Positions 1 through 64,000 of a stretch of 64,000 bases of DNA are shown here, one piece after another. The position numbers and the translations under genes were made by a program. The stretch is from contig NZ_CYPW01000002.1 of the NCBI RefSeq assembly GCF_001458175.1, forward strand, positions 1 to 64,000. Reading direction: 5' to 3'. The notes beneath the pieces were generated by a model. That model saw nothing but the letters and a program-made list of their open reading frames with translations. It was not told the DNA's origin and ran no database searches. This stretch comes from Shimia marina (GTDB lineage Bacteria; Pseudomonadota; Alphaproteobacteria; Rhodobacterales; Rhodobacteraceae). Every line of letters begins with the position of its first letter. Within the stretch, counting starts at the first letter, position 1.

Positions 1-91
1 CTGTTCGTCCGAAAATCTGCGTTTCATTGTCCATCCTTTGCTTGGACGGATTACTAACATCTCAATGGCCCGATTTCAGGGGGCTGGGTCA
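1..91 (-). mobile_element. IS3-family element, left-flank copy (terminus and start of orfA only)
   Basis: Positions 3-91 are the exact reverse complement of 63912-64000, so two identical IS ends face outward from the window. The element runs leftwards out of the window. Its terminus is at base 91 (TGACCCAGCCCCCTG on the minus strand). A minus-strand ATG at 27-25 opens a frame beginning MKRRFSDEQ, typical of the OrfA start of an IS3-family transposase (HTH_8 class). Only nine codons lie in the window, so subgroup and length cannot be given. Confidence 0.8.
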
Positions 92-189
92 AAGTTCTTG
101 TTGAGTTCTGGCGTGTGGCCTGCTGCGTTAGAAGCGCTGCCGCTTGCAAAGCCCTCGATGGGCGCAGATTGCGAGTTTGAAATGGTCAT
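92..189 (-). pseudogene. 5' fragment of an unidentified gene, cut by the IS
   Basis: On the minus strand an ATG at 189-187 has GGAG about nine bases upstream and opens a frame of about 33 codons, beginning MTISNSQSAPIEGF, that runs directly into the IS terminus at base 91. This is what an insertion into the early part of a gene would leave. The fragment is Ser/Ala/Asn-rich and I do not recognise its family. An alternative ATG at 209 in another frame gives only a short peptide. The call rests on the start context and the abrupt junction. Confidence 0.35.
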
Positions 190-294
190 GGAAGTCTCCA
201 ATGCTCATCTGAACGGCCCCATGCCGCTCAGGTGAACAGGAAATTGTTTCGTTCGGATTTTTCGGAAACAAACCGCAAACTTTTCTTCGAACGA

Positions 295-340
295 CCGAAC
301 AGAACAACGCCCTCCTTAAGAGGGCTTGTGTTCTGTTCGG
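295..340. repeat. Long imperfect inverted repeat (two-tier hairpin)
   Basis: Arms CCGAACAGAACA (295-306) and TGTTCTGTTCGG (329-340) are perfectly complementary. Inside them GCCCTC and GAGGGC pair around the loop CTTAA, making a 46-base hairpin with a small bulge. It lies about 105 bases upstream of the truncated gene (189-92) and about 85 bases beyond the 3' end of the SMC gene (426), so it could end transcription of that gene or be an operator. The rest of 190-425 shows nothing I can identify. Confidence 0.6.
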
Positions 341-425
341 CTGTTCCGGAACCAACATTTCTATGCACGGAGGCCAGTCAGGGCTTCCACATCACACACC
401 ACCCTACACATTTTTTCTATAATAA

Positions 426-2117
426 TCAGTCCATTGCAGACTTAATGAATGGATCCATGAATTCGTGCACACTTGAAAACTGGGTCTCCTCCAGCACTGA
501 GTGCTTCTTTTGTGGCTCAATCGTCCGCCCTGCAAACTCCACAGCATGCATACTTCCAGACGCAATGATCAGTTGCGCTCCTTTTGGCTTATGCTTGATG
601 CAGAACTCGATAGCAGACTTAGCACGTGCGCTGTCCGGATCTTGCTGCTTGGGTGTATCTATAACGATTGGTGCGAAACACCCCGTTGAAAACTTCGCAA
701 TCGTGTGCAGGATCGCGTAATTGTATGCTAGGAAAAGGCGCGGCTGGGAACTGCCCGCTTCACTGATGGTTGGCCGGATCTTTTTGTAAACAGAGCTTGG
801 AACATTGACGATATCGAGCTCCTTACAAAATTCAACCATCTTCTTGACGTAGTAGTCGGTTATCTCCTTTTTATGCTTGCGATCATCGTATTTTTTCATC
901 TCGGCGTTTGCCGAGGCGATACTCTGATCAGCTTTTCCGACTTCTTCATCAAGCTCTTTGGATTCATCCAGAAAAACTGCATCCACCATGCGCTCGCTCT
1001 CATCCTTGAGCATATCGCGCAGCTTCATTTCACCTCTCACAGTTTCAAGTATCGAGGTGATTTTTGCTATCCGCTCATTGAGCCTTATGGTAGGAACCAT
1101 AGCGTTTTTGATATCAGAACTTAGTTTTTCGGCATTTGCAACACTTGTGACATAGATCTCTCGGCAAGCATCCGCGTCGTTCATCAAACCATACCGATTT
1201 GAAAAATCGTTAAGGTGAACAGTATTGCAGGTGGGGCAAATTATTTCAGATTCGTCTTCCTTCTTTAGGAATTTTATATCCTCCTCAAGTTCAGAAAGAA
1301 TCCTCTTAGCAATCTGCATCTCTTCCAGGGCAATGGATCGAGACGATTGAAGTTCAGCGACCTTAGTTTTTATCTCATCGTAGCTGGACTGAAGGGCGTT
1401 CTGCTCTTTCAACAAGTCCTGGATACGATCAGCGAAAACTTCCGGTTCAAAAGCAATGCCAACAGAAGAACGTTTTGCACTAACACGCTCGCGGGCTCGA
1501 TTCAGGGCATCTCTTTCCTTGCGCAAACCAGTGAGTTTTGCGGCGGCCTCATCCTTCTGCGATTTCGCCTGGTAATATTCTTTCGGCCGCATTCCTGTAT
1601 GGAAATTTGCGACAATGTCCTTGTACCCTTTAATGAAACCCGTACCAGAAAATGACTCCCAACTTTCGGTCCATCCGCGATCTTGGTCGATATAAAAAGG
1701 CATAAAACACAATGCGGGAATGGGCGACGCAACCCCTCCCTGTTTAGTTGTCAGCTCGACTTGAAAATCAACCATCTTTGACAGTTTAGGAGCGAGCCCT
1801 TTCGTGATGCCATTTACCGCCCACAAGGGTTCTTTACGATCATTGAACAAGGCAAACACTGGCCCGAAGCGCAGCATATAAAACTCATCCTGATCGATCG
1901 AAAAGTTCAACAAGCTGGAAACGTTTGCTGCTGTCCAAGACTCAGGTGTCTTCTGCGGATCCGCACCCAGGGTGGCATAAAGTGATTTGACTAAGCTTGA
2001 CTTGCCATATTCATTGTCTGCGACAACGGCTGTGACATTGTCATCCAGATCAATTTTCCTTGCTTTGCGCTCTTTTGTTGATAGCAGCCAGAGTTTTTTG
2101 AATTTCAATTTTTTCAT
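426..2117 (-). CDS. SMC/Rad50-like zinc-hook ATPase, Lamassu LmuB-like
   Basis: A 563-residue ATPase with split SMC architecture. A Walker A loop (ADNEYGKSS, residues 33-41) opens the protein. Two charged coiled-coil arms (about 180-290 and 330-420) flank a CPTC zinc-hook motif (294-297). The C-terminal half has a signature-like GSSQPR segment (455-460) and a Walker B-like VIDTP (485-489). Such proteins bridge DNA and drive a partner nuclease. Directly upstream on the same strand, 53 bases away, is a Cap4/DUF4297-type nuclease gene, the pairing seen in two-gene Lamassu anti-phage systems. The C-terminal half also resembles DUF3732-type ATPases, so the family name is less certain than the fold. 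The gene is AT-rich relative to the rest of the window. Confidence 0.72.
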   Translation of the reverse strand: MKKLKFKKLWLLSTKERKARKIDLDDNVTAVVADNEYGKSSLVKSLYATLGADPQKTPESWTAANVSSLLNFSIDQDEFYMLRFGPVFALFNDRKEPLWAVNGITKGLAPKLSKMVDFQVELTTKQGGVASPIPALCFMPFYIDQDRGWTESWESFSGTGFIKGYKDIVANFHTGMRPKEYYQAKSQKDEAAAKLTGLRKERDALNRARERVSAKRSSVGIAFEPEVFADRIQDLLKEQNALQSSYDEIKTKVAELQSSRSIALEEMQIAKRILSELEEDIKFLKKEDESEIICPTCNTVHLNDFSNRYGLMNDADACREIYVTSVANAEKLSSDIKNAMVPTIRLNERIAKITSILETVRGEMKLRDMLKDESERMVDAVFLDESKELDEEVGKADQSIASANAEMKKYDDRKHKKEITDYYVKKMVEFCKELDIVNVPSSVYKKIRPTISEAGSSQPRLFLAYNYAILHTIAKFSTGCFAPIVIDTPKQQDPDSARAKSAIEFCIKHKPKGAQLIIASGSMHAVEFAGRTIEPQKKHSVLEETQFSSVHEFMDPFIKSAMD

Positions 2118-2170
2118 ATTTTTTTGTTCGCAAGCTTCTAACTAAAGATTTGAACTTCTTGAGTTCGGGA

Positions 2171-3235
2171 TCATATGCACGCTTCATATATTATCATCAC
2201 CTTGATACGTTGGTCGCTGATGGGTGAGAGGTGTTCCCGCGCCTTTGGCGCCACTTCTGGGAAAATCTCGGAAACAAGTTCCATCAGAGTCATCTCCCCG
2301 TCGAACTTATCATTCAATTGATTTTGAATTTCCAACCTAACGGCATCTATGGCCACATTGCTGTTGAGAGCCTCAATTCCGTATCTCGCCCACTCCTTTC
2401 TCATACTGTTTTTCTCGAAAAAGCTGCCTGAAACTTCCGATGAAATTTCATCCCAAGCCGGAGCGGACGCCTTCTGCCTTATTCGTGTAAGCCAAGCTTC
2501 TGCGTCAGTTTTCGTCACACCTCTATTCAACAATAAATCGGGAATGGATTTGGGATCACATTTTGTCCTGGATTTTCTCTGGCACTCATCCACTACCGCC
2601 CGATAAAGGGCATCGAGAGAATACTCCATTTCACCCAGGTTTTCGGAAACAAATTCACTTAATTTACCCTTTGAATGTACATCAAGATCTTCCAAGCTCA
2701 GACTGCTGCAAACAAACCGTACCAACTGTGTTTTCACATCTTTGCATTCTGGATGCTCCTTTTTGATCTGGTTTACCACTCTGGCAACCTCTTCAGGAGT
2801 ACAACTATCCAGACAGAAATTTGAGGACTTTGACCCAAAGTTCATTTGGGCATTGGAAACAAAGCTTACAGCCTCAACACTATCCCCAAAATTCAAAACG
2901 TTCTGGTACATTTTGCCCATGTATGAGGGAAGGAGCTTTTCCGGGCTTATCTTACCTTTGCCTTTCTCCTGCTTTAGTATCGGTGTCAGTGTCCAATGCC
3001 CTGAAGCCTTTGTCTTGACCTGGAAAAACCTGACCCGCTCTGGGACCGTACTGCTATCAAGCACGGCGAGATCGTCATGAAACTCAAAGACAACCGCATA
3101 ATCGTTACCTGACTTGTGCTCTTCGAACACCAAGGCGAGGCCGTACAGTGCTTGGTACTGAAACCTCTTGGCGGTGTCAGACCCGGAATCTTCGAGCTGA
3201 GGGGTTGAGATGAGTTTGCTTGATAGTTTGGACAA
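2171..3235 (-). CDS. Cap4/DUF4297-like nuclease, candidate Lamassu LmuA
   Basis: A 354-residue protein whose first 85 residues have the look of a DUF4297/Cap4 endonuclease. RFQYQALYGLAL is followed by an acidic strand EFHDDLAVLD (51-60) and then FQVKTK (71-76), giving the E/D...QxK active-site pattern of a restriction-endonuclease fold. The rest is charged and helical, suitable as a sensor or ATPase-docking domain. The frame opens after an in-frame TGA with no ATG or GTG; TTG at 3235 is the best start. It precedes the zinc-hook ATPase in the same operon. No LmuC-like third gene is present. The nuclease fold is likely, and the Lamassu assignment rests mainly on the pairing. Confidence 0.65.
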   Translation of the reverse strand: MSKLSSKLISTPQLEDSGSDTAKRFQYQALYGLALVFEEHKSGNDYAVVFEFHDDLAVLDSSTVPERVRFFQVKTKASGHWTLTPILKQEKGKGKISPEKLLPSYMGKMYQNVLNFGDSVEAVSFVSNAQMNFGSKSSNFCLDSCTPEEVARVVNQIKKEHPECKDVKTQLVRFVCSSLSLEDLDVHSKGKLSEFVSENLGEMEYSLDALYRAVVDECQRKSRTKCDPKSIPDLLLNRGVTKTDAEAWLTRIRQKASAPAWDEISSEVSGSFFEKNSMRKEWARYGIEALNSNVAIDAVRLEIQNQLNDKFDGEMTLMELVSEIFPEVAPKAREHLSPISDQRIKVMIIYEACI

Positions 3236-3404
3236 ATTAGAGCTCTTGCTTCACAACTTTTGAGTAACTCTTCCAGTGCACCCCTGGTTGCACAAGCCCT
3301 TTCGTCACTTTGCTCCAAAATTTCCGCTGATGGCTGCACTTTCATTGCAAACCAAAGCCGCATATAGAATTATATGCTGAAAAACAGTCCCTTAGACTGC
3401 AATC

Positions 3405-4058
3405 ATGAGATTTGCTTTAATCGACAGTGTTCGTTGCGAGGCCAATCCAGGGCACGCCGGAGTATGCCCGCACTGCGGGAGTGTCGTAATCGCCAAATGC
3501 GGATCTATCAAGGTAGGTCATTGGGCTCACAAGAGTCGCCGGAATTGCGACAGTTTGTGGGAGCCTGAAACTCCGTGGCATCGCTCATGGAAGGATGTGT
3601 TCCCAATAGAATGGCAGGAACACGGTCGAAGGGATCCGATAGGGGAGCTTCACATTGCCGACGTTCTGACCCCGCAAGAGTTGGCCTTGGAATTTCAACA
3701 TTCACCGATCAAGAGAGATGAAGTTGAAGTAAGAACCAACTTCCACGGTAACATTTGCTGGATTGTGGACGGCCTCAGACTGGAAAACAGCTTGAAGCAG
3801 TTCAGCCATGCCCTCGACGTAGGGTACCGGATTCGCTCCCGAGGCGCCCCAATATTCCAGCGGTATCACTCTGACTCATTGCTTTTGAAGAAATGGTCCG
3901 GCTTGAATGCACCTATCGTTTTCGACTTTGGCGGTGAAGACCTTTGGATAATAGGGCGAAGTGACATAAACTCCTCCTACGTGTACCCCTTGAGGAGACC
4001 CCTTCTTGTGAGGGAGTTCAAACGAGGGAACCGTCCCCCTCCAATTCAAAACATGTAA
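3405..4058 (+). CDS. CoiA-like PD-(D/E)xK nuclease-family protein
   Basis: A 217-residue protein divergently transcribed from the Lamassu-like pair. The N-terminus has a zinc-ribbon-like CPHC (residues 21-24) and a basic GHWAHK segment. Next comes the block characteristic of CoiA-family proteins: a WHRSWK motif, then HIADV and LEFQHS, which supply the D...ExQ core of a PD-(D/E)xK fold. CoiA was named from competence in Gram-positive bacteria, but stand-alone homologues are widespread in proteobacterial accessory regions with no proven role. Position in a small island beside an IS suggests a defence or DNA-processing accessory function, which is inference. The first ATG lacks a strong Shine-Dalgarno. 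Confidence 0.65.
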   Translation: MRFALIDSVRCEANPGHAGVCPHCGSVVIAKCGSIKVGHWAHKSRRNCDSLWEPETPWHRSWKDVFPIEWQEHGRRDPIGELHIADVLTPQELALEFQHSPIKRDEVEVRTNFHGNICWIVDGLRLENSLKQFSHALDVGYRIRSRGAPIFQRYHSDSLLLKKWSGLNAPIVFDFGGEDLWIIGRSDINSSYVYPLRRPLLVREFKRGNRPPPIQNM

Positions 4059-4445
4059 ATCGCATCAGCTATCAAACCACTTTGTGAACTTGACAAGTGG
4101 ACCGACATCCTGAGATCAAGCTAAACACCTGAAACAAATGTAGAATCCTACCACCCCAGCCATCAATCCAGACATCAGTATTTATTGGCCTCAGCGGATC
4201 TCCCAGCGTCAAAAATGCCCCCAAAAGTGCCCCCCGCTGTTGGCTCCGTCTGAGTATAGTCAGCAAGGAATGCGTAGTAACTATTGCCACAGTCTACTGG
4301 CTATCCAAGCTGTGCTGAACTAAAGCGTGGTTAGCCCGATCTTAAGGGAAGCTCCCTTATGTTGCAGGTACGACGAAACACGTTGACCATTTGTTCAAAA
4401 ATGGTTGGATAAAGGACAGCTCGTTAACGTGAAAGAGTGGTTACT
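4059..4445. other. Intergenic stretch, nothing recognised
   Basis: A 387-base gap between the CoiA-like gene and the first histidine kinase. It has a short C-rich direct repeat (TGCCCCC twice near 4214-4231) but no convincing reading frame, tRNA or terminator. It marks the boundary between the AT-richer island and more typical sequence, so it could hold an old integration junction. I saw no duplicated attachment sequence. Confidence 0.4.
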
Positions 4446-6194
4446 ATGAAATCAAGCTTTTTCAGTTCTTGGAAAGACATTCTGGAAATCCAGAATGCGT
4501 TTCTCAAACAGGCGCAGTCCGACCTACCTGTGGAAGACCTGCTAAAGAGCCTCACTGATCGGCTGGACGCACTCCATGATCGTCACGCAGTAAGTGTGAT
4601 GCTCAAAGGAGAGGGGGAAACGCTGATTTTTGCGGCCGGCTCTCGCCTGAGCAGCGACTATATTGATCAGATCAATCCACTGCCGTACGGGCCAAATGTG
4701 GGATCCTGTGGCACCGCCGCATTCGAGAAGAAGCAAGTCATTGTCGATAATATGCTCACCCATCCGCTTTGGGCCGATTTTCGACATCTACAACCTGCGT
4801 GTGGTTACATGGCTAGTTGGTCACAGCCAATGCTCTCCAAAGACAACAGCTTACTTGGCACTTTCGCGGTGTATTTCAAAGAACCCCGAGCACCAAGCGA
4901 AATGGAGACCGATATCATTGAATCGCTTGGCAATACTGTGGGCTTCATTTTGGAGCGCAAGAAGTACGAAGACACTTTGAAAACCACAAATGCCTCCCTT
5001 GCCAAAAAGGTTGCGGCCCGAACCGCCGAGCTTGAATTACAAAAGGAAAAGGCCGAAGAAGCGAACACACTGAAAACGCGATTTCTGGCTGCAATGAGCC
5101 ATGAACTCAGAACGCCACTCAACGGAATTATTGGCGCCGGGAACCTGCTGTCAAATTCAAAATTGAACAAGGAGCAGTGTGAACTCAACGAAATGTCTGT
5201 CAATTCTGCACAGCTCTTGTTGACACTGGTGAATGACCTATTGGACCTCTCCACAATCGAGAGTGGTGAATTCAAACTGAACTTGGAACCTGGAAATCTG
5301 CGCCAAAATTTGGAAGAGGTCTGCGCACTTTTTCATGTTTCCGGCAAGGCGAAACAAGTCCCGATCAACCTGTCGATTTCAGAAACGGTTTCAGCCAGGT
5401 ACGCGCTTGACTACATGCGTATTAAGCAAATTATTTTCAATCTAGTCGGTAACGCCTTGAAATTCACATCCGATGGCAGTGTGGAAATCCGCGTGAGCGA
5501 GGCACCCGCGGACACTACGCCTACTTCGCTTCGGTTTGAAGTCGAGGATAATGGCATCGGGATTTCCAAAGACCACCACCAGACGATTTTTCAGCTGTTT
5601 AGGCAAGCAGATGCTTCAACCACACGCAAGTACGGCGGCACAGGACTAGGTCTCGCAATCTGTAAGAAGCTCATTGAAGGCATGGGAGGTCAAATCGGCG
5701 TTGAAAGCCAATTGGGAGAAGGCGCCCGATTTTGGTTTGAAATTCCCGCAACCACTTGCAACGTAAGTGTTAAGGAAAACGCATCGAATACGCTTGAGGT
5801 GGCTGGCATCACCGCCACCGCGCGGAGACAGGTGCTTTTGGTCGAGGACTCCGCTGTGAACCGCACCATTGCAACCAAGCTTCTTGAAACTTTGAATTGC
5901 GAAGTGGACACAGCCCAAAATGGCAAAGAGAGCTTGGACCTCATAGAAGGTAAAACCTACGATCTTGTGTTCATGGACTGCATGATGCCTGAAATGGATG
6001 GCTATGCTGCCACCAAGATCATTCGAGAACGCGAACAGACAAGCTCAGCCCCGACAACCTTACCCATCGTGGCCCTCACTGCGAATGCAATGCATGGCGA
6101 CGAAGAAAAGTGTTTGAGCGCAGGTATGACAGACTATCTGACGAAGCCGTTTGATGCCAAATCGCTCGAGGCAATGTTAAGCAAGCACATATAG
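4446..6194 (+). CDS. Hybrid sensor histidine kinase (GAF-HisKA-HATPase-REC)
   Basis: A 582-residue cytoplasmic hybrid kinase with no membrane segment. It has an N-terminal GAF domain (about 20-175), a coiled coil, HisKA with the phospho-acceptor in [11 protein letters not shown], HATPase_c with N-box NLVGNALKF and G boxes DNGIGI and GGTGLGLAI, and a C-terminal receiver with phospho-acceptor in [12 protein letters not shown] and the conserved Lys in YLTKPF. The start is taken at ATG 4446, which has an AAAGAG ribosome-binding sequence; GTG 4437 would add three residues. No DNA-binding response regulator or Hpt gene lies nearby, so its output partner is elsewhere. It converges on another hybrid kinase. 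Confidence 0.88.
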
Positions 6195-6460
6195 CCGAAT
6201 CTCCAACCTAGCTTTGATGAACATAAATCAAGGAGATCTATGCGCATTGATGGCCATTGTGAAACGGCCAATACCCAAAGCTGCCTGAGCCTGATGGAGC
6301 AAGATATCCACACGGCTACAAATGCTTCCCCTGCCCACTGAAACACGCAACTTCCAGACAGGTGCTGTTTCTTTGGTGATTTTCGCCAGACTACCGACAA
6401 TCATTGAACATGTCGGGACAGCCCTCCCGAAAGGGCATGCTCAGGTAATACGTTTATATG

Positions 6461-8929
6461 CTAGTTTTCTTGTTGCTCAGCGGCGCGTATAGACAATCTC
6501 TTTTGCCAATGGCCGATGGTGTCGATCAGCAATTGTTTACGAACGGGCTTGGATAAGAAATCATCCATTCCCGCTGCACGGCAGGCTTCTGCGTCAACGC
6601 TTTGCGCGTTGGCTGTCAACGCGATAATTGCTGCTTCTGACACCCCATTGGATCTCTCGTATTGGCGGATCAAACGCGTTGCCTCCAAGCCATTCATGAC
6701 CGGCATCGACATGTCCATCAAGATAATCTCAAATGATAACTCTTTGAATAGCTCGACCGCCTCAAGACCATTTTCGGCGCAATGAATCTCTGCCCCTGTG
6801 CCCTCCAGCATTTTTCGTACGACCAATCGATTGGTGGCGTTATCTTCTGCCAACAAAACACGGCTTGGTATTCCTTCTCCGTCCACTTCAGAAACGGCAC
6901 GATGTCCAAGGCTCTTGGTGACGTTACTCTGGCGCATGATGGCATCCACCAGAGCTCCTGCCATCTTGGCCGACCTCGCAGGCTTCATCAGATAACCAGA
7001 GAAACCAATATCCTGCAGATCTTCAATCGGTAGTTCCGGGCGGCTAGACGAGTAAAGAATGGCAGGCGGCACCAAATCCCCATGTACTCCCCTTAGCGTT
7101 TGCTGCACCTCGATCCCCGACATACCCGGCATATTCATGTCCAAAATCATGACATCAAAGCGATCAATATTGCCTTCACTCTTCAAAAAGGCCGTCGGGC
7201 TGTCAAACACCGTCGCCAGCGCGCCCCATGCCGACAACCTGCGACTAAGAACCAACCTGTTGATTTCCAAATCATCAACGACGGCAATCATTTTTCCCTC
7301 AAGCACTGCAAAGTCCGGTGCCACGCTTGGTTCCGGGACCTCTTCAGGCAGTTGTAAACTCAAACTGACTGTAAACGTTGACCCCCGTCCAAGTTGGGAG
7401 TGTGCACGGATCTCCCCTCCCATTTTTCGAGCGAGGCTGCGAGAAATCGCCAAGCCCAAACCCGTCCCTTCGGTTTCTCGCGTCGAGGCGCTATCCACCT
7501 GTTCAAAAGCTGAAAACACCGTGGAGAGTTGTTCTTCCGGGATACCAATACCAGTGTCAGTAACCGATATACTCAACTCTCCTGGGGCGTCGTTGCTATG
7601 CGCGACCGTCACGCCAACATCCCCGCTTTGCGTGAATTTCACGGCATTGCCCATCAGATTCAACAAAATCTGCCGGACTCGACTTTCGTCGCCAACAAAA
7701 AACTCAGGCAACTCCAAAGGATAGTCGATCCAAAGTTCGATGAGTCCCTCTTTCGCCTGAGTTTGCAGTAAAATGGTCACGTCATGAATGAGGCTGCGGA
7801 GCGAAAACACATCCGCTTTCAGGGGCAGCTTATCGGCAGAGAGCTTCGAAAAATCCAAAATGTCGTTGATGATATGCAGCAATGCAGAGGCAGAACCTTC
7901 GATGGTCTCTGCAAACAACCTCTGTTCGTCCGTCAATTGCGTCTCATTCAGCAACTCGGCCATACCCAGGATACCATTCATGGGTGTTCTGATTTCGTGA
8001 CTCATATTGGCCAGAAATCGCTCTTTCGCCTGCGCAGCTTCAAGCGCATCATTTCTCGCCTCACGCGCGTCCCGTGCAGCACTCTCTGCCTGTTGTTTGG
8101 CCTCACTTAAGGTCTCTGCCTGCTCCTGCAGTCTTTGCTGCTGTTGGCGAAACTCCGTGATGTCAGATCGCAGCCCAACAAGGTTATCATTCTCTGTAAT
8201 GACATCCTGGATCAGCAAAAATCGATTGCCAGGCAGCTCCCTTTCAATCGGCCGCGCCTGTCGGCTCTGACGATCGAGGCGTTCTGCAAGCCAGTCCGCT
8301 TCCCGCCCATGCGCCTCTGGATACTGACCATTCTCAAGCCCGTACCGCATAATACTTTCCCAAGTCACGCCTCTATGGATCGCGGGCGCAGAGTGAGCAT
8401 AAAGCTCTTTGAATTTACTATTGAAAACGACAAGCTTGTCATCAGGGTCAAGCATGACAAAGCCTTGTGGGAGCGCCTCGACCGCCTCCTCTAGCTGATG
8501 TCTTGCCCGCTCCGCCCCCTCACGTGCGGCTTCCAACTCTGCATGGTTGGTGAGGATACCGGTGATGTCACGCTGAAAACAAACACAAAACCTACTAGGC
8601 AATGTCGCGCCCATGACAGGTCGCACTTCAAGATCAACCCAAATCGTTGAGCCGTCTTTGCATTTGTACTGAATGTGCCGATGAAAATTTCGAGCGCTTT
8701 CCAACGCATTCTGCATTGGCTGTGTCACGTCGACAATATGAGTGTCACAAATCAGAGCAAGTGGCGATTGACCAATCAGAGAATCCCGTGTCTGACCGCT
8801 CAACTGCACCAAAGCGTCATTGCACCATACAATCGTTAGATCGCACCAAGAACCATCACAAGTTTCTGCAATGTAAATGGCATCCCGCGAAAGCTCGGAA
8901 ACTTGGGAAACAACACTCTGCAAATCCAA
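6461..8929 (-). CDS. Hybrid sensor histidine kinase (PAS-PAS-HisKA-HATPase-REC-REC)
   Basis: An 822-residue soluble kinase. Two PAS/PAC-type sensor domains fill the first 270 residues. A coiled coil of about 50 residues leads into HisKA ([11 protein letters not shown]), HATPase_c ([18 protein letters not shown]) and two receiver domains. The first receiver has VVDD and LDMNMPGM; the second has [16 protein letters not shown] and the Lys in FLSKPV. BarA/LuxQ-like hybrids signal through an Hpt protein, and none is encoded here. The C-terminal part parallels the convergent kinase at 4446-6194, but the sensor regions differ. The 266 bases between the two stop codons hold a small hairpin (6421-6436) that may end transcription. 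Confidence 0.88.
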
Positions 8930-9239
8930 CGCCTGTACCCTTCAATTGTTTCTGGCAGATGCAAAAAAACTCAAAGTCAGCCTCTCAAACGGATGCAGGA
9001 TCACAGTAACTACAAAAGTATAAAAAATGGCAACCACCCAAGGTTTCGGCTAAATTTCGTGCCCCTATGGTAAATTTTGCAGCAAAATTGCATGTATTGG
9101 CTCTTAGTAAGATCAGAAACGTGTATCGTTTGCAATCACCCTACCCTCTGAAAAGAAATAACAATTTCGAGAAAACATAGGCGAACGGGGGAGGACAACC
9201 ACACATGCTTTGCGCGCCCCTCGCCCATTGGCTTCAGGA
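8930..9239. promoter_or_regulatory. Upstream region of the PAS kinase with a perfect 17-base palindrome
   Basis: This 310-base gap precedes the PAS kinase gene and follows the stop of the small transporter gene. It is AT-rich in the middle and carries AATTTTGC-A-GCAAAATT (9073-9089), a perfect palindrome around one base, about 145 bases upstream of the kinase start. It could be an operator. I see no reading frame in the region. Confidence 0.4.
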
Positions 9240-9617
9240 TCACCCCACAACTTCGCCAACAAACATCACGACCAGCCCCGATACGATTAACGCAGTTCCG
9301 ATCAGGCGCGTCACACTCAGAGGTTCCCCCAGAAAAGCGAAGCTCAATACAGCCACAAAGATGAAGCTCAGCGCCACAAAAGGATACGCCACCGACAGAT
9401 CAAGCGCCTTAAGAGCAAACAGCCAAAAAACCGTGCCCAACGCATAGAGGCTCAAGCCCGCCAAAACATATGGTGAAAAAACGAGGGATGCCGCCTTGCT
9501 CAAAGAAGACATTTGCGGTGCAAACGAAATCTGCGACACGCCAAGTTTGAAAAGCGTCTGAGCGACAGCAGAAAGCGCGACGCTGAATGTCATTAATAGC
9601 AGCAGCCAGAGGTTCAT
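9240..9617 (-). CDS. EamA/SMR-type small membrane transporter
   Basis: A 125-residue hydrophobic protein with four predicted membrane helices (about 3-22, 45-65, 72-92, 97-118), the size and layout of small multidrug resistance and ArnE/ArnF-like proteins. Such proteins act as dimers and flip or exchange small or lipid-linked substrates. The start overlaps the stop of the HAD-UbiA gene by four bases (ATGA), implying coupled translation. Given partners that make and use polyprenyl-phosphate sugars, flipping of a lipid-linked sugar is the most economical role. A conserved Glu of drug-exporting SMR proteins is not evident in helix 1. Confidence 0.75.
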   Translation of the reverse strand: MNLWLLLLMTFSVALSAVAQTLFKLGVSQISFAPQMSSLSKAASLVFSPYVLAGLSLYALGTVFWLFALKALDLSVAYPFVALSFIFVAVLSFAFLGEPLSVTRLIGTALIVSGLVVMFVGEVVG

Positions 9618-11131
9618 AGGAGCACCGTGTCTAAGTGAAGATATTTTGCCAGAAAAATGGTCACAACAACCATAAGCAGCACAATCCTGCTAATGGAATC
9701 TTTCACAGCGAATGCAACTGGGTCATCTCCAACCTTGCCGCGTGCGGCATATAGCCAACTGCGATTGAGCCAGAACATCAGCAAGGGAATGCTCAACCAA
9801 AGCAAATCGGGCGCACCATAGGCTTCCGCGACTTGCACGCTGCCAATGTATTGCGCAAGTGTCAGCAAACACAGCCCGGCATTTACGATGCCAAAACTGA
9901 ACATCAACATGTCCTCCCCCCCCCAGTAGTTTCGAGAGGGGAGTTTTTCACCGTCTTCGGCAACGTCCAGAACCTCAATGAACCGCTTCATATAGGCCAA
10001 GCTGACAAAGAAGAAGAAACAGAAAGTCACCAGCCATGGGCTTACGGAGATTCCGGTCGCAGCGGCCCCTGCCCCCACGCGCAGCGTGTAAAGGAACGCG
10101 AGGGTTAGAACATCAACGGTCGAATAGGCCTTCAGATACAGCGTGTAGCCTGTCGTCATCACCAAATAGAGCAATAGCATCAAAGCAAAACCACTGCTGA
10201 CCCCGAACGCGCCAATCGCAAAAGCCACAACGAGCAATAAAATAGCCGTCACCACGCCCGTGATAGGGGGCACTCTGCCAGCGGCAAAGGGACGATTGCA
10301 CTTTCTGGGATGCTGTCGATCCGCAACAAGGTCAGAGAGATCATTGAGCAGATAGACCGCAGAAGCCACAAAAGAGAAGGCGAAAAATGCAAGCAGCGCG
10401 GCGGTTGTTGCAGCGGCATCCGCATAGGCATGCGCAAAAAGCAATGGCAGAAAGATCAACAGGTTTTTGGCCCATTGATGCGGGCGCATCGCCCGCGCCA
10501 AATCCGCAAATGAGCGTGTCTGATCGACGAACAAAGACATCTTGGGGCGCCATCGCTGCTTCCAGATGTTTGCCATTTTCCCAGAAGCAATGATACCGAC
10601 CCGATCCGCAGCATCCCAGATTGGGACATCCGCCTGACTGTCACCGATATATTCAAACCCACGCCCCTGACAGTCCAGCACAATGGCTTTGAGCTTTCTC
10701 TCACCTTTCAGGTTCACCCCGTCCTCAGACGCCAAAACGCGATCAAAGACCCCCAGGTGCGCGGCAACAGCCTCTGCAGTGACCTTGTCCGCGGCAGAGG
10801 CTAGAACAACAGCCCTCCCCTGTGCACTCGCATCTTTGATGTACTGCAACACGTCCTCGCAATAGGGAAGTAAATCAGCGCGGAACGCGGCATGTTGGCT
10901 AGCCGCCGATTTGATCGCAGGAATATCCCGTTTCAAAGCCGCACGGAGCAACGTTCCGACGCCACGCCCGTTAAACACACAATCTAGAATTTGCTCCTGC
11001 GCTGTATCTGTCGGCGTCACCGTGCCATCCAAATCAACATAGAGAATAAGATCGTCCAACAAAGTGTCAGAAGCTGTTTTCACGGCAAGAGCGTCTTCCG
11101 TCGCAACATCACTCGAATTTTTCTCAATCAT
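9614..11131 (-). CDS. HAD phosphatase-UbiA prenyltransferase fusion (decaprenyl-phosphate phosphoribosyltransferase-like)
   Basis: A 505-residue two-domain protein. The N-terminal HAD domain has the nucleophile motif DLDGTV (33-38) and a metal motif IGDSQAD (162-168). The C-terminal UbiA domain starts near residue 210 and has LNDLSDLVAD (262-271), the NDxxDxxxD prenyl-diphosphate site, and about eight membrane helices. UbiA proteins of this type transfer phosphoribose to polyprenyl phosphate, and a HAD partner can remove the phosphate to leave a lipid-linked pentose. Fusing both steps, next to a small flippase-like protein and a GT-C transferase, supports supply of a lipid-linked sugar for envelope glycosylation. 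The actual sugar is not determined. Confidence 0.8.
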   Translation of the reverse strand: MIEKNSSDVATEDALAVKTASDTLLDDLILYVDLDGTVTPTDTAQEQILDCVFNGRGVGTLLRAALKRDIPAIKSAASQHAAFRADLLPYCEDVLQYIKDASAQGRAVVLASAADKVTAEAVAAHLGVFDRVLASEDGVNLKGERKLKAIVLDCQGRGFEYIGDSQADVPIWDAADRVGIIASGKMANIWKQRWRPKMSLFVDQTRSFADLARAMRPHQWAKNLLIFLPLLFAHAYADAAATTAALLAFFAFSFVASAVYLLNDLSDLVADRQHPRKCNRPFAAGRVPPITGVVTAILLLVVAFAIGAFGVSSGFALMLLLYLVMTTGYTLYLKAYSTVDVLTLAFLYTLRVGAGAAATGISVSPWLVTFCFFFFVSLAYMKRFIEVLDVAEDGEKLPSRNYWGGEDMLMFSFGIVNAGLCLLTLAQYIGSVQVAEAYGAPDLLWLSIPLLMFWLNRSWLYAARGKVGDDPVAFAVKDSISRIVLLMVVVTIFLAKYLHLDTVLL

Positions 11132-11225
11132 TGCCTAATCTTCACCATAGTTGCTTGAAATACTGCAACCCGCGTTCCGCCGGAAATAAGCTCACTCTCT
11201 ATGACACCATTATTTTGACAAGCAT

Positions 11226-12920
11226 ATGCAAAGATTTCTACTGCTCCTACTTTTCTTAGCCGCATTTTTGCCAAGGGCACTTGGCGCAGACGTGGGATAC
11301 TTTTTCGGCGATGAACGAATAAACGACGCAGCCAAGGTGCTGACAGGCCAACTTGTGCCCGGACAGCACTTCTATCCACCGCTTCTGAACTATTTGAATG
11401 CAATCGCATTTGTCGCAATGTATGTGATCGGCTTGCCGCTCGGCTGGTGGGAAGGCCTCTCCGATTTCCGCGCCCAGTATTTCTCTGACCCCACAGTATT
11501 TTACGTCACTGCACGGCTGGTTGTTGCGGCCCTCGGCGCAACCCTTGCCCCCATTGCCTATCTGCTTGCGCGGCATTTTGGGCTCAGCACGCTTCATTCC
11601 GTGAGTGTTGGCGCGATCGCCGCCCTCTTCCCGCTGGCCGTTCACTTGTCGCATTTTGCCAAAGGCGACATTCCCTTGGGTGCGGCAACAGCCCTTTGCT
11701 TTCTCGCAGTGGCGTACCGTGTGACGCAAGGAAACGGTCAAAAAGAATGGCAGCAAGACGCTGCGGTGGGGCTGAGCTTCGCGCTCGCCATGAGCTTTAA
11801 ACAATCCGCGATTTTCGGTCTCCTGCCATTGTCCATCGGTATGTTTGTTTTGCTTGCTCAGCGTCAAAGCAGCAAGACCGCACTCAGGTCTTACGGACGC
11901 GCGGTCTTAATATTCGTCCCGGCTTGGAGCATTCTGAATATTGGAATCCTTCTGGATTTTCAGAGATTTTTGGAATTTCAAGGTATTCAATCGGCCATGT
12001 CGGTCAGCCAGAAAGGCGGTACTTGGGCTGGGATATCACAGATGCTCGGCACGCTGCTTGCGCCGCAATATGGCATTGGTTGGATTCTCGGCATTGCGGC
12101 CATACTGGGAGGAATATTAGTACGCCTTGAAACCTGTCAGATCAAAGACAAACCTCTGTGGCGCATCCTCTGGATATCCTCCGCTATTGGGGCCGTAACG
12201 ATTGCCGCATTGACCGGCACACGCCAACCGACGCAGCTCTTCATCGCACCATTCGGAGAACTCCTGATATTGGGGGCCATTCTTTTGGCCGGGTTTGCGC
12301 AATCCGCCAAGCGACAAGCGGCCCTCCTTGGCAAGGTCAGCCTGGCGACTACTTTGCTCGGTTTCGCAATCTATATGGTGCACCCAATCGCCCAAGCCAT
12401 GCGCACACCTCTCGCGGATACCATCGATGTTTATTTGGCCCAAACCCATGCTGATGACCGCGTGGTCACAATGATGCGCACAAAAGCCAAACAGTCTCCC
12501 GCCGCGCGTGACTGGGAAGATGCACGCCTGCAGCGCCTTGCCGCAAAGTACAACGTCGCGCTCCCAGAAGTTGCGCCAGAATCCCGCGCCGCAGGTACTT
12601 CTGAGCAAGCCATATTTTGGGTACCCCTGCCGCAAGCCATGTATGGCCTCGAAGATGTGACAGAAGGGGAAGAAACCTACACCGTTCAGGCACACACCTG
12701 GCCCCTTCAACCTGAAGAGTGGCAATTGCAATACTGGACACAACAGGGCTTCACCGTATTTGTCCTCAGCGATGTCGCCTATCATCTGGAACAGCGCCCG
12801 TCAGAGGTGGTCAGCCAGTTCTTTGAAGAGATTGTCACGTCTTGTCAGATAGAGCGCAGTTTCCCCCCCGCAAAACCCATGTACCTGGAATATCTGACCG
12901 AGATCTATGTTTGTACCTAA
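11226..12920 (+). CDS. GT-C (ArnT/PMT-like, GT39-type) membrane glycosyltransferase
   Basis: A 564-residue polytopic protein with an N-terminal hydrophobic segment and about ten further helices. The first periplasmic loop carries FFGDERINDA (27-36), matching the acidic catalytic loop of ArnT/PMT-type transferases, which use polyprenyl-phosphate sugars as donors. The C-terminal 150 residues are soluble and likely periplasmic. It is divergent from the HAD-UbiA gene across 94 bases, so a shared control region is plausible. With its neighbours it would form a pathway from lipid-linked sugar synthesis to flipping to transfer. The acceptor (lipid A, protein or glycan) cannot be told. Confidence 0.78.
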   Translation: MQRFLLLLLFLAAFLPRALGADVGYFFGDERINDAAKVLTGQLVPGQHFYPPLLNYLNAIAFVAMYVIGLPLGWWEGLSDFRAQYFSDPTVFYVTARLVVAALGATLAPIAYLLARHFGLSTLHSVSVGAIAALFPLAVHLSHFAKGDIPLGAATALCFLAVAYRVTQGNGQKEWQQDAAVGLSFALAMSFKQSAIFGLLPLSIGMFVLLAQRQSSKTALRSYGRAVLIFVPAWSILNIGILLDFQRFLEFQGIQSAMSVSQKGGTWAGISQMLGTLLAPQYGIGWILGIAAILGGILVRLETCQIKDKPLWRILWISSAIGAVTIAALTGTRQPTQLFIAPFGELLILGAILLAGFAQSAKRQAALLGKVSLATTLLGFAIYMVHPIAQAMRTPLADTIDVYLAQTHADDRVVTMMRTKAKQSPAARDWEDARLQRLAAKYNVALPEVAPESRAAGTSEQAIFWVPLPQAMYGLEDVTEGEETYTVQAHTWPLQPEEWQLQYWTQQGFTVFVLSDVAYHLEQRPSEVVSQFFEEIVTSCQIERSFPPAKPMYLEYLTEIYVCT

Positions 12921-12969
12921 CCGGCCGCGCCTGATGGGCGTGTCGTGCGATGCAAACCGACATATCTAT

Positions 12970-13069
12970 AGCGTTTCGGGCTTAACTTGAGACACGAATA
13001 CCCTGCCATGCCAACGGCATTCTCGAGACATTCGTGCCGCGATAAAAGGCAGGTAAAACCCCAAACGCT
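12970..13069. repeat. Nested palindromic element between convergent genes
   Basis: Three nested inverted repeats share one centre: imperfect outer arms (12970-12983 with 13056-13069, starting AGCGTTT and ending AAACGCT), a middle pair CACGAAT (12993-12999) with ATTCGTG (13030-13036), and an inner perfect hairpin ATGCC-AAC-GGCAT (13008-13020). It occupies almost the whole gap between two convergent genes, so it may be a bidirectional terminator. Its size and terminal repeats also fit a MITE-like repeat. Confidence 0.45.
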
Positions 13070-13801
13070 TTAGAGCTCAAAATCGTCGAGATTGTCCAAA
13101 GCCGTTTTCAGCGCGGCGCTCCACCCGTGACGTATTTTCAAGAAAAATGGATCATCTTCTTCAATCCGGCCTTCCCGCCCCTTCCGGAGGCTATCTGTCT
13201 CGTAGAGGTGAAAGTCAAACGGCGCGCCAACTGTGAGGTTGGCCTTCAGCGTGCTGTCGAAACTGACCAAAAGCAACTTCATGGCCTCGTCAAACTTCAT
13301 TTGACGATCGTAGGCGCGCACCAGAATAGGACGGCCATATTTCATTTCACCGATCTGGAAAAAGGCTGTGTCCTGCCCCGCTTCTATGAAGTTCCCTTCC
13401 GGATAAATCAGGAACAGACGTGGCGGGCCGCCCGCAATCTGACCGCCTAAAATGATCGTGGCGTTAAACGCACTGTCGGCCCGCTGGCCCTCATCTCCCT
13501 GTCGTGCAATGACTTCACGCAATGTCTCTGCCACAAGCCGCGCCGCCTGAAACATGGAGGGCACTTCAAGCAGGGTGGGTGCACGCTCATCCGGCGCCTT
13601 GGTACGCTCATCCAGCAGGCTGATCACAGACTGGGTGGTCGCAAGGTTGCCAGCCGTCATCACAGTCAGGACCCGATCTCCCGGCATCTCCCAAGTGGTC
13701 ATTTTGGTGAATGTCGAAATATTGTCGAGACCGGCGTTTGTGCGCGTGTCCGACATGAAGGCGATGCCTTGATCCAGCATCATGCCAACACAATACGTCA
13801 T
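13070..13801 (-). CDS. Anbu, proteasome-like Ntn peptidase
   Basis: A 243-residue member of the proteasome beta-subunit superfamily. After Met removal Thr2 (MTYCVG) becomes the N-terminal nucleophile. The conserved MSDTRTNAG segment (16-24) and a mid-protein VMTAGNLATTQ strand follow Anbu/HslV patterns. Anbu assembles into helical or ring-like multimers without a dedicated ATPase. It is the last gene of the four-gene set ATP-grasp, alpha-E, transglutaminase, Anbu, the diagnostic context of this family. Nine bases separate it from the transglutaminase gene. The natural substrate is unknown. Confidence 0.92.
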   Translation of the reverse strand: MTYCVGMMLDQGIAFMSDTRTNAGLDNISTFTKMTTWEMPGDRVLTVMTAGNLATTQSVISLLDERTKAPDERAPTLLEVPSMFQAARLVAETLREVIARQGDEGQRADSAFNATIILGGQIAGGPPRLFLIYPEGNFIEAGQDTAFFQIGEMKYGRPILVRAYDRQMKFDEAMKLLLVSFDSTLKANLTVGAPFDFHLYETDSLRKGREGRIEEDDPFFLKIRHGWSAALKTALDNLDDFEL

Positions 13802-13810
13802 GGGAGTCCC

Positions 13811-14608
13811 TTACTGCTGTGCCACTTCGATCTGGACAGCCAGCGCTTCGCCTGCGCCACCAATCCGTGTCCCAGTTACAGGTGCAGCCCCTTCATAGTC
13901 CAGCCCCGTGGCCACGCGCACATACCGCGTATCAGGCGAAATGCCATTGGCAGGGTCAAAACCAACCCAGCCCAATCCCTCCACATGCACCTCCGCCCAA
14001 GCATGCATGGCATCCTGCTCTGTGCGATCATCCAACATCAGATACCCAGAGACATATCGGGCGGGCAGCCCCATATGGCGCGCCGCCGACAGAAACACAT
14101 GCGCATGATCCTGACAAACCCCGGCCCCATGCGACAGCGCATCCTCCGCGGCCCAGCCGGGATCGGAAGCGCCGACCTCATATTTCACAGCCTGATGCAC
14201 CGCCCCCATAAGCCCATGCAGCCGGTCAAGCTCCCCGGTGCCAGTCACCTCCCGGATCAAAGCCTTAACGCCCGCGCCCGGCTGCGTGCGCGTGGATTGG
14301 CGCAGGTAGAGCCAAAGCGGCGCAAGCCCCGAATGACGCCCGACAACACCGTGATTTTCTGAAAGTTCCACATCCCCTTCACTGGTCACGACCAGTTCGG
14401 TGGCCTCACGGTGAAAGCTCAGCAATTCGACAATATTGTGATGGTGATCTTCAAACTGCACTTCTTTCTGGCCACCTTCGATCTTTGTAGACCAGTTCAG
14501 CACCCATTGCTGATGTCCCGTCTTGGGCGTTTTGCGCAATTGCTGAAGACCATAGGCCACAGGCGCATCAAAGTGATAGCGGGTGGAATGACGAATTTTC
14601 AGGCGCAT
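13811..14608 (-). CDS. Transglutaminase-like cysteine protease family protein (Anbu cluster)
   Basis: A 265-residue protein with a bacterial transglutaminase-like N-terminal beta domain (MRLKIRHSTRYHFDAPV) and a papain-like core. The catalytic triad is visible as Cys in GVCQDHAHV, His in MHAWAEV and Asp in GFDPANG. Family members are predicted cysteine peptidases or amide-bond-forming enzymes. The start is three bases after the alpha-E stop, so the genes are co-transcribed. In this cluster it is thought to act with the ATP-grasp and alpha-E proteins on a peptide-like substrate, but no reaction is established. Confidence 0.9.
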   Translation of the reverse strand: MRLKIRHSTRYHFDAPVAYGLQQLRKTPKTGHQQWVLNWSTKIEGGQKEVQFEDHHHNIVELLSFHREATELVVTSEGDVELSENHGVVGRHSGLAPLWLYLRQSTRTQPGAGVKALIREVTGTGELDRLHGLMGAVHQAVKYEVGASDPGWAAEDALSHGAGVCQDHAHVFLSAARHMGLPARYVSGYLMLDDRTEQDAMHAWAEVHVEGLGWVGFDPANGISPDTRYVRVATGLDYEGAAPVTGTRIGGAGEALAVQIEVAQQ

Positions 14609-14611
14609 GTC

Positions 14612-15553
14612 TTACTCATAGAACCGATAGTCATGTTCGATCTGCTGCCCCAGATCAGCCAGCAGCATGAGCACCTTCTGAATGAACTCATGCAGACCAA
14701 AGTCAAAGACAGCATCAATATCATGTGACAGATAGGTACGCTCCAAATGCCCAACCTTGGCCATAGATGGCATCCGGCTCCCATAAGACGAGGCCAGATA
14801 TCCCAGATTGTCACGCAGTTTCCGGGTACAAAACGCAAGGCTGCGCGGCATACGCTTGTCCAGTATCAAAAACTGAGAAATATCACGCGGATCGGCAATT
14901 GGGCCGTATTCCATGCGAAACCCGCCCCGCCCGGAAACCGCCGACAGGATTGTCTCCCACTGCACATTGTCCACGGTAGAGCCCACAGCACTCAGTGATG
15001 GCAGCAGCACGTAATATTTCACATCAAGAATACGCGCCGTGTTGTCCGCCCGTTCCAGAAAGGTGCCGATGCGCGCAAAATCATAAATGTCGTTGCGCAT
15101 CATCGTACCATGGGTTGCTCCGCGCACCAGAGCCGTGCCTTGACGGATTGCCCCCAAAGTCGCGGGAAGATCACGCTCACTGACCTTGCGCTGTGTCAGA
15201 GACTGCGCCCGCATATAAACACCGTTGAGCGCCTCCCAGACCTCTTCTGTCAGCGCAGCCCGCACCATACGCGCATTCTGTCGCGCGGCCGAAATGTCGG
15301 ACATCACAGAAGCCGGGTTGTCCTTATCACGCAACATCCAGTTGATTGCTGCATCTTTGGTCAATCGCTCGTGCGCCGCATCATACCCTTCAGCCATCCC
15401 GCCGGTTTGCAGGATCGACCGCCACTCTTCGTCAGAACTGCCCAACCGCGTCAAAGCGATCCTCTGCCCGGTCTCAATCAGACGTGCTGCATTCTCAGCC
15501 CGTTCCAGATAGCGATACATCCAGTAGAGGCCATTTGCCGTTTTCCCCAGCAT
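14612..15553 (-). CDS. Alpha-E domain protein (Anbu cluster)
   Basis: A 313-residue, almost wholly helical protein beginning MLGKTANGLYWMYRYLERAE, the conserved opening of the alpha-E family. Several Arg/Glu pairs (YRYLERAENAARL, FLERADNTARIL) recur, which gave the family its name. I chose ATG 15553 because it overlaps the ATP-grasp stop as TGATG; a longer form from 15571 would add six poorly supported residues. Alpha-E proteins accompany circularly permuted ATP-grasp enzymes and may hold substrate or form a heteromer. Their biochemical role is not established. Confidence 0.9.
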   Translation of the reverse strand: MLGKTANGLYWMYRYLERAENAARLIETGQRIALTRLGSSDEEWRSILQTGGMAEGYDAAHERLTKDAAINWMLRDKDNPASVMSDISAARQNARMVRAALTEEVWEALNGVYMRAQSLTQRKVSERDLPATLGAIRQGTALVRGATHGTMMRNDIYDFARIGTFLERADNTARILDVKYYVLLPSLSAVGSTVDNVQWETILSAVSGRGGFRMEYGPIADPRDISQFLILDKRMPRSLAFCTRKLRDNLGYLASSYGSRMPSMAKVGHLERTYLSHDIDAVFDFGLHEFIQKVLMLLADLGQQIEHDYRFYE

Positions 15554-16977
15554 CACGCCTCCAAAACCCAAGTGTCTTTGGTGCCGCCGCCCTGCGATGA
15601 ATTCACCACAAGCGAACCTTTCTTCAGCGCCACACGGGTTAAGCCCCCCGGTGTGATTTGCACCCCATCCGGACTGACCAGAACGAAGGGGCGTAAATCC
15701 ACATGGCGGGGTGCCAGACCAGAGCGCGCAAAAATCGGTACTGTCGACAGGCTCAAAGTCGGTTGTGCAATGTAGTTGCCTGGGCGCGCCTTGAGTTTCT
15801 TACGGAACGCAGCAATCTCACGCTTGGTGGCCGTGGGGCCAATCAGCATCCCGTACCCACCAGAGCCGTGCACCTCTTTGACCACCAGCTCTTCCAAGTT
15901 ATCGAGCACATAGGCCAAGCTGTCAGGCTCCGCACAGCGCCAGGTCGGCACATTTTCAAGCAGCGGGCGCTCTCCGGTATAGAACTCAACGATTTCGGGC
16001 ATATAGCTATAGATCGCCTTATCATCAGCAATACCTGTGCCCGGTGCGTTGGCAATGGTGATCCGCCCCGCGCGGTACACGTCCATGATCCCCGGCACAC
16101 CCAGCTGGCTTTCAGGATTGAAGTTGAGCGGGTCAAGAAACTCATCATCCACCCGCCGATAGAGCACATCAATTGGCTGATACCCTTGGGTGGTGCGCAT
16201 CGCGACCCGGCCATCCACGACGCGCAGATCGTGGCCCTCAACCAGCTCGACCCCCATTTCATCTGCGAGAAAAGCATGCTCAAAATAGGCCGAATTAAAA
16301 ATTCCCGGTGTCAGAACCCCAACGGTTGGTTTGCGCCCCAACCCGCTGGGCGCGCAGGCCTGCAAAGACCGCAGCAGTTGTGCCGGGTATTGCTGCACAG
16401 GCTGCACCCGGTTCTTGGAAAACAGCTCCGGAAACATCTGCAACATGGTTTCGCGGTTTTCCAACATATAGCTCACCCCCGACGGCGTCCGCGCATTGTC
16501 TTCCAGCACATAGAATTGATCCGGCCCGGTCCGCACCAGATCGATGCCAACGATATGCGTGTAAATGTTACCCGGTGGCGTCAGCCCAATCATACAGGGC
16601 TCAAATGCACTGTTCTTAGCGATCATCTCCTGCGGAATGCGGCCAGCCTTTATGATTTCCTGCCCATGATAAATGTCATGCAGAAAAGCATTGATGGCGC
16701 GCACACGCTGCTCAATTCCTCGGCTCAGCCGCACCCACTCTGCGCCCGAAATAATGCGAGGAATGATGTCAAAGGGAATAAGCCGCTCTTCCGCTTCCGC
16801 GCGCCCATAGACATTGAAGGTGATGCCTGTGAGACGGAAAAGCTCTTCTGCCTCACGTTGCTTCGCTCGCAATCGTTTGGGATCTTCGTCCGCGATCCAT
16901 TGATCAAATTGTTGATAAGGGCCACGCACCGTCTGATCGTGACCAAGCATTTCGTCAAAAATAGTGTCATTGCTCAT
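15553..16977 (-). CDS. Circularly permuted type 2 ATP-grasp protein (Anbu cluster)
   Basis: A 474-residue protein starting MSNDTIFDEMLG and containing the hallmarks of circularly permuted ATP-grasp enzymes: FYVLEDNARTPSGVSYMLENR (in two parts, around residues 160-180), YRRVDDEF, and a late KEVHGSGGYGM nucleotide-binding loop. Such enzymes probably form peptide bonds via acyl-phosphates. The frame is open further upstream, but the 40 extra residues are basic and atypical, and ATG 16977 has a GAGGG motif. It is the first gene of the Anbu operon, with a divergent gap to speA. Confidence 0.9.
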   Translation of the reverse strand: MSNDTIFDEMLGHDQTVRGPYQQFDQWIADEDPKRLRAKQREAEELFRLTGITFNVYGRAEAEERLIPFDIIPRIISGAEWVRLSRGIEQRVRAINAFLHDIYHGQEIIKAGRIPQEMIAKNSAFEPCMIGLTPPGNIYTHIVGIDLVRTGPDQFYVLEDNARTPSGVSYMLENRETMLQMFPELFSKNRVQPVQQYPAQLLRSLQACAPSGLGRKPTVGVLTPGIFNSAYFEHAFLADEMGVELVEGHDLRVVDGRVAMRTTQGYQPIDVLYRRVDDEFLDPLNFNPESQLGVPGIMDVYRAGRITIANAPGTGIADDKAIYSYMPEIVEFYTGERPLLENVPTWRCAEPDSLAYVLDNLEELVVKEVHGSGGYGMLIGPTATKREIAAFRKKLKARPGNYIAQPTLSLSTVPIFARSGLAPRHVDLRPFVLVSPDGVQITPGGLTRVALKKGSLVVNSSQGGGTKDTWVLEA

Positions 16978-17362
16978 GCCCTCAGTTTTGAGACGGCACT
17001 CAGAAGGTCTATGACCTTGCTCATTTTGTCGACGCCTTGACAGGATCGGCGCCTGACCTGCCCTTTTTTTACGCAGCCTGGCATTGCAAATGGGCAAGTG
17101 TTAAAAACCGCTTAACGCGAATAGCCGCGTTTTCCATCGCGCCCTCCGCACCAGCACTACCTGCTCTTTCCTCTCCCGCACGGCATATTTTTAATTGACA
17201 GAATTTTTCACCCTTTCTATGACGCCCCCACTCTTCCCTTGAGGAAGCCGCAATGGAGTGTGCGCGGATGAAATGGCTTCATTTCCGAAAAGCAGGACAG
17301 ATTGAACCCGCCTGACAGCGGGTCGCACGCTCTCTTCCCTTTTTTGACATCTTAAATCTCGC
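16978..17362 (+). promoter_or_regulatory. Divergent gap with a structured leader upstream of speA
   Basis: The gap between the Anbu operon and speA holds, on the plus strand at 17233-17345, a set of overlapping complementary segments. CTTCC (17233-17237) can pair with GGAAG (17243-17247). GAAGCC (17244-17249) can instead pair with GGCTTC (17275-17280). GAAAT (17270-17274) can pair with ATTTC (17281-17285), looping out that same GGCTTC. A separate hairpin CCCGC-N6-GCGGG (17307-17322) precedes a run of six T (17340-17345). CTCTTCCCTT occurs at both ends of the leader. Mutually exclusive stems before a T-run suit an attenuator or riboswitch for polyamine synthesis. The fold is my reading by eye. 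Confidence 0.45.
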
Positions 17363-19267
17363 ATGAGGCTTGTTCCGGTGACACAAGAACAGTCTATCTC
17401 CGCATCCGTGTACGGCATTGACCGCTGGGGCAAAGGTCTGGTGACCACGCTGCCAAACGGTGACGTTGCGCTCTGCGATCCAGCGCATCCTGACACCGCG
17501 CCCTTCAGCCTGCCCACGATCCTGCAAGATCTGCAACAACGCGGCATTGCAAGCCCGATGGTCCTGCGCATCAAGAGCTTTCTGGAAGCCGAAATCCGGA
17601 CGCTGAATGAAAGCTTTGCACGCGCCATTGCCAGCACCGGATATCAGGCCCCCTACCGCGGCGTGTTCCCGATCAAAGTGAACCAGCAGGCACAGGTGGT
17701 GGACCGCATCGTCGAATATGGTCGTCAGTACGACTATGGGCTGGAAGCAGGCTCCAAACCCGAACTGGTGATTGCTCTGGCGCATCGTCTGGCCAAAGAC
17801 GCGCTGATCGTCTGCAACGGTGTCAAAGATGCTGAGTTCATCCGCCTTGCCATCCTGTCGCGCCGGATTGGCTTCAACACTGTGATCGTGCTGGAAAGTC
17901 CCAAAGAGGCCGAAATCGTCATCGATGTGGCCCGCGAATTGGAGATGGAACCCCTGCTGGGCGTACGCGTCAAACTCACCAACCAAATCAGCGGTAAATG
18001 GCAAAGCAGCTCTGGGGACCGTTCTGCCTTTGGCATGAACACCGATCAGCTGATCCGCGTGGTCGACCGGCTGCGCGACGCGGGGCTGGTGCATTGTCTG
18101 AAACTCCAGCACTCCCATCTGGGCAGTCAGGTGCCTGACGTGAACGACGTGCGCCGCGCCGCAACTGAGGCCTGCCGCTATTTTACAGAACTCACCGCAC
18201 AGGGCGTGCCTCTCACCCATCTGGATCTGGGGGGCGGTCTTGGCGTGGACTACACCGGCGAAAAACGCGCCTCGGAAAACTCCATCAACTACTCTATCGC
18301 CGAATATGCCACCGCTGTGGTGGAAACCGTGGCGTACGCCATGGATGAAGCCAAAGTGGCCCATCCGGTACTGGTGACAGAAAGCGGCCGCGCGGTCTCG
18401 GCCACCTCTTCCATGCTGATCTTTGATGTCTTGGAAAGCACGCTCTATGACGCACCAGATGCCCCAGACGTTCAGCCAGAGGATCACCATCTGGTCTCAG
18501 ATCTGGCTGCCGTTTCCGGCTATTTGGTTGCTGATCGCGTGCAGGAATGCTGGAACGACGCGCGATTTTATCGTGATGAACTGCGGGCCCTGTTCCGTCG
18601 CGGCCATGTCGACCTGCGCCAGATGGCGCGGGCTGAACGCATCTATCTCAATCTGATGGCCCGCATCAAAGACATCGCTCGCAGCGCAGAGGCCAATGGT
18701 GATCTCGACAAAGAGCTGCAGAAAATTGCCGATGTCTACCACTGCAATTTCTCTGTGTTTCAATCCTTGCCAGATGTCTGGGCCATTGATCAGCTGCACC
18801 CGATTGTACCCCTGCAAATGCTTGATCAGGTGCCTGATCGCCGCGCGGTTCTCTCCGACATCACCTGTGACAGCGATGGCAAACTTGATCAGTTCATTCT
18901 GGACGGCGAAATTGCCCCCTCTCTGCCGGTGCATTCGCTGCCAGAAAATCAGCCCTATTATCTCGGGGTGTTTTTTGTCGGCGCCTATCAGGAAACACTG
19001 GGCGATCTGCACAACCTCTTTGGCGACACCAATGTGGTGACCATTGAGCTGCGCGCGGATGGCGGGTTTGACCTCCTGCATGAACAGGAAGGCGACACCA
19101 TCGCCGAAGTGCTGTCTTATGTGGAATATGACCCAGCCGACTGCCTCGCCGCCTTCCGCAAAATGGTGGATGAGGCGATCTCACAGGGCCACCTCGCCAG
19201 CAGTGCACGCAAAACCCTCATCGGCGCTTACCGCGACTCGATGAATGGCTATACTTACTTCGAATAA
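17363..19267 (+). CDS. speA: Biosynthetic arginine decarboxylase
   Basis: A 634-residue PLP enzyme of the alanine-racemase-fold group IV decarboxylases, converting arginine to agmatine. The PLP lysine lies in RGVFPIKVNQQ (about 92-102), followed by EAGSKPE, a His-containing HSHLGSQ, the glycine-rich LDLGGGLGVDY and a C-terminal CDSDGKLDQF carrying the active-site Cys. Length matches SpeA of other proteobacteria. ATG 17363 lacks a Shine-Dalgarno; GTG 17378 has GAGG nine bases upstream and may be the true start, five residues shorter. It leads the polyamine operon whose agmatinase comes three genes later. Confidence 0.95.
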   Translation: MRLVPVTQEQSISASVYGIDRWGKGLVTTLPNGDVALCDPAHPDTAPFSLPTILQDLQQRGIASPMVLRIKSFLEAEIRTLNESFARAIASTGYQAPYRGVFPIKVNQQAQVVDRIVEYGRQYDYGLEAGSKPELVIALAHRLAKDALIVCNGVKDAEFIRLAILSRRIGFNTVIVLESPKEAEIVIDVARELEMEPLLGVRVKLTNQISGKWQSSSGDRSAFGMNTDQLIRVVDRLRDAGLVHCLKLQHSHLGSQVPDVNDVRRAATEACRYFTELTAQGVPLTHLDLGGGLGVDYTGEKRASENSINYSIAEYATAVVETVAYAMDEAKVAHPVLVTESGRAVSATSSMLIFDVLESTLYDAPDAPDVQPEDHHLVSDLAAVSGYLVADRVQECWNDARFYRDELRALFRRGHVDLRQMARAERIYLNLMARIKDIARSAEANGDLDKELQKIADVYHCNFSVFQSLPDVWAIDQLHPIVPLQMLDQVPDRRAVLSDITCDSDGKLDQFILDGEIAPSLPVHSLPENQPYYLGVFFVGAYQETLGDLHNLFGDTNVVTIELRADGGFDLLHEQEGDTIAEVLSYVEYDPADCLAAFRKMVDEAISQGHLASSARKTLIGAYRDSMNGYTYFE

Positions 19268-19290
19268 CCCTCTTCAGTCAGGAGACGATC

Positions 19291-20502
19291 ATGGGAAAGA
19301 CACTTGTAGTCGGAGCGGGCGGCGTCAGCCACGCGGCGGTCCACAAAATGGCCATGAATGCCGAGATCTTCACGGAGATCACACTGGCCAGCCGCACCAA
19401 ATCCAAATGTGATGCCATCGCTGCCAGCGTCAAGGAACGCGTCGGCGTAGAGATCAAGACCGCGCAGCTGGATGCCATGGATGTGGCCGCCACCGTGGCG
19501 CTGATCAAAGAGACCGGCGCGGAAATTCTTGTGAACCTCGCGCTGCCATATCAGGATCTGAAACTGATGGACGCCTGCCTTGAGGCAGGGTGCCACTATC
19601 TCGATACGGCAAACTATGAGCCCGAGGATGAGGCGAAGTTTGAATACCACTGGCAGTGGGCCTATCAGGACAAATTCAAAGAAGCCGGCCTGACCGCCAT
19701 TCTCGGCTCCGGCTTTGATCCGGGCGTAACATCTGTCTTTGCCACATGGCTGAAGAAGCACAAGCTCGACACCATCCGTCAGATCGATGTGCTGGACGCC
19801 AATGGCGGCTCCAACGATCAGGCCTTTGCCACCAACTTCAACCCGGAAATCAACCTGCGCGAAGTCTTGCAAGAAGCCCGCCACTGGGAAAGCGGCGACT
19901 GGCAAACCACACCCGCCATGACCCATAAAGTCGAATTCGACTTCCCCGGCATTGGCCCCAAAAACATGTACCTCATGTATCATGAGGAGCTGGAAAGCCT
20001 CTCCACCCACTTCCCGGAAATTGAACGCGCCCGTTTCTGGATGACCTTCGGCGATGCCTATATCATGCACGCCAAAGTGCTGGAAAACGTCGGCATGACC
20101 CGCATTGATCCGGTGATGCACAACGGTCAGGAAATCATCCCGATCCAATTCCTGAAAACCCTGCTGCCCGATCCCGGCGATCTGGGGGAACAGACTAAGG
20201 GCAAAGCCTGCATCGGCGACATCGCCACAGGTCAGGCCAAAGATGGCTCCGGTGAGAAAACCTACTACATCTACAACATCTGCGACCATGAGGAGTGCTT
20301 TGCCGAGGTCGGCTCACAGGCCGTATCCTACACCACCGGCGTGCCTGCCATGATCGGTGCGGCGCAGGTTCTGAAAGGCAATTGGGTGAAACCCGGCGTC
20401 TGGAATATGGAGCAACTGGATCCCGATAATTTCATGGACATGCTCAATGACCACGGCCTGCCTTGGCAGGTGCATGAACTCGAAGGTCCCGTCAGCTTCT
20501 AA
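19291..20502 (+). CDS. Carboxynorspermidine synthase (saccharopine dehydrogenase-like)
   Basis: A 403-residue NAD(P)-dependent enzyme with an N-terminal Rossmann motif VVGAGGVSHAAVHK and the saccharopine-dehydrogenase fold. Enzymes of this family condense aspartate semialdehyde with putrescine (or diaminopropane) and reduce the imine to carboxyspermidine (or carboxynorspermidine). CAGGAG precedes the ATG, 23 bases after speA. The next gene is the matching decarboxylase, so the substrate assignment is well supported by context. This route replaces the S-adenosylmethionine-dependent spermidine synthase, and no speD or speE is seen. Confidence 0.92.
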   Translation: MGKTLVVGAGGVSHAAVHKMAMNAEIFTEITLASRTKSKCDAIAASVKERVGVEIKTAQLDAMDVAATVALIKETGAEILVNLALPYQDLKLMDACLEAGCHYLDTANYEPEDEAKFEYHWQWAYQDKFKEAGLTAILGSGFDPGVTSVFATWLKKHKLDTIRQIDVLDANGGSNDQAFATNFNPEINLREVLQEARHWESGDWQTTPAMTHKVEFDFPGIGPKNMYLMYHEELESLSTHFPEIERARFWMTFGDAYIMHAKVLENVGMTRIDPVMHNGQEIIPIQFLKTLLPDPGDLGEQTKGKACIGDIATGQAKDGSGEKTYYIYNICDHEECFAEVGSQAVSYTTGVPAMIGAAQVLKGNWVKPGVWNMEQLDPDNFMDMLNDHGLPWQVHELEGPVSF

Positions 20503-20540
20503 CTCTACGGCCTTCATTTGGCCAAAAATATCCCGGGGGT

Positions 20541-20559
20541 CCGGGGGCGGTGCCCCCGG
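20541..20559. repeat. GC-rich REP-like hairpin
   Basis: CCGGGGGC-GGT-GCCCCCGG is a perfect eight-base-pair stem between the carboxynorspermidine synthase and nspC, preceded by another CCCGGGGG block (20532-20539). It resembles REP-type hairpins found between genes in Rhodobacteraceae. With no T-run and transcription evidently continuing, it more likely tunes mRNA stability inside the operon than ends transcription. Confidence 0.55.
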
Positions 20560-20581
20560 CTCTCCTCTTTCGGAGCCTCCA

Positions 20582-21751
20582 ATGTCTGACATGATGCAAA
20601 CTCAAGCGGGAGACGCCGGTGCCTTTCGCCATTTTGATCTCAGCCGCGTACCCTCTCCCTGTTTTGTGGTGGACGCCGCCGCCATTGAACAAAACCTGCG
20701 CATACTCAAATCCGTTTCGGATCAGTCGGGGGCCCATATCCTGTCGGCTCTGAAAGCCTTCTCCATGTTCTCCCTGGCCCCTCTGGTGCGCCGATACCTC
20801 GGCGGCACCTGCGCCAGTGGCGTGTTTGAAGCCCGTCTGGGACGCGAGGAATATGGCGGAGAGGTCGCCACCTTTTGTGCCGGCTACAAAGACAGCGACA
20901 TTGACGAAATTTTGGCGCTGTCTGATCACATCATTTTCAACAGCCCCGCCCAGAAAGACCGTTTCCTTGCGAAAGCACAAGCCGCAAATGTCTCCGTCGG
21001 GCTGCGCATCAACCCTGAACACTCTGAGGGCGAAATCCCCAAATATGATCCCTGTGCCCCCTGCTCCCGCCTCGGCACGCCAGTGAGCCACCTCACCCCC
21101 GAAGTTCTCGAAGGTGTGGATGGTCTGCACATGCACACTTTGTGTGAGCAAGGCTTTGACCCGCTGGCACGCACATGGGCGGCGGTAGAGCCCAAACTGC
21201 GCCCCTATCTTGCAAATCTCAAATGGCTCAACTTCGGTGGCGGCCACCACATCACGCGGGCGGATTATGACCGCGCGGCGCTGATTTCTTTTATCAAAAA
21301 CATCCGCACAAGCTATGATCTGGAGGTCTATCTGGAGCCGGGCGAAGCGGTGGCGCTGGATGCAGGCATTCTGGTTGGCGAAATCCTCGATCTGCCCCGT
21401 AACGGCATGGATCTGGCGATCACCGATATCTCCGCCACCTGCCACATGCCAGATGTGATCGAAGCCCCCTATCGCCCTGCCCTGCTGGATGAGGCAGGCG
21501 CGGGGCACAGCTATCGCCTCGGCGGCCCCTCCTGCCTCGCGGGCGACGTGATTGGCGATTACACTTGGGCGCAACCACTTGCGATCGGGCAGCGCTTTGC
21601 CTTCCTCGATCAGGCGCATTACTCCATGGTGAAAACCAACACTTTCAACGGCGTGCCCCTGCCCGCCATTGCGCTGTGGAACAGCGAAACCAACGCGCTC
21701 ACCATGGTGCGCCAATTCGACTACACCGATTTTAAGGAGCGCCTGTCATGA
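20582..21751 (+). CDS. nspC: Carboxynorspermidine decarboxylase
   Basis: A 389-residue PLP enzyme of the same fold type as SpeA. The PLP lysine is in ILSALKAFSMF and later motifs include HMHTLCEQ, the phosphate-binding NFGGGHHI and the Cys-bearing CHMPDVIE. It removes the carboxylate to yield spermidine or norspermidine. The frame is open further upstream, but that part overlaps the previous gene and the REP-like hairpin. ATG 20582 with GGAG upstream gives the normal N-terminus. The stop overlaps the speB start as ATGA. Confidence 0.93.
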   Translation: MSDMMQTQAGDAGAFRHFDLSRVPSPCFVVDAAAIEQNLRILKSVSDQSGAHILSALKAFSMFSLAPLVRRYLGGTCASGVFEARLGREEYGGEVATFCAGYKDSDIDEILALSDHIIFNSPAQKDRFLAKAQAANVSVGLRINPEHSEGEIPKYDPCAPCSRLGTPVSHLTPEVLEGVDGLHMHTLCEQGFDPLARTWAAVEPKLRPYLANLKWLNFGGGHHITRADYDRAALISFIKNIRTSYDLEVYLEPGEAVALDAGILVGEILDLPRNGMDLAITDISATCHMPDVIEAPYRPALLDEAGAGHSYRLGGPSCLAGDVIGDYTWAQPLAIGQRFAFLDQAHYSMVKTNTFNGVPLPAIALWNSETNALTMVRQFDYTDFKERLS

Positions 21752-22596
21752 GCGTTTTTCTGGACAGTGAACTGACCGAGAGTGAGCGCAGCGAAAAGGC
21801 GCATTTTCACATTCTGCCAATGCCGCTGGAACGCACCGTGTCCTACGGTGCTGGCACGGGCGCAGGCCCTGCGGCCATTCTTGCGGCCTCCAATGAATTG
21901 GAGCGGCTCTGTAACGGCACAGAACCCTGTGCACAGGGCATTTATACTCACCCCGCCCTCCCCTGTGACGGGCCACTGCCCGATGTCATGGAACACCTTG
22001 CCAGCAAAACAGAAGCCATCGTGAAGGCCGGGAAGCTTCCCGTCACTTTGGGCGGGGAACATTCCCTCAGCTATGGTGCGGTGATGGGCGTGGCACGCGC
22101 CTTGGGACAACCCATCGGAATAGTGCAGATTGACGCCCATGCCGATCTGCGCATTGCCTATCAGGATGAAAAGCACTCCCACGCCTCTGTCATGCATCTG
22201 CTGGCCGAAGAAGGCGTGCGGTTGGCCCAGTTTGGTGTGCGGGCGCTTTGCACTCAGGAAGCAGAAAGCCGCGCCCGCAATGCCGTCTTTCATGTCGATG
22301 CCGAAGAGCTGGTCACCGGCAATATCCACGCGATAGATCTGCCAGAGGATTTCCCGGAGCTGATCTATGTGAGCTTTGATGTGGACGGCCTTGACCCAAG
22401 CCAGATGCCCGCCACGGGCACGCCAGTGCCCGGCGGGTTGAGCTACTATCAGGCGCTGCATCTGGTGGAGCACGCCCTCAAGGGGCGACGCTGCGTTGGT
22501 ATCGATGTGGTAGAGCTGGCCCCAAACGGCGATGAAACCTGGGATTTCACCGCCGCACAGATTGTCTACCGGCTAATGGCCGCGACTCTGTCCTGA
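21748..22596 (+). CDS. speB: Agmatinase
   Basis: A 282-residue ureohydrolase converting agmatine to putrescine and urea. All metal motifs are visible: GGEHSLSYG, DAHADLR (binuclear Mn site) and SFDVDGLDPSQMP, and VDVVELAPNGD closes the fold. AAGGAG precedes the ATG, which overlaps the nspC stop by four bases. With SpeA it makes putrescine, which the two preceding enzymes convert to spermidine, so the operon encodes the whole path from arginine. Confidence 0.94.
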   Translation: MSVFLDSELTESERSEKAHFHILPMPLERTVSYGAGTGAGPAAILAASNELERLCNGTEPCAQGIYTHPALPCDGPLPDVMEHLASKTEAIVKAGKLPVTLGGEHSLSYGAVMGVARALGQPIGIVQIDAHADLRIAYQDEKHSHASVMHLLAEEGVRLAQFGVRALCTQEAESRARNAVFHVDAEELVTGNIHAIDLPEDFPELIYVSFDVDGLDPSQMPATGTPVPGGLSYYQALHLVEHALKGRRCVGIDVVELAPNGDETWDFTAAQIVYRLMAATLS

Positions 22597-22608
22597 CCCT
22601 GCCTCTTC

Positions 22609-23502
22609 TTAGATGGCAAGCAGCGTGCCCGTGGCTTTGTGATCGCTTGGAGACACCCCAAACTTACGCGAGTATTCCCGGCTGAACTGGGTCGGGCTTT
22701 CATAGCCCACATCATAGGCGGCGGCCGCCACCGAACGTTGGCCAGCCGCCAGAAGACGCCGCGCCTCCATCAGGCGCAGCTCCTTTTGGTACTGTAGCGG
22801 TGTGGTAGATGTCACCGCCTTAAAATGTTCGTGAAATGCCGACAGGCTCATACCAGACTCTGCGGCCAAATCGGCCACGGGGATTTGGGACGTATAATTT
22901 GCACGAATGTAAGCAATGGTCTTTGAGATCCGGCTCGCGGCACTTTCATGGCGCAACAATTGCCGCAGCATACATCCATGGCGCGCACGCAAGAGCCTGA
23001 AATGAATTTCCTTCATCACCAAAGGAGCCAACGCCCGTGCCTCCAGAGGATCCTGTGACAGTTGATACAGCCGCATCACGGCATCGACCAACGCAGCGTC
23101 CCCCTTTTCCACGCGCATAGAGTGTAGGTCTTTCGCAGGCGCGCCAATACCGCCGATCTCATCATAGAGGCTCCGCGCCAGCGCCAAATCCAATTTGAGG
23201 GCAAGTGCCACATAAGGCGCCTGCGCGCTTGCCTGTATCACAGCGGACTCCACATGCACCGCGTGGCTCACCAAAAGTGTATCTCCTGCAGAATACCGCA
23301 ATACGCGCCCGCCAATCTGTGCCTCTTTGGTGCCCTGAAGCACCAGACACATCACCGGCTCATAAAACCCTGCTTTGCACGCACTCACCTCAGGATCCGC
23401 AAAGGCAAACAACCCATCCACGCCCGTCTGACAGCCAACGCCCAAAGCGTCTTCTGAAGCGACCAGATCAAAAACACTCTGCACAATATCTTTGGCAATC
23501 AT
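22609..23502 (-). CDS. AraC-family transcriptional regulator
   Basis: A 297-residue regulator with an N-terminal AraC_N-type cupin-like domain and a C-terminal double helix-turn-helix (VADLAAESGMSLSAFHEHFK, then AYDVGYESPTQFSREYSRKFG in two pieces). ATG 23502 has AAGGAG; a longer frame from 23568 lacks support. Its gene ends 12 bases from the speB stop but is transcribed away from iorAB, whose start is 415 bases off. AraC_N regulators commonly control an adjacent oxidoreductase, so control of iorAB is plausible. Confidence 0.9.
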   Translation of the reverse strand: MIAKDIVQSVFDLVASEDALGVGCQTGVDGLFAFADPEVSACKAGFYEPVMCLVLQGTKEAQIGGRVLRYSAGDTLLVSHAVHVESAVIQASAQAPYVALALKLDLALARSLYDEIGGIGAPAKDLHSMRVEKGDAALVDAVMRLYQLSQDPLEARALAPLVMKEIHFRLLRARHGCMLRQLLRHESAASRISKTIAYIRANYTSQIPVADLAAESGMSLSAFHEHFKAVTSTTPLQYQKELRLMEARRLLAAGQRSVAAAAYDVGYESPTQFSREYSRKFGVSPSDHKATGTLLAI

Positions 23503-23917
23503 CAGCGTCTCCTTTGCCCCAGAAATATAGGCCCCCAAGGCAAGAAGAGAATAGTCAAATCCCGGCACCCCGGAGGAATAGGCAGATCATTTGGAGAAAA
23601 AGGCAAGGGGCCCAGGCATCTCTGTGCTATTTTTAACAGGCAACAGGGCGGCAATAGCCGTGCACAGGAAACAGAAATCATCGCTCATGGCTGCCGGGTC
23701 TACCGCGTTCAGCCAAAACGGAAGCGCATGATAAGGGGAGATTTTCACATCCGTTGCCCACAGCGCGCCGTATCCTCGAAGAGCCTCCGTTGTGCGTACA
23801 GGGCACCGACGGGATCTCTGACACTTTCTGCCGCCCGACATGCTGCCTGATCTTTGAGCCAAATCAAAGTTCAAGGAAGACCAACTAAAAACTGAGCCAG
23901 AGGGAGACCTGATAGCT
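23503..23917. promoter_or_regulatory. Divergent control region between araC-type regulator and iorAB-like genes
   Basis: This 415-base gap carries the promoters of both divergent transcripts. CAAATCAAAGTTCAAGG (about 23862-23878) lies 40 to 55 bases before the iorA-like start and could contribute to activator binding. I see no convincing direct repeat for the AraC protein and no reading frame with family resemblance. Confidence 0.35.
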
Positions 23918-24382
23918 ATGGCAATCTCACTGAAATTGAACGGCAAGACCCATGAGGTCGAGGCCGAACCGGGCACCCCGCTGCTGTGGGTGATCCGCGA
24001 TGAGCTGAAACTGACCGGCACCAAGTTTGGCTGCGGCGTGGCCTCCTGCGGCGCCTGCACCGTGCATATGAACGGCGAACCTGTGCGCTCCTGCCAGACC
24101 TACATCGAAGATGTGGAAGACGCCGAAATCACCACCATCGAAAAGATGGAAGAAGACAAAGTCGGCGCAGCTGTGCAGCAGGCATGGCTGGAGCTTGACG
24201 TTGTGCAATGCGGCTACTGCCAGTCCGGCCAGATCATGAACGCCGTGGGCCTTCTGCGTGAAAACGCCAAGCCCACCGCCGAAGAGATCGACGATTACAT
24301 GTATGGCAACGCCTGCCGCTGTGCCACCTACCAGCGCATCCGCGCCGGTGTGCAGCGTGCAGCCAAAATTCTGGAGGCATAA
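23918..24382 (+). CDS. (2Fe-2S)-binding subunit of an IorAB-type aldehyde/isoquinoline oxidoreductase
   Basis: A 154-residue protein with a plant-ferredoxin-type cluster (GCGVASCGACTVH, plus a later Cys in RSCQT) and a second all-helical [2Fe-2S] domain (CGYCQSGQ and CRCATYQ). This is the small electron-transfer subunit of xanthine-oxidase-family enzymes. It is shorter than XdhA-type fusions, as in IorA. The molybdenum subunit starts four bases after its stop. Confidence 0.93.
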   Translation: MAISLKLNGKTHEVEAEPGTPLLWVIRDELKLTGTKFGCGVASCGACTVHMNGEPVRSCQTYIEDVEDAEITTIEKMEEDKVGAAVQQAWLELDVVQCGYCQSGQIMNAVGLLRENAKPTAEEIDDYMYGNACRCATYQRIRAGVQRAAKILEA

Positions 24383-24386
24383 GACA

Positions 24387-26573
24387 ATGACTGCTCATCT
24401 TTCTCGTCGCGGCTTTCTGAAATCCGCCGCCGCTGCAGGTGCCGCGCTTTATATCGGTGCAAATGCCAAAGGCGTTATGGCCGCTGCCAGCTCTGCGGAC
24501 GCAGCGCTCAACCCCTTTGTGAAAATCGGCGCAGATGGCCGTGCAATCGCGCTCATCAAACACGTCGAATTTGGCCAAGGCCCGGCCACCGGTCTGACCA
24601 CCCTGATCGCCGAAGAGCTTGGCGTGACCATGGATCAGATCACCTATGAGTTCGCGCCGTCTGATCCGCAGGTCTATAACAACCTGCTGTTTGGCCCCTT
24701 CCAGGGCACCGGCGGCTCCACCGCCATGGCCAACTCCTGGATGCAGTACCGCAACGCCGGTGCGGCTGCGCGCGAGATGCTGATCTCCGCCGCCGCCAAA
24801 GAATGGGGTGTGGATGCCGCCTCTCTGGACATCGTGGATGGCATGGTGACCGGTGGTGGCAACTCTGCTTCCATGGGCGATTTTGTCGCCGCTGCTGCCG
24901 AAATGGACGTGCCAGCGGAGCCACGCCTGCGCGACGCTTCTGAGTGGAAGCTCATCGGCAATGACGCGACCCGCCGTCTGGACAGCCCGATCAAGGTCAA
25001 CGGTCAGGCCCAATTCGCCATGGACGTGCATCTGGACAACCAGATGGTTGTGATGATCAAGCGCACCCCGCAAAAAGGCGGCGTTGTGGCGAGCTTTGAT
25101 GACAGCGCAGCCAAAGACGTCAAAGGCTTCATCATGGCGCAGGCCCTGCCCACCAAACACGGTGTGGCAGTCTACGCCGAAAACACCTGGGCGGCCATGC
25201 AGGCCCGCAACGCCATTGAGGTGGAGTGGGACAATTCCGCCGCTGAAAGCCGCTCCTCTGCGGAGATCAAAGACGAGATCATGGCGGCGCTGGATGCGGA
25301 ACCAACCTACAACGTCAACAAAGCAGATCGTGCGGCTGTGAAGGCGGCGGTCGATGGTGCCGCAACGGTGCTGGAAAAAACTTTCTACTTCCCGCTTCTG
25401 GCCCATGCGCCAATGGAACCGCTGAACTGCACCATCGAGCAGACCGCTGAGGGCAAAATCGTGCTCCATGACGGTGCGCAGATGCCAACGGGCCCACATA
25501 TGGCCTACCAGCAAATCTTTGAACTTCCCGCCGACAAAATCGAGATCAACAGCATGCTCGCCGGTGGTTCCTTTGGCCGTCGCGCAACCCCTGATGCCGA
25601 CTACCAGGTCGAAGCTGGCCTGGCCTTCATCATGACCGATCGCTCCCGCCCCGTGAAACTGGTCTGGGACCGCGAAGACGACATCCGCAGCGGCTACTAC
25701 CGTCCGGCTGTGGGTCATAAAGTGCGGGTCGGTCTGGATGAAAACGGCACAATCATTGGCTGGGATCATCAGGTCGCCGGCCAGTCGATCATGAAAGGCA
25801 CAGCTTTTGAGGCGATGGCTGTACATGAGGGCATCGACCATTCCACAGTCGAGGGCATCGCCGACAGCCCTTACACGATCCCAGGCCAATCTCTCGGCCT
25901 TACCGACACCAAGAAGGCAACAAGCGTTCTTTGGTGGCGCTCCGTGGGCCACACCCATACGGCTTATGTGATGGAAGTGATGATGGATCTGGCAGCGAAA
26001 GCCGCCGGTCAGGATCCGGTCGACTTCCGCCTGTCCTATCTGACCGGCGGTGGCGAGGCAGACCGCAAAGCCGCTGTGCTGAAACTGGCTGCAGAAAAAG
26101 CGGGCTGGGGTAACGCCCCCGCCGGTCACACCCAAGGCATCGCCGTGCACAAATCCTTCGGCTCCTATGTGGCAGAAGTGGTGGAAATTTCGGGCAACAA
26201 CGACGACGGCATCGTGATTGAGAAAGTCACCGCTGCTGTGGATTGCGGCATCGCCGTCAACCCGGACACCGTGCGCGCGCAGATCGAAGGCGGCATCGGC
26301 TACGGCATCGGCCACGCCATGCGCGACCAGATCACACTAGATGGCGGTGCAGTGGAGCAATCCAACTTCCCGGATTACGAGCCCCTGCGGATTTCCGACA
26401 TCAAGGAGATCGAAACCCACATCATCGCCTCGGCCGAAGCCCCCACCGGCATTGGTGAGCCCGGCACTCCGCCTTCCGCACCAGCGCTGGCCAACGCGAT
26501 TGCGGCACTCACCGATGACAGCCAGTTGATCGCAGAGCTGCCGATGGCAGAAGCTGGCGTTTACTTCGCATAA
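24387..26573 (+). CDS. Molybdopterin-binding subunit, IorB-like (xanthine dehydrogenase family)
   Basis: A 728-residue Tat-exported molybdenum hydroxylase subunit. The N-terminus reads LSRRGFLKSAAAAGAA, a twin-arginine signal. The protein has duplicated aldehyde-oxidase molybdopterin-binding domains with GGSFGRRA and a C-terminal catalytic-Glu region GIGEPGTPPSAP. It would oxidise an aldehyde or N-heterocycle in the periplasm, with electrons passing through the 2Fe-2S subunit. No cytochrome subunit or MoCo-insertion (XdhC-like) gene is adjacent. ATG 24387 is the right start because the upstream frame overlaps the small subunit. Confidence 0.92.
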   Translation: MTAHLSRRGFLKSAAAAGAALYIGANAKGVMAAASSADAALNPFVKIGADGRAIALIKHVEFGQGPATGLTTLIAEELGVTMDQITYEFAPSDPQVYNNLLFGPFQGTGGSTAMANSWMQYRNAGAAAREMLISAAAKEWGVDAASLDIVDGMVTGGGNSASMGDFVAAAAEMDVPAEPRLRDASEWKLIGNDATRRLDSPIKVNGQAQFAMDVHLDNQMVVMIKRTPQKGGVVASFDDSAAKDVKGFIMAQALPTKHGVAVYAENTWAAMQARNAIEVEWDNSAAESRSSAEIKDEIMAALDAEPTYNVNKADRAAVKAAVDGAATVLEKTFYFPLLAHAPMEPLNCTIEQTAEGKIVLHDGAQMPTGPHMAYQQIFELPADKIEINSMLAGGSFGRRATPDADYQVEAGLAFIMTDRSRPVKLVWDREDDIRSGYYRPAVGHKVRVGLDENGTIIGWDHQVAGQSIMKGTAFEAMAVHEGIDHSTVEGIADSPYTIPGQSLGLTDTKKATSVLWWRSVGHTHTAYVMEVMMDLAAKAAGQDPVDFRLSYLTGGGEADRKAAVLKLAAEKAGWGNAPAGHTQGIAVHKSFGSYVAEVVEISGNNDDGIVIEKVTAAVDCGIAVNPDTVRAQIEGGIGYGIGHAMRDQITLDGGAVEQSNFPDYEPLRISDIKEIETHIIASAEAPTGIGEPGTPPSAPALANAIAALTDDSQLIAELPMAEAGVYFA

Positions 26574-26579
26574 AGCTTT

Positions 26580-26609
26580 GCCGCACCCGGAGGTTTCTAC
26601 GGGTGCGGC
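26580..26609 (+). terminator. Hairpin terminator after the iorAB-like operon
   Basis: GCCGCACCC (26580-26588) pairs perfectly with GGGTGCGGC (26601-26609) around a 12-base loop, seven bases after the molybdenum subunit stop. The following sequence is pyrimidine-rich rather than a clean T-run, so termination may be partial. Confidence 0.6.
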
Positions 26610-26815
26610 ACATCTTCTCCGTCCCTTTCACGCCCACTTCAACTCACGCGAACCACCTTTCGCAACGTGCATCCCAATCCATAGATTTGTGAATAGTTTT
26701 GCCAACCTCGCCAAATTCGCGAGTTGTCTGGTGCCTCGAACTGACATAAACAATATACAGTCGAGCGCAAAAACTATTTCCAAATCAACAACAAACATAT
26801 GGGTTCGTGGGTCGC

Positions 26816-28363
26816 ATGTCCGAAAACACTCTGGTGGCACAAACCATCTGCACCCGCGAAGGCCACGACTTCGCAAAGATCTTCAAATTTCAATTTGTCC
26901 TGAGCAAAACGCCTCCTGAAACATCCGAGAGCTGGCGCGCCTACAAAGTGTCCGACTGGACATTGCAGGCCTGCCCCTCGCTGCGCGTCACCCCCGTCCT
27001 CGACAGCGTCGGTGACCTTGTTGGCTGGTTTCTCGGGATCGGCATCACGGCCGCAGGCGACGCAATCACCCAAAGCCTCCCCCTGCCTGCGCAACAGAAC
27101 GCCGACGATTTTTTTGACAAGGCGCAGGATGTCATTCATGGCATCGCCGGGCGGTTCGCAATCATTCTGGCAACACCTGAAAAACAGCGCATGTACTTTG
27201 ATGCCGCGCTGGATCAGTCCGTGGTTTATAATGCAGACGCCGGACTTATCGCCTCTTCAGCCACTCTGGCAGCTTTCGGAGATCTGCAGACCAATCCGTT
27301 GTTTGATCGCGATGCCATTCTCAATGGGCACAACTACTATGCCTTTGAACACACCAGCGATCCACGCGTAGAACGCGCTTTCCCAAACCATTACCTTGAT
27401 CTGAAAACCTTCGCGCTCCCCCGTGTCTGGCCCTTGGCAGAAACGCCTTTTGACATTATGCGCGCCCGGCGCAACGGGCTAATCTCCCGGATGGAGCGGC
27501 GTCTGCGGCAGATCATGCATGGGCTGTTGCGCAATTTTGACTGCTGCCTGCCCATCTCTGGTGGCCATGACAGCCGCTTGTTGCTGAGTTACGGCAAAGG
27601 CGAGTTACACAACCTCAGCACAGCCTTTTCCCACGCCACCAATCACAACACGCTTGTGGACAGTTTGATTGCCGCCAACATCTGCAAAATCTTTGATGTC
27701 CCGCATCAGGTGATCAACGTCTTTGGCGAAGAGCACAAAAAGCAATTGGAGCGCCGCAAAAACATGCGCCGCTTTAATGAATTTGCCCTCCGCACCGGCT
27801 TTGAGGGGGGCACACGCGACCGGCGCGCAGGCCTGGCAAATGCGCTCGCCCCTAAACATGAGGTGCTGATCCGCGGCAATCTCGTCGGCATTCTCAGTGC
27901 GCAGCAATACGGTCGTCACTTGCTGGATGCGCCGTTCAATCTCAACTTCGCCCTCGCCCGTCTGCGCATTCAGGACAGCTGGTCAGAAGAAGATCTCAAC
28001 CGATGGAGCGCAAGATATCTGCGCTGGCTCAACACCCTGCCCAAGGCGGCGCATAGCCGCGCCTATGACCTTGCCTTCCTCGAATTGGTACAGCCACACG
28101 CTTTGGGCGCTTTGCTGAATGGCTCCACCAATGCCTATCACGTCAATCCGTTCAATGATCGCACGCTCCTGCACGGCTCCATGCGCCTACGTCCGCGCTA
28201 TCGCCTGTCGCGCAAAGCCATCGACACCATGCAACAAAACGCAGCACCGGAACTGTCGGTAGTGCCCTTCACGTCAGACACCAAACATGTCGTGATGAAA
28301 GCGCTTGGGAAATCCCCGCCGTGGGAAGATCTGAAAGACCTCGACATATTGCAGCAGAGTTAG
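26816..28363 (+). CDS. Asparagine-synthetase-like ATP pyrophosphatase domain protein
   Basis: A 515-residue protein whose C-terminal half has the PP-loop SGGHDS (248-253) of the asparagine synthetase superfamily, which adenylates carboxylates to form amides. The N-terminal half resembles the Ntn domain, but no Cys follows the initiator Met (MSENTL), so it should lack glutaminase activity, as in lasso-peptide cyclases and beta-lactam synthetases. GTG 26807 is an alternative start. It begins a same-strand run with a sulfotransferase (46-base gap) and an acylphosphatase/ATP-grasp fusion, suggesting a small peptide-like or glycan product. Substrate unknown. Confidence 0.72.
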   Translation: MSENTLVAQTICTREGHDFAKIFKFQFVLSKTPPETSESWRAYKVSDWTLQACPSLRVTPVLDSVGDLVGWFLGIGITAAGDAITQSLPLPAQQNADDFFDKAQDVIHGIAGRFAIILATPEKQRMYFDAALDQSVVYNADAGLIASSATLAAFGDLQTNPLFDRDAILNGHNYYAFEHTSDPRVERAFPNHYLDLKTFALPRVWPLAETPFDIMRARRNGLISRMERRLRQIMHGLLRNFDCCLPISGGHDSRLLLSYGKGELHNLSTAFSHATNHNTLVDSLIAANICKIFDVPHQVINVFGEEHKKQLERRKNMRRFNEFALRTGFEGGTRDRRAGLANALAPKHEVLIRGNLVGILSAQQYGRHLLDAPFNLNFALARLRIQDSWSEEDLNRWSARYLRWLNTLPKAAHSRAYDLAFLELVQPHALGALLNGSTNAYHVNPFNDRTLLHGSMRLRPRYRLSRKAIDTMQQNAAPELSVVPFTSDTKHVVMKALGKSPPWEDLKDLDILQQS

Positions 28364-28409
28364 CCACCACCTGCGCCCCAAATGGCACAACAAGCCACGA
28401 AAGACCGCC

Positions 28410-29387
28410 ATGAGCACCGATCAAAAACCGATTTTTATCCATATCGGCACGCAAAAAACCGGCTCCACCTCCATTCAGGCCTTCCTTTGGGGTAAGCATA
28501 AAGAATTGCATGCCAATGGTGTGCACTATGTCAAAGCGGGTCGCAAACGCGCGGCCCACAATCACCTTGCAATTGTTGAGCGCAACGGTGATGTGGCCCC
28601 TCTGATGGACAACCTCGTGGCCGAAATCGAGGCGCACCCGGACCACACCCATGTCATTTCCTCTGAGATGTTCTTTCGCAGTTCTGTCTCCGAGATGTTG
28701 GCGCAGTACCTTCCAACTGAGATGAAGCATCGGGTGCGGCTGATCGCCTATCTCCGCCGTCAGGACAAATTTCTTGAGTCCATGTTCAAACAGGCGCTCA
28801 AAAACGGGCGCTTCCGGGGCACCCCTCAAGCCTATTGGGCCAAACGTGGCAATGCAGTGCGCTACAGTGAAGTACTCGATAGGTTTGCCAGCGACTTTGG
28901 CAAAGAGGCCTTGATCGTGCGCCCCTTTGAACGCGGTGCCTTTCCTGAGGGCGACATTGTCAAAGACTTTGCACAGCACATTGGCGTAGATGCCGACATG
29001 ACCAACATGCCAGATCAGGCCCCCTCCAATCTGACCCTCTCACATGAGGTTTCTCATCTTCTCGGCATGCTCAATCGCACCACCGATGTGAACACCCGTG
29101 TCTTGATCCGAGAAATTTCGCGGCACAACACACGCGGAGCGGTACGCTCCAGTGATTGTTATCTGCCCTCCGAGCGGCGCGAAATCATGCAAACCTGTGC
29201 CGATGACAACGCCTATGTGCACCAAACCTACTGCCCAGAATTGCCGCAGCTTTTTGACTTCAGCGATCTAGCCGATGACGTCGCCGACGTGCCTGCTACG
29301 GATGCCGAACGCCTGCAACACCTGCAGGAAGGGATCTATGCCGTGCTGCGCGCGATTGGAAAAACCCACAAGACCACGCCGCGCTGA
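28410..29387 (+). CDS. Sulfotransferase-family protein
   Basis: A 325-residue protein starting with a PAPS 5'-phosphosulfate loop, IHIGTQKTGSTSIQAFL (about 10-26). A 3'-phosphate-binding region around RLIAYLRRQDKFLES (107-121) follows. This is the layout of bacterial glycan or small-molecule sulfotransferases. It sits between the asparagine-synthetase-like gene and the ATP-grasp fusion, with gaps of 46 and 40 bases, so all three are probably one transcript. The acceptor is unknown. Confidence 0.8.
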   Translation: MSTDQKPIFIHIGTQKTGSTSIQAFLWGKHKELHANGVHYVKAGRKRAAHNHLAIVERNGDVAPLMDNLVAEIEAHPDHTHVISSEMFFRSSVSEMLAQYLPTEMKHRVRLIAYLRRQDKFLESMFKQALKNGRFRGTPQAYWAKRGNAVRYSEVLDRFASDFGKEALIVRPFERGAFPEGDIVKDFAQHIGVDADMTNMPDQAPSNLTLSHEVSHLLGMLNRTTDVNTRVLIREISRHNTRGAVRSSDCYLPSERREIMQTCADDNAYVHQTYCPELPQLFDFSDLADDVADVPATDAERLQHLQEGIYAVLRAIGKTHKTTPR

Positions 29388-29427
29388 CAACGCGCAAGCG
29401 ACCTTTGCCTGCAGATGGAGAAATCTG

Positions 29428-31890
29428 ATGGCCGATCAAACAACAGACACAACACTCGCCTTCCACTGCACCGTGGAAGGCAAGGTACAGGGTGTGGGAT
29501 ACCGCAACTGGGCGCGCAAAACCGCTCTGGCACTTGGTATTGGAGGCTGGGTACGCAACAGCTCCAACCATGTCGAATTGATGTACGCAGCCTCCGCCCA
29601 ACAGGCAGAGAACTTTGCTCTTGCGCTCGCGTCTGGCCCGCGTGGCGCGGAAGTGACGGCCGTTAACCCCCGCAGTGTCCGCCCACGCCGCTTTCGCACG
29701 TTCAAAATACTGGACAGCAAACACGCGCAGCCGCCTGTGGCCATGCCTCAGGCATCTGCACCGCTCGCAAAACCCACGCCGGATCTTCACTATGATCCGG
29801 CCTATCGCGCCTTGTGCCAAAAACTCTACGACGCGCTGCCATCGGACCTGAAAACCCACAATCGGGGGCAGTCCATTCCAAAAGATTGGGGCTTCAGTCA
29901 ATTTGAAACCGCCGCTGCAGATGCGGGCTGCGTCATCAGTCGCATCGACGCAGGCGCGCCCCGGCAATACCTGATGGAACACGCCACGGGCCGCCTTGGC
30001 ATGAGCAGCACCCGACTCAGCAAAGCCTCATATCTGGACACGCTGGTTGCCAATGACAAAACGCTGACCATGGCCGTTTTGCAGCAGGCAGGTCTGCCAA
30101 CCCCCCAGAGCCATGTGGCTGATAACATCGATACAGCCTTGGCCCGCCTCTCCACGGCCAAGGGACCGCTGGTGCTCAAACCCAGTCATGGCTCCAACTC
30201 CGAAGGTGTCACCACAAACGTGACCACCCAGCCCGCTCTGAACAGCGCGTTTTCTAAGGCGCAGGCTGCCGCACCGGATGGCCGTGTCGTTATCGAAGAC
30301 TATGTCCGTGGTGTGGATTTGCGCATGCTGCTGGCAGGAGACCATTTCGTCGTTGCCTACCTGCGCCTGCCAGCCAATGTAATTGGCAACGGCACAGATA
30401 CCATTGCGCAGCTGGTGGCCGCAAAGAACGCAGACCGCGCAACGTTGCCCGGTATCGGGGCAGAGAATCCGATACCTCAAAATAGACTGACAGACGATCT
30501 GCTCGCCGCACAGGACTTCACATATGAAAGCGTGCCGCCCAGTGGTCACTTCGTGCAACTTGGCCTGCGTCCCAACACCTCAGATGGGGCAGATCAGATC
30601 ACCGTCACCGACCTGCTGCACCCGACCATCAAAGAGGCCTGCGTAGACGCCACCAAAATCTTGGGGTCTGAAAGCCTCTGGGGATTTGACGTTCTTTCCG
30701 AAGATTATACGCAACCTGTGGGCACAACACGCACGGTGTTTTGTGAGGCCAACAACCGTCCTTTTGGCGGCGTATTCCGCCATGCCACGCACGGTGCCTA
30801 CGTGAACTTTTTTGAGCCTGTGATGGCCAAATTTTCTTCACAATCAACCGCACAGGCGTGGACAACTGCCCAATGGTATCTGCAGGTTTCCGGGCGTCTA
30901 TCCAACAGCGAAACAGACGCGCTCAAATCACTCAATTTGGCTGACGCCATGTTGCCTGATGGCACGGTACCATTGGGAGATATGACGCGCGATCAGGCCC
31001 TCAAGCTTTACTTCAAAGCCAGTCGACATCCCACATTGTTGGGGCGTTTGACCCTGCGCAATACCGCTGTTCTTGATGCTGTGGTTCCAAGCGAAGACAT
31101 CACCTGCCCTGCAGAACCATCTGCCCCGATTGAGGTGGAAGAAACACTCACCGAAGCCATTGCCCAAGCCTACAACCACACGCAGGGGACCGCCGCAGTT
31201 GCTTGGCGCGACAACGTGCTGGGCTTCCATCAAGACGACCAATTGACCCTTTGGGACACACAGGCCCCAACCAGCCTCGCCGCCTATCTGTTCCGCCCGG
31301 CCCGACAGATGTCACTGCGCACTGTTTTGGGCAGCGCGGGCCTGCCAATGACGGAATTACATGTCATCCCTTCAGCCAACGCGCTGCTGCAATTACAAAA
31401 TTCGCCGCCTGTGACCGGGCAATTGCATCTGTCACGTAAGTGGCACAAGCGTACCTTCGTTAAGGTGTCGTCAGATACAAACTTTGCAAGGCTTGCCACG
31501 CGCATCCCTGAAAATTGTTACCCACTGCGGCTCGATGCCTGGACCTCTGAGGATCACCTTAATGTGATCATGCTGGGCCAAACGCCAATTGCTGCTGGCC
31601 TGCACACCGCACAGGGTCTGCACAGTTTGCCAGAGGTCCCATCAACGCTGGCCCGATTATCTGCGCAAATCGCAACGGCCATTCCCGGCTTTGGCCGCGC
31701 GCGCCTGACGTTCCGACGATCCCAGAACGCCAGCTCACACTGGCGGTTACAAGCCATCAGCAGCGACTTATCCCATTCAGATTTTGCAGCACCTGCCTTG
31801 GGAACTGCCATCGACATTGCCGCACACATCGCAGCCTCCGTTACAGATGCAGGAAGCAAGCAGATTCACTTTGCCGCAGCCAAGATGTAA
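29428..31890 (+). CDS. Acylphosphatase-ATP-grasp fusion (cyanophycin synthetase-like ATP-grasp)
   Basis: An 820-residue fusion. Residues 10-95 are a complete acylphosphatase: VEGKVQGVGYR (16-26) with catalytic Arg26, and Asn44 in WVRN. Residues about 200-490 form an ATP-grasp of the cyanophycin/glutathione synthetase type, with VLKPSHGSNSEGV, VVIEDYVRGVDLRML and FCEANNRPFGG. The last 300 residues are poorly conserved. ATP-grasp enzymes ligate amino acids through acyl-phosphate intermediates, so a fused acylphosphatase is notable: it could hydrolyse stalled intermediates or serve only as a fold. GGAG precedes ATG 29428; the upstream frame overlaps the sulfotransferase gene. Confidence 0.8.
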   Translation: MADQTTDTTLAFHCTVEGKVQGVGYRNWARKTALALGIGGWVRNSSNHVELMYAASAQQAENFALALASGPRGAEVTAVNPRSVRPRRFRTFKILDSKHAQPPVAMPQASAPLAKPTPDLHYDPAYRALCQKLYDALPSDLKTHNRGQSIPKDWGFSQFETAAADAGCVISRIDAGAPRQYLMEHATGRLGMSSTRLSKASYLDTLVANDKTLTMAVLQQAGLPTPQSHVADNIDTALARLSTAKGPLVLKPSHGSNSEGVTTNVTTQPALNSAFSKAQAAAPDGRVVIEDYVRGVDLRMLLAGDHFVVAYLRLPANVIGNGTDTIAQLVAAKNADRATLPGIGAENPIPQNRLTDDLLAAQDFTYESVPPSGHFVQLGLRPNTSDGADQITVTDLLHPTIKEACVDATKILGSESLWGFDVLSEDYTQPVGTTRTVFCEANNRPFGGVFRHATHGAYVNFFEPVMAKFSSQSTAQAWTTAQWYLQVSGRLSNSETDALKSLNLADAMLPDGTVPLGDMTRDQALKLYFKASRHPTLLGRLTLRNTAVLDAVVPSEDITCPAEPSAPIEVEETLTEAIAQAYNHTQGTAAVAWRDNVLGFHQDDQLTLWDTQAPTSLAAYLFRPARQMSLRTVLGSAGLPMTELHVIPSANALLQLQNSPPVTGQLHLSRKWHKRTFVKVSSDTNFARLATRIPENCYPLRLDAWTSEDHLNVIMLGQTPIAAGLHTAQGLHSLPEVPSTLARLSAQIATAIPGFGRARLTFRRSQNASSHWRLQAISSDLSHSDFAAPALGTAIDIAAHIAASVTDAGSKQIHFAAAKM

Positions 31891-32009
31891 GCGCCGCTAA
31901 TCTCAATCTTTATAATTGTCGTGGTTTTGCACGTGCAGCGAGATAATTTTCAGAGTCCGTCAACTTCTTTTCCTTACTCGAATGAGCACTAAAGTGATGG
32001 AGTCGAACC

Positions 32010-34349
32010 TTGGACCAACGCGTATCTGCCGAAACCGCCGAAGATATTTTTGCCCTGATCAGGACAACCTCTTCTGAAGACGAAACCGGTCCAGTGGCAG
32101 AACTTCTGCGAAACGGGGATATCTCTGAGTTGATGATCTCTGTGGCCACAGGCGATTTTGACGCCATCAAAGACACCGCACGCGTCGGCAGCGGCGTCAA
32201 TTTTCAAGGCGCCTACGGCACCAGCCCCCTGCTCTTTGCCGCCGCGCTGGAACGCGCAGATGTGTTCAACTTCCTACTCGAAAATGGCGCGCGCATCGAC
32301 CTGAACATCGCCCCAGAAGCCTCTGCTGTCACATGGGCAGCGCGCTACGGTACAGTTGAGACCATGGCGATGGTGATCCGGGCGGCTTTACAAAAAGAAG
32401 AGCGCACCCATCAGATTTTCTTTCAAGCGCTTGAGGGCGCTGTACGCGCTGACAACCCAGCCCAGAAACTGGATCGTTTGGTCGGCTTTGGCTTCAATTT
32501 CGCCCTGCCCAACACGCAAAAACTGACGCCGATGCATGTTGCCGCACGTGCTGGCAATGTGGACGCGATCACCAAACTCGCAGCTTTTGGCCTAGATATC
32601 GAAGCCCCTGGCGACAGCGCCACTACGCCAATGCATCTGGCCGTCATGGCAGGACATATGCATGCGGTGGAGGCACTTTTGGCGGCAGGCGCAAACCTGG
32701 AAACACAGGATAGCCGCGGCGAGACACCGTTGTTTTACGTGTCGTCACGCGATGGCGGACAGATGTTTGATCATCTCGTGAAACTTGGCGCCAAAGCGGA
32801 CACGCGACGCAAAGACGGGGGCACCATCCTACACAAGGCCGCGGCATTGGGTGATGTCCGCCTCTTTGATCGTCTTATTGGCTTGGGCATCAGCCTTGAA
32901 GATCAAGACAATAAAGGCAACACGGCTCTGCACGCTGCCTCTGCCGCAAGTCAACTGGTCGCCATGCGTAAACTGCACGGCATGGGGGCCAATATTGAAG
33001 CACGCAACGGACGCGGTGAAACCCCAATCTTCCTCACCATCAATGCCGACAATCCAGCCGCCTTCCGCGCTCTGGAAAAACTGGGGGCCGATCTGGCCAA
33101 ACACCGCACCTACGGGGCCTCTTTGCTGCATGACGCCGCCCGCTGGGGCCGCATGGAGATTCTGCAAACCCTGCTGGAAAACGGCGGCAATGTGGATTGC
33201 GTCAATGATTTTGAAGAAACGCCCATGCATTTCGCGGCCAAATTCGGCCACACCGACGTGATCAAGAAATTGCATGAATTCGGAGCCAATCTGGAGAAAG
33301 AAAACAAACAAGGCGAAACCCCGATCAACTCCACCATGGAGGCTCTGGGGCGGAAATCCTTTGCCACGCTCTCCCAGCTTGGCGCCAATACCAAGACGCT
33401 CAACCGTTTTGGCGAAGGCCTGATCCATTCTTCTGCGCGTTGCTCCGATCTGGAAATCTTTGAGAAGGTGATTGAGGAAGGCGTGGATGTAAACGCAACC
33501 TCCGAAATTGGTGAAGGGGCTTTCCACTACGCGGCACGCTCTCCCATCGCCGCAAAGAAGTTCGAAATCCTCTCCCTGCTCGGCGCTGAAATCGAAGCCG
33601 AAGATGATCGCGGCCGTACCGCGATGCACTCCGCTTGCGAAGCCAAGAACATGCCCGGCATTCTCGCGCTTTATGACATGGGGCTCAGCCCCGAAGCCAA
33701 AGACCGCGCAGGCGTGACCCCACTGCATCTTGCTGCCGCATCCAGCCGGGCCGATGGCGCACAAAGCTTCAAGACACTTGTTAAAATGGGTGCCGAGGTC
33801 AATGAAATGGACAGCGCCGGGCTCACGCCATTGCATTATGCCGCCATGTCCGGACACGCCTCCCACATCCGTGCGCTTGTGAAACTGGGGGCAAAAATCA
33901 ACGCCACCGATCCAGACGGAAACACAGCGCTGCATCTTGCCGCCAAAGCGGAAAAGAAAGAGGCCATGGCAGAGCTTTGTGATCTCGGCGCAGACCGTGA
34001 TGCCCGCAACAAAGACAATCACAACGCGCTACATGTGGCTGCCATGGGCAAAACCCGCCGTATGGCCTGCATTGAAACCCTGCTCGCCAAGGGCTGTGAC
34101 ATCAACTGGCGCACCGGACTGGGCGAGACCGTCGCGCATCTCATCGCTGAAGATGGTGATCTGAAACCGGTTGTTTTGATCCGCCACATGGAAGAACTGG
34201 CCGATTTGGGCGTTGATTTCTTCTTTCGCAACCGCAAGGGGCTCGGCGCACTCCAGATTGCGCAGGAACATCTGGAAAGCCACGGCGCAGAATGGGAGCG
34301 CAAAAAGATTGCACAGCTGCGCAAAAAACGGGGACGCAACAGCAAGTAA
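32010..34349 (+). CDS. Large ankyrin-repeat protein
   Basis: A 779-residue protein made almost entirely of ankyrin repeats, with at least 15 recognisable units (TPMHVAARAGN, TPLHLAAASSR, TALHLAAKAEK and many more) and no signal peptide or membrane helix. The C-terminus is short and very basic. It would act as a cytoplasmic binding scaffold. The frame opens right after a stop; TTG 32010, with GGAG seven bases upstream, is the only good start. It lies between the ATP-grasp gene (119-base gap) and the RiPP precursor, from which a hairpin at 34379 separates it. A link to either cluster is inference. Confidence 0.85.
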   Translation: MDQRVSAETAEDIFALIRTTSSEDETGPVAELLRNGDISELMISVATGDFDAIKDTARVGSGVNFQGAYGTSPLLFAAALERADVFNFLLENGARIDLNIAPEASAVTWAARYGTVETMAMVIRAALQKEERTHQIFFQALEGAVRADNPAQKLDRLVGFGFNFALPNTQKLTPMHVAARAGNVDAITKLAAFGLDIEAPGDSATTPMHLAVMAGHMHAVEALLAAGANLETQDSRGETPLFYVSSRDGGQMFDHLVKLGAKADTRRKDGGTILHKAAALGDVRLFDRLIGLGISLEDQDNKGNTALHAASAASQLVAMRKLHGMGANIEARNGRGETPIFLTINADNPAAFRALEKLGADLAKHRTYGASLLHDAARWGRMEILQTLLENGGNVDCVNDFEETPMHFAAKFGHTDVIKKLHEFGANLEKENKQGETPINSTMEALGRKSFATLSQLGANTKTLNRFGEGLIHSSARCSDLEIFEKVIEEGVDVNATSEIGEGAFHYAARSPIAAKKFEILSLLGAEIEAEDDRGRTAMHSACEAKNMPGILALYDMGLSPEAKDRAGVTPLHLAAASSRADGAQSFKTLVKMGAEVNEMDSAGLTPLHYAAMSGHASHIRALVKLGAKINATDPDGNTALHLAAKAEKKEAMAELCDLGADRDARNKDNHNALHVAAMGKTRRMACIETLLAKGCDINWRTGLGETVAHLIAEDGDLKPVVLIRHMEELADLGVDFFFRNRKGLGALQIAQEHLESHGAEWERKKIAQLRKKRGRNSK

Positions 34350-34761
34350 CCCGCTCACAAAATCTGCATATGACAGACAGGGCGTCACGATCGTGGCGCC
34401 CTGATTTGTACCAGCTCCCAGCAAACGAAAGCTGAATTCCCCAAAAACTCACGAACCACTCACGCTGAGTGACCTTGCGTTAACTTTTTCTTACGCTTGT
34501 ATTTCGAGCCGAACTTAGAACGACAAAACCACGCTCAAGTGTCTGTTTTTATAAGTAATAACCCAGCCCCAACCAAACATACCGGTCACCTTAGAAACAC
34601 TGGAAATCGCCCAAATGAACGCCCAAGAGATAAATCCTAGGGCAATTCATACTTCTGACCCACGCGTGATTCGCCTATCTTGGACGACATTGAAACGCAC
34701 AGCTCCCACGCAATTTCTTTCGGGAGCGCAGTTACAAAAATTAAAAATTTAAGGAGCTGAG
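34350..34761 (+). promoter_or_regulatory. Terminator and 5' leader before the RiPP precursor
   Basis: The gap begins with AGGGCGTCACGA (34379-34390) followed directly by its near-perfect complement TCGTGGCGCCCT (34391-34402), a likely terminator of the ankyrin gene. Just before the precursor is a hairpin GCTCCC (34702-34707) / GGGAGC (34722-34727), then an A-rich stretch and a strong ribosome-binding sequence AAGGAGCTGAG ending at 34761. AGCTCC (34701-34706) is also complementary to GGAGCT of the ribosome-binding site (34753-34758). The leader could therefore hide or expose the start site. The promoter should lie in 34403-34690, but I see no strong consensus. Confidence 0.5.
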
Positions 34762-36660
34762 ATGGCTAAGAAACCAGCCTCAGGACCGTCGGAGGAGTCT
34801 GCGGACGCCACCGACGGCACCGATCGCAATACGACCGCCGCATCGCCCCCTCCGGAGATACAGCTTACTTGGGCGAAAATCATTTCAAACGCCGCGCAGG
34901 ATCCTGACTATGCTCAACGCGCTTTTGCGGATTTGGCCACTGCCTTTGCCGAATGTGGCGTGGCGGAGCTTGCTGACCTCGATCCGGAGCAGGACCTCGT
35001 GCCTGCCCTCTCGGACGCGCAACGCATGGTGAGCGGCGCTTTGAGCCTCAAAGCACAGGAACAGGCCGCCTCGGGCCTGCCCCCACAGGGCTACACACAA
35101 GGCTACAGCTGGGCGTGTTTTGCCTCCGCCCCACCTGCGCCGGATGCCCCCCCTGCCGAGACACCGGACACCGATAATTCTGACCAAAGCAATTCTGAAG
35201 GAGGAGAGACTGTGAACATGGATACATCAGCAACAAATGCCCCCATGATGGGCGGCTGCGTCGGCACATTCGGCACAGCTGGATCGCTCGGCACCGTGGG
35301 AGGCACCGCAGGCTCTGCTGCCACTGTCGGCTCTTATGGCAGCGCTGGCATGGTAGATCCTGAACGGCCCGCCGCTTCGCTTGTGACCCACCCCACCATG
35401 GCCACCAGTTTCTCTCAGGCAAGCAAACCCACGGTCGGAACAATACGCCCCACAGAAGCCTGCGTCATGAGCCAAGCTTGCGCGCCAACCCAACCCTGCG
35501 TGCCTACGCAACCGACACAGCCCACAGTGGCCACAATCAAAACGCAGCCCACGGTCGCCTCGATCAAGACGCAACCCACCATGGCCTCGATCAAACCCAC
35601 AACCGGTTCCATCCTGAGCCAACCGGCTCCGGTCTCATCCACACGCCTCTCAGGCGCAAGCTACGCGGATCCCATGATGGGCGGGTGCTGGGGCAGCGCA
35701 GGCACAATCGGCAGCGCAGGCACATTTGGCGGCTGTGCCGGGACAGTGGGCACTGGTGGCTGTTACGGCTGTGCCGGAGGAGATGAGGCCAAGTTGACAC
35801 CGATGGACCCCTGCATGGCGTCACTCATGACCCAGCAAACCATCGCCTCCATCAAACCAACGGTTTTGACACAGCCCCCGCGTCTGACTCAACCGGCCAC
35901 TGAACTCACGCAGGCCACCATCAAACCCACGGTCGCCAGCCTCAAAACGGTCGGTTCCGTCCTCAGCCAGCCTGCGCCGCTCTCCGCCGACCCGATGGCC
36001 GGTGGCTGCAACGGCACCTTTGGCACAGTCGGGTGTCTGGGCTCTGTTGGCGGCACCGCAGGCAGCGCAGGCACGGTGGGCACCTACGGCTCCGCCGGCA
36101 TTGTGAATGAGCTACAACCCTTGGAGCGCAGCAAAATCGCTACGCTGACGCCCTGCGTCAGCCCCTGTCAGATGACGCAACAGACCACGGCCACCATACA
36201 TGGCAGCTTTGCCAAAGCACCTATGGCGGATCTGCGGTCCACCCGGCTCTCTGGCGCCTCAATGGGCTCCTTTGCCACCTATTGTGGTTGTGTCGCTGAT
36301 GGCGCAGCAGCACAGGATCCCATGATGGGCGGATGCTGGGGCAGCGCAGGCACAATCGGCAGCGCAGGTTCCTTCGGCGGATGTGCTGGCACCGTTGGCA
36401 CCGCCGCATGTTACGGCAGCGCCGGTGACAGCGTGGTTATGGAAACCGCAACCCTGCGCAACCCAACCCTCACACCTGTGATGCCAAAGGCCTCCCTTTC
36501 CACACTGCGTCCCCGTCAAATGACCCCATTGCGTGGCGAATTTGAAGACTATGGCAGCTATTGGGATTTCGAAGGCATGGCCGCCAGCTATGGATGTATG
36601 GCTTCGGCCTGCGCCGCCTCCATGGCTCAGCCTCTAAGCGGTGAATTCTACGACGACTGA
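34762..36660 (+). CDS. Giant multi-core TOMM-type RiPP precursor with NHLP-like leader
   Basis: A 632-residue precursor. Residues 33-70 resemble the alpha subunit of nitrile hydratase as used in NHLP leaders (LTWAKIISNAAQDPDY onward). Four 36-residue cores follow at residues 161-196, 304-339, 411-446 and 520-555. Each begins PM(M/A)GGC and holds two blocks of five Gly-(C/S/T)-X triplets split by one Gly, with ten Cys/Ser/Thr at core positions 6, 9, 12, 15, 18, 22, 25, 28, 31 and 34; Ala replaces Gly in a few triplets. Cores 1 and 3 resemble each other, as do 2 and 4. Spacers contain nine-residue repeats (TQPTVASIK type, three in tandem at 252-278) and a repeated STRLSGAS. A heterocyclisation cassette follows at once. 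TOMM precursors are usually under about 100 residues. Confidence 0.85.
   Translation: MAKKPASGPSEESADATDGTDRNTTAASPPPEIQLTWAKIISNAAQDPDYAQRAFADLATAFAECGVAELADLDPEQDLVPALSDAQRMVSGALSLKAQEQAASGLPPQGYTQGYSWACFASAPPAPDAPPAETPDTDNSDQSNSEGGETVNMDTSATNAPMMGGCVGTFGTAGSLGTVGGTAGSAATVGSYGSAGMVDPERPAASLVTHPTMATSFSQASKPTVGTIRPTEACVMSQACAPTQPCVPTQPTQPTVATIKTQPTVASIKTQPTMASIKPTTGSILSQPAPVSSTRLSGASYADPMMGGCWGSAGTIGSAGTFGGCAGTVGTGGCYGCAGGDEAKLTPMDPCMASLMTQQTIASIKPTVLTQPPRLTQPATELTQATIKPTVASLKTVGSVLSQPAPLSADPMAGGCNGTFGTVGCLGSVGGTAGSAGTVGTYGSAGIVNELQPLERSKIATLTPCVSPCQMTQQTTATIHGSFAKAPMADLRSTRLSGASMGSFATYCGCVADGAAAQDPMMGGCWGSAGTIGSAGSFGGCAGTVGTAACYGSAGDSVVMETATLRNPTLTPVMPKASLSTLRPRQMTPLRGEFEDYGSYWDFEGMAASYGCMASACAASMAQPLSGEFYDD
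35198..35220 (+). promoter_or_regulatory. Internal ribosome-binding site within the precursor gene
   Basis: AAGGAGGAGAG (35198-35208) is a near-perfect Shine-Dalgarno sequence placed seven bases before an in-frame GTG (35212, codon 151) and 13 before ATG (35218, codon 153). Translation from here would give a leaderless protein containing all four cores. The codons also simply encode Glu-Gly-Gly-Glu, so the match could be chance. Confidence 0.4.
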
Positions 36661-36777
36661 CACTCCTGGCAGGCGGTCCCCCATACCGCCATAGCCCCCG
36701 CATCGCCCGCCTGTCCCGCGGGCGATGCACCCTATGATTTCAAGCCAATGCCATTTGAATATTCGACGAGGTCTCCC

Positions 36778-39024
36778 ATGCTGTTTCGCCCTATCTTAAA
36801 GGAAAACTATCAAGCCTATGCTGTCTATGGCGAAGGCCATGTACTTCTGTCCGATGCGGAGAGCTTCGCGTTGGAAGGGCATATTCTCAGCCAGCTCTTG
36901 CCGCTGCTGAATGGCGAAAACAGCCGCGATGACATCGTCGCTCTACTCAGTGCCATCGCCAGCGCCGAAGAGGTCTATGCGGCGCTGGATTATCTCACAC
37001 AAGCAGGTCACCTTCGCGAGGCCGATCCAGATGCCACAGCAGATGAGGCGCTCTTCTGGTCTTCCTTGGGGATCAACAGTCAGGCTGCCCGCGCCCAGCT
37101 TGCGCAATGCCCTGTCACCGTTCTGGCACCAAATGCGCAGGAACAGGCCACGGCACTGGCGTGGGCGCAATCTGCTGGTCTAAGTATTGATCAGGAAAAC
37201 GGCCGTATCAAACTGGTGATCGTCGAAGACTATCTGGACGAAAACCTGCGCGCTCTGAATGCCGAACTGACAGCATCGGGTGATCCCTGGCTGCTGGTGC
37301 GCCCATGGGGTCTGACCCCGCTGGTCGGACCGCTGTTCATTCCCGGCACCACAGGATGCTGGGAATGCCTGGAAACCCGCCTGCTGGAAAACCGCGATGT
37401 TGAAATCATGCTTGCCGGGCGTATGGCCATAAAAGGCGCGCCTCCGCGCCCTGTTGTGCAATCTGATGCCTTTTATGCGCAGGCACTCGCCACCGCGACA
37501 ACACAGCTCATGCGTTACATCGTGGCAGGAGCCAACCCCGAGGTTACAGGTGTGATCAACCAATTGATGCCCCTTACGTTGGAACGCAAACAACACAGCC
37601 TGCTGCACCGTCCCCAATGCGCCTGTTGCGGCGATCCCCAAAAGGGGCTGATTGGTGGCGCACCCAAGGATTTTGAGGTCCGCCAATCCGCGCAGGGCGT
37701 CGAAAACGGCGAGCGCACCATGACCGCAGCAGAAACCTACGCGCGATATGCCGCGCACGTCAGCCCGCTGACCGGCGTCATAAAGGATCTGACGCCCTCT
37801 CCCTACAACGGTGTCACCCCTCTGCGCACCTACTCGGCAGGAAATAATCTTGCGGTCAAACCAGCGGGCCTCTGGGGGCTTAAGCAAAACCTGCGCTCTG
37901 TATCTTCTGGCAAGGGCCGCACCGATACACAGGCCCGCACCTCTGCCCTCTGTGAGGCGCTTGAGCGCTATTCCGGCAAGTTCCGCGGCGAAGAAATCCG
38001 CATTCCGGCATCACTGGGCATGCTGGGTGACAGCGCGCTGCATCCCAATGAACTGATGCTTTATTCCGATCAGCAATACGCCGATCGCGAGGCATGGAAC
38101 GCGCGCGGCAGCCAGTTTCAGATCGTGCCTGAAAATCAAACCCATGATGAGATCGTGGAATGGACACCGGTCTGGTCAATCACCCAAAAGCGGATGAAAT
38201 ACCTCCCCACCTCCATGCTGTTCTATTCTTACCCAGCACCGGACAACCGCTTCACCTCTTGGGCAGACAGCAACGGTGCCGCCGCGGGCTCCAGCTATGA
38301 AGACGCCTGCCTGCAAGGTCTCATGGAGTTGGTGGAACGCGACTCTGTGGCCATCTGGTGGTACAATCGCCTCGCCATGCCCGAGGTGGACCTCACGGGG
38401 CTGGATGATGCGTTCGTCGCCGAAAACCGCGCCTTTTATGCACAGCATAAGCGTGAGTTCCACGTGCTCGACATAACAACCGATCTGGGCATCCCGTCTT
38501 TTGTGGCCATCAATCGCCGCACCGGCGGCCCGACAGAAGACATCGTCATGGGCTTTGGCGCCCATCTGGATGCGCGCGTGGGCATCATGCGGGCCATCAC
38601 CGAGATGAACCAGTTTATGCCGGCGGTGCTTTCGGTCGGTGTTGACGGCCGCACTCACTACGCCTTTGACGATCCCGACAGCCTCAACTGGTGGCAAACC
38701 GCCACCTATGACAACCAGCCCTACCTTGTGCCTGAAGGGCCTGCGCGCAAGCTGGCCGATTATGCCCCTTTGCCAGACGGCGACATCACCCACACACTGC
38801 GCACGGCCATCCAGCGTGTGGAAGAGGCCGGGCATGAAGTACTGGTGATTGATCAGACCCGCGCCGACATTGGCCTTCCCGTGGTGCGGGTCTTTGCACC
38901 GGGCCTGCGCCACTTCTGGGCCCGCTATGCACCGGGGCGGCTATACGATGTGCCGGTCAAAATGGGGCGTCTGGATGCGCCGCTGCGCGAAGACCAGCTC
39001 AACCCAATTGCCATGTTCCTCTGA
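36778..39024 (+). CDS. TOMM cyclodehydratase, fused E1-like (C) and YcaO (D) protein
   Basis: A 748-residue fusion that should convert Cys/Ser/Thr to thiazolines and oxazolines. Residues 1-90 form a leader-binding winged-helix-like region. Residues to about 290 are the ThiF/E1-like C domain with zinc cysteines CWEC (194-197) and CACC (281-284). The YcaO domain has SSGKGRTDTQAR (376-387) and ALCEALERYS (390-399) for ATP and Mg binding, and ELVERDSVAIWW further on. It ends NPIAMFL rather than the PxPxP tail typical of TOMM YcaO proteins. ATG 36778 has GAGG upstream; ATG 36748 does not. The precursor lies 117 bases upstream. Confidence 0.93.
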   Translation: MLFRPILKENYQAYAVYGEGHVLLSDAESFALEGHILSQLLPLLNGENSRDDIVALLSAIASAEEVYAALDYLTQAGHLREADPDATADEALFWSSLGINSQAARAQLAQCPVTVLAPNAQEQATALAWAQSAGLSIDQENGRIKLVIVEDYLDENLRALNAELTASGDPWLLVRPWGLTPLVGPLFIPGTTGCWECLETRLLENRDVEIMLAGRMAIKGAPPRPVVQSDAFYAQALATATTQLMRYIVAGANPEVTGVINQLMPLTLERKQHSLLHRPQCACCGDPQKGLIGGAPKDFEVRQSAQGVENGERTMTAAETYARYAAHVSPLTGVIKDLTPSPYNGVTPLRTYSAGNNLAVKPAGLWGLKQNLRSVSSGKGRTDTQARTSALCEALERYSGKFRGEEIRIPASLGMLGDSALHPNELMLYSDQQYADREAWNARGSQFQIVPENQTHDEIVEWTPVWSITQKRMKYLPTSMLFYSYPAPDNRFTSWADSNGAAAGSSYEDACLQGLMELVERDSVAIWWYNRLAMPEVDLTGLDDAFVAENRAFYAQHKREFHVLDITTDLGIPSFVAINRRTGGPTEDIVMGFGAHLDARVGIMRAITEMNQFMPAVLSVGVDGRTHYAFDDPDSLNWWQTATYDNQPYLVPEGPARKLADYAPLPDGDITHTLRTAIQRVEEAGHEVLVIDQTRADIGLPVVRVFAPGLRHFWARYAPGRLYDVPVKMGRLDAPLREDQLNPIAMFL

Positions 39025-39035
39025 GGAGAGCCACC

Positions 39036-40445
39036 ATGATGCATGTCTGGATTGACCCCGGTCACGACACCGAAAAAGCGGCCCTGCTCGAAGCCGCACT
39101 GGCGCCGCTGCGTGTGCACGCCCCAAACACATGCGCACAGCTCCTAGAGTGCCTAGACACGTCCAACGGAACCAGCATAGCGGATCTGCAGGCCATCACC
39201 GCCACAGCAATGGACGGCGGAGAAACCATGGCATCGGATGTGTTGCTCAGTCTGTTGCAAAGCCTTGGTGCAATTGGCGCTCTGCGCTTTGGCTCCGCCG
39301 ACAGGACAGAGGCCGTGCTCACCCTATGGCCCATGCAGCCTGACCTTCTGCCCACGATGGATCTGGCGATTGAGGAAACTCTCACCTACCGTCTGTCACG
39401 CTTTGCAACCCTGCGGCGCGAAGGGAGTCGCTTGATCATCGAACGACCGCTCTCCGGCTATCGTGCCGCAATCCGCACCGATACAGTGACAGGGGCCAAA
39501 CTGATTGCCCTGTTCACCGAAGGCACCACCGTCGCTGGACTGGCCCAAGGGCGCATCCCAACCGCCCAGCGCGCGCCAATCTGTGCCATGCTGGCACAGG
39601 CTGGCATCATTGCACCGCAAGATGAAAACGGCCTCCTGCCCGAAGACAAAGATGACACCCTGCGCCAGTGGCAGCCGCAGGATCTGGCCTTTCACGCCCA
39701 TTCCCGCATGGGGTTTGCCAATGATCCCATCGGCGCGACTTTCTCTTTCAAAGACGAAATCTACGCACAGCCCGCGCTGCATCCGGAACCTGACAACCTC
39801 GGCAGAGTGCCGCTCCTTGCGCCAGAGCTGAACATGCTTGCCGCGACGGATATCTCGCTGACGCAGGCCATGGAGCGCCGCAGTTCCCGCCGCCCGCAAC
39901 TGCGACGCGCACTCACTCTGGCAGAGCTGGGCATCTTCCTGTTTCGCACCGCCCGCATCCGCTCCCATTTTGAAACCGATATCGGCAGTTTCACCTCCCG
40001 CCCCTATCCGTCCGGTGGGGGGGCTTATGAATCTGAAATCTACATCACCGCACAAAACATCGCTGGGCTGCGTCCCGGCTTTTACTACTATGCCGCAGCC
40101 ACACATGAGCTGCTGCTCCTGCGAGAATGGGATGACGATTGCGCAAGCCTCGCACAAGACGCGCTCACCGCAATGGCCATGACATCTGCCCCCGATGCTG
40201 TGCTCACCTTCGGCAGCCGGTTTCAACGCATGCAGTGGAAATACGCGGGCATGGCCTATGCCACGCAACTCAAGACCACAGGAGCCGCCTATATGGCCTT
40301 CTATCTCGCGGCCACCGCGATGGGTCTTTCCCCCTGCGGCCTTGGGCTGGGCAATGCCGCCACCTTCGCCCGCCTGACAGGGCAAGATCCCCATTTTGAA
40401 GGCTCCATTGGCGAGTTCGCCTTATCCGGTCCAGGAGACGCCTGA
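39036..40445 (+). CDS. SagB-type FMN dehydrogenase for azoline oxidation
   Basis: A 469-residue protein whose C-terminal half is a nitroreductase-fold SagB/ThcOx domain: RRSSRRPQLRRALTLAELG, RPYPSGGGAYESEIYI, and KYAGMAYATQLKTTGAAY in the FMN-binding region. The N-terminal 240 residues are an extra, weakly conserved docking-like part, common in longer SagB proteins. It would oxidise azolines to azoles with FMN. GAGGAG precedes ATG 39036, only 11 bases after the cyclodehydratase stop, and the gene's stop overlaps the peptidase start by one base. Confidence 0.92.
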   Translation: MMHVWIDPGHDTEKAALLEAALAPLRVHAPNTCAQLLECLDTSNGTSIADLQAITATAMDGGETMASDVLLSLLQSLGAIGALRFGSADRTEAVLTLWPMQPDLLPTMDLAIEETLTYRLSRFATLRREGSRLIIERPLSGYRAAIRTDTVTGAKLIALFTEGTTVAGLAQGRIPTAQRAPICAMLAQAGIIAPQDENGLLPEDKDDTLRQWQPQDLAFHAHSRMGFANDPIGATFSFKDEIYAQPALHPEPDNLGRVPLLAPELNMLAATDISLTQAMERRSSRRPQLRRALTLAELGIFLFRTARIRSHFETDIGSFTSRPYPSGGGAYESEIYITAQNIAGLRPGFYYYAAATHELLLLREWDDDCASLAQDALTAMAMTSAPDAVLTFGSRFQRMQWKYAGMAYATQLKTTGAAYMAFYLAATAMGLSPCGLGLGNAATFARLTGQDPHFEGSIGEFALSGPGDA

Positions 40446-42079
40446 TGCCAAACACCCCAAACAGCCCCTCTTATGCTCTGTTTGCTTTGCGCAATCAGAC
40501 GGTTGAAATCTCCTCCGGTGATCTCAGCGCCATTGCCCTGCAATTGCGCGATGTGTTGCGCGACTACTATGTCCATCTGCCGCAAAAAACCGCCTCCATG
40601 GCCATCAACCCTCTGCGCGAGCTTGAGCTTCTCGCAGATGATGCGGCGGCTTATCCATCCACTGCGGCCTATTTGCAGCGGCTGGCCCGTATTTTCCTGA
40701 AACTGCGGGATCGCCACACCTCCATCCGTCTGCCCGCCCCTTGGAACGCTATGATCGCCTATCTGCCCTTTGTCGCAGAAAGCTGCTACGAGGCCGGACG
40801 GCGCAAGCTGATCGTGACAAAACTGGTGGAGGCGCCAGACGATCCGCATTTCACCGTCGGGGTAGAACTCACCCATTGGAACGGCACCCCGATTCAGCGG
40901 TTTGTCGAAACCCTGTCTTGGCAAACCAATGGCTCCAACCCTTGGGCACGGATCGCATTGGCGCTGCGCGCACTCACCCTGCGCCCTCTGGCTTTTGCGC
41001 CCCCACCAGACGAAGATTGGGTCACGCTGACCTATGTGGACGCCACCGGCGCCCAGCGACAGGCCACATTTCTGTGGCAGGTGACATTCAAACCAGATGC
41101 AACCGCGGGCGCTGGCACCCGTGAGAGCGGGAATGTGCCCCTTTTGGGATTGGATGAGGGAACCGAAGTGGTCAACCAGACCCTGAAATCCCTGTTCTGT
41201 GATCCCGGGCAAAACCGACTGCGCGGCCTTGGCCTGACCGTAACCGGCTCTGGCATGCGTTTTGATGAACTGCAGGGCGCAACCGGTGCCGCCCCCGGCG
41301 TGCGCTCCTCTGTGATGACCCTGCCCGATGGGAAGAGCTTTGGCCTTCTGCGGATTTTTTCATTTGGCGCCCGCAACATACGCGGCTTTGTCGAAGAGAT
41401 CGCCGCCCTGCTTATGCAAATGCCACAAACCGGGCTGATTGTGGATGTGCGCGCCAATCCGGGTGGCACCATCCCCGCAGGAGAAGCCCTCCTGCGCCTG
41501 CTCACCCCAAACCCCGTAGACTTCAGCCGGAATGCCTTTCTCGCCACCCCCGCCACACGCCGTCTCAGCAGTGGCGCCGCCTTCTTTCAACGCTGGCAGC
41601 GATCGCTGGATATGGTGCTGGAAACAGGTGCCACCTTTTCGCAGGGCTTTCCGCTGGTAGAAGATAGCCATTGGCAGGGGCTGGAGGGCACCTACAAAGG
41701 GCCGGTGGTGTTGATCACCGATGCCTTGAGTTATTCCACAACAGACTATTTTGCGGCGGGCTTTGAAGACAACAAGATCGGCAAAATCATAGGCTTGGAT
41801 CCCACCACTGGCGCAGGTGGGGCCAATGTCTGGAACCTTGGACAGATCTCACGCTTTTCTCAGGAAGGCGGTGCCGCCCCCCTGCCCCCAATGCCAGCAG
41901 GCATAGAAGCCAACATCGCTGTGCGCCGCGCCCTGCGTGTGGGGCCAAACCATGGCCTGCCCCTCGAAGGTCTGGGGGCCAGCCCTGATATCCTACACCA
42001 CACCACGCGGCGTGACGTGGTCGCCGGCAATCAGGATCTCCTGCTGCGCGCCGCCGATGTGCTTCAAGGCGCGATCTGA
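40445..42079 (+). CDS. S41-family (CtpA/tricorn core-like) peptidase
   Basis: A 544-residue serine peptidase with the S41 core: LIVDVRANPGGTIPAGEALL and VLITDALSYSTTDYFAAGFEDN (the catalytic Ser region), plus HTSIRLP early on as in tricorn-type core domains. No signal peptide is visible, so it should be cytoplasmic, unlike CtpA. Its start overlaps the dehydrogenase stop (TGATG), making it the third gene of the maturation operon. Removing the leader and cutting the spacers between the four cores is the obvious inferred job, and no other peptidase is present in the cluster. Confidence 0.88.
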   Translation: MPNTPNSPSYALFALRNQTVEISSGDLSAIALQLRDVLRDYYVHLPQKTASMAINPLRELELLADDAAAYPSTAAYLQRLARIFLKLRDRHTSIRLPAPWNAMIAYLPFVAESCYEAGRRKLIVTKLVEAPDDPHFTVGVELTHWNGTPIQRFVETLSWQTNGSNPWARIALALRALTLRPLAFAPPPDEDWVTLTYVDATGAQRQATFLWQVTFKPDATAGAGTRESGNVPLLGLDEGTEVVNQTLKSLFCDPGQNRLRGLGLTVTGSGMRFDELQGATGAAPGVRSSVMTLPDGKSFGLLRIFSFGARNIRGFVEEIAALLMQMPQTGLIVDVRANPGGTIPAGEALLRLLTPNPVDFSRNAFLATPATRRLSSGAAFFQRWQRSLDMVLETGATFSQGFPLVEDSHWQGLEGTYKGPVVLITDALSYSTTDYFAAGFEDNKIGKIIGLDPTTGAGGANVWNLGQISRFSQEGGAAPLPPMPAGIEANIAVRRALRVGPNHGLPLEGLGASPDILHHTTRRDVVAGNQDLLLRAADVLQGAI

Positions 42080-42151
42080 GCCTCCCGCAGATTGAACGCA
42101 AAGGCGGTTGCCTCTATCACAAGAGCCAACCGTCATTTGAAGGAGAGCGCC

Positions 42152-42838
42152 ATGCCGGACTATGTCGTGCCCCCCGCCGCCCCCGTTGCCCTGCCTGTTG
42201 TGGGGAGTGACGCCCTTTTTGCGGTGCGGCGCGTCTATTGTATCGGGCGCAACTACGCAGATCACGCCCGTGAAATGGGGCATGATCCAGACCGCGAACC
42301 GCCCTTTTTCTTTCAGAAAAACCCTAACAATCTCTCGCCCACACCCACGTTCCCCTACCCTTCTCAAAGCAGTGATGTGCATCACGAGGCAGAAATGGCC
42401 ATTGCGCTGCATTCTGGCGGCAGCAATATTTCGACCGAGAACGCGCTGTCACATGTGTATGGCTATGCCGCCGCGCTCGACATGACACGCCGCGACCTGC
42501 AAGCCACCGCCAAGGCGCAGGGCCGCCCGTGGGAAATTGGCAAAGCATTTGAGCACTCCGCCCCCATTGGCCCCATTCATCCTGTCGTGAAGACCGGCCA
42601 TCTCAACACAGGCCCCATCCGCCTTTTGCTCAACGACACCATCAAGCAGGAGGGCAATCTCAATCAGATGATCTGGAAAGTGCCCGAAATGATCGCCTTT
42701 CTCTCTACGTACTTCACATTGGCAGCAGGCGATGTGATTTTGTCGGGCACCCCTGCGGGCGTCGGCCCCGTGATCAGGGGGGATGTCATGACCCTTTCGA
42801 TAGCGGAGCTCGCACCTCTCACCGTGACCGTCACCTGA
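42152..42838 (+). CDS. Fumarylacetoacetate hydrolase-family protein
   Basis: A 228-residue FAH-fold enzyme with the opening CIGRNYADHAREMG, metal-binding acids in HHEAEMAIAL and the catalytic-end SGTPAGVGPV. Length and sequence are closest to fumarylpyruvate hydrolases and acylpyruvases, which cleave C-C bonds of beta-diketo acids. AGGAGAG precedes ATG 42152, 72 bases after the S41 peptidase. Although on the same strand, it looks like a catabolic or housekeeping gene rather than part of the RiPP cluster. Confidence 0.9.
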   Translation: MPDYVVPPAAPVALPVVGSDALFAVRRVYCIGRNYADHAREMGHDPDREPPFFFQKNPNNLSPTPTFPYPSQSSDVHHEAEMAIALHSGGSNISTENALSHVYGYAAALDMTRRDLQATAKAQGRPWEIGKAFEHSAPIGPIHPVVKTGHLNTGPIRLLLNDTIKQEGNLNQMIWKVPEMIAFLSTYFTLAAGDVILSGTPAGVGPVIRGDVMTLSIAELAPLTVTVT

Positions 42839-42969
42839 CCCGCAGCTCCTGCTGAAAAACTGCGCACCCGCTCTCCCAACCCCAATTGAAACACTCGCAG
42901 TCGTTGCGCGTCGCGCGACCGGTGCTAGGCTCCGCAGAAGACCACGCGCGCCACGACCGAGAGACCACC

Positions 42970-43809
42970 ATGATTATCAATCGCACTGCCAGCCAAACGG
43001 ACCTTGTGCAGATTCTGAACTGGGCCAGAGACGAAGGCTGGAACCCCGGCCTGCAAGACGCTGAGGCCTTTTGGCAGGCCGACCCTGAAGGTTTCTTTGT
43101 CGCCACCGATGGTACTGAGCTTCTGGCGGCAATTTCCGTCGTAAACCACTCTGCCGATTTTGCCTTTCTTGGCCTCTACATCACCCAGCCCTCCCATCGG
43201 GGTCAGGGCGTGGGATACGCCCTGTGGCAACACGCGCTTCAACATGCCGGATCGCGCACCATTGGCCTTGATGGTGTGCCAGATCAACAAGCCAACTATG
43301 CAGCCTCCGGGTTTGACCTCTTCAGTGCGACCACACGGTTCACCGGTTCCATTCCCGCCACGCGTCACCCCCAGATCCGTATGGCCACCGCACGGGATCA
43401 ACCTGCCCTGATCGCGATGGAAGCCGCGACCTCCGGCACAGCGAAGCCCGCCTATCTGAACGCCTGGTTCACAGAGGCCGACAGCCGCAAAACCCTGATC
43501 CTGTCAGAGCGCGGCACCATCACCGGCTGTTGTACCGTGCGCCAATGCGCATCCGGAGCAAAAATCGGCCCGCTTCTGGCGCAGTCAGCCGATGATGCCC
43601 GCAGCCTGCTATCCCACGCGGCCAGCCTGTTTGGTACCGAGATGACGCTGGATGTGCCCGACACCTCCGCTGCGCTCAAAGCGCTTTGCACAACGCTGGG
43701 TCTCACGCCCGGCTTTGCGACGGCGCGCATGTATCGCGGCCCTGCCCCCCGTGTGTACAAGGATACCTCAAGTCCATTTTTCGCGGTCACCTCTTTGGAG
43801 TTGGGCTAA
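42970..43809 (+). CDS. Tandem GNAT acetyltransferase
   Basis: A 279-residue protein with a clear N-terminal GNAT domain (acetyl-CoA loop YITQPSHRGQGVGYALW, about 65-82) and a second, more divergent GNAT-like half ending VYKDTSSPFF, similar to YitH/HolE-type DUF1248 proteins. The substrate is unknown. ATG 42970 has a poor ribosome-binding site; upstream codons are basic and unlikely. It is on the same strand as the RiPP operon but separated from it by the FAH gene, so self-protection by acetylation is only a thought. Confidence 0.82.
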   Translation: MIINRTASQTDLVQILNWARDEGWNPGLQDAEAFWQADPEGFFVATDGTELLAAISVVNHSADFAFLGLYITQPSHRGQGVGYALWQHALQHAGSRTIGLDGVPDQQANYAASGFDLFSATTRFTGSIPATRHPQIRMATARDQPALIAMEAATSGTAKPAYLNAWFTEADSRKTLILSERGTITGCCTVRQCASGAKIGPLLAQSADDARSLLSHAASLFGTEMTLDVPDTSAALKALCTTLGLTPGFATARMYRGPAPRVYKDTSSPFFAVTSLELG

Positions 43810-43953
43810 GCTCTGCTGGGAGGCTGATCTGGTCACAAACAATGCTCCTGAGCCCCCAAGCAAGATCACTTTCTCAGAAAAGCCAAACGAGCAGTGCGTA
43901 CACTGCGACCGGCATCAATCCCCAGAAAGCTTGCAGACAAAGGAGCCGCAGTC

Positions 43954-44847
43954 TTACTTGTCACAGCTCGGCTCATGTGTCAGCCAATCATAGACCAGCT
44001 TTGCACGGTCGGTGGCGTTTGGGTGTAACTTGACATAGAAATCGACCGGTGACGCCACCGTTTCAGGCAGGATCTTGATCAGCTTGCCGGTATCTATGAA
44101 CATCTTTGTCAAACCGTGCCATCCCAGAACTGCGCCCATATCATCCTGTGCAGCTTGAAGTGCAATCACATAGTTATTGACACGAAGACTGTTTCGCAAA
44201 GGCCCCAGATAGCCCTGTGCCTTGCACCAGCCGTGCCAGTCGGTCCAGGTGCTTTTGTCTGCATCCAAATGAATAAGCGGAACTTTCCCAAGATCTGAAA
44301 TCTGTTCGATTTTGTGAAGCTGTGCAAAACGCGGACTGGCGAGCGCCATTATGTGGTCATGAAACAGCGCATGACAGGTACCGGTCTCATTCGACATATC
44401 GCCATAGTGAATACTCAGATCACAGTCTGACCCGGCCTGATCAGTGTCGCTCACAATTTGGGACACGGAAATATGTCCATGTATTTTCCAGAACTGCGCC
44501 AGACGCGGCGTAAGCCACAAAGAACTGACCGCAGTTGTTGCGCGGATGGTGACGGAGGTCTTTGTAGAGCGCGCTCTGAGTTGATTCAGAGCGTCATTCA
44601 TACATTCAAATCCACGCTGAAGAGACACCAACAAGTAGGCCCCGGTCTCTGTCAGTTCAACTCCCCGATGGTGACGCCGGAACAATGCGCTTTGCAGCTC
44701 CTGTTCCAGAGATTTGACCTGATGGCTGATGGCTGCAGGAGTCACGTTTAACTCGCGTGCAGCGGCTTTAAAACTGACATGCCTGGCCGCAGCTTCAAAG
44801 CTAATCAGAGAACTCATCGGCGGAAGATCATATGGACGTTTAAGCAA
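43954..44847 (-). CDS. LysR-family regulator, GcvA-like
   Basis: A 297-residue LysR regulator. The helix-turn-helix is SFKAAARELNVTPAAISHQVK (about 25-45, in one run with the linker) and GcvA/AmpR-type features include the RRHHRGVELTETG turn. It is divergent from the MttB-like gene across 185 bases, so control of the methylamine-type operon at 45033-48682 is the natural inference. A shorter start at Met11 is possible. Confidence 0.9.
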   Translation of the reverse strand: MLKRPYDLPPMSSLISFEAAARHVSFKAAARELNVTPAAISHQVKSLEQELQSALFRRHHRGVELTETGAYLLVSLQRGFECMNDALNQLRARSTKTSVTIRATTAVSSLWLTPRLAQFWKIHGHISVSQIVSDTDQAGSDCDLSIHYGDMSNETGTCHALFHDHIMALASPRFAQLHKIEQISDLGKVPLIHLDADKSTWTDWHGWCKAQGYLGPLRNSLRVNNYVIALQAAQDDMGAVLGWHGLTKMFIDTGKLIKILPETVASPVDFYVKLHPNATDRAKLVYDWLTHEPSCDK

Positions 44848-45032
44848 ATCAACCTCATCTATAGAATCATTTCAGCCTTACAAATTTAGCTCATTCATCG
44901 ATTAGGATTAATTCAGATAATCCAAGGTGAAATTAAATGCAATTGCCAGAACACGTCAAATGCCCAGAGTGAAGAGTATCGGCAGACCATGGGCCAGGGC
45001 TTGCTACTCGGCCTCATCAAAAGGAAAATCCC

Positions 45033-46610
45033 GTGTCATTAGAGGCTCCGTCCCCCGTGCAATCCCCCCGCCGCAGTCGGCGTGGCCGCTCACACTCCGA
45101 GTCTAGTGCCACACCGGGGCTAAACCCGCACCTGCGTGTCCCATTTATTACCAGGAACACGCCCACCTATGACCTAATTGGCGAGGAGAGCCTGCGAAAA
45201 ATCGAAGCAACCGCAGATCGTATCCTGGCTGAAATCGGCATTGAACTGCGCGAAGACCCAGAAACCATGTGCCTATTCCGTGACGCCGGGGCGCATATAA
45301 CTGAATTATCGACAGATAGATGGAACGCCAAGTTTGAGCCGGGCATGATCCGCGAAGTGCTGAAAACCGCGCCTGCCCGTTTTAGCCAACATGCACGTAA
45401 CCCTGCGAATACGGTTGAAATAGGCGGTGACGCCATGGTGTTCGCGCCATCATATGGATCCCCCTTTGTCATGGATCTGGACAAAGGGCGCCGTTATGGC
45501 ACCCTCGAAGACTTTGAAAACTTCGTGAAACTGGCGCAGTCCTCCCCCTGGCTACATCATTCAGGTGGTACGATCTGCGAGCCTACCGATATTCCCGTAA
45601 ACAAACGTCATCTGGATATGATTTATGCGCATATGCGCTATTCCGATCGGGCGTTTTTGGGATCAATCACCGCCCCGGAACGTGCCGCGGACAGCATTGA
45701 GATGTGCCGCATCTTGTTTGGTGCGAACTATGTTGACCAGCATTGCGTTATCATGGGCAACTTCAACACCACCTCGCCTCTGGTTCTGGATGGGGTGACA
45801 AGCGCTGGCATTCGCGAATATGCAGCGGCAGGGCAAGGCAGCATTCACCTGCCATTTCTGCTGGGCGGCGCGGTCTCACCGTTGACAATGGCAGGGTCTG
45901 TTGCGCAGTGTTTGGCTGAATCCATGACCTCCTGCGCTCTGACACAATTGGTACGCCCAGGCGCGCCAGCGGTGCTTGCCGGTTTTTTGTCATCCATGTC
46001 GCTGCGCTCAGGCTCTCCAACATTTGGCACTCCAGAACCCGCACTGGGCTCTTTGGTGATGGGGCAACTGGCACGACGGCTAAACATGCCGCTACGCTGC
46101 GCAGGGAATTTCAGCACTTCTAAGCTGCCCGATGCCCAGGCCATGCAACAAGCCATGATGTCGATGATGTCGGCCATTCAAGGCGGCGCGCACTATATCC
46201 TCCATTCCGCAGGATTTCTCGATGGGCTACTATCGATGTCTTACGAAAAATTTGTCATGGACACCGATCTATGCGGCGCTCTGCATGCTTATCTCAAAGG
46301 CATAGAAGTCAACGAAGACACCCTTGGATTTGAAGCCCTGGCACAGAACGGCCCCGGAGAGCACCTGTTTGGCACGGACCACACGCTACGCCACTACAAG
46401 ACAGCCTATTGGGACAGCGGCCTGACGGATGACACGCCCTATGAAACTTGGCAAGAACAGGGAGGTACAGATGCAGCCCAACGCGCAAACCGGCGCTGGA
46501 AAGAGGCCTTGAATACCTATGAAGCACCAGCGATGGACGTAGCCACAAACGATGCTCTGAAAGATTACATCGCTCGAAAAAAAGCCTCAATGACCGATAT
46601 GTGGTACTAA
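45033..46610 (+). CDS. Trimethylamine methyltransferase (MttB)-family protein, non-pyrrolysine
   Basis: A 525-residue TIM-barrel protein of the MttB superfamily. There is no in-frame amber codon, so it belongs to the non-pyrrolysine group that demethylates quaternary amines such as glycine betaine, proline betaine or carnitine by passing methyl to a corrinoid protein. The first 35 residues are basic and Ser-rich. It starts with GTG 45033 behind AAGGAAAA. No corrinoid protein gene is nearby. The next gene, 26 bases on, is an oxidative demethylase-like flavoprotein, pointing to N-methyl compound breakdown. Confidence 0.88.
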   Translation: MSLEAPSPVQSPRRSRRGRSHSESSATPGLNPHLRVPFITRNTPTYDLIGEESLRKIEATADRILAEIGIELREDPETMCLFRDAGAHITELSTDRWNAKFEPGMIREVLKTAPARFSQHARNPANTVEIGGDAMVFAPSYGSPFVMDLDKGRRYGTLEDFENFVKLAQSSPWLHHSGGTICEPTDIPVNKRHLDMIYAHMRYSDRAFLGSITAPERAADSIEMCRILFGANYVDQHCVIMGNFNTTSPLVLDGVTSAGIREYAAAGQGSIHLPFLLGGAVSPLTMAGSVAQCLAESMTSCALTQLVRPGAPAVLAGFLSSMSLRSGSPTFGTPEPALGSLVMGQLARRLNMPLRCAGNFSTSKLPDAQAMQQAMMSMMSAIQGGAHYILHSAGFLDGLLSMSYEKFVMDTDLCGALHAYLKGIEVNEDTLGFEALAQNGPGEHLFGTDHTLRHYKTAYWDSGLTDDTPYETWQEQGGTDAAQRANRRWKEALNTYEAPAMDVATNDALKDYIARKKASMTDMWY

Positions 46611-46636
46611 CATACAAGTCGCAAGGAGCCTTGAAA

Positions 46637-48682
46637 ATGTCCAATGATCCGCTTTTGCAACCGTATCAATTAAAGCACCTGACATTGCGCAACCGGATCA
46701 TGACCACCAGCCATGAACCGGCCTATCCTGAGGATGGAATGCCAAAAGAGCGCTATGTGGCCTATCACGCTGAACGGGCCAAGGCAGGTGTCGCATTGAC
46801 AATGACCGCCGGCTCCGCTGCCGTCAGCAAGGACAGCCCACCAGTTTTCAACAATATTCTTGCCTACAAGGACGAGGTGGTGCCGCATATTCGGCGGCTT
46901 ACCGATGCCTGTCACGAGCATGGTTGCGCCGTCATGATCCAACTGACGCATCTGGGTCGCAGAACGGGGTGGAATAAGGGCAACTGGTTGCCATCGGTCT
47001 CCTCTTCAAAACACCGCGAACCGGCGCATCGCGCCTTTCCCAAACTGATTGAAGATTGGGACATCGACCGCATCATCTCCGATTTTGCCGATGCCACTGA
47101 ACGCATGAAAGCAGGTGGCATGGACGGGATTGAACTACAGGTTTACGGCCATCTTTTGGATCAGTTCTGGTCGCCCCTCACCAATGACTTGGTTGGACCT
47201 TACGGCGGACAAACCCTGGAAAGCCGCCTGAAATTTCCAATGGATGTACTGCATGCCATACGCGATCGGGTCGGAAATGATTTTATCGTGGGCCTGCGCT
47301 ACACGGCGGATGAAGTAGAAGACCGTGGGATCACTCCTGAAGAGGGCCTCGAAATATCCAAGCGGCTGGCCAACAGCGGAATGGTTGATTTTCTAAACGT
47401 TATCAAAGGACGCATCCATACGGACCCAGCAATGACAGATGTGATCCCCGTGCAGGGAATGAAAAATGCTCCCCATCTGGATTTCGCTGGCGAAGTTAAA
47501 AAAGCCACTGGCATGCCCACGTTCCATGCCGCCAAAATTCCAGATGTCGCAACGGCCCGCCATGCGGTTGCCAGCGGCTTGCTGGATATGGTCGGCATGA
47601 CCCGCGCACATATGGCTGACCCTCATATTGTACAAAAGATCATCGCAGGCCGCGAGGCCGACATTCGCCCCTGTGTGGGGGCGACCTACTGCCTTGACCG
47701 GATCTATCAGGCGGGCGACGCACTGTGCATGCACAATGCAGCCACCGGCCGGGAACAGGCGATGCCACATACGATTTCACCTGCTGCGCAGCCTAAAACA
47801 GTGGTGATCGTCGGGGCTGGACCAGCCGGACTGGAGGCAGCCCGGATAGCAGCCGAACGGGGGCATGACGTTACCGTGTTTGAAGCGCAGCCTGATCCGG
47901 GAGGACAGGTGCGCTTAACTGCGCAAAACCCGCGCAGGCGCGAAATGATCAGCATTATTGACTGGCGCATGGCACAATGTGCTGCGCGCGATGTCACGTT
48001 CCATTTCAACACCTGGGCCGAAAGGGACGATGTAACCGCGCTGCACCCTGATGTGGTGATCATCGCAACTGGCGGCCTGCCGAACACGGAGCTGTTTGAA
48101 AGCGGTAAGGAGCAAGAACTGGTGGTTACAAGCTGGGATATCATCTCAGGCGACGTGAAACCGGGGCACAACATTCTAATCTATGATGAAAGCGGAGATC
48201 ACCCCGGCCTGCAAGCGGCTGAAGTTGCTGCCAACTCCGGGGCCACGGTGGAGATCATGACACCAGACCGGGTGTTCGCCCCCGAAATCATGGCGATGAA
48301 TCTGGTGCCCTACATGCGCGCGCTTCAGGATAAGGATGTGACCTTTACCGTCACCCGTCGCCTAAAGAATGTAACACGCGTCGGGAACCTTCTGAACGCC
48401 ACCATCGGCACGGATTACAGCAACCACACGTCCGAAAAGGCCTATGATCAGGTGGTTATAAACTATGGCACACTGCCACTTGATGATCTCTATTTTGATC
48501 TGAAACCGTTTTCCAGAAATGGTGGTGCCGTGGATTATAACGCCTTGATTGACGGCCAACCTCAGGACATCGCGCGCAATCCCAAAGGCCGGTTCCAGCT
48601 GTTTCGGATCGGCGACGCTATCAGTGCCCGCAATACACACGCTGCAATCTACGATGCACTCAGATTAGTGAAAGACATCTAG
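46637..48682 (+). CDS. NADH:flavin oxidoreductase with FAD/NAD domain (N-methylproline or trimethylamine demethylase-like)
   Basis: A 681-residue two-part flavoenzyme. Residues 1-350 are an Old Yellow Enzyme barrel (RNRIMTTSHEPAYPEDGMP, then GRRTGWN and VGLRYTADE). The 4Fe-4S region carries cysteines in RPCVGATYCLDRIYQAGDAL and a later CMHN. The C-terminal half binds FAD and NAD (VVIVGAGPAGLEAAR). Relatives include trimethylamine dehydrogenase and enzymes that oxidatively demethylate N-methylproline. AAGGAG precedes ATG 46637. Pairing with the MttB-like gene suggests sequential demethylation of a betaine. Confidence 0.9.
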   Translation: MSNDPLLQPYQLKHLTLRNRIMTTSHEPAYPEDGMPKERYVAYHAERAKAGVALTMTAGSAAVSKDSPPVFNNILAYKDEVVPHIRRLTDACHEHGCAVMIQLTHLGRRTGWNKGNWLPSVSSSKHREPAHRAFPKLIEDWDIDRIISDFADATERMKAGGMDGIELQVYGHLLDQFWSPLTNDLVGPYGGQTLESRLKFPMDVLHAIRDRVGNDFIVGLRYTADEVEDRGITPEEGLEISKRLANSGMVDFLNVIKGRIHTDPAMTDVIPVQGMKNAPHLDFAGEVKKATGMPTFHAAKIPDVATARHAVASGLLDMVGMTRAHMADPHIVQKIIAGREADIRPCVGATYCLDRIYQAGDALCMHNAATGREQAMPHTISPAAQPKTVVIVGAGPAGLEAARIAAERGHDVTVFEAQPDPGGQVRLTAQNPRRREMISIIDWRMAQCAARDVTFHFNTWAERDDVTALHPDVVIIATGGLPNTELFESGKEQELVVTSWDIISGDVKPGHNILIYDESGDHPGLQAAEVAANSGATVEIMTPDRVFAPEIMAMNLVPYMRALQDKDVTFTVTRRLKNVTRVGNLLNATIGTDYSNHTSEKAYDQVVINYGTLPLDDLYFDLKPFSRNGGAVDYNALIDGQPQDIARNPKGRFQLFRIGDAISARNTHAAIYDALRLVKDI

Positions 48683-49068
48683 CGACTGTATGTCTCTTTG
48701 GCTCAGAGGGGACCATTTATCGCCCACTTTGATGACTGTCACAAAGCCGATCCGGGCCTCAGCGAACGGGTTTATTTCTAGGCAGACGAGATAGTCAACG
48801 GGTTGCGCAGCACGGAGGACCAGTTCTCCTTACTGGGCGCCATCAGCGTCAAAACATTGCTATTAAAAGATTTAATGCCCACTCGAGGCGAAATTCGCCA
48901 GAGCGAGGGAGCGCCTGATCAAAGAGCGTGATGAGTTGCTGATGCCATCCAAGACGTCACTTTCATCAACGACATAAACCCTTCAACCCGAAATCAAGCC
49001 GACACATGGCGATCGCCTGGACACCAGATTTGGCATTAGCGCATTCCCCCCAATCCCGGCACCCAGCT
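48683..49068. other. Intergenic debris, possible decayed coding sequence
   Basis: A 386-base gap between convergent genes. One plus-strand frame reads coherently (HFDDCHKADPGLSERVYF, stop, then ADEIVNGLRSTEDQFSLLG), and a second frame further on reads ARARERLIKERDELL. The broken frames look like remnants of one or two former genes, but I do not recognise the family. No terminator hairpin is obvious. Confidence 0.3.
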
Positions 49069-49890
49069 TTAAATTCCTCTGTGTCGCCACACTAAGCAAT
49101 GCGCTAGTTTACGTCGCATGTCCGCATTTGAGGGATACCCCCACAAATCGATTGCATTGCGGCTCCCCATTGAAAAAGCCCCAACCACTTGCTCACCCAA
49201 TTCGATGTTCGCGAGATATACGATCTTGCGGTACTTCACAGGGTTCCATCTCATTGAGGTTTCCCCCTCGAACGCCACTTCATCGAAAACCCGCGTGAAG
49301 CTAGGAAAGTACAAGAGCCCCACCGCGTTGAAGTCACTTCCGATGGGAGTATAGGGCGTCGTTTTTATTGTATCGTCACCGATTTCCGATTTCTGTCGTT
49401 TTGCCAAAGCCGCAGCTCTGGTCGCAAAATCATCAGTTGCGGGATCAAGAACCGGTATCAAATAAGGTGTCGCGCGGCGAACGCTTGCGTTCACGCCGGC
49501 CTCCACATGTGCGACAAACGTTGATACCAGTCGGAAACGGGCGATCTCTGTACCGTGGATGCATAGAATATGGTTCGATTGGATACGACTGCGACCAGCA
49601 GACCGCAATTCGGAATGCACGTCGACCTCTTCGCCCAACCGCGCCAAGCTGGGGTGAGTTTGCTCAAACTCCGTTGCGCAGAAGGCGGCGTACAGTTGAC
49701 GACCTCGCCTGTCGCGAAAGACCGTTGTGTTCTGGCCAACCGCTTGCGCGATCAACTGCCAGTGCACGTCTCCTAAGTACTTTAACCACCAGTCTTCAGA
49801 GATACCCTGCGGTGCCAAATGTGCCATACCTTGACGTATCGACGTCAGACGTGGCACCGCCTCTGTTGCGGACCCAATTGCGGGGTTCAC
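49069..49890 (-). CDS. Pnap_2097/LnmK-type hotdog biosynthesis protein
   Basis: A 273-residue protein resembling the Pnap_2097 biosynthesis family, related to the N-terminal domain of LnmK, a double-hotdog acyltransferase/decarboxylase that works on acyl thioesters in leinamycin synthesis. It has the paired strands of a double hotdog and segments such as LYFPSFTRVFDEVAF and RIQSNHILCIHG. It overlaps the flavoprotein stop by four bases (ATGA) and so is the last gene of the Nit1C operon. Its presence suggests the operon makes an acyl-derived product. The family assignment is from memory. Confidence 0.65.
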   Translation of the reverse strand: MNPAIGSATEAVPRLTSIRQGMAHLAPQGISEDWWLKYLGDVHWQLIAQAVGQNTTVFRDRRGRQLYAAFCATEFEQTHPSLARLGEEVDVHSELRSAGRSRIQSNHILCIHGTEIARFRLVSTFVAHVEAGVNASVRRATPYLIPVLDPATDDFATRAAALAKRQKSEIGDDTIKTTPYTPIGSDFNAVGLLYFPSFTRVFDEVAFEGETSMRWNPVKYRKIVYLANIELGEQVVGAFSMGSRNAIDLWGYPSNADMRRKLAHCLVWRHRGI

Positions 49891-51143
49891 GATGCGGCCT
49901 TCAATTCAGACTTTGCCTTCGCAGTGATTTGCTCCACCAGAAAGCGCGAGTCTTCGTCGATGCCTAAGAAACGACCTGACCCCCAAGTATTCAGCCAGCC
50001 AAGCCCGATGAAGTAAAATCCGTCTTGCTGACAAACGCCGCGATCATAGACGGGGCGACCGTGATCATCAAAAACATCGACGTCTATCCAGCTGTAATTC
50101 GGGCGAAAGCCGATAGCCCAGAGGACCGAGGTAATACCTTCTTTTTCACAGTCGATCTCGGTGATCTCTTGTTTTGGACGCCAGAGCTTTTTAAATGCGG
50201 GCTCACTCGGAGCATCAATGTTGTGTTTCTCAATATGCGCATCAATGGCATTCCGAATACCGACATAACTTTCATCTGCGTCATCAAGATTGGTTTCCAA
50301 ATCCGGTAAAAACTGGATTTTCTTACCTTCCATACCGCTCACAGACCCGTAAAGTGACACCCCTTCCGTTGCAAATTTGCGTAGGTCAATCTCATGACCT
50401 CCATCACGACCAGTCATATAGTGGTTGGTCTTAGTGACCGCATGCTCCGGATTGGGATGTTGCGCAATGGTGATGGCGTAATGCCCCATATCATGCAGCC
50501 AATCGGTGGAGTCACGACCGCGATACCTGCGCGGTGCGCGTGGTGCGGGGCCAACTGCCAGATGAACATCACGGCCTTTTAGGTGCATGTCTTCCATCAA
50601 TTGAACGCCGGATTGGCCAGTGCCTACGACTAAGGTCGCTCCTTCCGGCATTTGTTCGGGGCGGCGATAATCGACTGAATGCATTTGCAAAATAGAGGGG
50701 TCAAGCTGATCCGCAAAAGGCGGCACAATCGGATTGTCATAGCCGCCTGTGGCAATCACCACCTGATCTGCGCTGAAGTTGCCCTGGCTGCTGTCCACAA
50801 AATAACACCCGTCCGGACGTCGGGTAATTTTTGTCACTTCACATTCTTCAATGATCGGAGGATTGAACGTCTGAGCGAAGGCATCCAGGTATTCGGTAAT
50901 TTCATCCTTCACCATAAAGCCATCGGGGTCATCTCCCTGATACGCAAAGTCAGGCAAGCGGCACTGCCAGTTTGGGGTCACAAGACAGAAGGTGTCCCAC
51001 CGGTTGATACGCCAGGAGTGGAATTTTTGGTGCCGCTCCAGCACGACGTGATCCAAACCTTCTTGGGTCAGATAATAACTAACGGAGAGCCCGGCCTGTC
51101 CGCCGCCAACAACAACAACTGATTTATGGTCTCGATGGGTCAT
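49887..51143 (-). CDS. MSMEG_0569-family FAD-dependent oxidoreductase (Nit1C)
   Basis: A 418-residue flavoprotein monooxygenase-like enzyme. VVVVGGGQAGLS (residues 9-20) binds FAD, VVGTGQSGVQL (about 170-180) the nicotinamide cofactor, and VIATGGYDNP joins the two. It matches the flavin enzyme of the conserved nitrilase cluster Nit1C (nitBCDEFGH), which is linked to growth on cyanide in Pseudomonas and to nitrogen-starvation responses in cyanobacteria. It stands seventh in that order here, 11 bases after the MSMEG_0570-like gene. The precise substrate is not known. Confidence 0.9.
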   Translation of the reverse strand: MTHRDHKSVVVVGGGQAGLSVSYYLTQEGLDHVVLERHQKFHSWRINRWDTFCLVTPNWQCRLPDFAYQGDDPDGFMVKDEITEYLDAFAQTFNPPIIEECEVTKITRRPDGCYFVDSSQGNFSADQVVIATGGYDNPIVPPFADQLDPSILQMHSVDYRRPEQMPEGATLVVGTGQSGVQLMEDMHLKGRDVHLAVGPAPRAPRRYRGRDSTDWLHDMGHYAITIAQHPNPEHAVTKTNHYMTGRDGGHEIDLRKFATEGVSLYGSVSGMEGKKIQFLPDLETNLDDADESYVGIRNAIDAHIEKHNIDAPSEPAFKKLWRPKQEITEIDCEKEGITSVLWAIGFRPNYSWIDVDVFDDHGRPVYDRGVCQQDGFYFIGLGWLNTWGSGRFLGIDEDSRFLVEQITAKAKSELKAAS

Positions 51144-51154
51144 GAAGGATGTCC

Positions 51155-51433
51155 TTAGGAAATGGATAAGCAGGTAACCTGCGCCGGAGAATCAAAGGCA
51201 CCTGCCTTGCTCTCGATTTTGGTCAGTTGGGCGTCGGCGCTGGAGCAGCGGAACCCAAATTTTGCTTCGACGCGGAAACTGGCCTTTTCCAAGCCGATCC
51301 GGCAGCGCATGATGAAATCATCCAGCGGATATGTCGTGTCTGCGGTTAGGAAGTCTTTGATAACGCTCGAAGGCGAATAGCATTCTTCTATGTGGCCATC
51401 TGGCCAGCGCACGGTAAACCGGGTCTCAGGCAT
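51155..51433 (-). CDS. MSMEG_0570-family small protein (Nit1C)
   Basis: A 92-residue protein beginning MPETRFTVRWPDGHIEECYSPS, with SVIKDFL and DFIMRCRIGLEKAS further on, the pattern of the MSMEG_0570 nitrogen-starvation response family. No enzymatic motif is evident. ATG 51433 overlaps the AIR-synthase-like stop by eight bases; the open frame upstream of it is not needed. Confidence 0.85.
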   Translation of the reverse strand: MPETRFTVRWPDGHIEECYSPSSVIKDFLTADTTYPLDDFIMRCRIGLEKASFRVEAKFGFRCSSADAQLTKIESKAGAFDSPAQVTCLSIS

Positions 51434-52412
51434 GAGGAGCCTCTTTTGCTGCAAGGTTCAAATAGGGAGAACGTGCATAGTCCCAAAATTGGGCGGCACC
51501 TTCTCTGCTTTTGAGGTGAACGAAACTGCCGTCAGTGATATCTCCACAAGTGCTTGCGGCGATGCCCCTACTTTGGAAAGCCGCGCAAACGGCTTCGGCA
51601 TTTTCGGCGCGCGCGGTCATCAGGAAACCAAAGCTTGGGAAACTGCGCAGCCAGCGCGCCATGTCGATCCCGTCGGGATGCGGCAATGCTTCGAGTTGAA
51701 GTGTGATTGCAACATCTGAGGCTTCTGCCAGCATCAGCGCTGTTCCCGCTATGCCGCCTTGGCTGATATCTTTGCCCGCTGTAACAAGGCCAGCCTCGGA
51801 AAGGGCCGGAAGAATGCCCATATTGTCGCGCAGTTCAATTGGCGGTTTCGTTAGGGCGGCATTCCAATTGTCAAAAGGCTCTCGGTAACTGCCTCTTAAA
51901 TCAATGGCGCAGATCAGGACGTCACCTGGTTCGGCTGCAAAGCTAGAAATCACCTTTTTTGCATGGCCAAGAATCGAGACAGAAAGCTGTAGATCATCCG
52001 TGTGAAGATTGGTGTGGCCACCAACTATCGGTACGCCATAGGCTTGTGATGCAGCCTTCATACCAGCCAGAACGGGCTGAGCCTGCCCGACATTTGGGGC
52101 CCAAATCGCGTTAGTGATATAGCGTGGCCGCCCGCCCATGGACAGGATATCTGAAATATTCACCATAACGCCGCACCAGCCTGCAAACCACGGATCCGCT
52201 TTGACAAATGCGTTGATAAAGCCCTCACACGAAAACAGATCGAACCCATCTTTGGTCGGCAAGACCGCGCAGTCATCACCAGGTTGGCCTGTGCTTGCAG
52301 ACGTCAGCCCCAGCGTTGTGGTGGCTTGCGCGATATCCAACTTGCTGAGGATCGATGGATGCTTACGCAATTCACGCACGATTTGGCGGAGGGATTGGTT
52401 TGGCTTGATCAT
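51426..52412 (-). CDS. Sll0787-family AIR synthase-like protein (Nit1C)
   Basis: A 328-residue member of the PurM/ThiL/HypE-like ATP-binding superfamily. The motifs PGDDCAVL, the VNISDILSMGG loop and VGGHTNLHTDD are visible, followed by GKDISQGGIAGTALML. Such proteins transfer phosphate to activate amides or carboxylates. In many species this domain is fused to the acetyltransferase that precedes it; here they are separate, overlapping as ATGA at 52409-52412. Confidence 0.88.
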   Translation of the reverse strand: MIKPNQSLRQIVRELRKHPSILSKLDIAQATTTLGLTSASTGQPGDDCAVLPTKDGFDLFSCEGFINAFVKADPWFAGWCGVMVNISDILSMGGRPRYITNAIWAPNVGQAQPVLAGMKAASQAYGVPIVGGHTNLHTDDLQLSVSILGHAKKVISSFAAEPGDVLICAIDLRGSYREPFDNWNAALTKPPIELRDNMGILPALSEAGLVTAGKDISQGGIAGTALMLAEASDVAITLQLEALPHPDGIDMARWLRSFPSFGFLMTARAENAEAVCAAFQSRGIAASTCGDITDGSFVHLKSREGAAQFWDYARSPYLNLAAKEAPHA

Positions 52413-52957
52413 GGTCGACCCCGCCTTGGGAACAAGGATTTCCAACCCGCAAAAGGATCACACATAGGCGGATAAGCAGCCAAATCAGCTTCCATCTCCA
52501 AATGAGGCATGCCGTGAACTTCGATCTCTTGCAGAGGCGCCCAGTGTAAGCGCCTGAACAAAGAGACATTCTGGATCTGAACCTGCGCAAGAAAACGGTC
52601 GCAGCCACGTCCATGCGCAGTGCACACCGCCAGCTTTATCAACTCGGCACCAAGACGCCCTATGCGGCGGTGACTACGCGCGACCGCAAGCCGCGAACCA
52701 CGCCAAAGACGTGGGCGTTCTTCGTGAATACGAACCGTCCCGACCACTTGATCTGCTTCACTGGCCATCGTGCTAATTGCCGCCAAAGGCATAGCAATGT
52801 CGTCAATTGGATCGCGGTCATGGTGAACAAAGATTTCTTGCTCCTGCACAAAGACCTGATGACGCAGATCCTGCACGCCTCTGAATTCCCAAGGCCGAGC
52901 AGCGGCACGGATGATCACATCAGGCGAAAGAAAGACGCGGGCGTTATGAAAGCTCAT
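52409..52957 (-). CDS. Sll0786/MSMEG_0567-type GNAT acetyltransferase (Nit1C)
   Basis: A 182-residue GNAT protein. An N-terminal strand-helix region (RHQVFVQEQEIF) resembles acyl-homoserine-lactone-synthase-like GNATs, and the acetyl-CoA loop is around VARSHRRIGRLGAELI. ATG 52957 overlaps the radical SAM stop as ATGA, so a longer frame from 53014 is rejected. It is the acetyltransferase component of Nit1C. Confidence 0.85.
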   Translation of the reverse strand: MSFHNARVFLSPDVIIRAAARPWEFRGVQDLRHQVFVQEQEIFVHHDRDPIDDIAMPLAAISTMASEADQVVGTVRIHEERPRLWRGSRLAVARSHRRIGRLGAELIKLAVCTAHGRGCDRFLAQVQIQNVSLFRRLHWAPLQEIEVHGMPHLEMEADLAAYPPMCDPFAGWKSLFPRRGRP

Positions 52958-54054
52958 GATACGCGCAGCTTTTCGTATGTCGACAATGCTGAGCAGGCCC
53001 CACATTTGGCACAACCGGCCTTGGAGCTTTCTGCACTCATACCTGCGCGCAATATCATGCCTGACAGCGGCTTTAGAATGCCTGCCATAAAATCAGAAGT
53101 TGGCGCAGGATGGCTTTCGAGCGGCGTTCCAGAAACAGGAACAAACGGCACCACAAAAGGATAGACACCAATTTTACAAAGCTCTTGCGAGGTTTTTAGA
53201 ATAGCCTCGGAGGTGTCGCCCAATCCTGCAAGGATATAGGTCGACACCTGACCGCGCCCAAATATTTTGACCGCCGATTTAAAGCTGTCGAAGTATTTCT
53301 CAAGGCTCACCTGCGCCTTGCCGGGCATGATGCGTTGGCGCACCTCTGGGGTCACCGCTTCGAGGTGCATTCCCAAAGCATCTATACCCGCATTGAACAT
53401 ATGTTCGTGCCAGATGTTGTCCTCTGGCGGTTCACATTGGCCTTGGATCGGCAGGTCAACGGCGGCTTTGACGGCAACCGCGCTTTCGACCATGACAGAA
53501 GCGCCACGATCTTTGCCTGCGGGCGTGCCTGTTGTCATCACCATATGCTTTACGCCATCCAACTCTACCGCTGCTTTCGCAACTTCCGCCAACTGAGCCG
53601 GTGTCTTACGCGCAATGGTGCGCCCTGCCGCCAACGACTGACCAATCGAACAGAATTGGCAGGTCTTCTTGCGACTTTCATACCGGATGCACGTTTGAAG
53701 AATGGTCGTCGCGAGCACGTCTTTGGAATGTAGAGCCGCGATCTTATGGTATTCGACACCATCAGCCGTTTTAAGATCGTAAAACTTGGGACGCATCGGG
53801 AGGCGTATATTCCCCAGAGATCTACCTCGTTTTGTTATCTCTGAAATCCCGTCAGAGCTTGGCGCTTGTACCACATAGGGGCTTTCAAACGCCGGGGCTG
53901 TGTGCACAGGAACCATGACGGTCGTGTCGCCAACAGTTACGGCCTTGTGATCCGTTGGACCTGCACCGCCCCGGCGGCTTTCCATGCCAGCAGTTGGATC
54001 GACCAACCGAATTCCACGGGTTTGCAATTCATTGATAAGTTCGGCTTCAGACAT
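52954..54054 (-). CDS. MSMEG_0568-family radical SAM protein (Nit1C)
   Basis: A 366-residue radical SAM enzyme with a BioB-like barrel. The cluster cysteines are atypically spaced: [14 protein letters not shown] gives C-x9-CxxC instead of CxxxCxxC, a feature of this family, and a C-terminal GCAKCGAC could bind a second cluster. GTPAGKDRG and QCEPPED help form the SAM site. It overlaps the nitrilase stop by eight bases. Its reaction in the cluster is unproven. Confidence 0.9.
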
Positions 54055-55027
54055 CTTCAGCCTCCAGATTTGGGGTTGCTACCGTGTCTTGCGAGTCTTC
54101 AATGCGCACAACAGTCTGCGCCGGACGCGCATCATGCACCAAATGCAGCAACTCTGGTCGGGCATAATGGCCAACGCTGTCCATCATGCGTTTGCGTTTG
54201 GTCACCAGTTTCATATCCAGATCGGCGACCAGAATACCTTCGCCCTCTGTCAAAGGTGGTACCACATGACGCCCTTCGGGTGAGATGATGCAGGTCATGC
54301 AACCACCGCGCAGACCTTTTTGCAGTTTGGGATCCTCAGAGATGCTGGCGATTTGCTCTTCCGCCAACCATCCTGTTGAGTTCACAACAAATGCACCAGC
54401 CTCTAAGGCGTGGTGGCGCATCGTGACCTCGATTTGTTCAGCAAAAATCGGACCAACAAGGCTACCGGGGAAATGGCCGACGTGAATTTCTTCGTGTTGA
54501 GCCATGAGCGCATACCGCGCAAGCGGATTGTAGTGCTCCCAACACGCCAATGCACCAACACGACCCACTTTGGTGTCGACAACCTTAAGACCTGCTCCAT
54601 CGCCTTGGCCCCAAACCATACGTTCGTGATAGGTTGGTGTGATCTTGCGCCGTTTCAGTACTAAAGTACCGTCAGCATCAAAGATGAGCTGGGTATTGAA
54701 CAACGAACCGTTGTCCCTCTCATTCACCCCCAAGACCACAACGACGCCACGCTTTCGCGCTGCATCGGCAACCGCCTGAGTTTCGGCAGACGGGACCACC
54801 ACAGCTTCCTCGTATAGATTAAGGTGTTCTGCACCCTGTTGAATTGGGGGCAATACAAACGAAAAGTAGGGATAATATGGTACAAATGTTTCCGGGAAGA
54901 CGATCAGTTCTGCACCTTTTTCAGCAGCTTCTGCGATAGCATTCAATACGCGTTCTATAGTGCCGGCTCGGCTTGCTAAGTCCGGTGCGATCTGGACAGC
55001 AGCGGCGCGGACGATGTGATCTGTCAT
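54047..55027 (-). CDS. Nit6803-type nitrilase (Nit1C)
   Basis: A 326-residue nitrilase with the full Glu-Lys-Cys triad: Glu in [13 protein letters not shown], Lys in [13 protein letters not shown] and Cys in [11 protein letters not shown]. It is the namesake of the Nit1C cluster. Nit6803 hydrolyses aliphatic dinitriles such as fumaronitrile in vitro, and the cluster confers growth on cyanide in Pseudomonas. ATG 55027 is chosen because the 41 residues before it are unlike the family. It is 110 bases after the MSMEG_0572-like gene. Confidence 0.94.
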
Positions 55028-55137
55028 GTGAGTAGCCTTTGTGCAGGGGCGAGCGACGCCGTTGCCGCTCAGAATAGGTTTGCAAAGAGGAACAAATGAC
55101 CGGGGCAACGCCATTGCTGCCCCGGACAGAGGGAAAC

Positions 55138-55620
55138 TTAGAGGGTCCAAGTATCAAGAATCAGAGCGTTGTCGCGCACGTGCAGCAGCTTCAGGTCCAA
55201 CACATCTTGTGGTGCAATTGGCGTGATACCTGGCACCAGCGATGGTTCGCCATGGCCCATCAACATCTGTAGCGCAAAACGGCATGCAAATATCTTGCCG
55301 CCTTCTTTCATGAACTTCTTCAAGTTGGCTGCATAGTTCTGTGCGCCTGGGAACGCCTCATCGCCAAGCGTCGGAAAGCCACGCTGAACGCCAAGTGATA
55401 CGCCGGGGCCATACAATAAAATAGAGGTTTCAAAACCTTTGCGCTGTAAACGGATCGCCTGAAGGATGTTCACCAAGCCGATGGAACCTTCAAAGGCGAC
55501 GGTGTGAAAGGTTACAAGGGCTTTTTGCCCTTCTTCGGCTTGGACGTCTTCAAAAACTTTTTCTTCATAGTTTACGAAAAAATCGCCATCTTTATGGGCT
55601 GGTGTCGTGACTTCGGGCAT
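55138..55620 (-). CDS. MSMEG_0572/Sll0783-family nitrogen starvation response protein (Nit1C)
   Basis: A 160-residue protein starting [20 protein letters not shown] with a DsrE-like fold pattern ([20 protein letters not shown], then [13 protein letters not shown]). It leads the Nit1C operon, as in other bacteria. No catalytic residues are established. It is divergent from the MocR-type regulator across 263 bases, which presumably hold the operon promoter. Confidence 0.9.
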
Positions 55621-55702
55621 TGCGTTCTCCTGTCGTTCGCATTGGGTTACCCATCGCTAGACGAAGCCTGGAGAGTGGCGCCACATATCCATACATTTAT
55701 GC

Positions 55703-55724
55703 AATCAATGTAATTGTATTGATT
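55703..55724. promoter_or_regulatory. Inverted repeat between Nit1C operon and MocR regulator
   Basis: AATCAAT (55703-55709) and ATTGATT (55718-55724) form a perfect inverted repeat with an eight-base spacer, itself AT-rich. It sits 83 bases upstream of the MSMEG_0572-like start and 160 before the MocR gene, suiting an operator for the MocR protein. MocR sites are often direct repeats, so this remains tentative. Confidence 0.4.
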
Positions 55725-55883
55725 ATATGAATCCGCCCTCATTTTATGCAAATAGAAGAATTTTTGGCAAAAAATAGGCGCTAAACGTTTTACAAACCAA
55801 AAAGTACTGCGGCCAATTTGCACATCATTGCCTGCACCTAATGCATACAATACTTGAGAAATGGATCAAAACGCAGGTGATTT

Positions 55884-57248
55884 ATGGACAACTGGGCACA
55901 ACGAATCGAACAGGCTGGCAAACCTCGCTATCTGGCGATCGCGGATTGTATCGCCCAGGATATGAAAGACCGTGTGCTGTTGCCTGGCGACAGGCTACCG
56001 CCCCAACGCCGTCTGGCGGATTTGATCGGCGTTGATTTCACAACGGTTTCGCGGGGCTATCGTGAAGCAATCAATCGCGGCTTGATTGAATCACACGTTG
56101 GACGCGGTACATTTGTATTGTCGCAAAAAAGTAAAAGCAGAAACAGCGACGACCGTCGCGCACTTGCTAATGATCTGACAATGAACACGCCGCCAGAACC
56201 AACTGACCCCGAGTTGCTGGAGCGTATGCGCGCAGGGCTTTCAGCGGTGTCTGATGACCTTGTGCACCTCTTGCGCTACCAAAACCCTATTGGCGGTGAC
56301 GTTGATAAAGAGGCGGCCTCTATTTGGCTATCAATGCGGGGATTGGTTCCCAATTTAGATCGCATTGCTGTCACTCCCGGAGCGCATGCGACGATGCTGG
56401 CGATTTTAACCATCTTGGCACGTCCAGGCGACACAGTATTATGCGAGGATGTTACCTACGCGGGATTCAAAAAGATCGCAGCACAGCTTGGTCTCGTTCT
56501 GGTTGGGTTGCCCATGGACAACGACGGCATTCTGCCTGAGGCACTGGAAGACGCCATTCTTCGGCATAAACCCAGAGCACTCTATCTGAATCCGACACTA
56601 CACAATCCGACAACCATGATCGTCCCTCAAAGCCGCCGTCTTGAAATCACGGACATCATGAAGCGTTATGATCTACCATTGATCGAGGATGATGCTTATG
56701 GATTTATTCTGCCAGGCGCACCACCTCCGATGGCCACCAGCGCCCCTGAACTGACGTGGTACATCGGTGGGCTTGCGAAATGTATTGGAGCGGGGCTAAG
56801 GCTTGCTTACTCGGTTGCCCCAAATGCGCGTGCTGGCTTTGCAATGGAAAATGGCATTAGTGCGGTTTCGGGAATGGCATCGCCAGTATCAATGGCACTC
56901 GCGACGCGCTGGGTATTGGATGGCACGGCAGATCAAATACGGCGCTTCATCCGCAAAGAAACTGCAGTCCGTCAAGACATCGCTAAACAGGTGATCACCG
57001 AAACAGATTTTGTTGCCAACCCACATGCGTTTAACATTTGGCTAAGGCTACCAGAACCAGTAACCTGCGCGGCCTTGATGGCATACATGTCTAACCATGA
57101 AATCGGCATTGCGCCAGAAAGTGCATTTCGAACCGCAGGCGATCAAGAAAAATATGTGCGCGTTTGCCTAGGCGGGCGTCTACCGCGTGCTGCGTTGCCC
57201 AAGACGCTCGCAACTCTAAACAACCAGATCTGGCAACTGGCTCGGTAG
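55884..57248 (+). CDS. MocR/PdxR-type GntR regulator with aminotransferase-like domain
   Basis: A 454-residue fusion of a GntR winged helix (QRRLADLIGVDFTTVSRGYRE, about 40-60, in two parts) with a PLP-fold type I aminotransferase domain. The PLP lysine should be in GGLAKCIGAGLRLAY, and LIEDDAYGF supplies the cofactor aspartate. Such regulators sense PLP or an amino-containing ligand. It faces the Nit1C operon and is the best candidate for its control. Confidence 0.92.
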   Translation: MDNWAQRIEQAGKPRYLAIADCIAQDMKDRVLLPGDRLPPQRRLADLIGVDFTTVSRGYREAINRGLIESHVGRGTFVLSQKSKSRNSDDRRALANDLTMNTPPEPTDPELLERMRAGLSAVSDDLVHLLRYQNPIGGDVDKEAASIWLSMRGLVPNLDRIAVTPGAHATMLAILTILARPGDTVLCEDVTYAGFKKIAAQLGLVLVGLPMDNDGILPEALEDAILRHKPRALYLNPTLHNPTTMIVPQSRRLEITDIMKRYDLPLIEDDAYGFILPGAPPPMATSAPELTWYIGGLAKCIGAGLRLAYSVAPNARAGFAMENGISAVSGMASPVSMALATRWVLDGTADQIRRFIRKETAVRQDIAKQVITETDFVANPHAFNIWLRLPEPVTCAALMAYMSNHEIGIAPESAFRTAGDQEKYVRVCLGGRLPRAALPKTLATLNNQIWQLAR

Positions 57249-57377
57249 TCAGGCGCAGTTACGCGATGGCCCGACCAGTCTTTGCAGCTGAGAATAAGTG
57301 GATTTACCATTCCTGATCCGGCAACGTTGCCGGGCCATCTGTCTACATGGTGGTCGCAGAAGACACAGTGTTACTGG

Positions 57378-57591
57378 TGACCTGCCCACCGAAACCTCCC
57401 GCACTTTAATGTAGAGTTTGCTCAACTTGTTGAAGGAGCAAACGAATGCGAAAGAGAGCCGTTTTACCGAGGCGCAGATCATCGGGATGATCAAGGAACA
57501 GGAAGCAGGCATGCCAACTGCGGAGGTGTGCCGCAAGCACGGGCTCAGCCAGGGCACGTTCTACAAGTTCAAATCAAAGTACGGTGGTATG
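57378..57591 (+). mobile_element. IS3-family remnant (left end and start of orfA)
   Basis: A 214-base fragment related to the element at 63164: both start TGACCTG, share a GTAGAGTT segment before the ATG, and encode an OrfA start with IIGMIKEQEAG, VCRKHGLSQGTFYKFKSKYGG. Homology ends abruptly after 57591, where it joins unrelated sequence within a gene fragment. The rest of the element is gone, so this is a fossil. Confidence 0.8.
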
Positions 57592-58150
57592 CATTGCCCG
57601 ACAGTGCATTGCTCAGCAATGTCACGAAAGGGAAGTGTCTGACGCTGCCAAAGCGTGCAATGCGTGCTTCATCTTCGAGTGTAATGCGAAGCTTTCCTTG
57701 AGCTTGAATCCAGTCGTGTAGTTTCACCGGGCGTTGGAGCTGCCGGCCATGTTCAGGACGACGGTCTGGGATGGGTGCTTCGTGAAACGGATAGCTTGGC
57801 CGCACATCGCTGTTCGCATCAGGATATTGCTGAGGCGCGAACACCATTGGATAGTTGTTACAAGGCAACGGCAACGGCAATGTATGAAGCACTTTGTCGG
57901 CAAGGTGCAGCGGCAACGGAATGTCGGGCGAAAAAAGCTCCAGGATCTTGTACGGCGCCTTTTCACCGAAATCTGGCACCGTACTTTCGGGCGAGACGAT
58001 AGCGCCCGTCCAATTCGCTTCGACACGGTCATCAATAGAATGGTTTATCGCGCCAATAACAATGAAATTGCCATCTTCGTCCATAATCTCACTCGGAGGA
58101 TAAAGGGGCCCCTGTGTCGTCACCGACAGGTCATAGGTTGTTTGTTTCAT
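57569..58150 (-). pseudogene. 3'-truncated unidentified gene abutting the IS remnant
   Basis: On the minus strand ATG 58150 opens a 193-codon frame whose last seven codons or so read through the IS remnant boundary at 57591. The real protein was therefore longer and has lost its C-terminus. The remaining part (MKQTTYDLSVTTQGPLYPP, acidic and Pro-rich, with DIPLPLHLADKVLH) is soluble with no motif I recognise. It sits 59 bases downstream of the AfsA-like gene on the same strand, so it was probably in that operon. Confidence 0.5.
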
Positions 58151-58167
58151 ATCAGTTCGGCCTGGTT

Positions 58168-58196
58168 ACGCCCGGCGCACCCGAAAGGTGCGCCGG
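58168..58196. terminator. Perfect 12-bp hairpin downstream of the AfsA-like gene
   Basis: GCCCGGCGCACC (58168-58179) and GGTGCGCCGGGC (58185-58196) pair perfectly around a CGAAA loop, 14 bases after the AfsA-like stop on the minus strand. There is no T-run, so it may be a partial terminator or mRNA-stabilising hairpin before the next gene. Confidence 0.55.
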
Positions 58197-58209
58197 GCAA
58201 ATGGTCGGT

Positions 58210-58995
58210 TTAGGCAGCGCGGGCAGAAGCTTCAGAGTTTGTACTTGCGAGCGCACATTTTGCGGCGTCAAGCGCCAGTGTGGCTTCTTTTTCCAAGATG
58301 ACCTGATGCGAATAGACGGTGAAGGCATAGCCAACGCGCGTGCGTGGCTCACCGCCTTGGATAAAGTCCATTTCGACCTGATATTTGTGGCGCCGTTCGT
58401 TCACGTCGCTCGACAACACCCGATACTCAATATGTGCAGGTAAAGGGAAAACGAACCCATTGAACTCGGTTGTCATGGACGTGATGACAAAATAGGTTTT
58501 CTCTTCCATGTCAGTCAGCAGATATTTTCCAGTCACGGCGAGGAAAGATTGTCGCGCGGCTTCGACCAATAACATTCCCTGTATATGCTGACCTGTCTGA
58601 TGATGGCCCATCAGCTCACACCCGTGGTCGATTCGAAGATCAAGGGAATAGGTGTCTTCAGCGACCTTTGTCGGGCTACCGATCAATGTATTACAAGATT
58701 TTCGTTTATGCGAAAATTCTGCGTCTGCGCGATCAGACAGATTTCGAAACAGAGTCGTATCCCATCTGCTGCCTGCCGGGTCTTGTACCGTGATCTGCTG
58801 GAGGAGATCGGCAATCTCAAGATCAGAAAGACCCTGGCCGGGCAGTAATTGCATCGGGCCTGACAGCATGTGTTCGGGCAAAGACAACATTGCGCGAAGT
58901 TGGCTCAGCGTCACTACGGGTTTGTCCGATGTGAACTCCGTGAATTCGTCGGCAACAACGATCAGTGTGCCGAAGGTCAAGATTTTATCGCTCAT
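58210..58995 (-). CDS. AfsA-like hotdog protein
   Basis: A 261-residue protein with the AfsA hotdog signature HHQTGQHIQGMLLVEAARQS (about 122-141), which in Streptomyces AfsA belongs to the enzyme that condenses a beta-ketoacyl-ACP with a glycerol phosphate to make A-factor-type butenolides. The second half has paired strands FVITSMTTEFNGFVFPLPAHIEY and ends in an Ala-rich tail. ATG 58995 has TGGAGA upstream. Flanking genes on the same strand are truncated, so the pathway may be broken here. Whether it makes a signalling lactone is unknown. Confidence 0.7.
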   Translation of the reverse strand: MSDKILTFGTLIVVADEFTEFTSDKPVVTLSQLRAMLSLPEHMLSGPMQLLPGQGLSDLEIADLLQQITVQDPAGSRWDTTLFRNLSDRADAEFSHKRKSCNTLIGSPTKVAEDTYSLDLRIDHGCELMGHHQTGQHIQGMLLVEAARQSFLAVTGKYLLTDMEEKTYFVITSMTTEFNGFVFPLPAHIEYRVLSSDVNERRHKYQVEMDFIQGGEPRTRVGYAFTVYSHQVILEKEATLALDAAKCALASTNSEASARAA

Positions 58996-59041
58996 AGCAA
59001 GTCTCCAGAATAAGTTGTGATTAATCTTCTCATCACCCGAT

Positions 59042-59338
59042 TCAGGCTGCGAGTTTGGCGGTGTCCGCGTAGGTTTTTGTATAGAGACCGTTGGTACCGC
59101 CGGTGATGTAACGATCACCGGCCTGCTGCACGATGGTACTGTAGCGCTCGGAGGAAAAGACTGCGGTATATGTTGCGGGGTCCACAGAAAAACCTGAAAC
59201 AAACATAACGCCGGGTTGGCCGCTGATGACCGAATAATAGGCAAGACAACTGTCCACCGTATCGGCATTGCGGACGACGTCAAAGATTGTCTCGTCGCGC
59301 CACTTGAGATAGGCGGCGTGCTCTTCGGGCTCCTTGTT
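59042..59338 (-). pseudogene. 5'-truncated unidentified gene upstream of the AfsA-like gene
   Basis: A minus-strand frame of 98 codons is open from a TGA at 59341-59339 to the stop at 59042, with protein-like composition throughout (KEPEEHAAYLKWRDETIFD, then QPGVMFVSGFSVDP), but has no ATG. A GTG at 59257 would skip the well-formed first third. The most likely explanation is a gene that has lost its 5' end near 59340. Family not recognised. It ends 46 bases before the AfsA-like start. Confidence 0.5.
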
Positions 59339-59463
59339 TCATGACGCTGGAGAGGACTGGCCAGTTTGGAGGGGAGCTATGCTGCCAGCCTACACCTCAG
59401 CGCTGTGTGAACAGAGATAGTATTTTCCCAAATTGGAATCATTGGATAATAATGCAAGCGGGT

Positions 59464-59479
59464 TTTCCATTATCGGAAA
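59464..59479. promoter_or_regulatory. TTTCC-N6-GGAAA palindrome, copy 1
   Basis: TTTCCATTATCGGAAA matches, in reverse complement and with one mismatch, the sequence at 60412-60427. The two copies bracket the LysR gene at its 3' and 5' ends. The dyad has the size of a LysR-type operator. Confidence 0.4.
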
Positions 59480-59513
59480 ATCCAGGAAGTCGCCGTCAGT
59501 TGTTGCTCAGGCC

Positions 59514-60458
59514 TCAGTATCCACGAAGACGCGCCCGACTGGAGACCACCAGATCGCTAAGAAAGTCCGCAAGGGCGCGCGTTCGGCGTGATTGCGCCAA
59601 ATCGGACTGAATCACCAGATATATCGGCTGATCGATTCCAATATCGGTGTCAATGCAGGTCAGATTTGCATCCTTGGCCAAGAAATGCGGTAGGACGGCC
59701 AGGCCCAAGCCGGCCGCTGCGGCCGATACCTGTGTCGAGAGCGAAGTCGTGATGATCGCCGGCGACCGGCCGCGGAGCACGCGTTCAACCCATTGTGCAG
59801 CAGGCAGATGGGCCTGCATCTCGCCCCAAGCAATGAATGCATCCATCTCGTAGCTGCCGCGATCCGTGCTGACTTGACGGGCTTTGACATAGTCGCTGCT
59901 TGCGTAGAGCCCATAGCCAAGGGTGCCCAGACGCTTGAGGGTGACGTTGCCGCGTTGCGGTTTGACCATGCGCAGCGCAAGATCGGCGTCACGGCGATGT
60001 ACGTTAACGGTTGTGATATCGGTCACGACCTCGACCATTAAGCCAGGATGTCTGGAACGGAACTCAGGCAGCGCGGGAATAATCAATCCACTTGCAAGGT
60101 TTTCTGCAGTCGCCAAGCGGACCTTACCGGCCAACTGCGCTTGCTGCCTTGCGCCACTGCTCAGCGCCAGGGCCGCCGCCTCTATCGCCTCAGCTTTCTC
60201 GATAAGATCAGTGCCATCTTCGGTCAGTTGGTAACCCGTCTGGTGCCGGACGAACAGGGGAACGTCCAACGCCTCTTCCAGCCGATTTATCCGACGTGAA
60301 AGTGTGGCAATGCCGATGTTCAAGGCTCTGGCCGCCATGCTGAGCGTGCCATGCCGCGCCACGGCCAGAAAGGCCCGAGTGTCATCCCAGACCAACCCTT
60401 TAACATCATTCTTTCCGATTATGGAAATCTCGTTGCCATTATTCGGTAGTTTTTCCAT
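59514..60458 (-). CDS. LysR-family regulator
   Basis: A 314-residue LysR regulator, with helix-turn-helix SMAARALNIGIATLSRRINRLE after an N-terminal extension. It is divergent from the aldo/keto reductase gene, 47 bases away. The first 20 codons overlap a palindrome (60412-60427), so the true start may be further in, such as the TTG just before VWDDTRAFL. The effector-binding domain is complete. It most likely controls the operon at 60506-63090. Confidence 0.9.
   Translation of the reverse strand: MEKLPNNGNEISIIGKNDVKGLVWDDTRAFLAVARHGTLSMAARALNIGIATLSRRINRLEEALDVPLFVRHQTGYQLTEDGTDLIEKAEAIEAAALALSSGARQQAQLAGKVRLATAENLASGLIIPALPEFRSRHPGLMVEVVTDITTVNVHRRDADLALRMVKPQRGNVTLKRLGTLGYGLYASSDYVKARQVSTDRGSYEMDAFIAWGEMQAHLPAAQWVERVLRGRSPAIITTSLSTQVSAAAAGLGLAVLPHFLAKDANLTCIDTDIGIDQPIYLVIQSDLAQSRRTRALADFLSDLVVSSRARLRGY
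60412..60427. promoter_or_regulatory. TTTCC-N6-GGAAA palindrome, copy 2
   Basis: TTTCCGATTATGGAAA lies 79 bases before the aldo/keto reductase start and at the 5' end of the divergent LysR gene, where an autoregulatory LysR site is expected. Its partner is at 59464-59479. Confidence 0.45.
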
Positions 60459-60505
60459 TCATGACGTATGCCATGCTGGTCCCCTGATATTCAAGGAGGT
60501 CTATC

Positions 60506-61489
60506 ATGCAAAAACGTAAACTTGGGCAGGACCTTGAGGTATCGGCCATCGGGCTTGGGTGTATGGGGATGAGCGAGTTTTACGGGCCACGTGATGATGC
60601 TGAATCACTGGACGTTCTGGCACACGCCGTCGAGCTCGGGATCGATTTTTTCGACACGGCCGATATGTACGGGCCGCATCACAATGAAGAGCTTATCGGG
60701 ACATTTCTGCATGAAAGCGGCGCAGATGTGCGTGTGGCCACGAAGTTTGGGATCGTGCGTAATCCGGGCGAATACAAGCGCAGCCTGAACAATCGCGCGG
60801 ACTATGCCCGCGCTGCCTGCGACGGGTCCCTGCGTCGATTGGGCGTCGATCACATAGACCTCTACTACGTGCACCGAGTAAATGCGGAACAGCCGATTGA
60901 GGCAACGATGGAAGGTTTGGCGAAACTGGTCCAAGAGGGTAAGATCTCTCATATCGGCCTGTGTGAAGTCAGCGCAGAGACATTGCGAAAAGCGCATGCG
61001 ATACATCCTGTCACCGCTGTCCAAACAGAGTTTTCCCTCTGGTCGCGGCAAGCTGAAGCATCGATCCTGCCTACCTGCCGTGAACTGGGCGTAGGCTTCG
61101 TGCCCTACTCGCCGCTTGGCCGCGGCTTCCTGACCGGGCGGTTCCAATCTACCAACGAACTTGAAGAGGATGATTTTCGAGCTTCCCTGCCACGCTTTGC
61201 CGAAGAGGCTATCGATCAAAACCTCCGCATCGCCGACGTGATCGCTGATATGGCTACCGAAAAGGGCTGCACCTCCGCGCAGCTCTCGCTCGCCTGGCTC
61301 TTGGCGAAAGGGGATGACATCGTCCCGATCCCGGGAACCAAGCGTCGACAATACCTGAGCGAGAATGCTGGCGCCACATCGGTTGAACTGACGGCGCAGG
61401 ATTGTATCCGGCTCGAAAGTGCGGTCGCGCGGGTACCTGTGGTTGGCGAGCGCTACACTCCAGAAGGTATGAAGGGAGTGGACGCATGA
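60506..61489 (+). CDS. Aldo/keto reductase
   Basis: A 327-residue NADPH-dependent reductase with the catalytic tetrad visible: Asp in [15 protein letters not shown], Tyr in that same segment, Lys in VATKFG and His in LYYVHR. The cofactor end is [15 protein letters not shown]. It is closest to AKR12/13-type general stress reductases. AAGGAGG precedes ATG 60506. The next gene overlaps its stop as ATGA, so the three genes to 63090 form an operon. Confidence 0.94.
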
Positions 61490-61884
61490 CCAACAGCCCA
61501 CATGATACTGACCGCCGAACACGCGCCTTAGCCTTGCTCGAGCGGCTGGAAGCGGGCGCGCCCGCGCGTGTGACCGCCAATCTCGATGCGTTCGATGTCG
61601 ATGCAGCCGAACTAATTCTCGGGTTCTCTTTCGCTGACGTGGTTGGTCGGGATGGAATAGATATCAGAACCCGCGAAATGCTGACGGTAGCGATGCTCGG
61701 GGCCAAAGGTACAGCACCCGGCCAACTAGATTTTCACATACGCGCAGCGATGAATTGCGGCGTGAGCCGGCAGGAAATTGTCGAGATCATTTATCAAATC
61801 GCAGTTTACGCGGGTGTACCCGCGGCGATGAACGCCATCGCCTCAGCCCGGAAGGCGTTTGAGGCGCTCGAAACCTCATCGTAG
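61486..61884 (+). CDS. Carboxymuconolactone decarboxylase-family protein
   Basis: A 132-residue helical protein of the CMD/AhpD superfamily with [31 protein letters not shown] (in two segments) and [18 protein letters not shown]. It lacks the CxxC of AhpD peroxidases, so it is more like gamma-carboxymuconolactone decarboxylase or a cofactor-free scaffold. ATG 61486 overlaps the reductase stop by four bases; the frame upstream of it is rejected. Confidence 0.88.
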
Positions 61885-61902
61885 AAACGGAGTTCACAAA
61901 CT

Positions 61903-63090
61903 ATGCCCCAACACGTTCAGCGCGCCGATTACCGCGCTTGGCTGGCTATTGCCGCACTCGGTACTGGCAACTTTTCCATTGTAACCGCTGAGCTCGCGCC
62001 GATTGGGCTTCTCTCCCAGATAGGCGGCGATCTGGGAGTGCCTACCGGACAGGTCGGCCTGATCGTGACGCTCTATGCCTGGATTGCCGCGGTCGCTGCA
62101 ATCGCGTCTGCGGTCTGGCTCGGTTCCGTACCGCGGCGACCGCTGCTGATCGGGTTAATGACAGTCCTCGCAGCATCAGGATTTGCGGCGAGCCTGTCGG
62201 AGAGCTTTGCGTGGCTTATGGGGGCTCGGGTGCTGGGCCCTATCGCCCATGGCGCATTTTGGGCAATGATTGGAACACTCGGAGCTCAGATCGTACCGGC
62301 CCGCCAGGTGGGCCTGGCGACCTCCATCATCTTCGGTGGTGTGTCAGTCGCTAGTGTGCTGGGCGTACCGTTTGCCAATTTGGTCGGCATCGAGGCAGGC
62401 TGGCGTATCGCATTCCTGGCCATTGGCATGCTGTCGTTAGGCATAGCGCTCGCGATGTGGATCACCGTGCCAACGGTGCAGGGCACCGGCAATGTAGGAG
62501 TGCGACCGCTGATCCGTATCTTGTCAAATAGCCGTTTCCAAAGAATTTTTGCGGCCACGCTTTTTGCCGTCACAGCACACTTCATGGCATATACCTACAT
62601 CGAACCCTTTCTTACGGGGGCAGAGGAGGTTTCGATCCGGGCGGTCGCGCCTTTGCTATTCACCTTTGGAGCCGCTGGCATCGCAGCAAATATGGTGACC
62701 GGCGCACTGATCGATACGTGGCTCAAAATGATTGTGATGGTCTCACTGCTTCTGGCCTGCGGAGCGCTAAGTGCGTTGTCTCTCCTCGGAGCCAGCATCG
62801 GCACAATGGGAATTGCCCTGGTACTTTTCATCTGGGGGGGGGCGATCGCCGCAATCCTTGTGGGTCTGCAGACCTGGGTTTTGAAGGAAGCAGGCGCAGA
62901 TGCCCTCCAGGCATCGGCTATCTATGTTGCGCTGTTCAACGGCGCAATTGGTCTCGGGGCGGCACTCGGGGCGGTTCTGCTTGAGACCACTGGCCTATCC
63001 AGCCTATTCCTTTGCGCTGCAGTGTTGGTTTGCGTCAGCTTCATATCAATTGCCGCGCTTCGCGAACCTAAAACGACCCCGGCTGAATAA
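61903..63090 (+). CDS. MFS transporter, sugar-efflux/AraJ type
   Basis: A 395-residue integral membrane protein with twelve helices and the MFS loop motif after helix 2 in modified form (AVWLGSVPRRPLL). It is closest to the DHA1 drug/arabinose-efflux group. It is 18 bases after the CMD-family gene, last in the operon under the LysR regulator, so export of a reductase substrate or product is plausible. Confidence 0.9.
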   Translation: MPQHVQRADYRAWLAIAALGTGNFSIVTAELAPIGLLSQIGGDLGVPTGQVGLIVTLYAWIAAVAAIASAVWLGSVPRRPLLIGLMTVLAASGFAASLSESFAWLMGARVLGPIAHGAFWAMIGTLGAQIVPARQVGLATSIIFGGVSVASVLGVPFANLVGIEAGWRIAFLAIGMLSLGIALAMWITVPTVQGTGNVGVRPLIRILSNSRFQRIFAATLFAVTAHFMAYTYIEPFLTGAEEVSIRAVAPLLFTFGAAGIAANMVTGALIDTWLKMIVMVSLLLACGALSALSLLGASIGTMGIALVLFIWGGAIAAILVGLQTWVLKEAGADALQASAIYVALFNGAIGLGAALGAVLLETTGLSSLFLCAAVLVCVSFISIAALREPKTTPAE

Positions 63091-63226
63091 GTCAGCATCT
63101 GCTGTCGCAAGACTGATCATCACGAATGACGACATGAGGATTTCATTATGTGTAGAATGTTTGTGACCTGAGCCCCTGAATCTCCTCCAGCTTTGTGTAG
63201 AGTTCGGCCAACTAAAGGACGGACTA

Positions 63227-63490
63227 ATGAAGACGAGATTCACCGACGAACAGATCATTCAGATGATCAAGGAACAGGAAGCTGGCGAGAAGACGACTGA
63301 TGTGTGCAGGCGCTATGGGATCAGCCAAGGCACCTTCTACAAGTACAAATCTAAGTATGGCGGCATGGAGCCGTCAGATGCCAAGAAGCTGCGTGCGCTG
63401 GAAGCCGAGAACGCAAAGCTGAAGAAGTTGTTGACTGAACAGATGCTCGACAACGCAATGCTGCGGGATGTGAACTCAAAAAAGTGGTAA
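63227..63490 (+). CDS. IS3-family transposase OrfA
   Basis: An 87-residue HTH protein (MKTRFTDEQIIQMIKEQEAG, then VCRRYGISQGTFYKYKSKYGG) with a leucine-zipper-like C-terminal helix. Its last codons overlap orfB at the A6G slippery sequence 63478-63484, so OrfAB is made by -1 frameshifting. The frame is intact. Confidence 0.9.
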   Translation: MKTRFTDEQIIQMIKEQEAGEKTTDVCRRYGISQGTFYKYKSKYGGMEPSDAKKLRALEAENAKLKKLLTEQMLDNAMLRDVNSKKW

Positions 63491-63911
63491 CGCCCGATGC
63501 CAAGCGGAAGGCGGTGGTTCATCTGATGGAAGCTCATCAGGTGAGCCAGCGTCGGGCGTGCTCTGCTCTGGACGTGGATCGTTCTACGGTGCGGTATCAG
63601 TCGCGCCGGGACGATGAAACTGAGCTGCGTGATGCCATGAAAGCGGTCGCCAAAGAACGTCGCCGGTTCGGCTATCGGCGTCTGCATGTGATGGTGGAGC
63701 GGCAGGGCTGGCAAGTGAACCATAAGAAGTTCCGACGGATCTATCGCGAAGAGAAGCTGCAAGTGCGGCGCAGGGGTGGTAGAAAGCGGGCTCTGGGCAC
63801 GCGAAGGCCGATGGTTGTGCCAGATAGCCCGAACTAGCGTTGGAGCCTTGATTTCGTATCTGATGCTCTGACCGATGGTCGCCGCTTCCGTATCCTGACC
63901 GTGGTGGATGA
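63484..63911 (+). pseudogene. IS3-family transposase OrfB, nonsense-mutated and truncated
   Basis: In the -1 frame from orfA, orfB encodes the HTH_21 region and the start of the integrase core (RRFGYRRLHVMVERQGW). A TAG at 63835-63837 interrupts PDSPN-stop-RWSLDFVSDALTDG, where Gln is expected (CAG to TAG). Beyond it the frame continues to RILTVVDD and then enters the second IS at 63912. Both lesions would abolish transposase. Confidence 0.85.
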
Positions 63912-64000
63912 TGACCCAGCCCCCTGAAATCGGGCCATTGAGATGTTAGTAATCCGTCCAAGCAAAGGATGGACAATGAAACGCAGATTTTCGGACGAAC
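63912..64000 (+). mobile_element. IS3-family element, right-flank copy (terminus and start of orfA)
   Basis: The terminus TGACCCAGCCCCCTG at 63912 lies within orfB of the previous IS. An ATG at 63976 opens MKRRFSDE, the same OrfA start as at the left edge. The 89 bases match 3-91 without a mismatch in reverse orientation. The element continues out of the window. Confidence 0.85.

Follow-up and report, generated by a model that had tools for sequence, protein, structure and literature searches.

A probable LAP/TOMM cassette with a protein-length, four-core precursor in Shimia marina

We describe a cassette of four genes in Shimia marina that we read, with a probability of about 0.78, as a LAP/TOMM cassette whose protein-length, four-core precursor would be cyclised and cut to polyazole peptides. 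The 632-residue precursor is encoded beside a fused cyclodehydratase, an FMN dehydrogenase and an S41 peptidase (Table 1), an arrangement in which a Gly/Cys/Ser/Thr-rich core gene adjoins the enzymes, as is looked for in a TOMM/LAP precursor. Positions refer to the window, by which we mean the whole stretch of 64,000 nucleotides that was analysed; gene order, enzyme families, core spacing, exchange within C/S/T and the conservation of four cores can be read from the sequences of these genes and their relatives, and from them we infer the chemistry and how far it goes, the cutting of the chain and what is released.

Four regular cores in one open reading frame

An earlier note on this DNA had placed four 36-residue cores in the precursor, with ten Cys, Ser or Thr residues at fixed positions and none elsewhere in the cores. 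On recount this description, coordinates included, was exact: all four cores are in frame with the precursor, C/S/T stand at positions 6, 9, 12, 15, 18, 22, 25, 28, 31 and 34 of every core (40 of 40), and no other core position holds any of the three. Gly recurs at roughly every third core residue and directly precedes 38 of the 40 sites, with Ala before the other two, as the note had also held. Shuffling residues within the cores filled a mean of 16.5 and a maximum of 28 of the 40 sites in 20,000 trials, and shuffling the whole protein produced at least one 10/10 window in just 2 of 2,000 trials. DNA identity among the window cores is 60–70%, reaching 83% between cores 2 and 4; with differences of 17–40%, the cores are therefore not recent tandem copies.

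Table 1 Features of the cassette, in window coordinates
Feature	Position	Strand	Basis
Precursor ORF, 632 aa, four cores	34762..36660	+	ORF translation; homologues beside the same three genes in five other genomes
Leader domain, residues 31–103	34852..35070	+	Predicted helices; weakly NHLP-like
Core 1, V type	35242..35349	+	Site pattern, cross-genome alignment, core profile
Linker 1, residues 197–303	35350..35670	+	C/S/T mostly every third residue, preceded mostly by Pro or Ala
STRLSG motif preceding core 2, possible element for processing or recognition	35638..35655	+	ST[RP]L recurrence in six precursors
Core 2, W type	35671..35778	+	Site pattern, cross-genome alignment, core profile
Linker 2, residues 340–410	35779..35991	+	Period-3 C/S/T
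Core 3, V type	35992..36099	+	Site pattern, cross-genome alignment, core profile
Linker 3, residues 447–519	36100..36318	+	Weak periodicity
STRLSG motif before core 4	36238..36255	+	Same ST[RP]L comparison
Core 4, W type	36319..36426	+	Site pattern, cross-genome alignment, core profile
11-bp perfect hairpin, precursor/enzyme gap	36700..36728	+	Gap folding z −5.35
Fused TOMM cyclodehydratase	36748..39024	+	Winged-helix (RRE-like), leader-binding/C and YcaO (D) parts
SagB/ThcOx-type FMN dehydrogenase, predicted azoline to azole	39036..40445	+	Curated models, solved relative
S41 peptidase, distantly CPAF-like	40445..42079	+	Pfam S41, position in cassette

The adjoining enzyme genes

The cyclodehydratase scores above the cut-offs of TIGR03604 (2e-79, 267 bits; cut-off 219) and TIGR03882 (2e-34, 119 bits; cut-off 37), matches Pfam YcaO at 1e-91 and is the one YcaO gene of this genome; an alternative ATG start lies 39 bases downstream of the start listed. 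Other TOMM YcaO proteins have a proline-rich tail; here the C-terminal end of the YcaO part reads NPIAMFL, with no such tail. The dehydrogenase likewise exceeds the cut-off of its curated model TIGR03605 (9e-41, 139 bits; cut-off 78) and matches Pfam ThcOx at 7e-15. The closest solved structures are LynD (1e-158) and TruD (9e-156) for the cyclodehydratase and CyaGox (9e-57) for the dehydrogenase, all three of which we take to be cyanobactin enzymes.

The peptidase matches Pfam S41 at 8e-15, reaches 2e-20 against NF033424 but with 73 bits, below the cut-off of 250, and weakly resembles the solved chlamydial protease CPAF (CT_858; 2e-5). Its candidate active-site residues H91, S431 and E508 (window numbering) are invariant in the six homologues; the His and Ser align with CPAF residues and the Glu sits near the C terminus, His, Ser and Glu presumably being the CPAF active site. 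Read by eye, the sequence has no evident signal peptide. Position in the cassette and co-occurrence with the other three genes suggest a role for this peptidase in the pathway. Among the neighbours scanned, a subset of those across the loci, no gene for transport or immunity was recognised.

The same four genes in six loci

Scanning contigs with the cyclodehydratase gave five loci, in Shimia sp. R9_2, a Pseudorhodobacter MAG, Roseovarius atlanticus, Aestuariibacter sp. AA17 and Streptomyces (L002 to L006 in that order), and a search of 390 genomes of the order added genome G247, which has the same cassette. All 6 loci with such a precursor (the window, L002–L005 and G247) share one order of the four genes, and the precursors are 643 (Shimia), 590 (Pseudorhodobacter), about 584 (Roseovarius), 327 (Aestuariibacter) and 365 (G247) residues long. 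The hosts span two Pseudomonadota classes, Shimia being an alpha- and Aestuariibacter a gammaproteobacterium. This recurrence, together with a cyclodehydratase and dehydrogenase of its own next to the precursor, bears out the note's assignment of the precursor to the TOMM type. At the Streptomyces locus, where the cyclodehydratase is 38% identical, no multi-core precursor was found.

The system is rare among genomes of the order: the cyclodehydratase was matched at 1e-60 or better in 7 of 390, and 2 of these (G000, the genome of the window, and G247) have a multi-core precursor. Searches with the precursor, which may miss the G247 type (1e-9 with an alignment), hit one genome among 198 of the family and one among 385 of the class, in both cases the genome that contains the window, and in the order of Aestuariibacter the cyclodehydratase was matched at 1e-120 in 1 of 295 genomes, Aestuariibacter's own. 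When 14 of the 24 cores were used to seed a profile, the search recovered all 8 unseeded Shimia and Roseovarius cores; each of the six genomes gave precisely four matches, every one within the precursor, and 247 other genomes of the family gave none. The observation that the note had named as speaking against its reading, conserved cores with no YcaO gene nearby, was sought in 253 genomes (248 plus 5 searched), and every core found lay in a cassette precursor. Nor did a composition scan, which misses some short precursors such as that of Thalassospira, find a multi-core precursor at 17 loci of the wider YcaO family at 36–43% identity (7 of 21 matching plasmid records, five order genomes other than G247 in stretches of 12–16 kb and five class genomes with 1.5 kb upstream).

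Between the window and Shimia sp. R9_2, DNA identity is 74.5% for the cassette enzymes and 92.3% for a molybdopterin-dehydrogenase stretch, which in Shimia lies on the opposite side of the cassette; the cassette has therefore moved or evolved apart from its surroundings. An ATP-grasp/acylphosphatase gene upstream in the window (29275–31890) has no match at 1e-5 in the locus stretches of Shimia, Pseudorhodobacter, Roseovarius, Aestuariibacter or G247, and an ankyrin gene (32010–34349) has one in Shimia alone among these five relatives. A mobile or phage origin was considered and rejected: the precursor had no match in plasmid or phage records, and six cyclodehydratase peptide patterns retrieved no viral contig.

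Probable selection on a residue class in the cores

Each of the six precursors, 327 to 643 residues long, has exactly four Gly-rich cores. With cores chosen by the rule of ten C/S/T at ten sites (the rule returned 30 windows; 6 of them, in linkers and each with fewer than six Gly, were set aside), all 240 sites in the 24 cores are C/S/T (43 C, 96 S and 101 T), and these residues occur at 12 of 480 other positions (core residues 5–34), in every case in Aestuariibacter or G247. When Gly-rich near misses were sought in the six precursors, the search returned shifted overlaps and core edges, with partial matches of 6–8 of 10 in a few neighbouring stretches, and no fifth or imperfect core.

The note had proposed that C, S and T replace only one another at these sites, and comparisons between relatives agree. 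Between the window and Shimia, the residue differs at 7 of 40 core sites, always within C/S/T, and two of the seven changes are Cys to Thr, each of which needs at least two base changes; at other core positions, 4 of 103 residues differ (P161, M162, V179 and G333) and one codon is gapped. Core stretches of Pseudorhodobacter and Roseovarius differ at 7 of 44 C/S/T, none leaving the class. Substitution is thus more frequent at the sites than elsewhere in the core, yet stays within the class, as expected if the class rather than the side chain is selected. The cores also have the lowest dN/dS ratio among the parts compared between the window and Shimia, 0.065 from 143 codons with dS near saturation, only slightly below the 0.079 of the YcaO gene; the underlying dN and dS are 0.060 and 0.92 for the cores, 0.10 and 1.30 for YcaO, 0.21 and 1.19 for the dehydrogenase, 0.22 and 1.14 for the peptidase, 0.37 and 1.57 for the linkers, and 0.40 and 1.42 for the leader.

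These exchanges bear on how many sites react. A subset of the sites, for example Cys, might be cyclised, with the triplets serving recognition or spacing; such a scheme overlaps our main reading and differs from it in extent, and we consider it unlikely. Consistent with it, just 43 of the 240 sites hold Cys, and in LAPs cyclisation is generally slower at Thr and Ser. Of the sites, 207 follow Gly, 20 Ala, 8 Asp, 3 Ser and 2 Phe, and Asp (8 of 24 cores) or Ser (3 of 24) precedes position 6, which also fits incomplete cyclisation. Against it, C, S and T swap at the same site between relatives, which a Cys-only rule forbids.

In four genomes the cores fall into two alternating types, V (cores 1 and 3) and W (cores 2 and 4), whereas Aestuariibacter and G247 each have one V-like, one W-like and two third-type cores, in differing order. 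From these six genomes, the types suggest distinct products rather than mere copies.

A leader with predicted helices and cores without a predicted fold

AlphaFold, run on an input alignment of five sequences, gave the precursor a mean pLDDT of 35.6, with low-confidence helices at residues 31–46, 48–64, 69–72 and 83–103, none beyond the leader, and no predicted fold in the cores; the predicted absence of fold outside the leader is as expected of a modification substrate. The leader is at most weakly NHLP-like. Against NF038399 (NHLP clan) it scores 14.8 bits (E 0.023; cut-off 40), four of the six leaders score 12.9–16.5 bits, all under the cut-off, and a leader profile compared with the Thalassospira NHLP-type leader gave a probability of 11% (E 0.0027, 45 columns).

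It is highly improbable that the precursor is a Gly-rich structural protein of collagen-like or solenoid kind that goes unmodified and lies beside a TOMM cassette by chance. Gly at about every third core residue and a match to the HxsA4 repeat family (31 bits, under the cut-off of 55) are what would be expected of one; the precursor has, against this, no related solved chain up to E 1 and no fold predicted for its cores, Cys exchanges with Thr at conserved sites, and chance is argued against by the same adjacency in all six loci from two classes and by the 253 genomes searched, where cores lay only within cassette precursors.

Linkers that are partly periodic

The cores are not the only regular stretches. 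The 40 sites that the note had singled out are exact within the cores, but linkers 1 and 2 are periodic as well: successive C/S/T are spaced by exactly 3 in 24 of 33 cases in linker 1 (shuffle mean 4.9) and 11 of 17 in linker 2 (shuffle mean 2.5), values reached in 0 of 2,000 shuffles each. Periodicity is weak in linker 3 (6 of 18; P = 0.04 by shuffles) and weak or absent in the tail, residues 556–632 (3 of 15; P = 0.32). Part of the linker 1 array arises from a 27-bp tandem repeat (35518–35595), and hence holds fewer independent sites. Among the relatives, linker 1 has spacing 3 in 36 of 46 cases in Shimia, 13 of 32 in Pseudorhodobacter and 14 of 32 in Roseovarius; linkers 2 and 3 of G247 and the short ones of Aestuariibacter are non-periodic.

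The residues before linker sites are of another kind, with Pro at 11 and Ala at 9 of 34 in linker 1 and Leu at 6 and Ala at 5 of 18 in linker 2; over all window linkers and the tail (n = 87), Ala precedes 24, Pro 17, Leu 13 and Gly only 8. Class conservation in the linkers is 88% for C/S/T and 84% for A/G/P between the window and Shimia, and 85% and 81% between Pseudorhodobacter and Roseovarius; C/S/T are conserved little above A/G/P, and the linkers may therefore not be substrates. Selection on the linkers as azole substrates is thus not clearly shown by these alignments. Between the cores, all six precursors carry two or three copies of ST[RP]L.

Two further readings turn on these linkers. 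If cores and periodic linkers were all cyclised, the precursor would become a polyazole the size of a protein, its rings numbering well above 40 and set largely at period 3 over residues 161–410, in which Gly-type cores alternate with Pro/Ala-type linkers, either as one polymer or as two product families that the S41 peptidase separates; we hold this to be an unlikely outcome. The precursor might also stay uncut, its cores and linkers modified into one long polyazole and the S41 peptidase trimming the leader alone, which we consider quite unlikely. The period-3 spacing of linkers 1 and 2, including that of linker 1 in Shimia, and the retention of four cores in one chain in 6 of 6 homologues are in keeping with an uncut chain. 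The length of linker 1, however, differs among the precursors (window 107 residues, Shimia 144, Aestuariibacter 28), and the linkers evolve fast (dN 0.37), unlike a functional part; the scarcity of Gly before linker and tail C/S/T and the weak or absent periodicity of linker 3 and the tail also count against it.

A hairpin between precursor and enzymes

The gap between the precursor and cyclodehydratase genes contains a perfect 11-bp hairpin. In the five other cassettes the gap differs in sequence but likewise folds better than shuffles (z −2.1 to −3.8); in this test, which covered the six precursor/enzyme gaps only, 7 of 200 and 4 of 200 shuffles folded as well as the two weakest. In Aestuariibacter a U run follows the stem. 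RiPP operons often carry such elements, which give more precursor than enzyme, and the hairpin possibly sets an excess of precursor over enzymes here. A promoter scan found no promoter candidate on the + strand upstream of the precursor.

Proposed pathway

In the pathway that we favour, in which separate cores are cyclised and cut out, the precursor would be made in excess of the enzymes by way of the hairpin before the next gene, and the winged-helix/C part of the cyclodehydratase would bind its N-terminal leader. The YcaO part, with ATP, would convert the C/S/T of each Gly-C/S/T-X triplet into an azoline, and the SagB/ThcOx-type enzyme would oxidise some or all azolines to azoles, giving up to ten heterocycles per core with a single X residue between them and two residues at Gly-Gly 20–21. 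Cleavage by the S41 peptidase would then fall within the linkers, perhaps close to the ST[RP]L elements, and free two kinds of polyazole peptide, the V type from cores 1 and 3 and the W type from cores 2 and 4. By analogy with other LAPs, our guess is that the product is a secreted antibacterial or signalling peptide.

Relation to known systems

The closest solved relatives of the fused cyclodehydratase and the oxidase are of the LynD/TruD and ThcOx/CyaGox type, a likeness shared with cyanobactins. Passages of PMC4663559 give cyanobactin precursors 1–4 cores each and active clusters always A and G proteases, which are subtilisin-like, with macrocycles as products, and a passage of PMC4603692 puts precursor length at about 100 residues; the cassette described here has instead an S41 peptidase, 36-residue cores and a precursor of 327–643 residues. 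No subtilase was found by Pfam (E 0.001) in ten proteins at 28410–46607 or ten further ORFs at 17279–48679. Cyanobactin cores are also flanked by short recognition sequences; in the six precursors here, the ST[RP]L elements between cores are at most candidates for such a role. With heterocycloanthracin, the precursor shares period-3 heterocyclisable residues in a Gly-rich stretch, which there holds thirteen Cys with ten intervals of two residues and two of three (part of PMC2674419). In B. anthracis and B. cereus that precursor gene is far from the enzymes, whereas here it is adjacent, and ocin-ThiF (TIGR03693) is absent among the NCBIfam matches listed for the ten proteins at 28410–46607.

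The thiocillin-family model NF033482, which has 48 positions and matches the Gly-C/S/T-X stretches of the precursor, scores the precursor cores at 51.5 bits (cut-off 25) and a 105-residue Thalassospira precursor at 26.7; Aestuariibacter (14.4 bits) and G247 (12.8 bits) fall below the cut-off. No thiopeptide-forming gene was found among the ten proteins scanned in the window. Certain NHLP-Burk precursors are fusions or contain more than one cleavage site, which has been read as a sign of two products (part of PMC4603692); compared with NHLP and NHLP-Burk TOMMs, the leader here is only weakly NHLP-like, below the cut-off, and there are four cores rather than the two products suggested there. Microviridin AMdnA joins several cores in one chain served by one enzyme (part of PMC5934393), but with an ATP-grasp ligase and macrolactones, not azoles.

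The note had called a protein-sized, multi-core precursor new. Multi-core TOMMs as such are known, cyanobactins with their 1–4 cores among them (passages of PMC4663559); for protein length we found no precedent, and no title in the open-access literature searched describes a protein-length multi-core LAP precursor. The 632 residues of the window's precursor, and the 327–643 across six, exceed the limit of under 150 residues that a TOMM survey assumed (part of PMC4603692), a search assumption and not a chemical definition. A review of RiPP leader proteases does not name the S41 family in the passages available (PMC10885120). We found no precedent, in the literature searched, for the combination of a 327–643-residue precursor, ten-site 36-residue cores, periodic linkers and an S41 peptidase.

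If our main reading is true, enzymes that form azoles accept substrates of protein length that carry dozens of sites. A survey of ORFs under 150 residues could not see such substrates, and all six precursors would be excluded from one (part of PMC4603692). The six natural systems would then pose the question of how one cyclodehydratase and one leader reach cores about 400 residues away, in a fixed direction or not, and of the part that an S41 peptidase plays in a pathway of this kind.

Surroundings of the precursor cassette

The gap between the precursor and cyclodehydratase genes contains a hairpin and folds well in all six cassettes (the window and loci L002–L005 and L033), and its sequence differs among them. 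Upstream of the precursor gene, the ankyrin-repeat protein shares 81% identity with a counterpart at the equivalent position in Shimia sp. R9_2 (L002) and is without a match in the compared stretches of the Pseudorhodobacter MAG (L003), Roseovarius atlanticus (L004), Aestuariibacter sp. AA17 (L005) and genome G247 (L033); its gene is possibly connected to the cassette. The neighbouring acylphosphatase/ATP-grasp fusion has matches at 1e-60 in 4 of 25 genus genomes, including the window's own. The molybdopterin dehydrogenase stretch is 92.3% identical to that of L002, compared with 74.5% for the cassette enzymes, which lie on opposite sides of this stretch in the two genomes.

Features flanking the precursor gene in the window
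Feature	Position	Length	Remark
Molybdopterin dehydrogenase stretch	24001-26286		
Acylphosphatase + ATP-grasp (cyanophycin-synthetase-like) fusion	29275-31890	871 aa	
Ankyrin-repeat protein	32010-34349	779 aa	Upstream of precursor gene
Hairpin	36700-36728		In well-folding precursor/cyclodehydratase gap

Neighbouring enzymes and related plasmid loci

In G247, DyP-like, P450 and GST-like genes precede the cassette (L033 458-4331) and may encode tailoring enzymes. On a Methylovirgula sp. HY1 plasmid, a 157-aa protein ending in Gly-Cys-Gly-His/Arg repeats (L019 5281-5754) adjoins a TOMM cyclodehydratase and a SagB-type dehydrogenase, and is a possible further azole precursor. A Thalassospira marina plasmid (L014 1941-12724) carries adjacent genes for a LanM synthetase, a TOMM cyclodehydratase, a P450, an S53 peptidase and a 105-aa precursor with an NHLP-like leader, a cluster that could specify a lanthipeptide–azole hybrid.
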